A stretch of 42,331 nucleotides of DNA from the IMG/VR virus record IMGVR_UViG_3300031673_000145, positions 1 to 42,331 of that record, one strand, 5' to 3'. Source of the DNA: a virus. The notes beneath the pieces were generated by a model. That model did not search any database. It was not told the DNA's origin and saw only the letters and a program-made list of their open reading frames with translations. Position numbers and translations under genes: made by a program. This document shows positions 1-42,331 of this stretch, one piece after another (position 1 is the first letter of the stretch; every line of letters starts with the position of its first letter).

Positions 1-4
1 ACCT

Positions 5-2467
5 CTACGTGTTTTCCAGGAATTCAATCTCGACGCCAGCGGCACGCACGAGTTCAAAGAGGGCAGTTAGGCAGATCGTTGCGTCTGGTGGCATCAGCAT
101 GGCGTAGTCCGTACCCAGCTCACTTGGGATGGACTCAACAGGTGAGAGCATCACAGTCTCACCCTTTGTGTACCCGCTCAGGAACACGGTTGGCTGCGCT
201 AGATCCAGTGTGTTGGTGTCACGATCTACGTAGGACACGGTTAGTGGTGCGCCTGCGTGAAACTCAACGTAGTCACCCGCGTTGAATGTTCCTACGATTG
301 CCGCGCTCAAGGTGAGTCTATTGAGTCCTGTGTCGTTGGTGATGACTGTGGCGTATTCCCTGTGCGGCAACCCTTCACCGACCAGAATTGCGTATGGGTT
401 GGCTGCGTCTGGAAACACGCTAGTATCTGCGAACTCCAACACAGTAGTACTCACCACAGAGATGATCCGTCTGCGGATGTTGGGTCGCTCTTTGCCAAAG
501 TTCAACCACACAATGCCACCAACATCTGGGAATGCAGCACCAGACAAAAGCTCAATTTTGGTGGTCAGCGGTTCAACCCTGTGCCCTTCCACTGTTGGGC
601 TCAGTGATGGCCCTGTGTGCGCGAAGACTGTTGGGTCAACAGTGAGTATGTCGTTGAGTAGTCCGATGGTTTCACCTGGTGCGTGCACCACTGTCGTGGG
701 GCTCAACAGCGTGAAGTTGCCTGGAGCTGCTGCAGAGTTTTGTGTGACGGTAAGGATCTCCTCATTGCCGCCGCCTTCGTCGATGATGATCCGGTAGCCT
801 GCGATGTTGATTCCGTCTGCTTGCGGGAATGCCGTGGTGTCCACGCCCTGAATAGTCAGAGCCCCTGGGTCGGGAACAGGTGCGATGTTCACGGTAGTGA
901 CTGCATCACCTTTCAGCGTCCTGTCGTTGATGGTGAGATCTTCAGCTCCGCCTGTGGCGCGTCCGAGTCGCAGTGTGAATGGAGTGAACGGAGTAGCTGG
1001 CCACGTGAACGCGCTCAACACTTCAAGGCACTTCTGTCCTGCCAGGGCGGCTACAGCCAACCTTGTTGGTGAAGGAATAGCCTCATCAAGTTGTGTGCTG
1101 ATGGTCGATGGTGCGCGTTGTGTTGCGTCGTAGAGATACGGTCCAGGGAATTGGTTCGTTGTTAAGTTTCCCTGCTCAAGATTTGTCCCTGGATACACCT
1201 CACGGATGAGCGAAACAGGTGTTCCTGCAAGTTTTGAGAAGCCAAGTTGTTGCGTTAGGTGGAGCTGTACTCCTGTCTCCTCACGGAGGACATAGAAGCG
1301 TGTGATCGTCCCGTCGATCAGAATCAGTCCCGCCTCATCAGGAAATCCTGAGATGTCAGTGACATCGAGTATCAAATCGGTACTTACTGCGGGACCAGAC
1401 AGTGTTGTAGCGAATGCTGCAGGAACTTCACCGTGTAGCCAACTGGCGTCACGAAGTCGAAGATCGGTGTTCATGCTAGGCGCATAGACTTTGATCTTTC
1501 GATGCTCTGTCTCGAACAGCTCCCAGCCCACACCAACCTGGATCACCGAGCACGTCTCCACGGTTGCTCCAGGGTCCACAAGCTCAACGGACTCACCAGC
1601 TACGTGGTCGTTCTCCAGTGGCCTACGCAGGTGAAGCACGTCGGCCACAACATCGTTGGACTCATACTCTCGTGTTTCTTGGTTGGCTCCGTTGAAGTCC
1701 AGGCGAAGGAAACCTTGTCCAGGGAATGGTCTTGTCGCGTCATCGTCCAGTTTTATGAAGACGCGACCATTGGGTGCGTCTGCGTCCAAAACCTTACTAA
1801 CAAAGGTTGCGCGTGGGCCAGCCTGGTCGTTCACAGTCACGTTCAACAGAGTGAGTGTGTTGGTGTTTGGGTCATTGCCCGTCACCACAACCGTCTCTTC
1901 TGCTTCAGTTCCTCGCGCCAAAATCAGCGAGTATGGATAGTTGGTGGTTGGGAAAGTCTTTGTGCTGATGAGCACGAGAGACGCCGCACCAGCTGCTGTG
2001 GCCGCAAGCAGGTGACCAGAAGCTTCGTCAACGAGCGTGTGTGGTTGTGTTAGGTCTCCGTTCAGGAATACTTTGTTGGTCTCCAAATCACGGAAACAGA
2101 ACGATACCGATTCTTCAATCACCTGCCCTGGACTGAACACCAGCGTACCTAGCTGAAGTAGGTCTGATGCGTCACTGCACTGTACGATGCTTGCTCCAAT
2201 TGCGGAGTCTGCAGAGAGTGCTGCAATGCGCGTCTTCTTTGGACCTGTGCAAATCTCCATCAGGCGCGCAAATACGTTGCGAACCACTTTCGGCTGCAAC
2301 GCAACGCTCTTTGCTATGGACCTCCACTCGTCGTCATCAATTCCAATGAGTGGTCGGTCTAGCCCAAGGTTGGACGTGACAACGTTGAGGCGCACGCCAT
2401 CCGCAGTGTCCAGGAACAACTGGTCACGTGCTTCTTTGATGGCACTCTGTTTCTTGACTACTGGCAT
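5..2467 (-). CDS. Large baseplate or fibre-associated structural protein built of beta repeats (820 aa)
   Basis: I do not recognise a named family. The gene starts at the ATG directly after the baseplate J gene and ends in TAG at positions 7-5, so it is complete. After an alpha/beta-looking first 95 residues the protein consists of repeated units of about 60-70 residues. They follow the pattern of a hydrophobic strand, 'FP..G' (for example GFPDEAGLILI, AFPQADGINIAG, AFPDVGGIVWL), a strand ending in E or R, and 'L......H..GE.V.L'. The same unit occurs twice in the neighbouring baseplate J protein. There is no signal peptide and no membrane segment. Its place after the J gene is where wedge or fibre-connecting proteins are found in myoviruses, so a role at the outer baseplate is inferred. 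A fibre-network or tail-fibre attachment protein is the main alternative. Confidence 0.6.
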   Translation of the reverse strand: MPVVKKQSAIKEARDQLFLDTADGVRLNVVTSNLGLDRPLIGIDDDEWRSIAKSVALQPKVVRNVFARLMEICTGPKKTRIAALSADSAIGASIVQCSDASDLLQLGTLVFSPGQVIEESVSFCFRDLETNKVFLNGDLTQPHTLVDEASGHLLAATAAGAASLVLISTKTFPTTNYPYSLILARGTEAEETVVVTGNDPNTNTLTLLNVTVNDQAGPRATFVSKVLDADAPNGRVFIKLDDDATRPFPGQGFLRLDFNGANQETREYESNDVVADVLHLRRPLENDHVAGESVELVDPGATVETCSVIQVGVGWELFETEHRKIKVYAPSMNTDLRLRDASWLHGEVPAAFATTLSGPAVSTDLILDVTDISGFPDEAGLILIDGTITRFYVLREETGVQLHLTQQLGFSKLAGTPVSLIREVYPGTNLEQGNLTTNQFPGPYLYDATQRAPSTISTQLDEAIPSPTRLAVAALAGQKCLEVLSAFTWPATPFTPFTLRLGRATGGAEDLTINDRTLKGDAVTTVNIAPVPDPGALTIQGVDTTAFPQADGINIAGYRIIIDEGGGNEEILTVTQNSAAAPGNFTLLSPTTVVHAPGETIGLLNDILTVDPTVFAHTGPSLSPTVEGHRVEPLTTKIELLSGAAFPDVGGIVWLNFGKERPNIRRRIISVVSTTVLEFADTSVFPDAANPYAILVGEGLPHREYATVITNDTGLNRLTLSAAIVGTFNAGDYVEFHAGAPLTVSYVDRDTNTLDLAQPTVFLSGYTKGETVMLSPVESIPSELGTDYAMLMPPDATICLTALFELVRAAGVEIEFLENT

Positions 2468-4303
2468 CTACGTAACGATCACCAAGGAGTTTCCACTCAC
2501 GTCAAACGGCACAGGGAGTTCATTCTCGAGGACCACGACATCAGCTGTCGGTAGTGTGACTGTGACATTGAACATGCCACTAACAGCCATGGCACGTTCG
2601 ATGATCTCTGCGATGATCACGTCTTCGCCAATGCCGAGACCGTTGATGTACGACTCGATGGTCTCCTGCACCTGCGGAACAAGGTCCTGCTCCTGGATGC
2701 CTGGTGCAGCAGTTATGGACACGCGCACCGTGACACGTCGAATGATTGGAGTCTCCGCCAACACGTTCACACCAGCGGCACGAATTCCTGGGAAGTTGAT
2801 TGGGTCTGAAGGATCTCCGTCGATGACCTTCTGCACTTTCGCAATCAGTGTCGTGTAGTAGATGTACGAAGCGGCGATCACAGACCCGGCAGTCACGCCA
2901 GCTCCTGTGAACTCGATCTGTCCCGTTCCCCGATTGACGTAGTAGTCGGTGCCCTCGACCTGAATTATTGGGCTACCTCCACCACCAGCATCTAGCCACA
3001 GACGTAAACTTCCACGCACCACTGGGAAATTTGCCAGTTGGAAGAAGTTTGCGCCTGCCTCAGCGTTGTCTTCGATTACATCGACCAGCGCAACCTCATC
3101 GCCAATGTCGTGTATCTTTGCAGTCACGCCTACTAGGCTGAGGACGTTTCCAGTAATACCGGAAAATTCAAGAATCTCAGTCTGTGCTGGGTCGTCTGGG
3201 CTTATGAGGATTGATCCCTCTTGTGCCATGTCGGCTGCATCAGTGACTGTGATGCTTGCGGTTGGAGCAGCGACAGCAACGGATGCTGTTGTCCTGGCCA
3301 GTGTGACTTGGTCGGGTGTGAATCCTGTGCCGTCGTCCACGTAAACGATGACCTCGTTGTTCACGAAAGACTCGAGGATGTTGGACGTGGTTACACGCTG
3401 GCCAGTGATGTCGTCCGCTACACCGAGAACGCCTTGTTGGAGTGCTAGGACTGTTCCTTTCGACAGTGACTGGATTTGCTTGCGTGCGCGGTCTCGGAGG
3501 GCTGCGTCGGTCTCCAAGTCACGTGCGCCCGCGAAGTTTGCTAGGTTGGTAACGCCTGCTCCATCGAACGGGGCTGCTGTCACGAAAGTAGTGATACGTG
3601 CCGAGCCAATGTTCCCTGTTGATCCTGGAAGCTCGGCACGAGCGTTCAACGAGGTGCTTCGGAAGTTTCCGTTTACAATTGAACCTTCCTCGACTGTCAC
3701 AAAGACTACAGCTTCCGCTGATCCACTGGCGGGAACTTGTGCTCGGATTGCGGAGGACAGCGTCTTGTCTGCTGATCCATCAACCAGTGAGACTCGATCA
3801 CCCGCACTGTGTGCTTTGACTGTGGCTGCGCACGTGAGCGTGTCTGTGCCTGTGTTGTTGGCTGAGACCACTACGTCTTCTACGTTGATGGTGCCTTCGC
3901 CAATGCGGACGGTGATGGGAAATCCTGCAGTTGGGAAGCCGTCCGAAGATTCTAGAATCAGCGAAGTAGCACCTGGGTCAGGACTGGGATCGAAGGCCAG
4001 TGCTGAGGTCTTCAGTAGCCCATCAGTAATGTAGATGTCACCCGCAGCCGAAGCGGGCTGAAGCCTGTTGAGTCCAAACTCCTCCACTCGGTCGTTGAGG
4101 TCTTGTCCTGAGGCTGTGGACAGTCGAAACGCATCCAGCAGTTGAACCATCTGGAAATACTGCTCGTCGTCTTCCAGTGCCGCTGCTTCAATGATCGTGC
4201 GAATAACTGATCCGACCTCGAAGTCTGTGAGGTCGGTCTGCAGACGCACGAAGTTGATCATGTCATCGCGAATCTCCTCGAATGTTCTAGGTACGAATGC
4301 CAT
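2468..4303 (-). CDS. Baseplate J-like wedge protein (611 aa)
   Basis: Baseplate J/gp47-family protein (P2 gpJ, Mu gp47, T4 gp6 type), which forms the wedge ring that triggers sheath contraction. The N-terminus is typical: a helical start with TFEEIRDDMINF, then 'TDFEVGSVIRTIIEAAA' and a 'SGQDLNDRVEEFGLNR' segment. Further on, 'LETDAALRDRARKQIQSL' with 'GTVLALQQGVLGV' is the characteristic J core. The C-terminal part carries 'ADVVVLENELPVPF'. At 611 residues it is longer than usual (about 300-480). The extra length comes from two inserted beta repeats near residues 90-165 and 335-405, related to those in the next gene. It starts 3 bases downstream of the LysM-gp25 gene stop. Family assignment is secure; the repeat insertion is read from sequence. 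Confidence 0.88.
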   Translation of the reverse strand: MAFVPRTFEEIRDDMINFVRLQTDLTDFEVGSVIRTIIEAAALEDDEQYFQMVQLLDAFRLSTASGQDLNDRVEEFGLNRLQPASAAGDIYITDGLLKTSALAFDPSPDPGATSLILESSDGFPTAGFPITVRIGEGTINVEDVVVSANNTGTDTLTCAATVKAHSAGDRVSLVDGSADKTLSSAIRAQVPASGSAEAVVFVTVEEGSIVNGNFRSTSLNARAELPGSTGNIGSARITTFVTAAPFDGAGVTNLANFAGARDLETDAALRDRARKQIQSLSKGTVLALQQGVLGVADDITGQRVTTSNILESFVNNEVIVYVDDGTGFTPDQVTLARTTASVAVAAPTASITVTDAADMAQEGSILISPDDPAQTEILEFSGITGNVLSLVGVTAKIHDIGDEVALVDVIEDNAEAGANFFQLANFPVVRGSLRLWLDAGGGGSPIIQVEGTDYYVNRGTGQIEFTGAGVTAGSVIAASYIYYTTLIAKVQKVIDGDPSDPINFPGIRAAGVNVLAETPIIRRVTVRVSITAAPGIQEQDLVPQVQETIESYINGLGIGEDVIIAEIIERAMAVSGMFNVTVTLPTADVVVLENELPVPFDVSGNSLVIVT

Positions 4304-4306
4304 GGA

Positions 4307-6193
4307 TTACCTGCGTGCGTCGAAGCTCACTGCGAGTGATTCATTCACGTCCGCAACTTGCAGTTCTGCGTTGACTGTTACGGTGTTCCCCTCGACGCGG
4401 AAATTTAGCCTATTTACGTCGCTGATCCTAGAATCAGCAAGCAGAGAAGCTCTGGCGTTGAGTTGAAAACCAATGAGGGTCCGAATGTTGGCTTTACTGC
4501 CAATTGGGACTTGAAGTCCAAATGCCGGGTGTGTCGGCAGAGTGCCTTGTTCTGTGGAGAATTTGATTTCCACAGCCTGCTCTAGGTTGGGGACCCCCGA
4601 GATAGTGTCAATGTCTCCTCGAGAATTGACTACCAGGTCGAAATCAGTGACACCACCTGCTGCGTCAAATGATGACAAACGCAGATCCCGCCCCAAGCGT
4701 TTGGTGAGGAGATCCGTCTCTTGAGACAAATCCAGCTCGACACCACTCTGCAGCTCGATGCCGTGAGACGGAACCAGAATCTGGTCCCCTGGGCGCAGAA
4801 CCTCACTACCGTTCCCTGTAGGGTCGATATATGGCGCTTTGAGGTCGTTCAGAAGCACCAGCTCCTTCCATCGGGCCTGGTCCCCCAAGTACCGCTGGGC
4901 AAGCGTGAAGATGGTGTCGAAGCTCGTGACAGCTGCGATCTGCGTGCCTCCTGGTGCCTTGGTGTTGGACACGTTGGTGGGGCTGCCGCCCGTGCGTGGT
5001 GGGCCAGATGCTGGGTTGTTGTAGGCTCGGTTTCGTTTACTGAACTTGTGTCCAGTAGTCTCGCCGTAGAGTGCATCCTCAGCTGCCACCGCTGTGGACA
5101 CTCTGAAGATCATTCTGTAGGCGTGCCAGGCTGTCGAGAGCTGGGTAGACACACCATCCTGCTTGTATGCGTTCAGAGCGGCTTGCGACGACTGCAGCTC
5201 AGCCATTAGGCCCAGCGCAGACTGCGCCAATGCAATGGTCGTGTTACGCGGGACCAGGAAAGCTCGTGACGAGACTGTGGTGACTCCTGTGAGCCCGTCG
5301 AAGAGTGCTTTGGCTGGTCCGATGATGTTGTTGAGTGTGGCCTGGGTGACTCCTACCGTTCGGTCTGATAGTGCTGTGGCTACTGATAGCGAGTTGGCAA
5401 TGCGTCGTGTTGCCTCCGCCAAGCGAACATTGAGTCGAGTGAAGCCATTGCGCTTCTTGCGGGACTCAATGGGGCGCTGAAAGAGCCTCAGGTCGTAGCG
5501 CTTGATGGTTCGGAGCTGGATGTCATACTTCGTGGTGAGAGGAGATCCAGAGTCTCGATTCGTCTTGAATGCCATTGGCTCGACGATCCACCACTCACCC
5601 TCTTTGCCGTTCTGCCACACCATCACGTGCCTGTGCGCGATGGTTGGGTTGCGTTTGATGTCGAAGTAGTGGCGAAACATGTTCTTGAGGAGGATCAAAT
5701 CCTCGAAGCCACTCTGCGTTTTCTCTGCGTCTGGGAGCAGCGTCTCGGGATCAATCCTTCGTCCACTGAATGGGTTGGGGATGTTCAGCACAGGGATCAA
5801 AGGTGCTGACTTTTTCGATGGACGCAATCCAGTCGTACCTGCGATGGTGATGTCCTTGTAAATGCTTCCCTGATGTTCGATGAATTGACTACCGTCTTGC
5901 GTTGGGACGATCTGCACGGCAGCAGGCTCGTTCATAGACATCGATTGCGGGTTCATTTTGAAGACGAACTCAATTGCATCCTGCCCTGAGTTGGCAACGA
6001 TGCTGGCTCCGCCATTCCCTAGAACACCACCAGACACCAGTGCCCCTGCAGTCGTACCTGCAGTGACGAACTCTGTGTCGATGATGGCGAGTGCGTACAG
6101 CCCGTCACTACCACTCCTTGAGCCACCAATGCGCCAGTTGCGTCGGACGCTGCTGGGGTCAATCACGGTGCTTACTATTTTGTCATTGGCCAT
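4307..6193 (-). CDS. Baseplate protein with LysM and gp25-like domains (628 aa)
   Basis: Three regions can be seen. Residues about 70-240 contain 'EFVFKMNPQSMSMNEPAAV' and 'HVMVWQNGKEGEWW', resembling the N-terminal part of LysM-type baseplate proteins of Gram-positive and environmental myophages. Residues about 415-475 look like a LysM module ('SFDTIFTLAQRYLGDQARW' followed by 'LRPGDQILVP'), which in baseplate proteins binds partners or peptidoglycan. Residues about 495-625 resemble gp25/W, the lysozyme-like wedge protein with no catalytic activity ('LGRDLRL', 'GDIDTISGVPNLEQAVEIKF', 'IRTLIGFQLNARA'). In most phages the LysM protein and gp25 are separate genes, so this is a fusion. It lies upstream of baseplate J, as gp25 normally does. 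The two C-terminal domains are clear; the N-terminal assignment is weaker. Confidence 0.78.
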   Translation of the reverse strand: MANDKIVSTVIDPSSVRRNWRIGGSRSGSDGLYALAIIDTEFVTAGTTAGALVSGGVLGNGGASIVANSGQDAIEFVFKMNPQSMSMNEPAAVQIVPTQDGSQFIEHQGSIYKDITIAGTTGLRPSKKSAPLIPVLNIPNPFSGRRIDPETLLPDAEKTQSGFEDLILLKNMFRHYFDIKRNPTIAHRHVMVWQNGKEGEWWIVEPMAFKTNRDSGSPLTTKYDIQLRTIKRYDLRLFQRPIESRKKRNGFTRLNVRLAEATRRIANSLSVATALSDRTVGVTQATLNNIIGPAKALFDGLTGVTTVSSRAFLVPRNTTIALAQSALGLMAELQSSQAALNAYKQDGVSTQLSTAWHAYRMIFRVSTAVAAEDALYGETTGHKFSKRNRAYNNPASGPPRTGGSPTNVSNTKAPGGTQIAAVTSFDTIFTLAQRYLGDQARWKELVLLNDLKAPYIDPTGNGSEVLRPGDQILVPSHGIELQSGVELDLSQETDLLTKRLGRDLRLSSFDAAGGVTDFDLVVNSRGDIDTISGVPNLEQAVEIKFSTEQGTLPTHPAFGLQVPIGSKANIRTLIGFQLNARASLLADSRISDVNRLNFRVEGNTVTVNAELQVADVNESLAVSFDARR

Positions 6194-6202
6194 CTAGATA
6201 CC

Positions 6203-6697
6203 TCACACAACTGGGAATGGGCCAGGGACTGGTGGACCTGGTGCTGGGAAGACTGCGACTACGAGCCCGGTGTGTACCGTGATGGCTGCTTGGATTTCTG
6301 CTGCCTTACTGCTGTGTGTTCCTCCGACGACTGCGAAGATTGCCGTCAATGTCGCTGTGAGTGCTGCGCCTCCTGTGGATCCCATCCCAGGGGTAGCGAG
6401 TGCTACGACTCCCGGAGCCCAATACGCATCGATAGCTGCACTCATGCCACTGGCTACACCTGCAGGGGTTCCTGAACTGAACGCAGCAGCCAATGCCGTT
6501 TTCAGTGCTGGCAGTCCTGTGGCCAAGCCTGTGATTGGAAGCTCGGCTGGACCTGGGTTGATGACACCTCCTGTCCCTGCGTATGCATGGATCGCGTCTC
6601 CCCAAGCAACTCCTGCTGCTGCAACCGTAGGCAACGGGATAGTGCCGTCCAAGATGTCTTGGATGTCCGTCTTCAGTGCTGCGTTTGCGAGTGCCAT
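6203..6697 (-). CDS. Ala/Gly-rich baseplate-region protein of unknown function (164 aa)
   Basis: I do not recognise this protein. It is rich in Ala, Gly, Pro and Thr, with no charged clusters, and ends in a Pro-rich tail (PAPGPPVPGPFPVV). Alternating small residues and predicted helices such as 'TDIQDILDG' and 'ALKTALAAAFSSG' suggest a compact helical bundle. Its stop lies 10 bases before the LysM-gp25 gene start, and its ATG overlaps the spike gene stop by 1 base (TAATG), so it is translated in the same operon. Position between spike and wedge genes suggests a small baseplate or spike-tip accessory. No function should be assigned beyond that. Confidence 0.6.
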   Translation of the reverse strand: MALANAALKTDIQDILDGTIPLPTVAAAGVAWGDAIHAYAGTGGVINPGPAELPITGLATGLPALKTALAAAFSSGTPAGVASGMSAAIDAYWAPGVVALATPGMGSTGGAALTATLTAIFAVVGGTHSSKAAEIQAAITVHTGLVVAVFPAPGPPVPGPFPVV

Positions 6698-7773
6698 TAG
6701 GGTGTCGGTGCCGCTTTCTGCCCAAAGATCCAGTCACTGAGCTGGTCATCAAGTGCGGCTTTTAGTGGCGCAAAGCTGGCCAGGAGTGTTGGTGATGTTC
6801 CCGATGGACCGACGCCAGTTGGGTGGACGTGGTCGATGAGGTCCTGCAGAACCGTTTCCATCAACGTCTTCCACGACTGGCCAAGCACGAAGTTCTCGGT
6901 TGCGTCCGCTTCCTTACCAAGGTGCAACATGCTGTAGGAGAACAGTTCCATGACCTGCCCTGCAATGAGGCGAATAACGTCTTTGTTGGCGAGCAGCGAA
7001 GTGAGGTCAATGCTGCGCTCCGTCATGTCTGGGAGTTCTCCAGGTGCACGAAGCACGTCGGGCAATGCAGATGTAGCCACGGACGGATTAAAGTTGATCT
7101 CGAATTCGCGCGCAGCCTTCACGTTGACGTAGATGTCCCCACCTGCGTCGTTCTCGATACGCTCTGGAAATGTTGGGTCAATGGGGTGATTGGCTTCGTT
7201 GGTATCGACGACGATGTCACCTTTGGCGGTGATTGCGAGTCGTGTCCCTTGGAACCGCTTCACCCAACGCCGACCTTGCACGATGGTGTCAGTGTCTCCT
7301 TGATTGCCTGTGTGTGCGTCCCGTCGATTGGCTGGGTGAGGGAACCACGTGGAGATGTACGGTTGGTGGATACTGCCTCCGATGAACTGGACGATGCACC
7401 AGTCGCCATCGAGTTGGTTCATCGGAACATCGTTGAAATCTGTGTTGTATTTCGTGCCATCGACTTTGCCAGTGACACCTCTAGGCAACTCTTCGTTGTA
7501 GTTGTCGATTCCTGTTCCTGAGCCAGGTGTGATGATGACGTTGGGAAGAATTGTAGGCTGCTGCGTTCCGTCATTGACGATCATCACGCGGGCCTGGCAT
7601 GCGTACCCACGACCATCCTGGAAAACTCCAGCCAACGAATTTAATGGGTCATCTGAGCAGAACGTACTGAGAACGATGCCGAGCATAGGGCTCGATATTT
7701 GCTCATGCGCATAGTCCGCTGGCTGGTGGGACAATGCACCTTGCTCAATGCTTCCCGACCGCATCCTTGTCAT
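6697..7773 (-). CDS. Baseplate spike-like protein with OB-fold (358 aa)
   Basis: Probable central spike or needle protein (gpV/gp5-type). The N-terminal 160 residues read as an OB-fold: 'YACQARVMIVND' and later 'DGDWCIVQFIGGSIHQPYI', the usual 'V.V.F..G....P.I' strand of spike OB domains. A short beta stretch follows ('QGTRLAITAKGDIVVDTNEANH') and then a helical C-terminus containing 'HVHPTGVGPSGTS', a motif common in phage spike and baseplate proteins. There is no lysozyme domain. The start overlaps the hub gene stop by 4 bases (ATGA), the normal hub-spike gene order in myoviruses. The C-terminal helical part is unusual for gpV and may dock to the hub. Confidence 0.7.
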   Translation of the reverse strand: MTRMRSGSIEQGALSHQPADYAHEQISSPMLGIVLSTFCSDDPLNSLAGVFQDGRGYACQARVMIVNDGTQQPTILPNVIITPGSGTGIDNYNEELPRGVTGKVDGTKYNTDFNDVPMNQLDGDWCIVQFIGGSIHQPYISTWFPHPANRRDAHTGNQGDTDTIVQGRRWVKRFQGTRLAITAKGDIVVDTNEANHPIDPTFPERIENDAGGDIYVNVKAAREFEINFNPSVATSALPDVLRAPGELPDMTERSIDLTSLLANKDVIRLIAGQVMELFSYSMLHLGKEADATENFVLGQSWKTLMETVLQDLIDHVHPTGVGPSGTSPTLLASFAPLKAALDDQLSDWIFGQKAAPTP

Positions 7774-10091
7774 GCGAGTGTTCCTCCACCACTACGTGGA
7801 ATGACCAACTTCACTTGGTCTGCGCCGTACTCAGTCTCCACACCGATTTTAGTGGTCGATCCAAGAATCGCTATGCCACCGTTGATGATGACCTCTGGGT
7901 ATTGGTCCGTCTCATTGCGACCAAGCTCGGCTTCACTTGGACCTTCTCCCTCTGTTGATGATCTCGTAGCACTGGTGTCTTTGACCTTGAAGAATCTTGC
8001 CAGTCGTCCCGTCGCACCACGGTTACCTGAGACTTGCTCCTCCGTCTGGCCAGAATCGTTTATGAACACCGGAGGAATGTACGCAGGGAATGGGTCATTG
8101 CGTTGCCCACGAGTCACACTCAATGTCGTGGTCATGGCTCCTGGGTACTGCCACTGGTGCTGGACTCCCTCAACGTAGTAGCTCTCGTTCCTGTCCTCCC
8201 AGTCGAGTCTGTAGCCAACTCGGATGTCTGGTCGTCCGCGCACGGTGATGGTCCCCGAGAGGAACTCGATGTTGTGTTGGTTCCAGTGGTCCATCATCAG
8301 CTGCCACCGAACCAAGTTCCTGCGGATCTGTGAGTTGTCCTTGGACCCTCCGACGATGCCTTCTATGTTGCGTGGTGACCAGTTTGCGAATTGCGTTTGA
8401 CCTTCCCACACGCGAATGCCGTGCCTTGCGATGCTGATCTGGTTGACCACAGGAGAGAAGTTAGTGAGCACTGAAGTCATCTGCGTGGTCATGTCGGCAC
8501 TGCTTCTCGTACCGAGCTGGAACACGTTGATGGTGTCTTCGTCGCTGCGACCAACTTCTGAGTTCTGCACGTCGCTGTTGTTGATGACGACAACATCGAT
8601 ATGCTTCCGCGCCTGTGCCTGTACCTTGTCGTTGAATTGCTTCGCAGCTGGGTGCAGTGGTGTCGCGTACTTGTAGATTGCGCGACCTGCCTGGTTCACG
8701 TTCACTGAAAAGATTGGCCCAAATGGCACAAAGGTCTCGTAAGTAGTTTTCAGGTCTACCGCGTCCAGGACAGCCTGGAACTGTGACTGCAGTGCTGCTG
8801 GTGAAAAAGAGTTGAATGCTGGTGGGGCTGGTGCTGGCTGGGCAAGGCTGGACAGATCGATACCCTCAACCACTGAGTACGGATATTCCCGAAACACGAC
8901 TGCAGGCTGGTATCGAACAGCTCCAACAGATTTTGAGAAGGCTTCTGAGCCCTTCTCATTGATTCCCAACTCGTCGCTGGCACGTGAGTATCCACCCTCC
9001 TCCAGTCCGCCATCAAGTAGGTCGAACTCGTTGGTGGTGGATATTGGTCGAAGGTCGAAAATTAACTCGTTCACTTCCCCGTTGCTGTTGCCATATAGAA
9101 ACTGCGCAAGGGTTTGGTTGCCCGCTTGCCAGACAGCTGCATTAGCATTGAACCCATCAATGCACAGCGCTTCGATGAAATCGAAACTCATCAGGTCCAG
9201 TATTCCGTTGGGGTAGCTTGCATCTGAGGTAGCTCGCACGTTGCGGTATGCGAGGAGCGCTGCGCTGCCTGTGAGCGTCTTAGCCGCCACGCGCAGGTCC
9301 TCTGCAAACTGTGCTGCGTCTCCAGAGAGCACTGCAGATTGGCTGATGTCTGCGTTGCGATTCGCCTCCGCTGCTTGCTTGAGCACGTCCTCCACAATGT
9401 CTGTGAGCTTCTGTCCTTTGAAGCCCAGGATGTCCACTGCGTCGAGAACCACTTGAGGAATTCGGCTCATGGCACGTTGGGCACGCTTGTCTCGATTCTC
9501 TTGAATCTGCTGCTGCGCACGCTTGTAGGAGTCTGGTAGTCGCCACTGCTGCCCAAGCCCAAGGATCAACATCAAGAAGTTCTCGATGAAGTCCGCTGGT
9601 GTGCCGTGTGCTGTGATTCCTGCGTTGCGCAGTGACGACCCTTCTGCGTCGTTGCGGAAGGTTGTGCGTAGTCGTCCCGAGTCGCTACGTGCGAATCTCT
9701 CATCAAGGACCTGGCGCATATACGCATTGAAGTACATGCTGGTTTTGTCGATTGCTTTTTGGAAGTCTGATCCCACGAGCGTGATGCGTGTGGACATCTC
9801 GCCGTTCTCATTGACTTGCTCTGTCCTTTGTACGCGGTCCACGTAACCAAACATGGTCCGCACGAGACCGCTCTCACCGTCACCTGGATCGATGTAGATA
9901 TTGACGACATCGTTCGGGTAGACGAGATTGATATAGTTTCGTCTTGGGACAAGCTGCATCTGCCATCGTCCCATCGACTTTGTCTGCTTGCTGCAGTTCA
10001 GTGAGATGACATCACGAGAGAGTTCGACTTGGCCGCTCTCGTGCGAGTCCACAACCACGCACACGCGAGTATGGTACCGATGCGTGGTCAT
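7770..10091 (-). CDS. Baseplate hub protein, gp27/gpD-like (773 aa)
   Basis: Probable trimeric hub at the tail tip, joining tube and spike. The start 'RVCVVVDSHESGQVELSRDVISLN' followed by 'GRWQMQLVPRRNYINLVYPND' and 'IYIDPGDGESGLVRTMFGYVD' is the hub domain-1 pattern: strand, GxW, then a PxD/GDxV/G segment. The C-terminal part ends with 'ESYYVEGVQHQWQYPGAMTT' and 'LSVTRGQR', which is the Y.VE.V.H....G...T.L...RG signature of gpD-like hubs. At 773 residues it is about twice the P2 gpD length, because of a long helical insertion around residues 160-300. It overlaps the tape measure gene and the spike gene by 4 bases each. Assignment rests on sequence pattern plus gene order. Confidence 0.78.
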   Translation of the reverse strand: MTTHRYHTRVCVVVDSHESGQVELSRDVISLNCSKQTKSMGRWQMQLVPRRNYINLVYPNDVVNIYIDPGDGESGLVRTMFGYVDRVQRTEQVNENGEMSTRITLVGSDFQKAIDKTSMYFNAYMRQVLDERFARSDSGRLRTTFRNDAEGSSLRNAGITAHGTPADFIENFLMLILGLGQQWRLPDSYKRAQQQIQENRDKRAQRAMSRIPQVVLDAVDILGFKGQKLTDIVEDVLKQAAEANRNADISQSAVLSGDAAQFAEDLRVAAKTLTGSAALLAYRNVRATSDASYPNGILDLMSFDFIEALCIDGFNANAAVWQAGNQTLAQFLYGNSNGEVNELIFDLRPISTTNEFDLLDGGLEEGGYSRASDELGINEKGSEAFSKSVGAVRYQPAVVFREYPYSVVEGIDLSSLAQPAPAPPAFNSFSPAALQSQFQAVLDAVDLKTTYETFVPFGPIFSVNVNQAGRAIYKYATPLHPAAKQFNDKVQAQARKHIDVVVINNSDVQNSEVGRSDEDTINVFQLGTRSSADMTTQMTSVLTNFSPVVNQISIARHGIRVWEGQTQFANWSPRNIEGIVGGSKDNSQIRRNLVRWQLMMDHWNQHNIEFLSGTITVRGRPDIRVGYRLDWEDRNESYYVEGVQHQWQYPGAMTTTLSVTRGQRNDPFPAYIPPVFINDSGQTEEQVSGNRGATGRLARFFKVKDTSATRSSTEGEGPSEAELGRNETDQYPEVIINGGIAILGSTTKIGVETEYGADQVKLVIPRSGGGTLA

Positions 10092-12322
10092 TGCCCTGCG
10101 TCCAGTCGCTTCTCTTTGCCTTTTGATTTTCCGTTCTTAACGGTGCCTGGATCTCCGCTTTTCTCGTGTACTTCTACGACGATTTTGGATCGGCGCTCTC
10201 TTGCGAATTCTTCGTCTCGCTGTTTTATGGCTTCTGCACGCTTCGTACCACCCTCCAAGACTGGAGTAATATCGCCAGTGCGCTTGGTTTCCGCCATATC
10301 CCTTGCAGCTGCTTCACGCTCGGATTTCGGGGTCATCAAGCTTGTCCTGGCCTTCCTGCTGTCAGCGCCAGCTAACAGATTTGCTCTAGTTCGCGCATCT
10401 GCTCTCTGCTGCGGAGATGCAGTGGCGTGCGTGACGCCCATGCCCTTCAGCGCAGCTTCATACAGTTCAGTGCCTCCTGTAGCTTGCTTCGCTAAGCTTC
10501 TTGCGTTGGCACGGGTTTGCCCGGCTCCGTAAGCGCCTGGAGCAGCCACAGACACACCTAGTAGTGCGTTGCCTCTGTCAGCGAGTTCTTTCTCAAGATC
10601 TACGCGAGACTGGCCAGACGCACCAGCAGACATGTCTTGTAGCTGTTTGATGGACACACCTTTGTATTTCTTGTTGAAGGACCTGCCACCAGACGTAAGG
10701 GCAGCTGTTGCCTTCTTGATGTCTTCTTTTCCGTTAATGACATTGCTTGCGCCTTCTATAATTGCTTTGACAGGGAATGCTTTTTTGAGGTGATCAAAGA
10801 CAAACTCGAAGATGACTTTCAAGTCCGCGAGTATGCCAGCGATTTTTGGAAGCCACTTGAGCATCAGCTCATAGAGCATCTTCTGGAAGTTCTCGATCTT
10901 GTCGAGCATCTTCTGCGCCGCTGCACCATTGCCAACAGATTGGTCCATACGAGCTGCGATGCTCTTGAGCGTCGTACCTGCTTCCTTCATGGCGCGCGCC
11001 GCCTGCTTCTCGATGGGCTCGGTCTCCTTCATGATCTCGTCGATGCGTGCGAGATTTTCAGTGGACATGTTCCCAGCTTCAGACAGCCTGATCAGTTCCT
11101 CGCCCTGAGAGATGGACGTACCGAGGACTTCGCGCATCTTGAGGACTGCGTCTTCGCCAGTGCCGTACTGAGACTTCAGTTCTCCCATGACCGTGGCGAA
11201 ACCCTCCGCGTTCTTGCCAAGTCCGCCTTCCCGCTTCTTCTCAGCGTCGTAGAAACTTGCACCACCACCTGGCTTGCCGAACCCAAAAGCTTGGCGCATG
11301 AACGCCATCCCAGACTCACCTCCGCCTGGCTGCAGAATGCCTTGTTGTATCTTGCCCATGAGGGCCATGCCGCGCTGGCCCTTGAATCCAGAGAGACCAC
11401 TCTGCCCAAGTGCTGCTGCAAGCTTGGATATGCCGCCAGAGGCCACGTCACCAGCTGCCATCGCCTGCTGCGTCTGCATAAGCTGCGTGACGCCAGACAT
11501 GAACTCAGGCATCCGCCCCTTCTCGAGACCAGACGCCATGCCTGCTGCTAGCAGTTCCTTAAACTCACGCTTTCCTGCGTTGCCCTTGCCTTTTCCACTG
11601 AATGAGGTGCCACCAGCTGCCATGGCTCCAAACGCACCACCCACCTCACCTTGGTTCATGCCAGTGGCACGCATGGCCTCCATCATTGGGACCACGTTGG
11701 TTGACCCAGTGGCTCGGGTCATTCCGGGGATCATCCCGGAGCGCTCCATGACGTTGTAGCCGAGATTTCCGCCTTTATAATTTCCTACCCTGCCCTGAGA
11801 CTTTTGCTTCATGATCCCGCCGAAGGATTCACCAGTGCCGATGGCGGGGCTGAAGGATTGCATCGCAGACCTACGCATCTCAGCAGCTTTGAGTCCGTAG
11901 CCGACAGCGAAACCAAGGATCCCGCCACCAATCATCGCGGCGGCTGCGCCCCCAGCCCTGTTGACACGACCAAATGCACCACCCTTGGTCTGCTTATCGA
12001 TCTTCCTGATGCGGTCAGTGGTGGTCCGGTAGTCCTTGGACTGCTCTTGCCTATTTTTGCGTGTGAAAGTTTCTTCGCGCTTGATGTAACTTCCGCGATC
12101 ATCCCGCAACCGTTTGGTGTGCGTGGACTCCTCTTTCATGTACTTTTGCTTAGCTTTGTGCTCCTTAGCTATGCGCTTTAGTTCTTCTTTGGACTCCTTC
12201 TTCTCGATGCGGATCTGCTGCTGGCGTACTCGCCAAGTCTTCTTCTGAAGCTTGGTCATCTCTCGGAAGCTCTTGCGAACCTGCTGGAGATTGATGTCGA
12301 TGGGTATCTTCATTCCCGCCAT
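10088..12322 (-). CDS. Tape measure protein (744 aa)
   Basis: Sets tail length and is ejected with DNA. The first 110 residues are a highly charged coiled coil rich in Lys, Arg and Glu. A hydrophobic segment follows near residues 120-150 ('AAAAMIGGGILGFAVGYGL'), as in many tape measures. The middle is Gly/Met-rich helical sequence, and around residues 470-530 there is a second hydrophobic stretch ('YELMLKWLPKIAGILADL'). The C-terminus is basic and charged. Position directly after the frameshifted chaperone pair is diagnostic. Using the usual 1.5 angstrom per residue, 744 residues predict a tail of about 110 nm. There is no lytic enzyme domain. Its ATG overlaps the preceding stop (TAATG). Confidence 0.85.
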   Translation of the reverse strand: MAGMKIPIDINLQQVRKSFREMTKLQKKTWRVRQQQIRIEKKESKEELKRIAKEHKAKQKYMKEESTHTKRLRDDRGSYIKREETFTRKNRQEQSKDYRTTTDRIRKIDKQTKGGAFGRVNRAGGAAAAMIGGGILGFAVGYGLKAAEMRRSAMQSFSPAIGTGESFGGIMKQKSQGRVGNYKGGNLGYNVMERSGMIPGMTRATGSTNVVPMMEAMRATGMNQGEVGGAFGAMAAGGTSFSGKGKGNAGKREFKELLAAGMASGLEKGRMPEFMSGVTQLMQTQQAMAAGDVASGGISKLAAALGQSGLSGFKGQRGMALMGKIQQGILQPGGGESGMAFMRQAFGFGKPGGGASFYDAEKKREGGLGKNAEGFATVMGELKSQYGTGEDAVLKMREVLGTSISQGEELIRLSEAGNMSTENLARIDEIMKETEPIEKQAARAMKEAGTTLKSIAARMDQSVGNGAAAQKMLDKIENFQKMLYELMLKWLPKIAGILADLKVIFEFVFDHLKKAFPVKAIIEGASNVINGKEDIKKATAALTSGGRSFNKKYKGVSIKQLQDMSAGASGQSRVDLEKELADRGNALLGVSVAAPGAYGAGQTRANARSLAKQATGGTELYEAALKGMGVTHATASPQQRADARTRANLLAGADSRKARTSLMTPKSEREAAARDMAETKRTGDITPVLEGGTKRAEAIKQRDEEFARERRSKIVVEVHEKSGDPGTVKNGKSKGKEKRLDAGQ

Positions 12323-12951
12323 TAGTCACTCATCCCCATCAACATGTCTTCCCAACCCTCATCATCGGTTGGTCCAGTCTCTCCGAGCATTCCGTAGCGA
12401 GCTTGTTGCTGAAGAAGGTCCTGCTCACGCTTTGTGCCAGGAGAAGCGAACTTGCTTTGGTACTCACGCAAGCGCTTCTCGTCGGGCTCTTTGAACAGTT
12501 CATCTGCTGCCCCGCGCGCACGACGCACGGAAGCACGCTCCTCCCTGAGCTTATCTTTGTCCTTCGCAGACATCCCTTCCTCGAGATCAGGGATGAGACC
12601 TTTCTGCAGTTCCTCTTCCCACTTGTCGAGAAGTGGATCGCCTGTGCTCTCAAAGAAAAATTCACCATCTTCAGAAAACACCTTTCGAGCTTCAGAGGGA
12701 TTCTTTTCGTAGAAGTCCTCGTAGTACTCGACTAGGAGGTCCTCAAGGGTTGCGGATTGGGCACACTCATGCGTCCAGGGAAGCTTGTACTTGTTGGTCC
12801 ACCACCTGCGTAGGAGCGTTTCCAACTCCGGTTCCCTGATATTCTGGGACGCGGTCTTTTGTGCCCACGTTGTCAGATCCGCTTTCTGGAGTGTCCCCGT
12901 CTTTTTGTCCAAGACGAAAAAAGGAGGTCTCAAAGTCAAAGACTGCCCCAT
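12322..12951 (-). CDS. Tail assembly chaperone, downstream (T) frame, probably made by frameshift (209-codon frame)
   Basis: This is the second frame of the chaperone pair that coats the tape measure in lambda (gpG/gpGT) and similar phages. It overlaps the upstream frame by 185 bases and ends at the tape measure start. The protein is helical, very charged, and rich in Glu, Lys and Asp ('EYYEDFYEKNPSEARK', 'LREERASVRRARGAADELF'), as expected for a GT extension. The first ATG (12951) is preceded by GGGAGG only 3 bases away, so separate initiation is possible but poorly spaced. Production as a fusion of about 314 residues through the T-run at 12916-12922 is more likely. The frame is +1 (equivalently -2) relative to the upstream gene. 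Confidence 0.72.
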   Translation of the reverse strand: MGQSLTLRPPFFVLDKKTGTLQKADLTTWAQKTASQNIREPELETLLRRWWTNKYKLPWTHECAQSATLEDLLVEYYEDFYEKNPSEARKVFSEDGEFFFESTGDPLLDKWEEELQKGLIPDLEEGMSAKDKDKLREERASVRRARGAADELFKEPDEKRLREYQSKFASPGTKREQDLLQQQARYGMLGETGPTDDEGWEDMLMGMSD

Positions 12952-13267
12952 ATACCTCCCGGACCAAGCCTAGATCGGCAAGCTCCGCCAAGTTGAACCA
13001 ACTTGGTTTCTGGATTAGGGCTACTTCGAGGTGAGCAATCATGCCATTGAGGTAATCCGTGTCCTCATCAAGGCCCTGCCCTGTTGGGTTGCCCTCGTCA
13101 TCACGCACGCAATACATGCCGCCTGCGAGTTGGCTTTTGCGCATCCCAACCTGGGAACGGTCTCGCACTGCCAATCGCTTGACAGTGAAAGTACCTTCGG
13201 TGATTTCACCCGTCTCATCACTCTTGTACTTGATGGTGAAAGTCTTTTGATTCTTTGGTGTGTTCAT
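12767..13267 (-). CDS. Tail assembly chaperone, upstream (G) frame (166 aa)
   Basis: Small cytoplasmic chaperone needed to load the tape measure, not part of the virion in known cases. The frame is open from a TTG at 13306, but I prefer the ATG at 13267 because the protein then begins MNTPKNQKTFTIKY, the normal beta-strand start of this family. The pattern that follows is typical: 'FTVKRLAVRDRSQVGMRKSQ', a Gly pair, 'LNGMIAHLEVALIQKPSWF', then 'LADLGLVREVYGAVFDFE' and 'FF'. The last sense Phe codons are the T-run where the frameshift would occur. Without shifting, translation continues about 49 more codons to TGA/TAG-type stop at 12767. It lies between the tail tube and tape measure genes, the invariant position of this gene. 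Confidence 0.78.
   Translation of the reverse strand: MNTPKNQKTFTIKYKSDETGEITEGTFTVKRLAVRDRSQVGMRKSQLAGGMYCVRDDEGNPTGQGLDEDTDYLNGMIAHLEVALIQKPSWFNLAELADLGLVREVYGAVFDFETSFFRLGQKDGDTPESGSDNVGTKDRVPEYQGTGVGNAPTQVVDQQVQASLDA
12916..12922 (-). promoter_or_regulatory. Candidate programmed ribosomal frameshift site (TTTTTTC)
   Basis: On the coding strand the upstream frame reads TCC TTT TTT CGT while the downstream frame reads CCT TTT TTC GTC. A phenylalanine tRNA on the second TTT can re-pair with TTC after moving +1, or with the TTT two bases back for -2. Both enter the downstream frame. A -1 slip does not, because that frame stops about 13 codons later (TGA). Tail chaperone frameshifts are usually -1; -2 is known in Mu and +1 in Listeria phage PSA. 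Confidence 0.6.
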
Positions 13268-13349
13268 AGTTCCAAGTGGTTTCTTTGAGCGAAATAGAGC
13301 ACGCAAACGGTCAATAAAACCGCTGCGTACCCATGCTCGCGGGAGTTTC

Positions 13350-13772
13350 CTAGACCGGATTCTCGAACTCGTCGCGGAGTCGAATGGTCACGAAGGTGAC
13401 ATTCTCGGAGACGATTCCTCGCGCTGAGATGTCGAAGCTGTGCTCGGAAGCTTTGCAGCTCTCGAACTGAGCCATCGTGTTTCCAGTGAGTCGGTCTTCG
13501 ACCGTGGCAGTGAGGTCACCACTGGTGAGGATATTCTCCTCCACAGGGAAGATGCCCACAGCCTTGAGCGATTGCCCGATGACACGGAAGACCTGTGCCG
13601 AGAGCGTTGCCCGATAGGCAACTGGGACGAATTCACGGACCTCCAAGAGATCGATCACGTCCACAGGCTCGTAGTCGATAGACTCCGAACCGCTTACTCC
13701 ACCTGCCCAGCCAACGGGAACTCCGTCAACTTTGAAACGAGCACGCGCTCCAGAAAATACATTTGCAGCCAT
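13350..13772 (-). CDS. Tail tube protein (140 aa)
   Basis: Probable major tail tube subunit, stacking in hexameric rings inside the sheath. Length (140 residues) and composition match small tube proteins of myophages. It has a beta-rich body with 'ARFKVDGVPVGWAGGVSGSE', 'YRATLSAQVFRVIGQSL', 'ENILTSGDLTATVEDRLTGN' and 'ENVTFVTIRLRDE'. It has a good ribosome site, GGAGG nine bases before ATG. The gene stands alone, with an intergenic stretch of 146 bases before it and about 80 bases after it. This fits a subunit needed in large amounts. Order sheath, tube, chaperone, tape measure supports the call. Confidence 0.8.
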   Translation of the reverse strand: MAANVFSGARARFKVDGVPVGWAGGVSGSESIDYEPVDVIDLLEVREFVPVAYRATLSAQVFRVIGQSLKAVGIFPVEENILTSGDLTATVEDRLTGNTMAQFESCKASEHSFDISARGIVSENVTFVTIRLRDEFENPV

Positions 13773-13893
13773 ACGTCAATCCTCCGTCTAGTGGGTTGTG
13801 CCCCTATGGGCGTCTTCATTTCAGCGAAAGAGACAGTCGAGACGGAGGAGTCGCGTGCTGCCGAGTACCGTGCCTTGGGCAATCAGTACCTCC

Positions 13894-13922
13894 AAGCTAT
13901 CGCACACTAGAATCAACGTCAA
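13894..13922 (-). promoter_or_regulatory. Weak candidate promoter before the tail tube gene
   Basis: TTGACG (13922-13917), a 17-base spacer, then TAGCTT (13899-13894). The -35 box is good but the -10 box is poor. The rest of the 146-base gap (13773-13918) holds only the tube gene ribosome site (GGAGG) and a doubtful TTG-started frame that runs into the tube gene. The spacer contains TGATTCTA, the reverse of the octamer found near other promoters here. Confidence 0.25.
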
Positions 13923-14176
13923 CTCCAGACATCGTAGGACCGCTTCACTTGCAGTTCTGTAATCGCTGGCTCCGCTATGGAGATCTTGATTCTCGGTCTT
14001 CGGCTTGTGGCAGGTCCGTCCCGTGTCTCTACCAAAAATTGCATCACCACTGGAAACGCCAGTGCAAGTGACTTGAATTCTTTCTCTTTCTGCGCACACC
14101 CGCCATTGTGGTCTGGGTGCAGCTCCCGAGCGAGCTTCTTGTACGCCCTCTTGGCGCTCGTGATGAGGTCGTTCAT
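13919..14176 (-). CDS. DnaJ-type J-domain protein, start uncertain (85 aa from ATG; up to 121 aa)
   Basis: A J-domain is a co-chaperone module that stimulates Hsp70 (DnaK). The key helix II/III region is plain: 'AKRAYKKLARELHPDHNGG', with the invariant HPD, followed by 'KEKEFKSLALAF', typical helix III. From the ATG at 14176 the protein lacks helix I. The same frame is open upstream to 14284 and reads 'EHARVASLLGVSGEALL', which looks like helix I, but this extension offers only CTG as a start (14284, just after GGGGTAG). It is in frame with the sheath gene, separated by TAG GGG TAG. It ends in TGA and no Shine-Dalgarno is clear at the ATG. A host-DnaK-recruiting tail assembly factor is a guess. 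Confidence 0.6.
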   Translation of the reverse strand: MNDLITSAKRAYKKLARELHPDHNGGCAQKEKEFKSLALAFPVVMQFLVETRDGPATSRRPRIKISIAEPAITELQVKRSYDVWS

Positions 14177-14290
14177 TCGCTGCAGATTCTCAGCTCGAGA
14201 CTTCCCTTGAACACAATGCAGAAGTGCCTCACCACTTACTCCGAGCAGTGAGGCAACTCTTGCGTGTTCAGGCGTGTCGATCAGCTACCC

Positions 14291-16630
14291 CTATGCAGCC
14301 ACAATGATTGGCAGCTGGAGGTAGATGTCGTTGAGTTGGAAGACGATGCCCGTGACCGGGAAGATCTCCACTTTGATGTCAGCGACAGTCCCCACAATGC
14401 GTACCCGCAAGTTGCGGAAGCCCTTGATGATCGTGGTCTCCGTCTCAGGATCAAGTGATTCCACGATGATATGGTCTGTGAGGTAGTCAGCCATCTTGGC
14501 TGCCACAGACTCGCGGATGGATGCCGCTGTGGCTGGGGTCGCCTTCAGACCCGTGAACCTGTCCTCCAGAAACTGGCGGAGGTCATAGGCCACGTACCGC
14601 ACTGCGTCACGAGTACTGCCGTCGATGAATGCGGTGTCGTCGTTCTTCAGGTGGGTCGTGATGTCACGAACCCAACGCACACCACCCGCCGCAATCTCGG
14701 CGAACATGATGCCACCCTGAAGGAGCTGATTGATGTCGGTTCGGTTGGTTGGGCTCCAGCTGGAGTCCCATTCGAGCTGGCTGGTCTTGATGTATTTGAA
14801 AGTGAGGGGTTCTCCAACCTCATTGGCTCCCGAGCGCATGCCTGCTGCGGCACAAGCTGAGGCCCACTCATCCATCAGTTTCAGGTTGCCGTCCACGTCG
14901 AGGAAAGCCATCTGCTGGGGAATGAGTTGCACGTCTGTGTCGTTGAGCGCAGCTGCTTGGGCCAAGAACTGTGTCTTGGTGCCCTTGAAGCCCAGGTAAC
15001 CGCCCTGCTCGTTCTTGCCTTGCAGGCGTGCGTACTGCACGTGCGAGAGCAACTGAGCAGCCACGGAGGCCATCTCAGCAGTCGAGCCGTTGCCCTCATT
15101 GGTGAGGTCCTGGCTGATGAGCGGAACGATATGGTTGGCTCGAGTCTGGACAAGCTCGTCGAAGCCAGCCTGGAAGTTGGAGTTGGCCGAGATTCCTCGG
15201 GTGCCTCCGATGAAGAACACAGGAACATCGCGAATGGTGCCAGAGACGCCGCCCGTGTAGTCCGGGATCTCGCTTCCTTCGGTAGCCCCAACCGTAGCTC
15301 TGGCTGCCGTTGCGAGAGTGGCGAACCGGTTGATCCAGTCCACAGCTTCCTGCAGATCCCTGCGGAAGGTTCCCTTGGTGGATGGAGTGATGTCGGTGCC
15401 GAATCGAACATCCACAGCCGTGTTCCGTTGACCGAAGTCGTAGGTGTTCAGGAGTGTGGTGTCGGGGTTCACACCATTGGGGATGGTCGCTTCGTAGTTG
15501 GTGTTACCGTTTAGGTAGTCAACCAGCTGTCGAAGAGTAGTCAATCCAGCAGTCGCGAATACGATTGCAAGGTTGTCTGCAGTCGGAGTGACTGTGCTGG
15601 TGAGCCCAGTGGAGAGCCCATTGGTGCCAGTGATGCTTACCGCCGACGTGAGCACGTTGATGACATCGACAGCACTCACAGCCAGTGCTGCGATCTGTGA
15701 AGTCGTGAGAGCGTGCCCAGCCGACAGTGTGTACACCGACGCAGGTCCGATGGTGTTGCTGGCAATCTCACGCTGCGACCCATCAGCGAATCGCATGAAC
15801 ATTCCGGCTGCATCGTTCGCACCCACCGCACTGATGTCCGTTGTGATGATCAATCCTGTGGCATCAATTGCAGTCGAGTTGCCTGCGATGAACGACGGAC
15901 CACCAACGTACTTGAGGTCGAGGAAACTTTCCCCACCAACTTCTGGTGAGCGCTCCACTTGGTCCTCAAAGGCGAGTGTGACGACGAATCCATCACCAAC
16001 ACCTGCTTCAAACTCGACAGACACTTGGTTGGTGTGTGCGCCGTAGTCTGCGGAAGTGAGGAGTAGTTGAGATTGGAGAATCTGCACTACGGCTGCAGCA
16101 GCAGGTGCGGCTTTGAAACCAGGAGACACTACAATCGTGTCCACCGTGTTCGATACGATGCGCCGCTTTTCTCCCGTAGCTACCAGCTTGAACCACCTAC
16201 CAGCGTGCGCGTTGACCACCATTGTCGTGTTGGTTGTCAGCTGAATGGACGTGGTCGTCGGTGCACCTGCTGCTGTGTCTGCTATGAATGCATCGTCACC
16301 AGGCAGCTGTGTCCCGCTTTGGGTTGAGTTGTTGGTCTTGTAGATGACGCACCGGAATGCGCCTCCAGGAATTCTTGAGTCACCGGATGGCCCAAACGCA
16401 ACGCGAATGGCATCGGCCAGTGGACCAGACCGTAGTGCTGCCTTGGCTTCAGCGGGATCATCCATGATGATGAGTCCACTTGCGCCAGGGATTCCTCCGT
16501 CTGCTTCACCCAGCAGATGGACTATGCCTGTGGCCGAAAGGCCGATTGGTGCCAACGCGCTTGGATTGATGCGCGTGAGGCCACCTGGTTTGAACTGGGT
16601 TTGTCCCCCAAAATTAACGAATCGTGTCAT
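14291..16630 (-). CDS. Tail sheath protein (779 aa)
   Basis: Major contractile sheath subunit. The N-terminus 'GLTRINPSALAPIGLSATGI' with 'VHLLGEADGG' and 'EAKAALRSGPLADAIRVAF' is typical of sheath domain I. Later segments match the conserved C-terminal core: 'GVNPDTTLLNTYDFG', 'SAEM'-like 'STAEMASVAAQLLSHVQYA', 'FKGTKTQFLAQAAAL', 'GMRSGANEVGEPLTFKY', 'AAGGVRWVRDITTHLKNDD' and 'QFLEDRFTGLKATPATAASI'. At 779 residues it is long for a sheath (commonly 380-660). The extra sequence, about residues 120-370, includes two beta modules of the form 'R.I.SNT.DT..VSPGF', also seen in the neck protein at 16956. Ends TAG, followed in frame by GGG TAG. Confidence 0.88.
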   Translation of the reverse strand: MTRFVNFGGQTQFKPGGLTRINPSALAPIGLSATGIVHLLGEADGGIPGASGLIIMDDPAEAKAALRSGPLADAIRVAFGPSGDSRIPGGAFRCVIYKTNNSTQSGTQLPGDDAFIADTAAGAPTTTSIQLTTNTTMVVNAHAGRWFKLVATGEKRRIVSNTVDTIVVSPGFKAAPAAAAVVQILQSQLLLTSADYGAHTNQVSVEFEAGVGDGFVVTLAFEDQVERSPEVGGESFLDLKYVGGPSFIAGNSTAIDATGLIITTDISAVGANDAAGMFMRFADGSQREIASNTIGPASVYTLSAGHALTTSQIAALAVSAVDVINVLTSAVSITGTNGLSTGLTSTVTPTADNLAIVFATAGLTTLRQLVDYLNGNTNYEATIPNGVNPDTTLLNTYDFGQRNTAVDVRFGTDITPSTKGTFRRDLQEAVDWINRFATLATAARATVGATEGSEIPDYTGGVSGTIRDVPVFFIGGTRGISANSNFQAGFDELVQTRANHIVPLISQDLTNEGNGSTAEMASVAAQLLSHVQYARLQGKNEQGGYLGFKGTKTQFLAQAAALNDTDVQLIPQQMAFLDVDGNLKLMDEWASACAAAGMRSGANEVGEPLTFKYIKTSQLEWDSSWSPTNRTDINQLLQGGIMFAEIAAGGVRWVRDITTHLKNDDTAFIDGSTRDAVRYVAYDLRQFLEDRFTGLKATPATAASIRESVAAKMADYLTDHIIVESLDPETETTIIKGFRNLRVRIVGTVADIKVEIFPVTGIVFQLNDIYLQLPIIVAA

Positions 16631-16651
16631 GGCTCATTCTCCTCTGCTTGC

Positions 16652-16945
16652 TTAGTATTTTGAGAACAGGTCAGTCCATGACTTGGCTGTTCGTCGCCCA
16701 TTGGTTCCGCCGCGCTTACTCAACCAAGCAACCATTCCCGATTTGTGGTGCTCAGGCTTCCCTGTGTATGCGAAGTATCTCGAGAAGGTGAGCATTGGCT
16801 CAGGCTTCTCAGTTTCGATTGGCTTCTTGTCATCAGACTTTTCAGCTGGAGGAGGTGAAGACATGGATGGAGCGCTTTTCACTTCTTCCACTTGCTCGAC
16901 AACAACCTCTTCTTCTTTTTCTGATTCTTTGTTTCTCTTAGACAT
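16652..16945 (-). CDS. Small charged protein upstream of sheath (97 aa)
   Basis: Not a family I can name. The first 50 residues are acidic and Lys/Glu/Pro/Ser-rich, probably disordered ('ESEKEEEVVVEQVEEVKSAP'). The last 45 residues are a small basic folded-looking unit: 'LTFSRYFAYTGKPEHHKSGM', then 'VAWLSKRG' and 'KSWTDLFSKY'. A similar small gene between the tail terminator and the sheath gene is common in myophages. It has its own spacing (21 bases before the sheath ATG). It may be a DNA- or membrane-interacting accessory of tail assembly; no function is shown. Confidence 0.6.
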   Translation of the reverse strand: MSKRNKESEKEEEVVVEQVEEVKSAPSMSSPPPAEKSDDKKPIETEKPEPMLTFSRYFAYTGKPEHHKSGMVAWLSKRGGTNGRRTAKSWTDLFSKY

Positions 16946-16955
16946 TTTCTAGCTC

Positions 16956-17993
16956 CTATGGACTCGTTGGTGTGACGGTGCTTGTTACGTCACTCATAAT
17001 CACTGGACCATCTTCCGTGGCTTGGCAGATCCTCAATCGGAACTCTTCTGCTAGTTCCCCCAACTCACTGAAAATATCGAATGGGTACTGAAAGTCCACG
17101 TTCAACGCACGCATATATGCGAAGTCTGGTTGATATTCAGTGCGTGGGATGAAATCTGTGGCACCCATCTTCATGTTGATGATTCCCTGCCCTTCCAGGA
17201 ACGTCCTGGAGAGTGTGAATATCGATTTCACGATGGCGTGCAGATAGATCGTAAACTCAGGGTTTGGTCCGATGATCTGTATTTGGTGCTGCAGATTGTA
17301 GAGACTGCCAAGGCGCTCAGTGCGTGCTCCACCACTTTTGTTGAAGATTGCCCTCGGTTGTCCGATGACCTCTTGTGCTTGGTTGCGGATCACAAACACA
17401 GTCGTAGCATCCGGCGTCACTTGCCAATTTGGTGACACCATGAGGGTGTCCGAGCCGTTGGCGTTGATGCCGCGCTGTTGACCGACGCCAGTTCCTCCGA
17501 TGAGGTGTACCGTGTGCCCACGCCCAGCGTATTGGCTGGATGCCCAAGCTGCGTCACCAGCTGCGAAGGTTGCCTTCAGTGTGTTCGCTGTGCCTGTGAG
17601 TGCTCTAGCTGGTCCATACGACACAGAACCAAGACCATTAAGATCGGATACAGAAGCAGCACCACCTAAAATCTCATCAGCGAGTTCGTCCTGCTCGAAG
17701 GTGTCAAACGAGAACGCATCAGGCTCGCAGTCCACGCCCATGATGTCACCCAAGAACGCTTGGCTCTCGGTCTCAGACTTCAGGAGGATGATGATCGCAG
17801 GAATCTGCAGCTCCTCCCTCGGGTAGTTCACGTCGATGTAAATTCGATTCTTCAGCAGGAAGTCCCGCATCTCGCCAGCAGACTCTTGGTCCACGTTGCG
17901 GAACAACTGATCAATCAAACGTGTGTCGTCACGCAGTGCGCGGATGCCTCGTTGGATAGCAGACCGAAAGATGTACTCGGGTATGAGACTCAA
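16956..17993 (-). CDS. Neck or tail-terminator-type protein (345 aa)
   Basis: Probable tail completion or terminator subunit, inferred from position just before the sheath and after the gp10-like gene. The N-terminal part is helical ('SAIQRGIRALRDDTRLIDQL') and leads to 'ELQIPAIIILLKSETESQAF', typical of proteins that cap the tail. A beta module in the middle (about residues 125-215; 'GVGQQRGINANGSDTLMVSP' and 'TTVFVI') matches repeats inside the sheath. The C-terminal third has 'FTIYLHAIVKSIFTLSRTFL' and 'NVDFQYPFDIFSELGEL'. The start overlaps the upstream stop by 4 bases. The exact role (terminator versus neck) is not settled by sequence reading. Confidence 0.6.
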   Translation of the reverse strand: MSLIPEYIFRSAIQRGIRALRDDTRLIDQLFRNVDQESAGEMRDFLLKNRIYIDVNYPREELQIPAIIILLKSETESQAFLGDIMGVDCEPDAFSFDTFEQDELADEILGGAASVSDLNGLGSVSYGPARALTGTANTLKATFAAGDAAWASSQYAGRGHTVHLIGGTGVGQQRGINANGSDTLMVSPNWQVTPDATTVFVIRNQAQEVIGQPRAIFNKSGGARTERLGSLYNLQHQIQIIGPNPEFTIYLHAIVKSIFTLSRTFLEGQGIINMKMGATDFIPRTEYQPDFAYMRALNVDFQYPFDIFSELGELAEEFRLRICQATEDGPVIMSDVTSTVTPTSP

Positions 17994-18484
17994 ACTTCCA
18001 TCCTCTCGATCAATTTCGTGAAGATCTTGCCTGCAATCTTTGGTGCCTCTGCCTTGACCTGCTCACCGATGGCAGCTGCTTGCGTGCCTGGGTGCCACCA
18101 GCTTCCCTCGGGTGATGTCTTGCTCACCGTGCGGAAGCCGCCGTCGCGCATTGGGATGACGCGGTACGGAAAGCCCTTCAGGAGTCCTGGTTTCATGTCG
18201 AAGCGTTTGATTCCCTGCTCAATCGCAACTGGTCTAAAACCTGTGATAGTCCCCTCCACACCCACACTTGTAGCTGTGATAGTGAGACCAGCCAAGTACT
18301 CAGCCGATGTTGTGTTGAGCTGCGCTTGTGCCTTCTCGTGCCACACACGCTCAATCTCATCGCGAAACTGCTTCAAGCCTTCTTGGACTTTGGCTTCAAT
18401 CTTCGCTTCCATTTCGCCCCAGTCAATATCTGGTTGCTCGATGTTGACGTTGAGCGCTGGCTGCCCTGTTGCTTCTTGTGACAT
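17990..18484 (-). CDS. HK97 gp10-like tail completion protein (164 aa)
   Basis: Resembles HK97-gp10-type head-tail joining proteins. The helical N-terminal half ('MEAKIEAKVQEGLKQFRDEI', 'RVWHEKAQAQLNTTSAEYLA') leads to 'GLTITATSVGVEGTITG', then a basic region and a C-terminal helix 'AAAIGEQVKAEAPKIAGKIF'. 'TSAEY' before a pair of beta strands is the usual arrangement. It overlaps the upstream zinc-ribbon gene by one base and the downstream gene by four, so the three are translated as a unit. The acidic start and lack of cysteines agree with a structural rather than enzymatic role. Confidence 0.6.
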   Translation of the reverse strand: MSQEATGQPALNVNIEQPDIDWGEMEAKIEAKVQEGLKQFRDEIERVWHEKAQAQLNTTSAEYLAGLTITATSVGVEGTITGFRPVAIEQGIKRFDMKPGLLKGFPYRVIPMRDGGFRTVSKTSPEGSWWHPGTQAAAIGEQVKAEAPKIAGKIFTKLIERMEV

Positions 18485-19293
18485 CAGCAGGCCACACGAT
18501 CTGAGATCGAAATTCTGTCCGCCTCGGTGATGTATGGGCTGTCGTTGATATGCGCGACGTGACGCTTCCGAAGAATTATGAGAGGACCCATGTCCCTGTT
18601 GTCTCGATCAACACGCTCTTGTGGAGGAACGAAGGCAATCCACTCGAAGAATGCGGTGTACTTGATCGTGTACGCGGTTCCCTGCGCGGGCGCGTTGCCT
18701 ATCCAGTTGATGATTCGTCCTGGACCAAGCTCGAAGTCACCCGTCCCATAGACGACACCATTCTCATCCTCACACCAAAGCGATTGGTCCGGTGAGTACC
18801 AGAGACGGTCCTCAGTGATCGAGACGTTGTTCGCGAGTCCCACGTTGTCCTGCATATGCGCAGCACCACGAACAATGGTCTGTCCGTCGTCGAGCGGCTG
18901 CGACCACGTGGCTGTGAACTTGTCGTTGCGTGAGATGCGACGTTGGTCTTGACCACAACCTGTGAATCCTGGACCGATGGAGAACTGCATGTCCCCTGGC
19001 TGCGCTATGCCTGCGTCAAGGATGTTCTTCTGCTGGCGAATGCTTGTGGCGAGACCGCGCACCAGCACCGGGCTGCGGAACAGCCAACCATCAGCATAAC
19101 AGTTGCTGCAGTGTGGACTTCGGTTCTGTCCTTGCGCATCGGGGATCATGTTCAAATGAACATCACTTGTGCGACACTTCGGACACGCGAGGCCAAGCTC
19201 GTGAATCATGTCAGCCCCCCTATTCGCTACTAGCCCGTCTTGGAAGCCAGCTTGGAAATCGATTCCAAGACCCGTATTGAGATTGCGAGTCAC
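18484..19293 (-). CDS. Connector-region protein with zinc ribbon (269 aa)
   Basis: I do not recognise a named family. A four-cysteine zinc ribbon is visible near residues 36-69 (CPKC, then CSNC after 25 residues). The rest is beta-rich: 'GRIINWIGNAPAQGTAYTIK' and 'YTAFFEWIAFVPPQERVDRD' are characteristic strands of phage head-tail connector proteins. The start is GTG at 19293, about 32 bases downstream of the inferred transcription start of the promoter at 19332-19360, with only a weak ribosome site. It is the first gene after the palindrome-rich gap. It may bind the connector or DNA end; this is inference. Confidence 0.6.
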   Translation of the reverse strand: MTRNLNTGLGIDFQAGFQDGLVANRGADMIHELGLACPKCRTSDVHLNMIPDAQGQNRSPHCSNCYADGWLFRSPVLVRGLATSIRQQKNILDAGIAQPGDMQFSIGPGFTGCGQDQRRISRNDKFTATWSQPLDDGQTIVRGAAHMQDNVGLANNVSITEDRLWYSPDQSLWCEDENGVVYGTGDFELGPGRIINWIGNAPAQGTAYTIKYTAFFEWIAFVPPQERVDRDNRDMGPLIILRKRHVAHINDSPYITEADRISISDRVAC

Positions 19294-19331
19294 GGACTAA
19301 GTTTCAGCTACGAAACCCTAATAGTCAAGCG

Positions 19332-19360
19332 GTTCTAGGGAGTTGCCCTTGACATGTCAA
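19332..19360 (-). promoter_or_regulatory. Sigma-70-like promoter upstream of the neck/tail operon
   Basis: TTGACA (19360-19355), 17-base spacer, TAGAAC (19337-19332). Transcription would start near 19325 and run into the zinc-ribbon gene. The element TAGAATCAG[C/T]CTTGACA at 19355-19371 recurs with one change before the prohead protease (27090-27106). The -35 box lies inside a perfect palindrome. Confidence 0.55.
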
Positions 19361-19362
19361 GG
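19347..19362. promoter_or_regulatory. Palindrome CCTTGACATGTCAAGG overlapping the -35 box
   Basis: A perfect 16-base palindrome covering TTGACA of the promoter. This is the arrangement of an operator for a dimeric repressor or activator, but no binding protein is known for it here. A related copy with the same TTGAC/GTCAA half-sites lies at 19378-19395. Confidence 0.4.
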
Positions 19363-19377
19363 CTGATTCTAAGCTCT

Positions 19378-19395
19378 CTCTTGACTGGTCAAGAG
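19378..19395. promoter_or_regulatory. Inverted repeat CTCTTGACCAGTCAAGAG directly after a stop codon
   Basis: Perfect 8-base arms with a 2-base centre, starting one base after the TAG stop of the connector-region gene at 19396-21126. As RNA it could fold with a 4-base loop, but no T-tract follows, so it is a poor intrinsic terminator. It shares the CTTGAC half-site with the palindrome at 19347-19362, so an operator pair is the alternative. Confidence 0.4.
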
Positions 19396-21126
19396 CTATA
19401 AAACAACCATATTAGGACCACGAAACGCGCCCCGCATATGCTTGATGTTGGAGTCGATCCACTTCTTGTAATCTTCAATGGTCGCACTGAAAATGCCGAA
19501 GGTTGCGGAGGCTGTGTAGCTCACCGATTCACTCACGCCATCGCGGCTGATGGACTGGCTGGCGTAACCACCACGGAATGCTTGACCAGCAATGGAGAGC
19601 ACGTCCATGGCAGCCTTTTTGGCCACCAGTTCCAGCAAGATCTGCGGGGTTTTGCGGTAGCCGACGAGCGCTGTAAAGTTCCAGAAGTTTGGCAGTGGTA
19701 CAGGCCCGCGTAGGGATTCTACCCAGACAAGTCCGATGAAGTTGAACGCTGCTTCCTGGTTGAAGGGAACCAGCTCCACCCAACCAGTCATCTCGTGTGC
19801 TTCGACCCATTCCAGAGCGATGTCCACAACTCGAGTGTTGCTGATCTTGCCGTAGAGTTCCTCGAAGCAGAGGATTGGGTAGTATGGACACTTCCAATTG
19901 ATCCAGTGACCTGAAGCAGGTGCCTGGTACATGATCGCGTCCACGATACAGTCGTAGTCCGCACCCACAAGCTTGGGGTAGTCCTGCTCTGATGGGTAGG
20001 CGTAAATGTCTGGATCTGGCTCTGTAATGATCCTAGTAGGCTCCAGGTAGATGCCAATAGACACGTCTTCCACCCAGCTGATCGCTTGGCCAATGATGGC
20101 TCGGATGCGTGCGTCGTCTAGAGGCTTCCTGTCGATGAGCAATTCCTCAGCACGAGACTGCGTTGGCAGCGCTGTGATGGAGGAGACGCGCACCTTGATC
20201 CAGTCTGATGTATTCCCACGTCGGAGGGTGTAGGTGTTCTTGCCCATCACGACAGCGGCTGCGGGTCCGTCGCACCAGCTCAGGAGCCTGGTGACAGTAG
20301 CAGTTGATGATTGGTTGAGCAGGCCAAGCGTGGTCGTAGCGGTACCCGTGGGGTCCACCAGGAGCGAGAGCTGCCCTCCAGTAACCTGAACCTTACCGGA
20401 ACCGTCATCCACAGCCGACAATCCTGTATCGGCTGCGATGACAGCTGCGACCTCTGCTGCGGTTGCCGCCCCGATAGCCCCGAAGTCAGCCGTGTTGAAC
20501 GTGGCTGTCAGCGGGTCCCCACCATCGACGCGGAGGACAAGAGTTTCACCATCCACCAAAGCAAAAGGCTCTGATGTCACCCCGGTGACGCTTGGTTGTT
20601 CAGCAATGCTGAAATTGAAGGAGAGCGGATACCACTGCTGCGGGTGCTTCAGTGAGATGCTCTCGACCGTGACTCCAGTGATGATCTGCGGCTGCTCCGA
20701 GACTGCCAGCTGGTCGGAGCTGAACTGGTCGGTGCCGTGAAGATAGTCCCCTCTGAGTCGGTCCAATGAAATGAGCGAGATTCGGAAGTCCTCGGTAGTG
20801 CTCCCGACCGATGGAGTCGTGGCTGAGTAGGCTTTGACGAAGTACTTGCCCCGCCGAGCCATTGGGATGTCCTTCTCGTTGACGATGTCGTTGAGCACGA
20901 ACTCGAGCGCACGCATGCCCGCGACAGGGTTCGATAGCGTGAGGATCTGCGTGGCCAGGATTTCGTCCCGCGCGCGCCGCGCCTTCATGAGCTGGACGTA
21001 GATCTGCTCCCCATTGAGGCTCACGCCCTCAAAGGCAACGGTCACCATGATGGTGTCGCGTTCCTCCTCGAAGCGTGAGTACTCCTCACGGTCAACGTCA
21101 ACCGCTATTGAGGTGGGGGCTGCCAA
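19396..21126 (-). CDS. Head-tail connector or virion structural protein (576 aa)
   Basis: I cannot name the family. The N-terminal 150 residues form a beta domain of invasin/Ig type ('VTVAFEGVSLNGEQIYVQLM', 'GKYFVKAYSATTP'). Residues about 170-270 hold a phage module of the pattern 'F.L.DGETLVLRVDGGDPLT...F.TADF' with 'ATAAEVAAVIAAD' and 'VQVTGGQLSLLVDPTGTAT', found in many unrelated phage structural proteins. The C-terminal half is aromatic and globular ('PASGHWINWKCPYYPILCFE'), ending with helices near 'SRDGVSESVSYTASATFGIF'. 'GVSESVSYT' near a C-terminal helix is common in connector proteins. It starts one base after the preceding stop. A connector or neck role follows from its place between capsid and tail genes. 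Confidence 0.6.
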   Translation of the reverse strand: MAAPTSIAVDVDREEYSRFEEERDTIMVTVAFEGVSLNGEQIYVQLMKARRARDEILATQILTLSNPVAGMRALEFVLNDIVNEKDIPMARRGKYFVKAYSATTPSVGSTTEDFRISLISLDRLRGDYLHGTDQFSSDQLAVSEQPQIITGVTVESISLKHPQQWYPLSFNFSIAEQPSVTGVTSEPFALVDGETLVLRVDGGDPLTATFNTADFGAIGAATAAEVAAVIAADTGLSAVDDGSGKVQVTGGQLSLLVDPTGTATTTLGLLNQSSTATVTRLLSWCDGPAAAVVMGKNTYTLRRGNTSDWIKVRVSSITALPTQSRAEELLIDRKPLDDARIRAIIGQAISWVEDVSIGIYLEPTRIITEPDPDIYAYPSEQDYPKLVGADYDCIVDAIMYQAPASGHWINWKCPYYPILCFEELYGKISNTRVVDIALEWVEAHEMTGWVELVPFNQEAAFNFIGLVWVESLRGPVPLPNFWNFTALVGYRKTPQILLELVAKKAAMDVLSIAGQAFRGGYASQSISRDGVSESVSYTASATFGIFSATIEDYKKWIDSNIKHMRGAFRGPNMVVL

Positions 21127-21729
21127 TTAGGTGACTCCAGTAAATAAGTTGGCGCTTGGTTGGTTGGGGACCACTAGGGTCCGCCTGTAGTTGGCCTCGG
21201 GGATGAAGATTTCCACGTCTGCCAGCCGAACCAGTGTCAGAAAGAACTCGCCATTGGCGTCTGTCTTCACGCTCACGCGCCCGTCCGTTATGACTGCGGA
21301 ATTCTGCTCGATGGATGGGACACCCAAGATGATTGCGAGCACTGCGGCGTTGGCCACAGGCTGCCCTGATGCATCATTAACGTTTCCAGTGAGGATGCAG
21401 GTCTCCAGGGATACTGTGCCTGCCCCGACCACACCAACTGCCAGGACGTTGACGATGGTGACCGATTGGTCAATGAGTGCACCCTGAACTTTGATTGTCA
21501 GCGAACCTGGTGTGTCCAGCTCGAGAGCTGTGAACACGAGTGTGTAGATTCCATCACCCTGCTCCACGAGGTCTGCAGGAGCAATTGCCTTGGCGGTGAA
21601 CCCGACATCGCCTTCTTTGCGATACGCTACCGTGAGGTCCGTGTCCACGAGGCCAGTGACACCAACGTTGTTCTTTGTCAGGATGACGATGAGGTCCGAC
21701 GCGATGTCTTCTGTGACTTGTTGACTCAC
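21127..21729 (-). CDS. Ig/transthyretin-like head-region protein (200 aa)
   Basis: Two beta domains are visible. Residues about 8-95 resemble a phage Ig-like domain ('DLIVILTKNNVGVTGLVDTD', 'GDGIYTLVFTALELDTPGSL'). Residues about 105-195 resemble a carboxypeptidase-regulatory/transthyretin-like fold ('GNVNDASGQPVANAAVLAII', then 'TDANGEFFLTLV'). Such domains decorate capsids or join neck subunits. The gene overlaps its upstream neighbour by 4 bases (ATGA) and abuts the next. No enzyme motif and no signal peptide are present. Decoration versus connector is open. Confidence 0.6.
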   Translation of the reverse strand: MSQQVTEDIASDLIVILTKNNVGVTGLVDTDLTVAYRKEGDVGFTAKAIAPADLVEQGDGIYTLVFTALELDTPGSLTIKVQGALIDQSVTIVNVLAVGVVGAGTVSLETCILTGNVNDASGQPVANAAVLAIILGVPSIEQNSAVITDGRVSVKTDANGEFFLTLVRLADVEIFIPEANYRRTLVVPNQPSANLFTGVT

Positions 21730-22085
21730 TTGGCTTCTTTCATCTCATCCGCGAAATGTATGGTGTCAGTGTCCATGCGGCGACTGGCAGAGGCTTGTCG
21801 AAGCTCGATGGCCTTGTTCGCGATGCTTGGCTCATCCCGAATGATTTCCACTGGGATAGGCTCAGCCTCAGCATTGTTCTCGCTGCGTAGGTCCGCTGCA
21901 AGGTCCGCGAACCGCGAGCTGAGGTCTTCAAGATTGGCGTAGCAGGCAGCCGAATCTCTATCAACACACTCCAGTTCTTTCTCCATCTCGTCTGGAAGTC
22001 TTGGGCGAGACGTGTCCGGTGCGGATCGCTTGACAATCGCACTGATGCGGCGGGCTCGAGGACTGCTTACGAGTTTCTTGATCAT
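21726..22085 (-). CDS. Small charged protein of unknown function (119 aa)
   Basis: The open frame extends to 22148, but the ATG at 22085 (MIKKLVSSPRARR) has a good TAGGAG ribosome site 9-10 bases upstream that overlaps the previous gene's stop, so I start there. The N-terminal 35 residues are basic, the rest acidic and helical ('LEDLSSRFADLAADLRSE', 'ANKAIELRQASASRRMD'), suggesting a coiled-coil adaptor. It follows the membrane protein gene and overlaps the Ig-like gene. I do not recognise it. Confidence 0.55.
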   Translation of the reverse strand: MIKKLVSSPRARRISAIVKRSAPDTSRPRLPDEMEKELECVDRDSAACYANLEDLSSRFADLAADLRSENNAEAEPIPVEIIRDEPSIANKAIELRQASASRRMDTDTIHFADEMKEAK

Positions 22086-22095
22086 GACCTTGCTC

Positions 22096-22407
22096 CTAAT
22101 CCCTGCGCCGAATGATGGAGTCCAGAACTGCCTGGAGGTTGTTGGCAAGCTCGTTGCCCTTCTCCACCCAGGTCTCTGCCTTCGAGATATGGCGCTGCAT
22201 CAAGGTGTTTTGTTCCACCTTGTGCGTCTCGATAAGCGAATTGATCTCGTCTTGGTACTCCCTGCGGAGTTTTTCGAGAGCAGCTGCAGCTTCTTTGGCC
22301 TGTTTCTCCTTGGCCTTGAAGAGTGCAATCACGGCGTACAGAAGCACCACACAAATGATGCCCAGCGGTCCATAGACCAGCAGTTTTGGTACTACCTCTG
22401 TCGGCAC
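22096..22407 (-). CDS. Single-pass membrane protein with coiled coil (103 aa)
   Basis: Starts GTG at 22407. Residues about 8-30 form one strong transmembrane segment ('LLVYGPLGIICVVLLYAVIA'), followed by a Lys/Glu/Ala-rich coiled coil of about 65 residues ('AKEKQAKEAAAALEKLRREY'). No cleavage site is seen, so it is probably an N-in membrane anchor with the helix outside. This topology matches inner-membrane spanins (Rz type), but no partner outer-membrane spanin is visible beside it. Its position among head genes is odd for lysis, so an infection- or assembly-related membrane protein is equally possible. Confidence 0.55.
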   Translation of the reverse strand: MPTEVVPKLLVYGPLGIICVVLLYAVIALFKAKEKQAKEAAAALEKLRREYQDEINSLIETHKVEQNTLMQRHISKAETWVEKGNELANNLQAVLDSIIRRRD

Positions 22408-22413
22408 AGCCCA

Positions 22414-22686
22414 TTACCCCTCAAACAACATCGCTGAGTAGTCCACGTCCGCTGCCGCGCCACGTTGCACGTAGAAGAAGTGGAAGGCTATGTCTTCGTC
22501 AAACGTGGTACCGGCTGCGATGGGGAAGAAAGTCTTCCCTGTGTCGAAGCTGATGTTCAAATCATCAGTCGCATGCAGGTTGCGGATTTTAAGACGAAAG
22601 CCACGACCGCGACGGGTAGTGACCTTGCTAGGAAGTGCTCCAGCGGTCCCGTTGCGATGCGTGGCTCTGTATGTCATGTTGGGCAT
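22414..22686 (-). CDS. Small beta protein of head region (90 aa)
   Basis: Not identified by name. The N-terminal 35 residues are basic ('HRNGTAGALPSKVTTRRGRG') and the rest is a beta sandwich-like unit: 'FRLKIRNLHATDDLNISFDT', then 'GKTFFPIAAGTTFDED', ending 'YSAMLFEG'. The pattern 'SFDTGKTFFPI..GTTF' is typical of small virion-surface domains. It sits between the acidic/basic head protein genes and the membrane protein, and may be a capsid decoration. Its stop lies 6 bases before the next GTG. Confidence 0.5.
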   Translation of the reverse strand: MPNMTYRATHRNGTAGALPSKVTTRRGRGFRLKIRNLHATDDLNISFDTGKTFFPIAAGTTFDEDIAFHFFYVQRGAAADVDYSAMLFEG

Positions 22687-22747
22687 ATCGTTCCTCCAAC
22701 TACACTCCCTGGCTCATCACCAGCAAGATTATGTAGCAGCTGAGCTG

Positions 22748-22981
22748 CTATAGGGATGGACCAGACGGTGCTGGCGGACGCTCGCGAGTAGCGACCACTT
22801 TGCGGAGCGCAGTGGTGTCAATCAGCGCGGTGGCAGCCTTCATGGTGGCGAAGTCAGCAAGTTGTGTAGCTGCAATGATTGCGTCCACAGCATCAAGCGC
22901 TTTGTTGAGTTCGAGCCGAGTGACACGGACAATCTCGCTGCCAGTGTCCTCAGGGAGTTTTCGATCAGATCCAAGAGCCAT
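22748..22981 (-). CDS. Small helical protein (77 aa)
   Basis: I do not recognise it. The protein is mostly helical ('VTRLELNKALDAVDAIIAAT', 'LADFATMKAATALIDT') with a short Pro-rich tail (ERPPAPSGPSL). Its ATG shares an A with the TAA stop of the preceding gene (TAATG), a sign of coupled translation. The 61 bases between it and the next gene hold only a ribosome site. It may be a head completion or minor capsid protein; nothing decides between these. Confidence 0.5.
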   Translation of the reverse strand: MALGSDRKLPEDTGSEIVRVTRLELNKALDAVDAIIAATQLADFATMKAATALIDTTALRKVVATRERPPAPSGPSL

Positions 22982-23508
22982 TAGTCATTCTCTTTCTTCG
23001 CTGCACGTCGGCGACGTTTTGGTTTGTCGTTGGCATCATCATCCGTTTCGGAGGAGTCTTCCACAAATTCTTCGGGCTCAGTTGCAGGCTCAGGAAGAGG
23101 CTCTGGTTCTGGCACTGGGGTGGGTTCAGGTTCAGGTGTGCGGGTAGGGGCGGGAGGTGCAGGTGCTGCCACAGGAGCTGGGGCTTCAATTTGGGCCTCT
23201 GCGACTTGCAGAGTGAATCCGTTTTGCTTCACGAGTGCTGCGAGGTCATAGAGGACCGCGCCACGACCAGGCTTGATCTCGAGCTTGCAAAGACCATCTT
23301 TGTCGAACTCGAACGGAGTCGTGCCGACAACCTTGGTGCGATTGCGCAGGTTCTGGCTTTTGATGTATTTGACTTCCATTTCGATCTCCGAGCGGGGTTG
23401 ATTCTTGAATTGAGCTACACCTATGGGTGCCATTACAGCATGAGCAGATTTGGGAGTCTTTGACCGTCTGGTCTCCATCCTCCTACGGATTTGATCTTTG
23501 CTGCGCAT
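22981..23508 (-). CDS. Head-region protein with Pro/Glu-rich linker and basic tail (175 aa)
   Basis: No family recognised. Residues about 45-110 look folded ('VKYIKSQNLRNRTKVVGTTP', 'EFDKDGLCKLEIKPGRGAVL'). Residues about 113-160 are Pro/Glu/Ala repeats (many EPEP and APAP steps), and the end is acidic then strongly basic (KPKRRRRAAKK). The start used is ATG at 23508, which lies 5 bases after a TAGAAT box. No ribosome site is evident there, so either a leaderless start or a later ATG (23475 or 23433) is possible. First gene after the capsid gene, separated by two hairpins. Possibly a decoration, anchor or DNA-binding minor protein. Confidence 0.55.
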   Translation of the reverse strand: MRSKDQIRRRMETRRSKTPKSAHAVMAPIGVAQFKNQPRSEIEMEVKYIKSQNLRNRTKVVGTTPFEFDKDGLCKLEIKPGRGAVLYDLAALVKQNGFTLQVAEAQIEAPAPVAAPAPPAPTRTPEPEPTPVPEPEPLPEPATEPEEFVEDSSETDDDANDKPKRRRRAAKKEND

Positions 23509-23510
23509 GC

Positions 23511-23518
23511 TGATTCTA
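23511..23518 (-). promoter_or_regulatory. TAGAATCA element just before a start codon
   Basis: Coding-strand TAGAATCAGC runs directly into ATG at 23508. TAGAAT would serve as a -10 box, placing transcription start on or beside the ATG, though no matching -35 box is seen. The same octamer lies in the gaps at 19364-19371 and 27099-27106. Confidence 0.3.
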
Positions 23519-23522
23519 CAAT

Positions 23523-23541
23523 GGACACCAACACGGTGTCC
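23523..23541 (-). terminator. Hairpin (GGACACC / GGTGTCC) after the capsid gene
   Basis: Seven-base perfect stem with a 5-base loop (GTGTT), 17 bases downstream of the first hairpin. It is not followed by a T-tract, so it may be a processing or mRNA-stability element rather than a terminator. Confidence 0.4.
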
Positions 23542-23555
23542 TGATTTTATACAAC

Positions 23556-23579
23556 ACCCACCCCGTTTCCAGGGTGGGT
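23556..23579 (-). terminator. GC-rich hairpin (ACCCACCC / GGGTGGGT) after the capsid gene
   Basis: Eight-base perfect stem with an 8-base loop starting 24 bases after the capsid stop codon. Strong by GC content, but followed by GTTGTATAAAA rather than a T-run. The likely role is partial termination or protection of the capsid mRNA 3' end, so that the capsid gene is expressed above downstream genes. Confidence 0.45.
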
Positions 23580-23603
23580 ATCGCTAGTCCCTAGTGGGTA
23601 CTA

Positions 23604-25058
23604 TTATCGGTTAAGCCGACCGATGTTGATGAACCTCAACCATTTGCGCGGTGCAAAGAGGATTGGGGTTCCGTACAGCAAGATCATCCAGCGGAAAGCT
23701 GGCGACAGGACTGCAAGGTCCATCCGAAGCATCGGAAGGAGCTGGCGGAAGGTGAGCACCGAAGGTGTCATCTCGCCCATGTACGCGATCTCAGTGAACG
23801 GAAGCAGGAAGTTGACATCGGTTGCCACGGTGACACCCGAACCTGCCTGCGATGCGGTTGGGAACTGCAGAACCAAGCTGAAGAGGCTCAGGTCTGAAGG
23901 CACAGGAGCACCAGAAGCCAGAGGACCAGTCCGGTAGACCCGGAAGTACTCTGGTGGGAAAGCCCCAATTGCAGCGGCGTTGGTGATCGTGAGATCAATT
24001 TCGTCGCCAGCAACCTTGTTGGCTTGAGCAATCGCAACGTTTGCAGCCGTGATGACAGGTGCCGATTCGCCGAAGCGGTTGGCAGCAGTCACAGCGAATG
24101 CGTACTCGTTGTCCACAGCCGGTGCACCCTTCTCGAAGTCACCGTTGCCAGTCGCGTCCAGAGCACCAGCCACCGAAGTGATTGCTGCAGGAGCGTTTGG
24201 CGAAGTGGCCGCTGAAGGAGGCAGAGGAAGCGCCTTCAAGAACACGTTGGGGTTCAACTCCATGACACCAGCTTGTGTCATGACGGAGTTGATGCTCAGA
24301 CCGACCATACCGTTTTGAGGTGCGGGCAGTTGCACGCGCTCTTTCGGGTAGAAAGTCTTGGTCAAGTCACTCGATACGCGAGTTCCAAGCCAAAGGTCGG
24401 TTGGGTATGCGAATGCTTCAACGAGAAGGTTCGCGCCTTCCTCGATGTCAGCTTCTTGCATGGGTTGCCCCTCAAGATCGATGAACGAGGTTGGGTCGAT
24501 CATGGCGTCCATGCCATCCCACTGCTCAGCTTCGCCGTCGAATGCAAGGCTGGAGTCGCCCTTGAAAAGGGAGTTCTCCATACGCTGCAGGAGCCACAGA
24601 ATTCCGTTCTGGTTCTCCAGTGCGACAACGTCACCGTGCGCGGGATGCACGACCGTCATTGGGTGAGTGACCTCTCGAGTCGTTCCGAGGAACTTCACGA
24701 GTGAGGTGCGTCGTGCGTAGGTCGTATCTTGCGTGGGTGGAAGTTCACCCTCGCCGACGAACGCAAAAGCATCCGAGCCGTAGTCGATGAGTTGGTTGTA
24801 CTCTTCGACGGTGCTGTATGCGGGGCTTTTGGGGATCTTCTTCCAGAACTTGATATGGTGGGCACTGTACGTGACCACCTTCAAGGAACCTTCCAAGGAT
24901 TCAACGCGGAGCGAAGAACCACCAGTTTGGTTGGTTACCTGGTAACCGGCTTCGAGTGCCTTTTGGAGATCCGAGACGGAGCTTCCTTGGTCGATCCCGA
25001 ATCCGTTGAGATTCCCACCGCCTGCATACGGAGAATAGTGACTGAGTCCTACTGACAT
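23604..25058 (-). CDS. Major capsid protein with FN3-like insertion (484 aa)
   Basis: Main shell protein. Position after protease and scaffold genes and a HK97-like layout support the call: N-terminal arm, 'ALEAGYQVTNQTGGSSLRVE', then 'GSDAFAFVGEGELPP', 'REVTHPMTVVHP' and 'ALENQNGILWLLQRMENSLF', and C-terminal 'FTEIAYMGEMTPSVLTFRQL' with 'GTPILFAPRKWLRF'. Residues about 288-417 form an added domain with 'NEYAFAVTAANRFGESAPV' and 'PEYFRVYRTGPL', the pattern of a fibronectin-III/Ig fold that would stand on the capsid surface. The ribosome site AAGGA is well spaced. It ends TAA and is followed by two hairpins. Confidence 0.85.
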   Translation of the reverse strand: MSVGLSHYSPYAGGGNLNGFGIDQGSSVSDLQKALEAGYQVTNQTGGSSLRVESLEGSLKVVTYSAHHIKFWKKIPKSPAYSTVEEYNQLIDYGSDAFAFVGEGELPPTQDTTYARRTSLVKFLGTTREVTHPMTVVHPAHGDVVALENQNGILWLLQRMENSLFKGDSSLAFDGEAEQWDGMDAMIDPTSFIDLEGQPMQEADIEEGANLLVEAFAYPTDLWLGTRVSSDLTKTFYPKERVQLPAPQNGMVGLSINSVMTQAGVMELNPNVFLKALPLPPSAATSPNAPAAITSVAGALDATGNGDFEKGAPAVDNEYAFAVTAANRFGESAPVITAANVAIAQANKVAGDEIDLTITNAAAIGAFPPEYFRVYRTGPLASGAPVPSDLSLFSLVLQFPTASQAGSGVTVATDVNFLLPFTEIAYMGEMTPSVLTFRQLLPMLRMDLAVLSPAFRWMILLYGTPILFAPRKWLRFINIGRLNR

Positions 25059-25088
25059 ATTCTTTTGTCCTTTCTTACCGTAGCGGGG

Positions 25089-26171
25089 TTATGCCTGTCC
25101 TGCGAGTGCCTGGGAAACCAGGTGCTGGACGTGCGGGTTGATCTCGTTCGAGGTCTCGAATTTGACCACGTCAAGAGAGTTGAGCTTGCCCTTCTCGACC
25201 AAGTCCGTCATCACGTTGATGATTTGAGACTTCTGCAGCTGGCTGCTGCCAACGTCGAGGCCACCAGGTCCGAAGGACTTCTGGACAGCTTGAACGCCCT
25301 GTTGAGGAGCGAACTGCTGCTGCTGCTGTGGAGGCACAGCGCGCAGATGGCTTTGGGGTGCGTAAGCAGGCATATGAGCCTGGTGCTGAGCGACTTCAGC
25401 GCCACCAGCAACGTGTTGGCCAATGCCGATGATGGCATCAGAGAATCCCTTTTGGAATTCTTCGGCTCGAGCGAGAGACTTCTCGATGTTGCCGACGCGG
25501 GAGAACACTGGCTCAAGAGCAGCCAGAAGAGATTTCTGGATGGTCTGGGCAGTGCGAGCTTCGACGCCACGAAGACCTTCGCCCATGGCGCGAGCGAACT
25601 CGGCAAGGATGGGGCTCATTTCGAGACCCTTGCTCAGGTTTGGTTGGCGAGCGATGCCACCAGCGAGAGACTTCTTGGCATCAGCCTCGATCTCAGTCTC
25701 GTCACCACCAGCGTGGGTGTCAGGAACCTGGGTTGCGGTCCTGGCTTCGCCTGGGCGATCTGCCGTGCCACCAAGTTCTGCTCCGCCCTTGGGCATGTCG
25801 GTGCCCTTCATCATCTTGGCGACTCCGCCCTTCAGAGCCCAGCTCTCAGCTTGGGTGAGGCGCTCGCCCTTGGCGATTTTCTCCATGATGGCGGGTCGTG
25901 GGTCTTGGCCTTTGACGATGGCAACTTCAGCTTTGCTGAGTGCTTTCTGGCGCTCGACCTTGCCAGCGAGTGCTTTGCGCACGCCTGCGTAGTCGGTGCC
26001 GTTGTCGTCGATGCCGTCGTTGTGCTCGTCTTGACCATCTTTGGTCCCGGTTCCGGCCCAACTCCCAACGTCAGAATCACTAGGCGTGTGGTAAAGCTGA
26101 GTGCTTCCACCTTTCGCCATGGACTCCAACCGTTGAAGAGAAGCCAGGAAGTCGGATTTGTTCATGTCCAT
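25089..26171 (-). CDS. Capsid scaffold-like protein (360 aa)
   Basis: Probable scaffold, filling the prohead and removed by the protease. The evidence is its place between protease and capsid genes and its composition: largely helical, low in aromatic residues, rich in Ala, Lys, Gln and Glu, with a Gln-rich segment (about 300-320) before a conserved-looking C-terminal helix ('LQKSQIINVMTDLVEKGKLN'), the usual capsid-binding end. There are no cysteines. Four KS-hydrophobic steps (KKSL, QKSL, EKSL, QKSF) are spread along it and could mark protease cuts; that is a guess. GGAGG lies 5 bases before the ATG and overlaps the protease stop region. Confidence 0.7.
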   Translation of the reverse strand: MDMNKSDFLASLQRLESMAKGGSTQLYHTPSDSDVGSWAGTGTKDGQDEHNDGIDDNGTDYAGVRKALAGKVERQKALSKAEVAIVKGQDPRPAIMEKIAKGERLTQAESWALKGGVAKMMKGTDMPKGGAELGGTADRPGEARTATQVPDTHAGGDETEIEADAKKSLAGGIARQPNLSKGLEMSPILAEFARAMGEGLRGVEARTAQTIQKSLLAALEPVFSRVGNIEKSLARAEEFQKGFSDAIIGIGQHVAGGAEVAQHQAHMPAYAPQSHLRAVPPQQQQQFAPQQGVQAVQKSFGPGGLDVGSSQLQKSQIINVMTDLVEKGKLNSLDVVKFETSNEINPHVQHLVSQALAGQA

Positions 26172-26180
26172 GCTGTCCTC

Positions 26181-26999
26181 CTAGTGAATTCCTTGGTTTA
26201 CGAAAATCGCGTCAACAAACGCCTTGGCAGTTGTGGGACTCATTCCCCGCTGAACCGTCAAGTCAACCGCCTGGGCATACGAGATGCGACCAACCGATTT
26301 GTGCGTCTGAACTTTGGCATTGCCCTCAAGCGACTGGGGCACGATGGTGCCGCCCATGCCGCCTGCAGATAGGGCCTTGTCCTCATCCTCTTCGTCAGAG
26401 AAGGGATCGGACTTCAACACGGGTCCACAGGTGCAACATCCGCCTTTGCAGACTGCGTCCCATGGGTGGAGGCACCATTTCTGGCCTCCAAGAGACTTCA
26501 CAATCTCTGCCCAAGTGTTGGTGTTGACGGGTGATGCAGTGATCGCCACGTCTTGTAACCAGCATTTGGCAATCGTCCGTCCCTCTCGTCGGAGGACTTT
26601 GCCTTGAATCGAGAATCCTACTTTGCGGCTAGAATCAGATTGAGCGAGGACATTGATATGCTCCCACCAATGCTCTGATCGCTCTTTCCCCTTATATAGG
26701 AAGCCTTTGAGCCAGAGACCCTTTGCGGTCATGCGGCATTCAGTAGGCTCGCCGACCTTATTCTCGGGTCCATCCTTGTGGTCATCGTTGATGTAGCCCT
26801 TCTTGAGGAAGTAGGCGTAGTCGATGCCGTTCTGCTGGACAACCTCATTCTGGAGGTCTCGATGCGAGGTGGAGGCAATACCTTGAATCCAACGCTTGCC
26901 GTCCGAGCCCTCGGATTTCTCAATACGCTCCACGGGCATGAAGAAGTGGAAATCATCTCCAGTCCCCAGTAGGTCGTTGTTTGCGTCTTCGAGCTTCAT
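26181..26999 (-). CDS. Prohead protease with added cysteine cluster (272 aa)
   Basis: HK97-type capsid maturation serine protease (peptidase U35 group), which cleaves scaffold and head proteins after assembly. Visible features: 'IQGIASTSHRDLQNEVVQQ' (N-terminal strand), 'GYINDDHKDGPENKVGEPTE' with the catalytic His (about 74), and 'SRKVGFSIQG' with the catalytic Ser (about 130), then 'VAITASPVN'. I use the ATG at 26999 rather than TTG at 27002, because it overlaps the stop of a short leader frame. After the catalytic core there is a cysteine group (WCLHPWDAVCKGGCCTC) not usual in this family and an acidic stretch, then a helical C-terminal domain ('QAVDLTVQRGMSPTTAKAF'). Confidence 0.85.
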   Translation of the reverse strand: MKLEDANNDLLGTGDDFHFFMPVERIEKSEGSDGKRWIQGIASTSHRDLQNEVVQQNGIDYAYFLKKGYINDDHKDGPENKVGEPTECRMTAKGLWLKGFLYKGKERSEHWWEHINVLAQSDSSRKVGFSIQGKVLRREGRTIAKCWLQDVAITASPVNTNTWAEIVKSLGGQKWCLHPWDAVCKGGCCTCGPVLKSDPFSDEEDEDKALSAGGMGGTIVPQSLEGNAKVQTHKSVGRISYAQAVDLTVQRGMSPTTAKAFVDAIFVNQGIH

Positions 27000-27031
27000 C
27001 AAAAAGAGAATGGTGGCGTTTGGGCCAACAT
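26999..27031 (-). CDS. Possible 10-codon leader peptide coupled to the protease
   Basis: ATG at 27031 follows AAAGGGAGG directly and encodes MLAQTPPFSF, ending TGA whose last A is the A of the protease ATG (TTTTGATGAAG). The protease ATG itself has no ribosome site nearby, so re-initiation from this frame would explain its translation. Spacing of the ribosome site is tight. The alternative is that translation begins at a non-standard codon upstream in the protease frame. Confidence 0.35.
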   Translation of the reverse strand: MLAQTPPFSF

Positions 27032-27065
27032 CCTCCCTTTATTGGAGCGATGCCGCGATTGGTCA

Positions 27066-27095
27066 GTTCTACGTGTACGACTCTAGCGCTGTCAA
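27066..27095 (-). promoter_or_regulatory. Sigma-70-like promoter for the protease-scaffold-capsid genes
   Basis: TTGACA (27095-27090), 18-base spacer, TAGAAC (27071-27066), start of transcription near 27059, and a leader of about 57 bases containing the strong GGGAGG site. The same TTGACA-TAGAAC pair and upstream TAGAATCAG element occur at 19332-19371. Confidence 0.55.
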
Positions 27096-27098
27096 GAC

Positions 27099-27120
27099 TG
27101 ATTCTACGTTTTGAGAATCA
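27099..27120. repeat. Inverted repeat TGATTCT...AGAATCA upstream of a promoter
   Basis: TGATTCT and AGAATCA arms separated by an 8-base loop, immediately upstream of the -35 box at 27090-27095. It overlaps a second possible hairpin (GTTTTGA/TCAAAAC, 27108-27124). Both lie between the small zinc-binding gene stop and the promoter. Candidate regulator-binding site; no T-tract for termination. Confidence 0.35.
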
Positions 27121-27142
27121 AAACAGCAACCATCTTGACGAT

Positions 27143-27358
27143 CTACTTGTCGAGGTAGAGCCGTGGACCTGGAACAGCGGCTGGAGACTCTGATTTGATC
27201 AACGGCAGAAGCACCTCCATATTGCACTTCTTGCAGACCGCATAGGTCTTGTTCGCCTTTATGATCAACACCTTGGCCCGAACCTTCTCCACTCCGTCCT
27301 GGGACTTCATGATGACCTCGGAGCAGTCACAGACGAGTACTGATTCTGGGTTGGTCAA
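27143..27358 (-). CDS. Small cysteine-pair protein ending in LYL motif (71 aa)
   Basis: Unrecognised. Two cysteine pairs, CDC near residues 10-12 and CKKC near 42-45, suggest a single zinc site. The C-terminus 'PGPRLYLDK' matches short segments in two other genes of the block (for example 'PAPELYLEK' in the 403-residue protein and 'GPELYLE' in the Pro-rich protein). The start is TTG at 27358, overlapping the previous gene's TGA, with weak ribosome site, so coupled translation is likely. It is the last gene of the portal-to-protease block. Confidence 0.5.
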   Translation of the reverse strand: MTNPESVLVCDCSEVIMKSQDGVEKVRAKVLIIKANKTYAVCKKCNMEVLLPLIKSESPAAVPGPRLYLDK

Positions 27359-30087
27359 ATGGATTGCCCCAACATGTCATCCAGAAAAGCTCTCATAGAC
27401 TTGGTGAATGGTATCCCGGCTGCGCGAAACGACTCACGGAGCCGCTTGCGGGTCATTGGAGGAACTGATCCAGGACCCTTTTGGACATAGTGCTTGAACG
27501 CCTCTGCGAACAGTTCCTCAGCGTTGGTCGCTGCGTAGTCGGAGACGTACTCACGGTCTACCCACCCATCACCATGCTCGCCCTCTATCAATTCTTTGAG
27601 GTGCTTTTTCGCGCCCGCTGTGGAGCGGCCTTCGTAGTATCCTGGGAGATTGTTGGCGAGGTATGCGTACACAGGCTGCAGCTCATCAGACGCCTCAGCC
27701 GCTGCTTTCGCCCTAGCTTTGTCCTTGTCGGTCCAATCCTCCAGTGCACCATTGTCACCCGACATCTGGAACATAGTTGGTTTGACGAAATCGTTGATGA
27801 AGTCATCAACATGCTCAGGTGTCACCCTGGTTCGATTAGCGTCAGCGTCTTCCGCCCACGCCGCGCGCGCATTGCTCTCCATGAGCTTGTAGTAGATCCG
27901 ATGGCCAATCTCGTGAACGAGTGTGCCCTGACTCTCTGACTGACCCATTGGGAGAAGACTGAGCATGTCCTCACTGGGTCTGTAGAAGCCTGCAACCATG
28001 TCAGTTCCAGCTAGGTCACCACCAGTCTGAAGATCTTGGGGAAGATCCTTATTGTACTGGCTGTGTACTTGTACAGTGAGACCTTCCAGTGCCTTCTCAA
28101 TGCCAAGCTCCTCAAATTTGTCAGCCACACGACCAAACTGCCTGACCGTCCTATCAACAGTTTCTCTGCTGTACTCACTGTCCATGCCTCTGCCATGCAC
28201 AACGAAGTTGACGCCACGAACTTGAGCTGTAGCAGTTGGGGGATTCCGCTCTAGCTTCTCAGCAGCTACGCCTGCAATGTATCGCTCAGCCACGTCCAGT
28301 GCTGCCTTCACTTTGCGCTGCGTCCTGACTAGCCCCTTATCTCCCCCGCTCTGCATGGAAGCGGCGTTTGGGTGGTAGTCGTCCGGTCCAGTAGACAAGG
28401 CAGCATTGCGGGTCCAAGACGTAGGGAACATTGTGTGGCTCTCGTGGCCGATTCCCCAGAACGCTGATTTGACGGATTTCTGAGTCAGCTCGTGGTCACC
28501 AGGTTTGAGCATATGCTCCATTCCCCAGCGCGAGAGATTCTGTGTGAAGGTCCTGAACGCCTCACGCGCTTCCTCAAATTGTGCCTCGAACTTCTTCTTG
28601 AACGCTGCTTTTTCATCATCAGATGCGTTCCAACTAGGCGCAGCCTTGTCGATTGCGCGGTACATCTTGCTCATCTTGCGCATGTCGCCACGCCACTTAT
28701 TGACCTGCGCTAATGACAAATCACCAAACAGGTCAACGTCCTCTTTCTTGGTGCGCGTCTTCTTCGGCTTGTCATCGCCGGGATACTCGTATTGGTAGTT
28801 GCCTGGTGCCCCGGTGCGCTTGGTGTATTTGTGTCCAGCACTTTTGGAAATAGGCGCATTCAAAAATGACAGTACACGCTCCACTCCATCCGCTTGCTTG
28901 GGGGCGTGTCGCTGGAACGCATCACGGTCTTCCCCCAGCATCGCAGTGAAAGCTTCTGCAAACGCCTCACTCGGGTCGTCCTGCCCATACATGCTGGCGG
29001 ACGGTGTGTCCGCGCCCCACCAATCATCGTGTGTGAGATCTACCTGTGCGTCCGCTGACACCTCTTCAGCAGCGTGTCCCAGCTCGTGCACTAGCGTGCG
29101 CACGTTTACGTGATCAGGGTTTCCGATTTCAATTTTCTTAGTCGTCGGATTGTAGCTGGCTGTGGCGTGACTACCTGGTGGCTGCTTCTTGTGGACAATT
29201 CCATTGACCAACCCAAGCTTGACCAACTTGGCCAGCTCAGGGTGCTTTTGTGTGAGTCCGCCAAGCATATGGCCAATGTTCTCTAGGCCAGCTTCAACCT
29301 TCACACCAGTTGGGATTGCGCCCTCAGCGACACTACTGCTGTCGTATCGTGCGAAGTCTTGCCCATTGAGCGCACGTTTCTCAGATGCATCCCATCGCTG
29401 CTTTGCTTGCTCCTGGTTGCCTGTGCGCTCCTCCTCCTTAATTCTTTGGCGAAGAGATTCTGCATCATCTGCGGAGAATCCAAACTTCTGCATGTAGGAA
29501 GCCCACGCAGCGGGCTCAGTGTCAGATGCCACGTCACGGTACATCTGAACTTGATCGTCTGTGACGCCCTTGGCCTTCAGTTGAGATGCGAAATCACCAT
29601 CGTAGTGGTAGGTGTAGTTTCCTGGTGAACCTTCACGCCGACCAGACCCTGTGTAGGGTTTTGATTTCATGATGTTGGTGAAGTTGGACCACTGTGTGTC
29701 CGACGCCCAACCTGGACGCACTTGTGCACTCAGATGCTTCTGAATCTGTGGGCGCACCATTTGGTATGCGTCGTCTGAAAGCACAGCGGAGCCAACGTAG
29801 TCCTTCATGTCAGCGACGTAGGGACACTGGCTTGGGAAGACACTCTTCTCAATGGCTTCAGCGAGTGGCAAGCACCAGCTCTTTGCAACATCGTGTCGAT
29901 ACTCGTAAACGCTGCAGCAGGACTTCCCGCTTTTCTCAACGCTGAGATGTTGGCACCGAAGTTCCGGCACAAGCACCTGCCCCTTATCCATGCGCACGGA
30001 CGCATAGCAACAGAGACCGCAATCCACGCAGAGCGATTCTAGATCGCCCTTGGATAAGCCAAGCAGGTGTTTGGGCAGCTTACTCAC
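27355..30087 (-). CDS. Tandem zinc metallopeptidase-like cargo protein with YkgJ-like cysteine cluster (910 aa)
   Basis: Read from sequence: residues 16-90 contain 'ESLCVDCGLCC' with further cysteines (45, 57, 58, 72, 88), resembling the YkgJ-type metal-cluster domain. Two units follow, each with the shared PGNY motif and then a zinc-peptidase motif: motif at 145-162 and HELGH at 334-338 with 'SEAFAEAF' downstream; motif at 420-435 and HEIGH at 725-729 with 'EELFAEAF' downstream. HExxH with a later Glu is a gluzincin-like signature. The gene starts at GTG 30087, just after the previous stop. A protease delivered with the genome is inferred. The enzyme call rests on short motifs; I cannot verify activity. 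Confidence 0.65.
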   Translation of the reverse strand: MSKLPKHLLGLSKGDLESLCVDCGLCCYASVRMDKGQVLVPELRCQHLSVEKSGKSCCSVYEYRHDVAKSWCLPLAEAIEKSVFPSQCPYVADMKDYVGSAVLSDDAYQMVRPQIQKHLSAQVRPGWASDTQWSNFTNIMKSKPYTGSGRREGSPGNYTYHYDGDFASQLKAKGVTDDQVQMYRDVASDTEPAAWASYMQKFGFSADDAESLRQRIKEEERTGNQEQAKQRWDASEKRALNGQDFARYDSSSVAEGAIPTGVKVEAGLENIGHMLGGLTQKHPELAKLVKLGLVNGIVHKKQPPGSHATASYNPTTKKIEIGNPDHVNVRTLVHELGHAAEEVSADAQVDLTHDDWWGADTPSASMYGQDDPSEAFAEAFTAMLGEDRDAFQRHAPKQADGVERVLSFLNAPISKSAGHKYTKRTGAPGNYQYEYPGDDKPKKTRTKKEDVDLFGDLSLAQVNKWRGDMRKMSKMYRAIDKAAPSWNASDDEKAAFKKKFEAQFEEAREAFRTFTQNLSRWGMEHMLKPGDHELTQKSVKSAFWGIGHESHTMFPTSWTRNAALSTGPDDYHPNAASMQSGGDKGLVRTQRKVKAALDVAERYIAGVAAEKLERNPPTATAQVRGVNFVVHGRGMDSEYSRETVDRTVRQFGRVADKFEELGIEKALEGLTVQVHSQYNKDLPQDLQTGGDLAGTDMVAGFYRPSEDMLSLLPMGQSESQGTLVHEIGHRIYYKLMESNARAAWAEDADANRTRVTPEHVDDFINDFVKPTMFQMSGDNGALEDWTDKDKARAKAAAEASDELQPVYAYLANNLPGYYEGRSTAGAKKHLKELIEGEHGDGWVDREYVSDYAATNAEELFAEAFKHYVQKGPGSVPPMTRKRLRESFRAAGIPFTKSMRAFLDDMLGQSI

Positions 30088-30090
30088 ACG

Positions 30091-30390
30091 TCAATCATCG
30101 CCGCCGAATGCCGAGTCGTCTAGTGGTTGAGGGCCTGCGCCCGTGAGATTCACTTCTTCAGACTCCCAATCTTTCCGGTTGGCCTTGAAGCCTGCGTCTA
30201 GCATCTCGGTCAGCTCGTCGGAACTAATCGAGTTCTTCTTCTCAGGTTCGCCTCCGTCAGGTGGTTCTCCGGGTGGCGCGGTGCCCCCAGGCGGAGCTGC
30301 ATCCATTGGAGGATTTACTGTCTCCTCGACAGGAGCTGCATCCATTGGAGGGTTCACAGGGGTTTCAGGTGGGTCGTATTCTGGTGGCAT
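30091..30390 (-). CDS. Proline-rich acidic protein with VNPPM repeats (99 aa)
   Basis: Unrecognised. Residues 1-50 contain two copies of 'VNPPMDAAP' separated by acidic residues. The same 'VNPPM' words occur four times in the large Pro-rich protein at 36072-37601, so they share a motif. The C-terminal half is acidic ('DELTEMLDAGFKANRKDWES'), ending GGDD. It has a good ribosome site (AAAGGA) 8 bases before ATG and 50 bases of leader. Possibly a linker or partner of the larger Pro-rich protein. Confidence 0.55.
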   Translation of the reverse strand: MPPEYDPPETPVNPPMDAAPVEETVNPPMDAAPPGGTAPPGEPPDGGEPEKKNSISSDELTEMLDAGFKANRKDWESEEVNLTGAGPQPLDDSAFGGDD

Positions 30391-30425
30391 TGTTCTATCC
30401 TTTCACCCTATAGGTCTAATTACAC

Positions 30426-30442
30426 AGAATCCCGAGGATTCT
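30426..30442. repeat. Short inverted repeat AGAATCC / GGATTCT at a gene end
   Basis: Seven-base arms, 3-base loop, starting inside the TAG stop of the Zeta-like gene. No T-run follows, so it is a weak terminator at best. Half-site AGAATC resembles the octamer near the two promoters. The 50-base gap (30391-30440) otherwise holds only the next ribosome site. Confidence 0.3.
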
Positions 30443-31544
30443 ACTTAACGTACCCTTGATATGACTCGTAAAGATCCGCTCGGTGGATCTGGGGACCAGG
30501 GGGATCGCCCTCCATGCCTTTGGAGAACATGAGGCGTGCACCCTCCGACTCGCCGCCCATGTTGTCGTACAGACGAGCCTCGCCTACCTCAGGCATGGCT
30601 GAGACGAGGTGGAAGTTCGTGGGGATCGCGCCATAGGCTTCGTCCAGGATCTCCATGGGAACCCAGCGCCCAGAGCTTTTCGCGCGCTTTGCAGCACGTC
30701 TTTTTCCCTCGTTCACGTCAATATGGGGCATGACCAACTTGATGTTGTAGCCCGCTTTGGCCAGACGCCTGACCTGCTCTTGCATCTTCTCCAGGTTTTT
30801 CCCAGTGCCGTCGAGGAGCACATTCTTCCTGTCATTGATGGCTTGGTCACGCACCATACCAGCCACGTCACTGGACTCCTCGTGTGCCATAAACGCAGCA
30901 TTCAATGCACGGTCGCCACCAGGTGCACGCTCGGAGCCATCCTCATTGGAATTGGTTCCCTCCTGGTATTCTGGAATCTTCGCCTTTACGGCATCAGGGT
31001 CTACTGAAACAAAATTGTTGAAATCCATGCCCTTTGTAGTCGAACTCTTGCCCGAACCTGGCCCGCCCATCATGATCACAGCCGTAGGCTTCAGGTGCAT
31101 AGGGACAGGTTCACCCTTGGCCAGGAAGCTATCCGCCCACTCCTTGTGTAGCTTGCTTCTCTCCTCTGTATAGGCCCCATCAGCGTTTTTGTGCGCTTTG
31201 TCAGTTCGTTCAGGCAGGTGGTCGAGTTTCGCCTTGAAACCCATGGCCAGAAGCTCTTGCCAAAGCTCCTCGCCATTGACTGCTTCCAGCGCTTTCTCTT
31301 CGACCTTCTTGGGTCCCCTTGGACCTTTGTTGCCGTAGGTGTATTTGTAATTTCCTGGGGTACCTGTTCGCTCGCCTGGCCCCGTGTAGGGCTTGGACTT
31401 CATGATGCGGAACAAGTCGAGCGCACCGCGCTCCTCAGGCGTCATTCCCTTCATCAGATGGAACAAACCCTCAGCACCAAACTCCTGTGGAGGTCGGTTG
31501 GGCGTCATCAAGACAAAGAGATTCTTCTCGATCAGATTACTCAC
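30441..31544 (-). CDS. Zeta-toxin-like P-loop kinase with PGNY motif (367 aa)
   Basis: Residues 53-70 are the shared motif (PYTGPGERTGTPGNYKYTYG). Residues about 150-330 form a Zeta/AAA kinase: Walker A GGPGSGKS (160-167), 'SVDPDAVKAKIPEY' (D182, D184, the substrate-binding Asp of Zeta), 'NVLLDGTGKNLEKM' (Walker-B-like) and 'RRAAKRAKSSGRW' basic helix. Zeta toxins phosphorylate UDP-N-acetylglucosamine and block cell-wall synthesis. No epsilon antitoxin gene is adjacent, which favours a virion-carried effector rather than a plasmid-type toxin-antitoxin pair. Starts GTG overlapping the upstream TAG. The C-terminal 40 residues (from 330) are not part of the kinase core. Which substrate it uses is unknown. 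Confidence 0.72.
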   Translation of the reverse strand: MSNLIEKNLFVLMTPNRPPQEFGAEGLFHLMKGMTPEERGALDLFRIMKSKPYTGPGERTGTPGNYKYTYGNKGPRGPKKVEEKALEAVNGEELWQELLAMGFKAKLDHLPERTDKAHKNADGAYTEERSKLHKEWADSFLAKGEPVPMHLKPTAVIMMGGPGSGKSSTTKGMDFNNFVSVDPDAVKAKIPEYQEGTNSNEDGSERAPGGDRALNAAFMAHEESSDVAGMVRDQAINDRKNVLLDGTGKNLEKMQEQVRRLAKAGYNIKLVMPHIDVNEGKRRAAKRAKSSGRWVPMEILDEAYGAIPTNFHLVSAMPEVGEARLYDNMGGESEGARLMFSKGMEGDPPGPQIHRADLYESYQGYVK

Positions 31545-34294
31545 TATATCGGCTCCCCTGGCTCAGCACGTTCGTGGATAGGGAACGAGTGCACCCAATC
31601 GCTGAATTCTTGCTCGTCGTTGGTTCGGCCCATCAAGTCCATGGACACAGCTGGAATTGGTGGCATTGCAGGTGGCAGCGCCTGCGTGTCCATGCCGATG
31701 AGACCTTGCTCCTCTGCGTTGGACTGCAGAGCCTCAACCACCAGTGGGTCGATGAGCACCTGCTCGATGAGCTGCATCACACGCATCACGTCTTGCTCCA
31801 TGCGTAAGTCGTGTCCCCACTCGAGAGCTGTGACGAGCAGCGCGTTGGACTTCGCAGTCTCCCAAGAGACATCGTAGTTCGTGAGTGCTCGCTGAATCTC
31901 CCTCGAGAAGCAGAGCGTTGCATGGTATGTCTGCATCCCTATGAGTGAGATGCCTTGGGTGTCGAGGACTCGTGCGAGGTAGTGTGGTCCGATTCGTCGG
32001 TACAAGCCATCTTCGAGTTTCCCATCCCGCTTCTGCAGTGGGATGGAGAACATCGGTTCGTCGGGCTGCTTCTGCGCCATCAATGCGCTGATGGCAGCTT
32101 GGACCTTGTGGTCAGCATAAATACGCCGAGTGCCAATCGTGATGAGTGGCCCCTCCACCAAGACGTTCATCGGACACACCGTGCTCAGCTCGGTTGCACG
32201 GAAGCGCCCTTGGTCGAGAAGTGCCAGCGCCAGACCAGTGATTTGGTCCTTGATGCGGTCACTGGTGTTGAACATGGTGTTGTAACCCTGGCGAAGCACA
32301 GGCATGCGGACATCAGTGAGTGCGTTCTGCTGATTGATCTGCAGCTTCGGCATGCTGCGGATGTCTGCGTCGATGTACGAGTACCGGAAGTCGCCAGCGG
32401 CTGAGCGCCATCGAGCTGCCCACAGGTTCTGTGGGTCGTAGCGGTTGTACGCTTGGTTCCATTCGACCTGCTCTACTTCGCAGTCTGGGCAGCGAGACAA
32501 CTTCTGGCCACCAGGAGTGAAGTACTCCGGTGCCACGTCCATCGTAGGTTCCGATGGATGGATTTGCGCATCGCCGTAGTAGTTGGACTGGTCTGGGTGT
32601 CCGGTTGGTGCGTTGGTGTATCGGACGTAGTTCCCCGCTTGGTCCTGGTAGTAGTATCGTGGGAGATTCTCGTCACCATCTTGCTGCAGGTAGTTGTGTG
32701 CTGGATCGACGTTCTTGTCCTTGGTGAGGATTTGCATCGCCTTCCACGCAAGGTCCTCGTATGCGTAGGCGAGCAAAGCTTTCTCGATCAGCGCTTCTTG
32801 GACGAAGGATTTGTCGAGCATGTCCAGAAGCAACTCAGAAATGCGATCAGCGACTTTCTGTTGGCTAGCTACTGGTTCATTCGCAACATCATCAAGAGCA
32901 GCACGGGCAGCTTGCTTGGCAGCCTCGAGCTTCTGCTTGTTCTTGATATGCTCGGGACCAAGACGGTCAATGATGTCCTCGGTCTGCGAGTGCCACTTGT
33001 CGAAGTCAAATGATGAGCTGGTGGGCTCTCGCACAGAGCTTGGGTCTGCCGTGATGTCGGCACGACTCACGTCACCACCAGACTCACTTGCCACCGTTCC
33101 CGATGCTGTTCCTGAGATTTCGTCTTTGAACTTGTCGGCTTCCCGCTTGATTGCCCAAGTGAGCTTGCTGGCTGCGAACCCTGCGAGAGGCACACCGGTT
33201 CCTGGGTCCCACTCGTCAATAGCTTGAGAAATTGCTGTGTGTGCAGGAGAACCTGGTTCCGGTGTGACGACGATTGGCTTGCCATCGACACGCTCATCGC
33301 TATCGGGGAACCTGTCCCCGATCATGCGACCCATCCACGACTCTTTCTCGTCCTTGGTGGTGCCGAAGAAGCCTCCACCCATCTTGACCTGCTTACGTGC
33401 CTGCTCCTCCATGACTGGCCAATAGTCTCTGGCCAAGTCTGAGATCATCTTCTCCTTTTCGGCGGGAGTGACATCCAGCTCGCGTTTGTTCTTCTCGGTG
33501 TTGTATGTCCAAGAGTGTGACCCAGTCTCGATGTCCTGGGTTATGCCTGATCCGCCTTCATCCTTTGAGCCCATGGTGGACAGAGGCTTTTCTGGGAATG
33601 GAATCGTGGGCTCGCCAACGTTGGAAATCTTCGCGTCGATGCGCTCTTTGGCGAACTCGAGAGACTTGGCATACCCCAGCTCAGCGCGGTCTTGGTCAGA
33701 CTTCTGTTGGTCCGTTGGAACGGATGGGTGGTATTGAACTTTCCACCTGCGATTCTTGTCCTGTGACGGAATCAGCTCACCCGATGCGGTGTCAACCTTT
33801 CCAACGGAAGGAGTGACCATGAGCCAAGGGTTGCCATTGGTGTCGAAGCGAACGTGCGTGTTCGATGCCTCGATCATGTACTTGTCGTACTGGCCTTGGT
33901 TCTTGAATCCGTTCTTGTCCTTTGTGCCGAAGACTTCCCCGTTGGCGTCTTTCAGTTGGATGTAGGATTTGCCTTTGACCTCAGTGACCGTGACTGTGAG
34001 GTCTTCATCCAGCGCAGGAATGCGCACGGTAGCGGGCTCGCCTGGGTTGGCTTTCGCCTTGGACAACGCTGTGTCGAAAGTCTTGTCCGCATCGATACCC
34101 TTGACCGCGTTCTGCTTGCGATCTGCGAACTCCTCTGCAGCATCCTTATCGACAGTCTGCCAACCCGATGGCTGTTTGTCGTAGGTGTAGTTCCAGCGCG
34201 TGCCGCTCCACTCGCGTTTGGTGTACGCACCTCCGCGCGGAGCCCCAGTTGGTGCAGCAGCTTTCGCTAGGTCTATTTCGGCGTCAAGAAGCAT
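31544..34294 (-). CDS. Large cargo-type protein with sigma-like and possible TopIB-like regions (916 aa)
   Basis: Starts with a degenerate copy of the shared motif (residues 23-38, AYTKREWSGTRWNYTY). Residues about 280-385 resemble sigma-70 region 2 ('DLARDYWPVMEEQARK', then 'AIDEWDPGTGVPLAGFAA' and 'WAIKREADKFKD'). Residues about 625-800 have features of a topoisomerase IB/tyrosine-recombinase core ('FRYSYIDADIRSMPKL', 'ALALLDQGRFRATEL', 'LITIGTRRIYADHKVQAAI', 'YLARVLDTQGISL'), but I cannot place a catalytic Tyr. 'CPDC' lies at 602-605. GGAGG six bases before the ATG is a strong ribosome site. These fold calls are tentative. A simpler view is a large internal head protein with unrelated helices. 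Confidence 0.45.
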   Translation of the reverse strand: MLLDAEIDLAKAAAPTGAPRGGAYTKREWSGTRWNYTYDKQPSGWQTVDKDAAEEFADRKQNAVKGIDADKTFDTALSKAKANPGEPATVRIPALDEDLTVTVTEVKGKSYIQLKDANGEVFGTKDKNGFKNQGQYDKYMIEASNTHVRFDTNGNPWLMVTPSVGKVDTASGELIPSQDKNRRWKVQYHPSVPTDQQKSDQDRAELGYAKSLEFAKERIDAKISNVGEPTIPFPEKPLSTMGSKDEGGSGITQDIETGSHSWTYNTEKNKRELDVTPAEKEKMISDLARDYWPVMEEQARKQVKMGGGFFGTTKDEKESWMGRMIGDRFPDSDERVDGKPIVVTPEPGSPAHTAISQAIDEWDPGTGVPLAGFAASKLTWAIKREADKFKDEISGTASGTVASESGGDVSRADITADPSSVREPTSSSFDFDKWHSQTEDIIDRLGPEHIKNKQKLEAAKQAARAALDDVANEPVASQQKVADRISELLLDMLDKSFVQEALIEKALLAYAYEDLAWKAMQILTKDKNVDPAHNYLQQDGDENLPRYYYQDQAGNYVRYTNAPTGHPDQSNYYGDAQIHPSEPTMDVAPEYFTPGGQKLSRCPDCEVEQVEWNQAYNRYDPQNLWAARWRSAAGDFRYSYIDADIRSMPKLQINQQNALTDVRMPVLRQGYNTMFNTSDRIKDQITGLALALLDQGRFRATELSTVCPMNVLVEGPLITIGTRRIYADHKVQAAISALMAQKQPDEPMFSIPLQKRDGKLEDGLYRRIGPHYLARVLDTQGISLIGMQTYHATLCFSREIQRALTNYDVSWETAKSNALLVTALEWGHDLRMEQDVMRVMQLIEQVLIDPLVVEALQSNAEEQGLIGMDTQALPPAMPPIPAVSMDLMGRTNDEQEFSDWVHSFPIHERAEPGEPI

Positions 34295-34306
34295 CAGATT
34301 CCTCCG

Positions 34307-35923
34307 CTAGTTTGTAGGCGCGGACTCCTCCTGGTCGTTTGGTTTCTGCGAGAAATCCGCCTCGAACCAGTTCATCAATGACTGAGACGGTGATACCTCT
34401 TCGGAGTAGCCAGCCTCGGGTGACGGGCTGCTGCTTGCGGATGGTTGTGAGAAGTCCGACGACCCAGGTTGAGAGGGGACCGGCAAACTTGGCGATGGAG
34501 CTGAGACGGGCATCGCGGGCTCGACGCCCAATAGGTCCCTTTGGTCGAGAAGAAAGCCGATTATCTCCGCCCTCGCTATCTCCGGTGGAAGTCCCTCGAA
34601 GGTGTATCCGTCTCCCCATATTTTGCCTGCAATCTGCATCAGCTCTGGATCTTTGGCTGAGCCAATCGTGCGCAGCATCGCCTGCACACCCTCGAATGTC
34701 TCCATGTCATGCGGATCGATGGGAGGCATCATCGGCATCATCCCCGGCATGACGGGTTGTTGAACCATTGGTGGTCCTTCAGGGGCTGGTGGAACCATGT
34801 CCTGCTCCTCAGGAAGGTAGCCACTCTTGGTCAGCGACTTACTCATGCGAAACTCGAGCGTGCATTTGCAGTTGCCGTGCGCTTGTGGCCCATCGATCTG
34901 CATGCCGTTCATCGCAGTGAAGGTGTCGTCGATGTCAATTTCAACGCCATCTAGACGATCACAGACGCCAGTCTTGCATTTGTCTGTGCCTCCACGCACC
35001 CACTTCTTGAGTGGCCTAGCCGCGTCTTCTTTGTCACCGAACTTTGCTTTGACCTTGCCCCAGAGCTTGCCCAGCTGGTCGAGCAGTCCCTTCTGCACAG
35101 AGTTCTCACAGTGTGGGAACGCCTTGTTGATGTCTCGCCACGCAGCCGCAAAACTCTCAATCTCACCCTTGGTCATGGATCGGTCTTCGCCTGGCTGGAT
35201 GGGAGACTCAGGCATCTTCCCTCTGGGGGACCAAACATCGTCCCAAGACTTATTGACGAACATGCGCTTGAACGAAGTGATGTCCGTGCTCGTCATGGAG
35301 CCGAAGAACTTTGGATTGCTGAAGCTCATGAGGTAGGCCGCTTTGGCTTCCCGTGCGCTCTCAAAGCCGACCATGACTTTGTCTTCGTCGTAGCGCTTGA
35401 AGTTGGGCTTCTTCATCTGGTGGACGACGAAAACCTCCTCCGACTTCGCGTTTGGTCCCACGTAAACATCGACCTGCTCCCCATCAGCGCCATCTGTCCT
35501 GCAGATGTAGCCGTAGGGATAGTTCATCTTGGTGGAGCCCTTCTCACCTGTAGCATCGTCCGTCCAATGACGAAGATCGCCTTTGTCGTGCTCAATGCTG
35601 ATGTCGAGACCTTGGAACTTGATCTTGCGGACGACCTTGTAGTTCTTGCGGATGCCCCAACGGATGGACTTGGTTGCCTCCATCCTGTTGAGCTTGGAGT
35701 AGTACTCGATGTCCTCAGTGAGGTGGTCCATCGCAATTTCAGTTGCGAGGTCTTGGTCCTTGGTGTGCTCCAGCTCTACCGCAATTCCTTCAGCCAACGC
35801 ATCCGCGTCGAAGTCATCAGGGTTCTTTTTGTCCGCAAGTCCGCCTGGCAGTTGATCCTTGTGTGACTTGGTTACGTCATCGCAGGGTCCGCCCGTCGAG
35901 CAGCTGTTGCAGCAGGTCTTCAT
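34307..35923 (-). CDS. Polyvalent head-region protein: DUF5661, pyrophosphatase-like, MuF-like (538 aa)
   Basis: Modular protein. The N-terminus is Cys-rich (CCNSCSTGGPC). Residues about 41-80 ('GIAVELEHTKDQDLATEIAM', 'HLTEDIEYYSKL') match DUF5661. Residues about 95-225 ('DISIEHDKGDLRHWTDDATG', 'MNYPYGYICRTDGADGEQVD', 'VYVGPNAKSEEVFVVHQM') match the inorganic-pyrophosphatase-like domain known in phage polyvalent proteins. Residues about 310-360 ('CKTGVCDRLDGVEIDIDD', 'GPQAHGNCKCTLEF') resemble the metal-binding end of MuF-like head morphogenesis proteins. The C-terminal 160 residues are Pro/Ser/Met-rich and low-complexity. The ATG overlaps the small gene before it (ATGA). Such multidomain proteins are packed in capsids and delivered with DNA in known cases. 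Confidence 0.7.
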   Translation of the reverse strand: MKTCCNSCSTGGPCDDVTKSHKDQLPGGLADKKNPDDFDADALAEGIAVELEHTKDQDLATEIAMDHLTEDIEYYSKLNRMEATKSIRWGIRKNYKVVRKIKFQGLDISIEHDKGDLRHWTDDATGEKGSTKMNYPYGYICRTDGADGEQVDVYVGPNAKSEEVFVVHQMKKPNFKRYDEDKVMVGFESAREAKAAYLMSFSNPKFFGSMTSTDITSFKRMFVNKSWDDVWSPRGKMPESPIQPGEDRSMTKGEIESFAAAWRDINKAFPHCENSVQKGLLDQLGKLWGKVKAKFGDKEDAARPLKKWVRGGTDKCKTGVCDRLDGVEIDIDDTFTAMNGMQIDGPQAHGNCKCTLEFRMSKSLTKSGYLPEEQDMVPPAPEGPPMVQQPVMPGMMPMMPPIDPHDMETFEGVQAMLRTIGSAKDPELMQIAGKIWGDGYTFEGLPPEIARAEIIGFLLDQRDLLGVEPAMPVSAPSPSLPVPSQPGSSDFSQPSASSSPSPEAGYSEEVSPSQSLMNWFEADFSQKPNDQEESAPTN

Positions 35924-36072
35924 GTTGGTTCGGATTGTTCCTCGGTTGTTGGCTTCTTGTCATCAGACCCTGGGGACAATTCACCATCGAGTTCCTTGTC
36001 GTAGCGAGCTTCTGCTTCTTCAAGGTCTTCGATGGTGATGTCTTTGGGATTCGCTTTACCCCAACCGCCCAT
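35920..36072 (-). CDS. Small acidic protein between two head genes (50 aa)
   Basis: Begins MGGWGKANPKDITIEDLEEA and ends acidic and hydrophilic (EEQSEPT). The ATG (36072-36070) shares bases with the previous TGA stop, and its own TGA overlaps the next gene's ATG, so it is coupled on both sides. The middle is a predicted acidic helix (LEEAEARYDKELDGEL). Nothing else covers the 146 bases between the two larger genes. No function recognised. Confidence 0.6.
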   Translation of the reverse strand: MGGWGKANPKDITIEDLEEAEARYDKELDGELSPGSDDKKPTTEEQSEPT

Positions 36073-37601
36073 CAGCCCCACCCAAGAGTCGCAGCCAAAG
36101 ACTTCTGCGCGGCCTCTTCAGGCTCCGTCTTCTGGTTCCCTGCGTGTGTGGGTGGTGACTCTTTGCCAAACTGCTTCTTTGGGCTCGGCGCACCACTGGG
36201 TTCCTGCTCCGACGATGATCCAGGATTGGGAGCCGAAGGAGCTTCCATACCAGCCATGAACTGCTGAAGCAGTGTCATCATCTCAGGGTTCTGCTGAACC
36301 TCTGGGGACTGCATGAAGTCCTCGAGAGAACCTCCGCCGCCCATGCCCGCGCCCATTTCGGACGCAGCACCTGCGCCAGGAGGTCGTTCGCTCATCCCAG
36401 GCTTGGGACCTTGGCGCTCGAAGCCCTCAGGCTGTGGTGGTGCCTGAGGTTTACCTTGATCCATCTCGCCACCAGACGCGCCCTGCTGGCCCATGGGAGC
36501 TTGCCCTTGTGGCGTGCCCATTGGAGGTTGGCCCATGTTGGGCTGCATCTGAGCTGCCATCGGAGGCATGGGTGGTGGTTTGGGTGCTGCGAGTACGGGA
36601 GGCTGCCCTGGTCCGCCTGGAGGTGGTCCGCCCATGCCAGGCATGGGAGGGTTGACCGGTGGAGGAGGAGGTGGAGCACCTGCTTCCATACCAGGCATGG
36701 GAGGGTTGACTGGAGGCGCACCGGGAGGAGGTGGTCCGCCCGCACCTGGAGGTCCTTGAGGAGGCGCACCGGGAGGAGGTGGTCCGCCCGCACCCTCCAT
36801 GGGTGGGTTGACTTGAGGTGCGCCAGGAGGTGGAGGCGCACCGCCGCCCGCCTGTGGAGGAGCTGGTGGTTTGCCTGGGCCAACGGGCGGCATCTCAGCC
36901 TGCTGGCCAGCTGGACCCTGTCCAAACTTCTCGCCGCCACGCTCCATTGGACTTTGTGCGTCCTTGCCCATCTCGCCGTGGGCTTGGGCAGCCTGTTGGT
37001 GCTGCTGCGCCTGCTGCGGATCTGCGCCCGCGCCTGCCTGCTCGTGGTGCATCTGAGCCATCTGGTGGTCAGGTGCTTGGAAGTTGGCGTGCTGGGGCGC
37101 GAATGGATCAGGCATGATCGGCATGCCTTCTGGCGTCATTGCCATTGGCTGCTGTTGCTGCTGGGGAGCTGGTGGCGTCCCTGGCATCGCGCCCGCACCT
37201 GGAACTCCTCCGGGAGCGCCTTGGGCTGGGACACCTGGAGCAGATCCCTGTGGGCCTGCTGGTGGCATCCCTGGCATTGGCTGCGGTTGCTCAGGACGAA
37301 GTGGGACTTGGGGAAGTCCCATCGCCTTGGCAAATGCGCCATCGAGCGCTCGCCGCCGAATGCTTGGGTCCGGTGGAGCAGGCATCGACTTGGACATTGG
37401 TGTCTCCAAGTAGAGTTCTGGTCCTGAGAGGTTGGGGCGCAGATTCGGGATCTGTCCATGGAACGCACCACGTCGAGTTGGTGGCGTGCCTGAACGGGAG
37501 TGCGAATCGTGGGACACACCGATGGACTTCTCCACGTGCTCCTCGATCTTTGGTGGACTCCAGTTCAGTGGTCTGATGCTGCCGTTGTTTGGGTGGTTCA
37601 T
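36072..37601 (-). CDS. Proline-rich repeat protein of head block (509 aa)
   Basis: Mostly low-complexity: Pro, Gly, Met, Gln and Ala make up most of residues 95-470. PPPPGAPP- and VNPPMPGM-type repeats occur, with exact DNA repeats of 35 bases (36712-36746 and 36760-36794) and 20 bases (36637-36656 and 36691-36710). The N-terminal 95 residues include 'GPELYLETPMSKSMPAPP' and a short helix 'IRRRALDGAFAKAMG'. The end is 'AQKSLAATLGWG'. There are no enzyme motifs. Likely a flexible filler or scaffold-like internal head protein. Long proline-rich sequences in phage heads are seen elsewhere, but I name no family. The start is ATG two bases after the previous TAA. Confidence 0.6.
   Translation of the reverse strand: MNHPNNGSIRPLNWSPPKIEEHVEKSIGVSHDSHSRSGTPPTRRGAFHGQIPNLRPNLSGPELYLETPMSKSMPAPPDPSIRRRALDGAFAKAMGLPQVPLRPEQPQPMPGMPPAGPQGSAPGVPAQGAPGGVPGAGAMPGTPPAPQQQQQPMAMTPEGMPIMPDPFAPQHANFQAPDHQMAQMHHEQAGAGADPQQAQQHQQAAQAHGEMGKDAQSPMERGGEKFGQGPAGQQAEMPPVGPGKPPAPPQAGGGAPPPPGAPQVNPPMEGAGGPPPPGAPPQGPPGAGGPPPPGAPPVNPPMPGMEAGAPPPPPPVNPPMPGMGGPPPGGPGQPPVLAAPKPPPMPPMAAQMQPNMGQPPMGTPQGQAPMGQQGASGGEMDQGKPQAPPQPEGFERQGPKPGMSERPPGAGAASEMGAGMGGGGSLEDFMQSPEVQQNPEMMTLLQQFMAGMEAPSAPNPGSSSEQEPSGAPSPKKQFGKESPPTHAGNQKTEPEEAAQKSLAATLGWG
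36637..36710. repeat. Direct repeats of 20 bases inside the Pro-rich gene
   Basis: Identical 20-base units at 36637-36656 and 36691-36710 (54-base period, 18 residues) encode the VNPPMPGM words. They could expand or shrink by slippage or recombination. Confidence 0.7.
36712..36794. repeat. Direct repeats of 35 bases inside the Pro-rich gene
   Basis: Identical 35-base units at 36712-36746 and 36760-36794 (48-base period, 16 residues) encode the GAGGPPPPGAPP words. Exact identity at the DNA level suggests recent duplication. Confidence 0.75.
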
Positions 37602-37603
37602 GT

Positions 37604-38077
37604 TTATGGTACTCCGTCGCGGTACTTGGATCGTCCGTCCACAGAGCCGCCGCCTTGGCCTGCGTTCCAGTTCTCCTCTTCAAGAAGTTGGCTTTCAACC
37701 ATGCTCTTGATCCGAGCCTTCTCAGATGCGGAGAATTGTGTCATGAGGTCCGCCTGCATTGGCTCCATCTCTCGAAACCGCTCAGGGAACACAACAGTGA
37801 TGAGTGCTTTGTCCACAGGGAGCAAGGCGTTCGGGTAGGCCATCTTGTGCACCGCGTCGAGCACCATGTTTTTGGCCCACTCAAAATCGAGCGTACCATC
37901 CGGGTTTCGTCGGATGACGCTCATCATATGAGTGTTCGGTCGGTCAGCACCCTGGGTCTTGTAGTTAGACTCATGCGTGATGTTTGTGCGGTAGGAGGGG
38001 TTGGGTTGGGCCTTCGCAGCCTTCGCAACGTCCGCAGACTGCATATGAAGTGGGACTCTTGATCCGTTGTAGCTCAT
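37604..38077 (-). CDS. Helical head-block protein of unknown function (157 aa)
   Basis: Not recognised. The first 45 residues are polar and likely disordered. Residues 46-150 are helical and hydrophobic at intervals ('FEWAKNMVLDAVHKMAYPNA', 'LITVVFPERFREMEPMQADL', 'ARIKSMVESQLLEEENW'). No PGNY motif and no cysteines, which sets it apart from its neighbours. It begins close to the upstream stop and ends two bases before the Pro-rich gene ATG. Its regular helices fit a small structural or chaperone-like head protein. Confidence 0.55.
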   Translation of the reverse strand: MSYNGSRVPLHMQSADVAKAAKAQPNPSYRTNITHESNYKTQGADRPNTHMMSVIRRNPDGTLDFEWAKNMVLDAVHKMAYPNALLPVDKALITVVFPERFREMEPMQADLMTQFSASEKARIKSMVESQLLEEENWNAGQGGGSVDGRSKYRDGVP

Positions 38078-38079
38078 GT

Positions 38080-39291
38080 CTATTCCTTCCCCGTAAAGTA
38101 CCTACCAGCCGCACGAGCTGCACCTGCAATCTCGCCTGGAACTTGTTTGTATGAAGATGCTTGTGTGAGTGGCTTGAAGTAGTTGCCGATAGCACTGAGC
38201 GCACCGGACTGCTTCTTGGACTCTTTGTCCTTCTTGTCCTGTGCGTCCTTGTCGTCTTTTTTGGACGAGCCACTAACGGTACTGGCTGCCCCTGGAGCAC
38301 TCCGAACAGCTGCGGCACCCCCACCACCTGGAGCAGAAGCGTAGCCAGCGCCTTGCGCCTGGCCTGCGCTGTAGCCAGCTCCTGCACCGCTTGGTCCACT
38401 CGAACTTGAGCCTGAGGAGTTGCTACCGCTGCCCCCAGACTCACCTTCGCCGTACTCGTATTTGTAGCTGCCAGGTGAACCAGTGCGCTTGGAGTACTTG
38501 GCCTTCTCCACGTCGTCACCAGGGAGTGTGTCCAGCAGATCCTTCATCTCGTTTTCTAGACTGGTCTGCCCTTGGCCATGAGCTTTGCCAGCTCCGCCGC
38601 CGATGAACTGGCCCATGGCTGGCTCACGGTTTGGGTTGCCGCCTTTGCTGAGGTCGAGGAAAAGGAATGGGTCCAGCGACTTCTTGGAGTTCCTAGCTTC
38701 TAGGGCCTCTTTGACCAACTCCTTTGGAGCTGTGACATCGTGCTCCCAGCGAAGTTCTTCCATGGTGTCGTCGATATTCTCACCACTGCTGTGGTAGTCG
38801 CTCATGTATGGGCTGTCGAGGGCATCAGTGACCTTTGCGCGTACTTTGTCTGCGTCAGCTTCAGATGCAATCCACGGGTGACCTTCGTATCCCTCGAACG
38901 CTGCAGGCTTCACCAGTCCATCATCGAATGCGTCACCAATCTGCTTGGTGTCAGCTGCGATTCCTTGCGACTCGAGTTCTTCTGAGATCGTAAGGAAGTC
39001 CTTGTTGTGGACATCCTTAATCTTGTTGAGACCATCCGCAATTTCTTGCGACGTAGCTGTCTCGTTGAACTCGAACCCAAGTTGCTCCTCTGGAATGAAG
39101 GGCTTCTGGTCGGGACCAGCTCGGTCGTAGTAGTAGCGGTAATTTCCTGGACCACCAGTTCGCTTGGTGTACTTGGCTTTCTCCAAGTACAGCTCAGGTG
39201 CTGGTGGTCCACTCTTCAAGATGAGTGGTTGGGCTTCCGGCACGGAGAGATAGAGCCGGGGAGCCGGAAGCTCTTGTATGTATAATTTCAT
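38080..39291 (-). CDS. Cargo-type protein with two PGNY motifs and LYL motifs (403 aa)
   Basis: The frame is open to 39411, but ATG at 39291 has AGGAG seven bases upstream and begins right after the preceding stop, so I start there. Residues 8-16 and 29-38 are the LYL motif (PAPRLYLSV, PAPELYLEK). Residues 40-55 are the first PGNY motif, 265-280 the second ('KYSKRTGSPGSYKYEY'). Residues 303-341 are a Gly/Ala/Ser-rich module that is almost the same as one in the upstream 601-residue protein. Between the motifs is a folded-looking helical region (about 75-260, 'IADGLNKIKDVHNKDFLTIS'). The C-terminus is Lys/Asp-rich with a helix 'AIGNYFKPLTQ'. No enzyme motif. Confidence 0.65.
   Translation of the reverse strand: MKLYIQELPAPRLYLSVPEAQPLILKSGPPAPELYLEKAKYTKRTGGPGNYRYYYDRAGPDQKPFIPEEQLGFEFNETATSQEIADGLNKIKDVHNKDFLTISEELESQGIAADTKQIGDAFDDGLVKPAAFEGYEGHPWIASEADADKVRAKVTDALDSPYMSDYHSSGENIDDTMEELRWEHDVTAPKELVKEALEARNSKKSLDPFLFLDLSKGGNPNREPAMGQFIGGGAGKAHGQGQTSLENEMKDLLDTLPGDDVEKAKYSKRTGSPGSYKYEYGEGESGGSGSNSSGSSSSGPSGAGAGYSAGQAQGAGYASAPGGGGAAAVRSAPGAASTVSGSSKKDDKDAQDKKDKESKKQSGALSAIGNYFKPLTQASSYKQVPGEIAGAARAAGRYFTGKE
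38272..38385 (-). repeat. Gly/Ala module, copy in the 403-aa gene
   Basis: Encodes residues 303-340, beginning GAGYSAGQAQGAGYASAPGG and ending SAPGAASTVSG. It matches the copy at 39816-39923 in the neighbouring gene at nearly every residue. Confidence 0.7.
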
Positions 39292-39305
39292 CCCGGTTTC
39301 TCCTG

Positions 39306-41111
39306 TTATCGGTTTCCGAAGCGCATGTCCTGGCGCACAGTGCCAAGAGACTTGGCAGTCGTGCACAGAGGACAATTCTGCGATTTGTAGGTCACCCCGT
39401 GCGCGAAGCACTTGGTGGTGGCTTCATTTGAAGCGCGCATCGCGCTGATGTTCTCCTGCACCTCCATTGACTCACGCACCTGAGGAGCCAGCGAAGTGTA
39501 TTGCGCGGAGTTCTGGGCAGTAGCCGACCGACGAATTCCGTCAGGGTCGTAGCCTTGGATGCCCGCGCGCAAGTAGAACGGAATCGCCATCGACCGTGAG
39601 GTGATAGCTTTCTTGACGCCGTGCGGACAGTTGCCTGATTGACAAGCACTGCACGAACCAGAGCCGTGGGTCATGTAGTCGTCCTTGTCAAAAGACTTGC
39701 CTACGCCACCACCAGCTGGCGCACCACCTGAAGATCCTGTGGTGTTCTTTGGCGCAGCTGAGGGAGCGGATGATGCTGGAGCTGCGGAAGGGGCAGGCTT
39801 ACTTGCGCCCGCGCCTGCGATAGTGCTCACAGCGCCTGGTGCGCTATGCACTGCAGCTGCGCCACCACCACCTGGTGCCGAAGCGTAGCCAGCACCTTGA
39901 GACATGCCAGAGCTGTAGCCAGCGCCAAGTGCGCCTTTTTCAGCTTCGTCTACCTCTTCCTCTTCCTCTTCCACTTCTTCTTCGACACCGTCGTCCATAG
40001 TGTCTGCGTCACCGCCGAAGCCTTTGCTCAGCCAACCATCAAAAATGCTTTTCATCGACTTGGAGCTGTACACCAGGTCGAGGTGCTCTTGTTCGCTACC
40101 AGCGTACCCAGGGTCGTTGGGGAGCATCGGAGTTGTTGTGTTGCCGCTAGGTTTCTTTCGCACGCCAGCTGACACCAATATTGCTATTGCAGCGTCATGC
40201 TTATCCTCTATGCCTGCGGCTGCGCTTCCATGGTCTGCGACCATCTGCTCTACCTTAGCTTTAGGCGTGCTTGGTGCGTAGTACATAGCGATGTCATCAG
40301 CCATTGCCTGCATTTTTGGTGAGAGGTTCGCACCACCACCACCAGCACTGCCACCACCACTATCACCATACTCGTATTTGTAGTTGCCTGGTCCACCAGT
40401 TCTCTTGGTGTACTTGGATTTATTCAGGGCCACTGCGCGTTCGTATTCTGATTGCATACTATTATTCCCTTGCGATTTTCGCGCATCAGCGCGTTTCGAT
40501 GCTGCATCATGGAGCGCCACCATTTGGGAGTGGCCTTCTAGCTTCTTGAAGTCACCTCGATCAGATGCGCCACGCATCTCTTTGAAGTGCGCGTTGCTGC
40601 TCGCTTCATGATCAGCTGCCGTAAAGCCGTTGAACTTGCCCTCAAATCTGGACATGGTGCCATCAGTGAGTCCGCCGTCTGTATCGAACTTGGTGCCCTC
40701 AGAAGGACTCGTATCCGTACTGGACTTCAGCTTTTCCAGCTGCGCCTTGTCACGCTTATCTTTGTTCGCAGCCTGTGACTGCATTTCAGCGTGGTACTGA
40801 GCCTTCTCACGCTTCTCCTGATCTGCGTGTGGATTTGTGCTGGTGGCGCTTTCAGCTTCATCGCGCGTCAAGTAACGATCTTGGCCCCTGTCGTAGTACG
40901 TGCCTCCGTCGTAACTGTTGTCGTAGTAAAGCTCACGACCACTTGGGAACGTGAAAGGACCTTCCATGCCGTCTAATGCCCGATCCTCATTGCCGTGCGT
41001 GGCACCGGAATTGGCGTACTCATATTTGTAGTTGCCCGGACCACCAGTTCTTTTGGTGTACTTGGCCTTGCACAATTCGACAGCGCGCTGATATTCAGAT
41101 CCCCAATTCAT
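39306..41111 (-). CDS. Cargo-type protein with duplicated N-terminal unit and zinc clusters (601 aa)
   Basis: Two copies of an opening unit are present: residues 5-36 ('SEYQRAVELCKAKYTKRTGG' and onward) and 221-252 ('SEYERAVALNKSKYTKRTGG' and onward), each holding the PGNY motif at 16-31 and 232-247. The second unit begins with an internal Met, so this looks like a fused gene duplication. Residues about 370-395 are an acidic run, 397-432 the Gly/Ala module shared with the 403-residue protein. Near the end are two cysteine sets, CSACQSGNCPHG (487-498) and CFAHGVTYKSQNCPLC (568-583), likely zinc sites. The start is one base after the portal stop. No enzymatic motif; an internal virion protein is inferred. 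Confidence 0.65.
   Translation of the reverse strand: MNWGSEYQRAVELCKAKYTKRTGGPGNYKYEYANSGATHGNEDRALDGMEGPFTFPSGRELYYDNSYDGGTYYDRGQDRYLTRDEAESATSTNPHADQEKREKAQYHAEMQSQAANKDKRDKAQLEKLKSSTDTSPSEGTKFDTDGGLTDGTMSRFEGKFNGFTAADHEASSNAHFKEMRGASDRGDFKKLEGHSQMVALHDAASKRADARKSQGNNSMQSEYERAVALNKSKYTKRTGGPGNYKYEYGDSGGGSAGGGGANLSPKMQAMADDIAMYYAPSTPKAKVEQMVADHGSAAAGIEDKHDAAIAILVSAGVRKKPSGNTTTPMLPNDPGYAGSEQEHLDLVYSSKSMKSIFDGWLSKGFGGDADTMDDGVEEEVEEEEEEVDEAEKGALGAGYSSGMSQGAGYASAPGGGGAAAVHSAPGAVSTIAGAGASKPAPSAAPASSAPSAAPKNTTGSSGGAPAGGGVGKSFDKDDYMTHGSGSCSACQSGNCPHGVKKAITSRSMAIPFYLRAGIQGYDPDGIRRSATAQNSAQYTSLAPQVRESMEVQENISAMRASNEATTKCFAHGVTYKSQNCPLCTTAKSLGTVRQDMRFGNR
39816..39923 (-). repeat. Gly/Ala module, copy in the 601-aa gene
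   Basis: Encodes residues 397-432 (GAGYSSGMSQGAGYASAPGG, ending SAPGAVSTIAG), with near-identity to 38272-38385. Duplicated or exchanged between neighbouring genes. Confidence 0.7.
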
Positions 41112-41112
41112 A

Positions 41113-42331
41113 TTAGACCTCTGCCTTCTCTTGCAGGTTCAGGCCAAAGTGCTCCGAGTATTTCGGACCATTGTCACCCGAGCCTGCAGTCTGTTCGCCC
41201 ATTGCACCCGGTGAGGCTTCATCTTCTGTGCCGTCTTCTGCTCCACCTTCACCAGGTGCGCCTTCTTCCCCACCAGCCTGGGCTTCCATAGCCTGGATGT
41301 AAACAGGATTCATTGGGATGTCGCCACCTTCGAGGTCGGGCAGGTCAAGTGTTCGTCTTGCTTCGTTGAGTGTCATGTAGCTGGAAATCTGCTCGACGAG
41401 CATCTCGTGCTTCTCAGTTTCAGACAGCTCGTCGAGACCAACAAACTCGAGCGTGAAGTGGTCATCGATCTTGTCGATGATGTTCCTGTTGAGCATCTTC
41501 GCAAGGAAGCGAAGCAGTGGCTTGAGGCCACGATCTCGAGAAGCTTTGAGCTTCCATTCTTGTGAGGACTCAAACATTGGGGTTGCGGACGATCCGCCAG
41601 TGCCAAGCTCGAAGTTGATCTCCGCTGGGTCAATCAGGAAGACCGCGCATGAAATCTTGATGAGGTACTCGATCCACTTGCCGAACTCCATCTCCGAGTT
41701 CGTCTTGGCTAGGTCAATCCACTCGATGCCCTCCGACTGCATGATGGGAGTTCGCCATGCGTTCTCGACACCAGCTGCCTGGGCCATCCACTGGCGTTTG
41801 AATCCTTCGAGCATCTCAGGTGTGTAGTTGTCACCTTTGAGGTTGAGCATTCCCTTGGGTGCCGACCCTTGAGAGAAGAACTTGCGGTTGTACTCCTCTG
41901 CGTTGAGGTGTGCCGTCACGACTGTGATGAGCTGCTCCAACTCGCCGAAGCCGTAGCCCTGGACGTATATGTCTGTCCGTGGGTTGCGGACGCCAAACGC
42001 CATGTTTGCGCAGCTGTAGACGTTCTCAATCTGTCCATTGATGACCTGGACATAGGAAACTGGGTCGCCAGCGCTGTGCTCCGAGCCGTACTCACGACCC
42101 TCGTGTAGCCCTGCGAAGCGTGTGGGCATGTCTGGGACGAAGCCATCGCGGCTGTGATAGCTGGAGTTGACACCAACGTAGCGGTCGTCTGCAGCGATGC
42201 GGAGCGTGCTGGCATCCACAGCCAGGAACTCGTAGGGGAGGCCCAGTCGGTCTGGGACAATCTCGAATGAGGCTTGGTCGTAGATGAGCGAGTCACGCAC
42301 AATCTTGCGCAAGAATGCTTCAAAGTCGTCT
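41113..42331 (-). CDS. Portal protein, 5' end outside the window
   Basis: Forms the dodecameric portal through which DNA enters and leaves. The frame runs past the right edge of the window, so the true start is missing; a TTG at 42312 is only the first start-like codon. Segments of the portal core are visible: 'DSLIYDQASFEIVPDRLG', 'LAVDASTLRIAADDRYVG', 'IYVQGYGFGELEQLITVVTA', 'EEYNRKFFSQGSAPKGMLNL', 'PEMLEGFKRQWMAQAAGVEN', and 'KISCAVFLIDPAEINFELG'. 'GSAPKG' with 'G.IEWIDLAKTNSEMEF' is the clip/stem side of portal proteins of this class. The C-terminus is an acidic Gly/Glu tail (about 60 residues) ending 'HFGLNLQEKAEV'. Confidence 0.85.
   Translation of the reverse strand, partial: DDFEAFLRKIVRDSLIYDQASFEIVPDRLGLPYEFLAVDASTLRIAADDRYVGVNSSYHSRDGFVPDMPTRFAGLHEGREYGSEHSAGDPVSYVQVINGQIENVYSCANMAFGVRNPRTDIYVQGYGFGELEQLITVVTAHLNAEEYNRKFFSQGSAPKGMLNLKGDNYTPEMLEGFKRQWMAQAAGVENAWRTPIMQSEGIEWIDLAKTNSEMEFGKWIEYLIKISCAVFLIDPAEINFELGTGGSSATPMFESSQEWKLKASRDRGLKPLLRFLAKMLNRNIIDKIDDHFTLEFVGLDELSETEKHEMLVEQISSYMTLNEARRTLDLPDLEGGDIPMNPVYIQAMEAQAGGEEGAPGEGGAEDGTEDEASPGAMGEQTAGSGDNGPKYSEHFGLNLQEKAEV

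Follow-up and report, generated by a model that had tools for sequence, protein, structure and literature searches.

Our analysis suggests that many uncultured phages have in common a cut-and-tag system that loads protein cargo into the head. We consider it reasonably probable that the prohead protease frees each cargo cassette from what precedes it and that a small hairpin then serves as the N-terminal tag by which the cassette is loaded or retained in the head. The header would consist of a cleavage site PhixK/[SA] (Phi being L, I, V, M or F; the slash marks the cut) and a small beta-hairpin directly after it.

The window, that is, the whole stretch of DNA analyzed, is a virus record of 42,331 bases, whose left part contains the tail genes and whose right part the head genes; every one of them lies on the minus strand, as do all the window features given below. 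Its right end falls within the portal gene, and the partial portal CDS (PF04860; 41113-42312) has neither a hairpin nor a PhixK[SAG] tetrapeptide. Directly downstream of the portal lies the CDS of a 601-aa protein (39306-41111), and the head block further includes those of a 403-aa protein (38080-39291; 443 aa with an upstream GTG start), a 916-aa protein with a TopIB-like domain at the C-terminus (31544-34294), a 367-aa zeta-toxin-type kinase (PF06414; 30441-31544) and a 910-aa zincin metallopeptidase (PF07737-like; 27355-30087), all five predicted to be head cargo. The head maturation protease (phrog_1028; 26181-27002) is the predicted cutter of PhixK/[SAG]. The scaffold is encoded at 25089-26171 (its homologue at L051 1929-3014 matches phrog_15087, head scaffolding), and the major head protein (23604-25058) has a predicted N-terminal maturation site LQK/A at 24957-24968.

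A preliminary description of this DNA had listed eight stretches of a repeated motif in the five cargo proteins; all of them translate to that motif on the minus strand, seven being strong and one divergent. What it had not foreseen is that each copy stands just after a likely prohead-protease site, since 8/8 copies have PhixK/[SA] 0-11 residues upstream. The 601-aa protein carries LCK/A with the hairpin KYTKRTGGPGNYKYEY (41016-41075) and LNK/S with KYTKRTGGPGNYKYEY (40368-40427), and the 403-aa protein LEK/A with KYTKRTGGPGNYRYYY (39127-39186) and VEK/A with KYSKRTGSPGSYKYEY (38452-38511). A long form of the header is found in the kinase (IMK/S and KPYTGPGERTGTPGNYKYTY; 31335-31406) and as the first header of the metallopeptidase (IMK/S and KPYTGSGRREGSPGNYTYHY; 29602-29673), whose second header (ISK/S and AGHKYTKRTGAPGNYQYEY; 28783-28851) lies between two HExxH regions. 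In the 916-aa protein, the divergent header is made of LAK/A, 11 residues and the hairpin AYTKREWSGTRWNYTY (34181-34270).

The window was re-tested with a profile made from other phages only, with the window left out. Seven copies were recovered at 19.5-41 bits (i-E 7e-7 to 1e-13), no other stretch of the 33 window CDS exceeded 0 bits, and the top score in 20 shuffles of these CDS was 4.1 bits. The eighth copy, that of the 916-aa protein (34181-34228), was missed by this profile; in the distant homologue L112, a copy at the N-terminus, GGKYILRWWKSERWNYKY, is just as divergent and aligns with it, and we therefore take it as a divergent copy and not as a chance match. The two proteins are 31% identical over about 300 residues and L112 has a clear Topoisom_I (TopIB) domain, which supports the earlier guess that the 916-aa protein is TopIB-like. 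Their alignment also revealed a ninth, decayed copy, HNYLQQDGDENLPRYYYQD, at 32642-32698, before the TopIB-like domain, where L112 carries a canonical hairpin. The earlier statement that no tail gene of the window carries the motif, nor its protease, scaffold or capsid protein, is correct and extends to the window portal, although in relatives, unlike in the window, the motif is present within portal and protease reading frames.

Degenerate DNA patterns were used to scan IMG/VR and returned 78 and 99 stretches. In 68 of the 78 stretches of the first scan the residues flanking the searched core, which were outside the search pattern, were conserved too, and the other ten were chance hits. An iterated profile search then gave 156 copies in 143 reading frames at 124 loci, window included, with real frames scoring up to 52 bits and reversed frames peaking at about 7 bits. 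Taken together, the shuffles, the reversed frames and the independent profile rule out chance or composition as the cause of the motif. From 116-118 distinct copies the consensus is [HAS]-K-Y-[IVT]-K-R-[TE]-G-x-P-G-[NH]-Y-x-Y-x-Y, after which many copies have a turn (DPKTG or LPDG, for example); the whole hairpin peptide has about 20 residues, and its Tyr, Arg and Gly positions are nearly invariant across phages. The recurrence of the motif in other phage polyvalent-type proteins, which had been anticipated, was thus found.

Outside phages the motif is rare. Bacterial genome contigs contained two true members among 23 pattern hits, and in one bacterial phylum the motif was present in 1/395 genomes, this being the member already found; these counts rule out a motif general in bacteria. 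Hits in Flavobacterium (YEYRTGNPGNYEYNY; loci L086, L087, L089, L090, L092, L097, L098, L100-L104, L106 and L107) were rejected as members: they form a separate conserved family of a 135-137-aa protein with a look-alike motif, for which no phage link was seen. The PDB contained no known structure with the motif, the named isolates of INPHARED gave no convincing tblastn match, and no relatives of the 403-aa protein were found in IMG/VR. A text search did not find the motif string in the literature, but this counts for little, as sequence strings of this kind are rarely printed in papers.

The pattern that precedes the hairpins is very probably the prohead-protease site, judging from its distribution in the sequences. 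The head block of the window contains 67 PhixK[SAG] against 19.5 expected from shuffles (z 11.2). The peak is the scaffold, with 15 against 1.8 expected, and the protease (6 against 1.2) and the capsid protein (5 against 1.1) are enriched as well. Among 502 neighbouring frames of related loci the pattern reached z 23, the most enriched being head maturation proteases and scaffolds, and the preferred form was [VLIMF]-x-K-[S>A>G]. All 17 of 17 related capsid proteins have a fixed [LIV]xK/A near residue 20-33. An amphipathic periodicity is disfavoured as the cause, because no comparable excess appears in the window head block with Arg or Glu in place of Lys (other residues in that position gave z of at most 1.9, E being the highest), and because there is no Lys excess in the window tail block and little or none in hairpin-less phage loci and bacterial loci. 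The maturation cut of HK97 gp5 is experimentally known to fall at K103/S104 (PMC10275583); it reads FNK/S, which is of the PhixK/[SA] form, and the N-terminal domain that is removed has three further PhixK[SA] against 0.76 expected. In the giant phage SPN3US the cut is at AxE/S (PMC10052503), the Phi-x-P1 layout being the same. In the study of phage phi12, a K or R at P1 was the only regularity remarked on, and a common site was not recognised (PMC8569155). A prohead protease (phrog_1028 or PF04586) was found in 40 of 50 contigs; in about 10 of the 50 neither of these two families was found, some of these contigs being fragments.

The site and the hairpin are closely coupled also beyond the window. 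Among 118 distinct copies, PhixK[SA] was present within 20 residues upstream in 61 and downstream in 0, with a background of 7%. In the portal-fused group the site matches are weaker (QK/A, ETK/A), and about a quarter of the hairpins have no K[SAG] in the 20 residues before them; of these, some begin at the N-terminus without a leader and others do not. Five of the seven copies within 8 residues of the initiator have no site, as expected if the cut only separates the hairpin from the part that precedes it. On sequence grounds, the processing logic is well supported.

Such a close coupling could also mean that the prohead protease docks on the hairpin, which would mark a weak upstream site for cutting and have no later role, and the copies inside protease reading frames, between the protease and the coiled-coil scaffold, fit with this idea. 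However, the scaffold and the capsid protein carry many PhixK[SAG] and no hairpin, so the protease does not need it, and hairpins at residue 4-8 without a site (L078, L068, L038) have nothing to be removed before them. A structure model of the protease docked on the hairpin was set aside for its low confidence in the relevant part. Altogether, docking as the sole role of the hairpin is in our judgement unlikely.

The proteins that carry the hairpin differ in everything else. When 114 non-redundant carriers were mutually aligned, only the motif was in common, and the mean column identity was 6-8%. Their head-structure domains are portal, MuF and HK97 prohead protease; their effector domains are zeta toxin, RelA/SpoT, ParB, ddrB-ParB, ART-PolyVal, inorganic pyrophosphatase, TopIB, SNF2 helicase, metallopeptidase, LPD1 and DUF5661, which are of kinds known from polyvalent proteins. 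No tail or lysis family appeared in the Pfam tallies of the carriers. In 41 contigs with a recognisable portal, 62/62 copies were on the portal strand, and the nearest copy was within 10 kb of the portal in 27 contigs against 15.6 expected under random placement (maximum of 5000 trials, 27); in large genomes, though, the distance from carrier gene to portal is sometimes long. The concentration in head-cargo neighbourhoods, for which a profile search had been proposed as a check, is supported by strand, by proximity to the portal and by the head and effector domains.

Position within the carriers is also constrained. Of the 156 copies, 80 are within 60 residues of the N-terminus, and none is at a true C-terminus, the shortest tails being cut off by contig ends. 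After a head domain, the hairpin follows at a distance that is mostly 52-74 residues for the portal, 14-18 for MuF and mostly 21-32 for the protease. In L138, for example, the order is MuF (85-195), hairpin (212-232) and zeta toxin (314-484), while in protease reading frames the protease domain is followed by the hairpin, a variable insert and a scaffold-like coiled-coil tail. The earlier proposal of a tag that sends cargo proteins into the capsid thus stands in part: the hairpin is specific to head and cargo proteins and precedes unrelated domains, but to call it a tag on separate cargo genes would be too simple, because exchangeable cassettes are also built into portal, MuF and protease proteins.

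Cassette swapping was followed in sixteen portal-hairpin-X-MuF proteins, each divided into portal, cassette X and constant pre-MuF region, with the hairpin and the beginning of the constant region as the boundaries. Pairwise similarity was detected in 120/120 pairs for the constant region and in 2/120 for the cassette X; for the portal it was detected in 81/120, several of the portals being incomplete. The clearest pair is L042 and L047, with portals 94% identical, near-identical hairpins and unrelated cassettes. The cassette of L032 is a LHEIGH metallopeptidase, those of L046 and L108 are ART-like and ddrB-ParB-like, respectively, with weak Pfam support, and by eye those of L049 and L047 look ART-like and that of L084 ParB-like. 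In addition, L046 (3-2018) has two cassettes in tandem with a hairpin on each, and L071 (5955-8360) has a hairpin without a cassette at the portal-MuF insertion point that it shares with L046. From the swapping, the tandem unit and the empty unit it follows that the hairpin belongs to the cassette as its header. Read from these alignments, the cassette logic is well supported, and L046 and L071 are good natural test cases for cassette exchange. The region between portal and MuF looks like an exchange hot spot for anti-host or anti-defence functions, as in polymorphic toxins.

In the mechanism that we propose, cargo would come in three forms: a separate protein with a short leader, a tandem polyprotein of header-module units (the 601-, 403- and 910-aa proteins), or a cassette inserted in a head protein behind its portal, MuF or protease part. 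The cargo would be enclosed while the procapsid assembles. The HK97-type protease would then cut at PhixK/[SA], digesting the scaffold and trimming the capsid protein, and would sever each cassette from the preceding part. The hairpin, left at or near the new N-terminus, would hold or load the effector in the head until ejection. For the window phage, we infer from this scheme that the headers are cleaved, that the cargo proteins are in the virion and that the hairpin binds some component of the head. Whether the scheme is a general code, in which HK97-type proteases recognise PhixK/[SA] and one retained hairpin tags any exchangeable effector cassette, including those inside portal, MuF and protease-scaffold proteins, we regard as evenly balanced.

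The component that is bound could be the packaged DNA. AlphaFold predicts a beta-hairpin with strands at 18-22 and 25-31 and a short third strand at 38-40 (core pLDDT mostly 82-89), and such a predicted three-stranded sheet, with its basic and aromatic strands, might act as a small DNA-binding element that tethers cargo to the genome for storage and co-ejection. The best matches in the fold search were to the DNA-binding protein Cren7, and Arm-DNA-bind_1 was a weak Pfam match (E 0.16-0.2). However, none of these is significant; kinship with the DNA-binding arm domain of lambda Int was not supported (hhalign probability 0.4%), and the intact empty unit of L071 has no cargo to tether. We think a DNA tether improbable. 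Another possibility is that the hairpin is an ejection leader, in which case the N-terminus produced by cleavage would lead the way into the portal and tail channel or would serve for recognition inside the host. This would agree with the hairpin being always before the cargo, never at a true C-terminus, and with its placement at the N-terminus by the cut, but the targeting and ejection leader of T4 is removed and not kept (PMC9026906), and we hold this reading to be quite improbable. Mere shared descent of a duplicated linker with no common function, as a short, repeated and interdomain motif and the Gly/Ala repeat of the 601- and 403-aa proteins could suggest, is extremely improbable, since Tyr, Arg and Gly are near-invariant across phages with otherwise unrelated carriers and the hairpin is kept while the cassettes turn over.

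Loading of protein cargo by a tag with subsequent processing, as in our preferred scheme, has a known precedent in the capsid targeting sequence (CTS) of T4, which is present in IPI-III and Alt, directs entry into the prohead, is cleaved by gp21 and precedes later ejection (PMC9026906). The likeness lies in a short N-terminal element common to different internal proteins together with a Phi-x-P1 prohead-protease site, although the window carriers are read as internal head proteins from their gene context. There are several differences: P1 is Lys here and Glu in T4; the CTS is upstream of the cut and is removed, whereas the hairpin is downstream and would stay on the cargo; and the hairpin, unlike the CTS, is also found inside portal, MuF and protease proteins. 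With HK97 the system has in common a related protease (gp4, Peptidase_S78; TIGR01543 / PF04586 / phrog_1028) and the same form of site, but no processing of effector cassettes at a site of the K103/S104 form is known for HK97.

Phage effectors fused to MuF or portal are already known (PMC5512222, PMC3482391, in the portions drawn on here). In the same portions, the polyvalent and MuF effectors (Iyer et al. 2017; Zhang et al. 2012) have the same effector domains, namely zeta toxin, RelA/SpoT, ART, ParB, InPase and metallopeptidase, and the same head gene neighbourhoods. Those portions describe neither a common header peptide nor a prohead-protease site before the effector, both of which are present here, and neither a shared header nor prohead-protease processing before MuF or portal effectors was found described in the literature covered, which was mostly open. 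As no such description was found in these sources, we rate the cut-and-tag header as a variant of the capsid-targeting and MuF-effector systems, of which the header and the processing site are the new part. A further parallel is offered by polymorphic toxins, whose pre-toxin domains (e.g. PT-VENN) are also short, conserved and placed between a constant part for delivery and a toxin that varies; according to the part of PMC3482391 considered, they are thought to serve in processing. Here, in contrast, delivery would be by the phage head, and no sequence relation was seen.

If the general code were true, phages would have their own equivalent of polymorphic toxin systems, in which processing and loading follow a defined code, and this code would be testable for protein-cargo loading in phages other than T4. 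One short profile would then find head-delivered effectors in uncultured phages, small unknown proteins included, and their mature ends could be predicted from PhixK/[SA]. The code could also offer a handle for placing chosen proteins in phage heads.

Some minor observations complete the description. A 32-residue Gly/Ala-rich stretch, GAGYS.G..QGAGYASAPGGGGAAAV.SAPGA, is found in both the 601-aa (39831-39926) and the 403-aa (38287-38382) protein, which makes them partial paralogues even outside the hairpins. A peptide [AG]P[ER]LYL[ES] is found at 39241-39264 and 39178-39201 in the 403-aa protein and at 37401-37424 in a Pro-rich 509-aa protein, and its copies adjoin other PhixK[SAG] sites. At 34307-35923 the window encodes a protein with InPase and DUF5661 domains, a weak C-terminal MuF remnant and no hairpin; it has 7 PhixK[SAG] against 2.3 expected, and is likely a processed head cargo of another type. 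Two protease frames have an in-frame stop in the profile match, TAG in G036 (L137; contig 36171-36671) and TAA in G002 (L010; contig 24273-24806), for which recoding, frameshift or error are possible. Finally, phrog_1028 also matches the capsid protein from the predicted cut on (24828-24968 in the window, and similarly in other contigs), as if this profile had been built partly from natural protease-capsid fusions.
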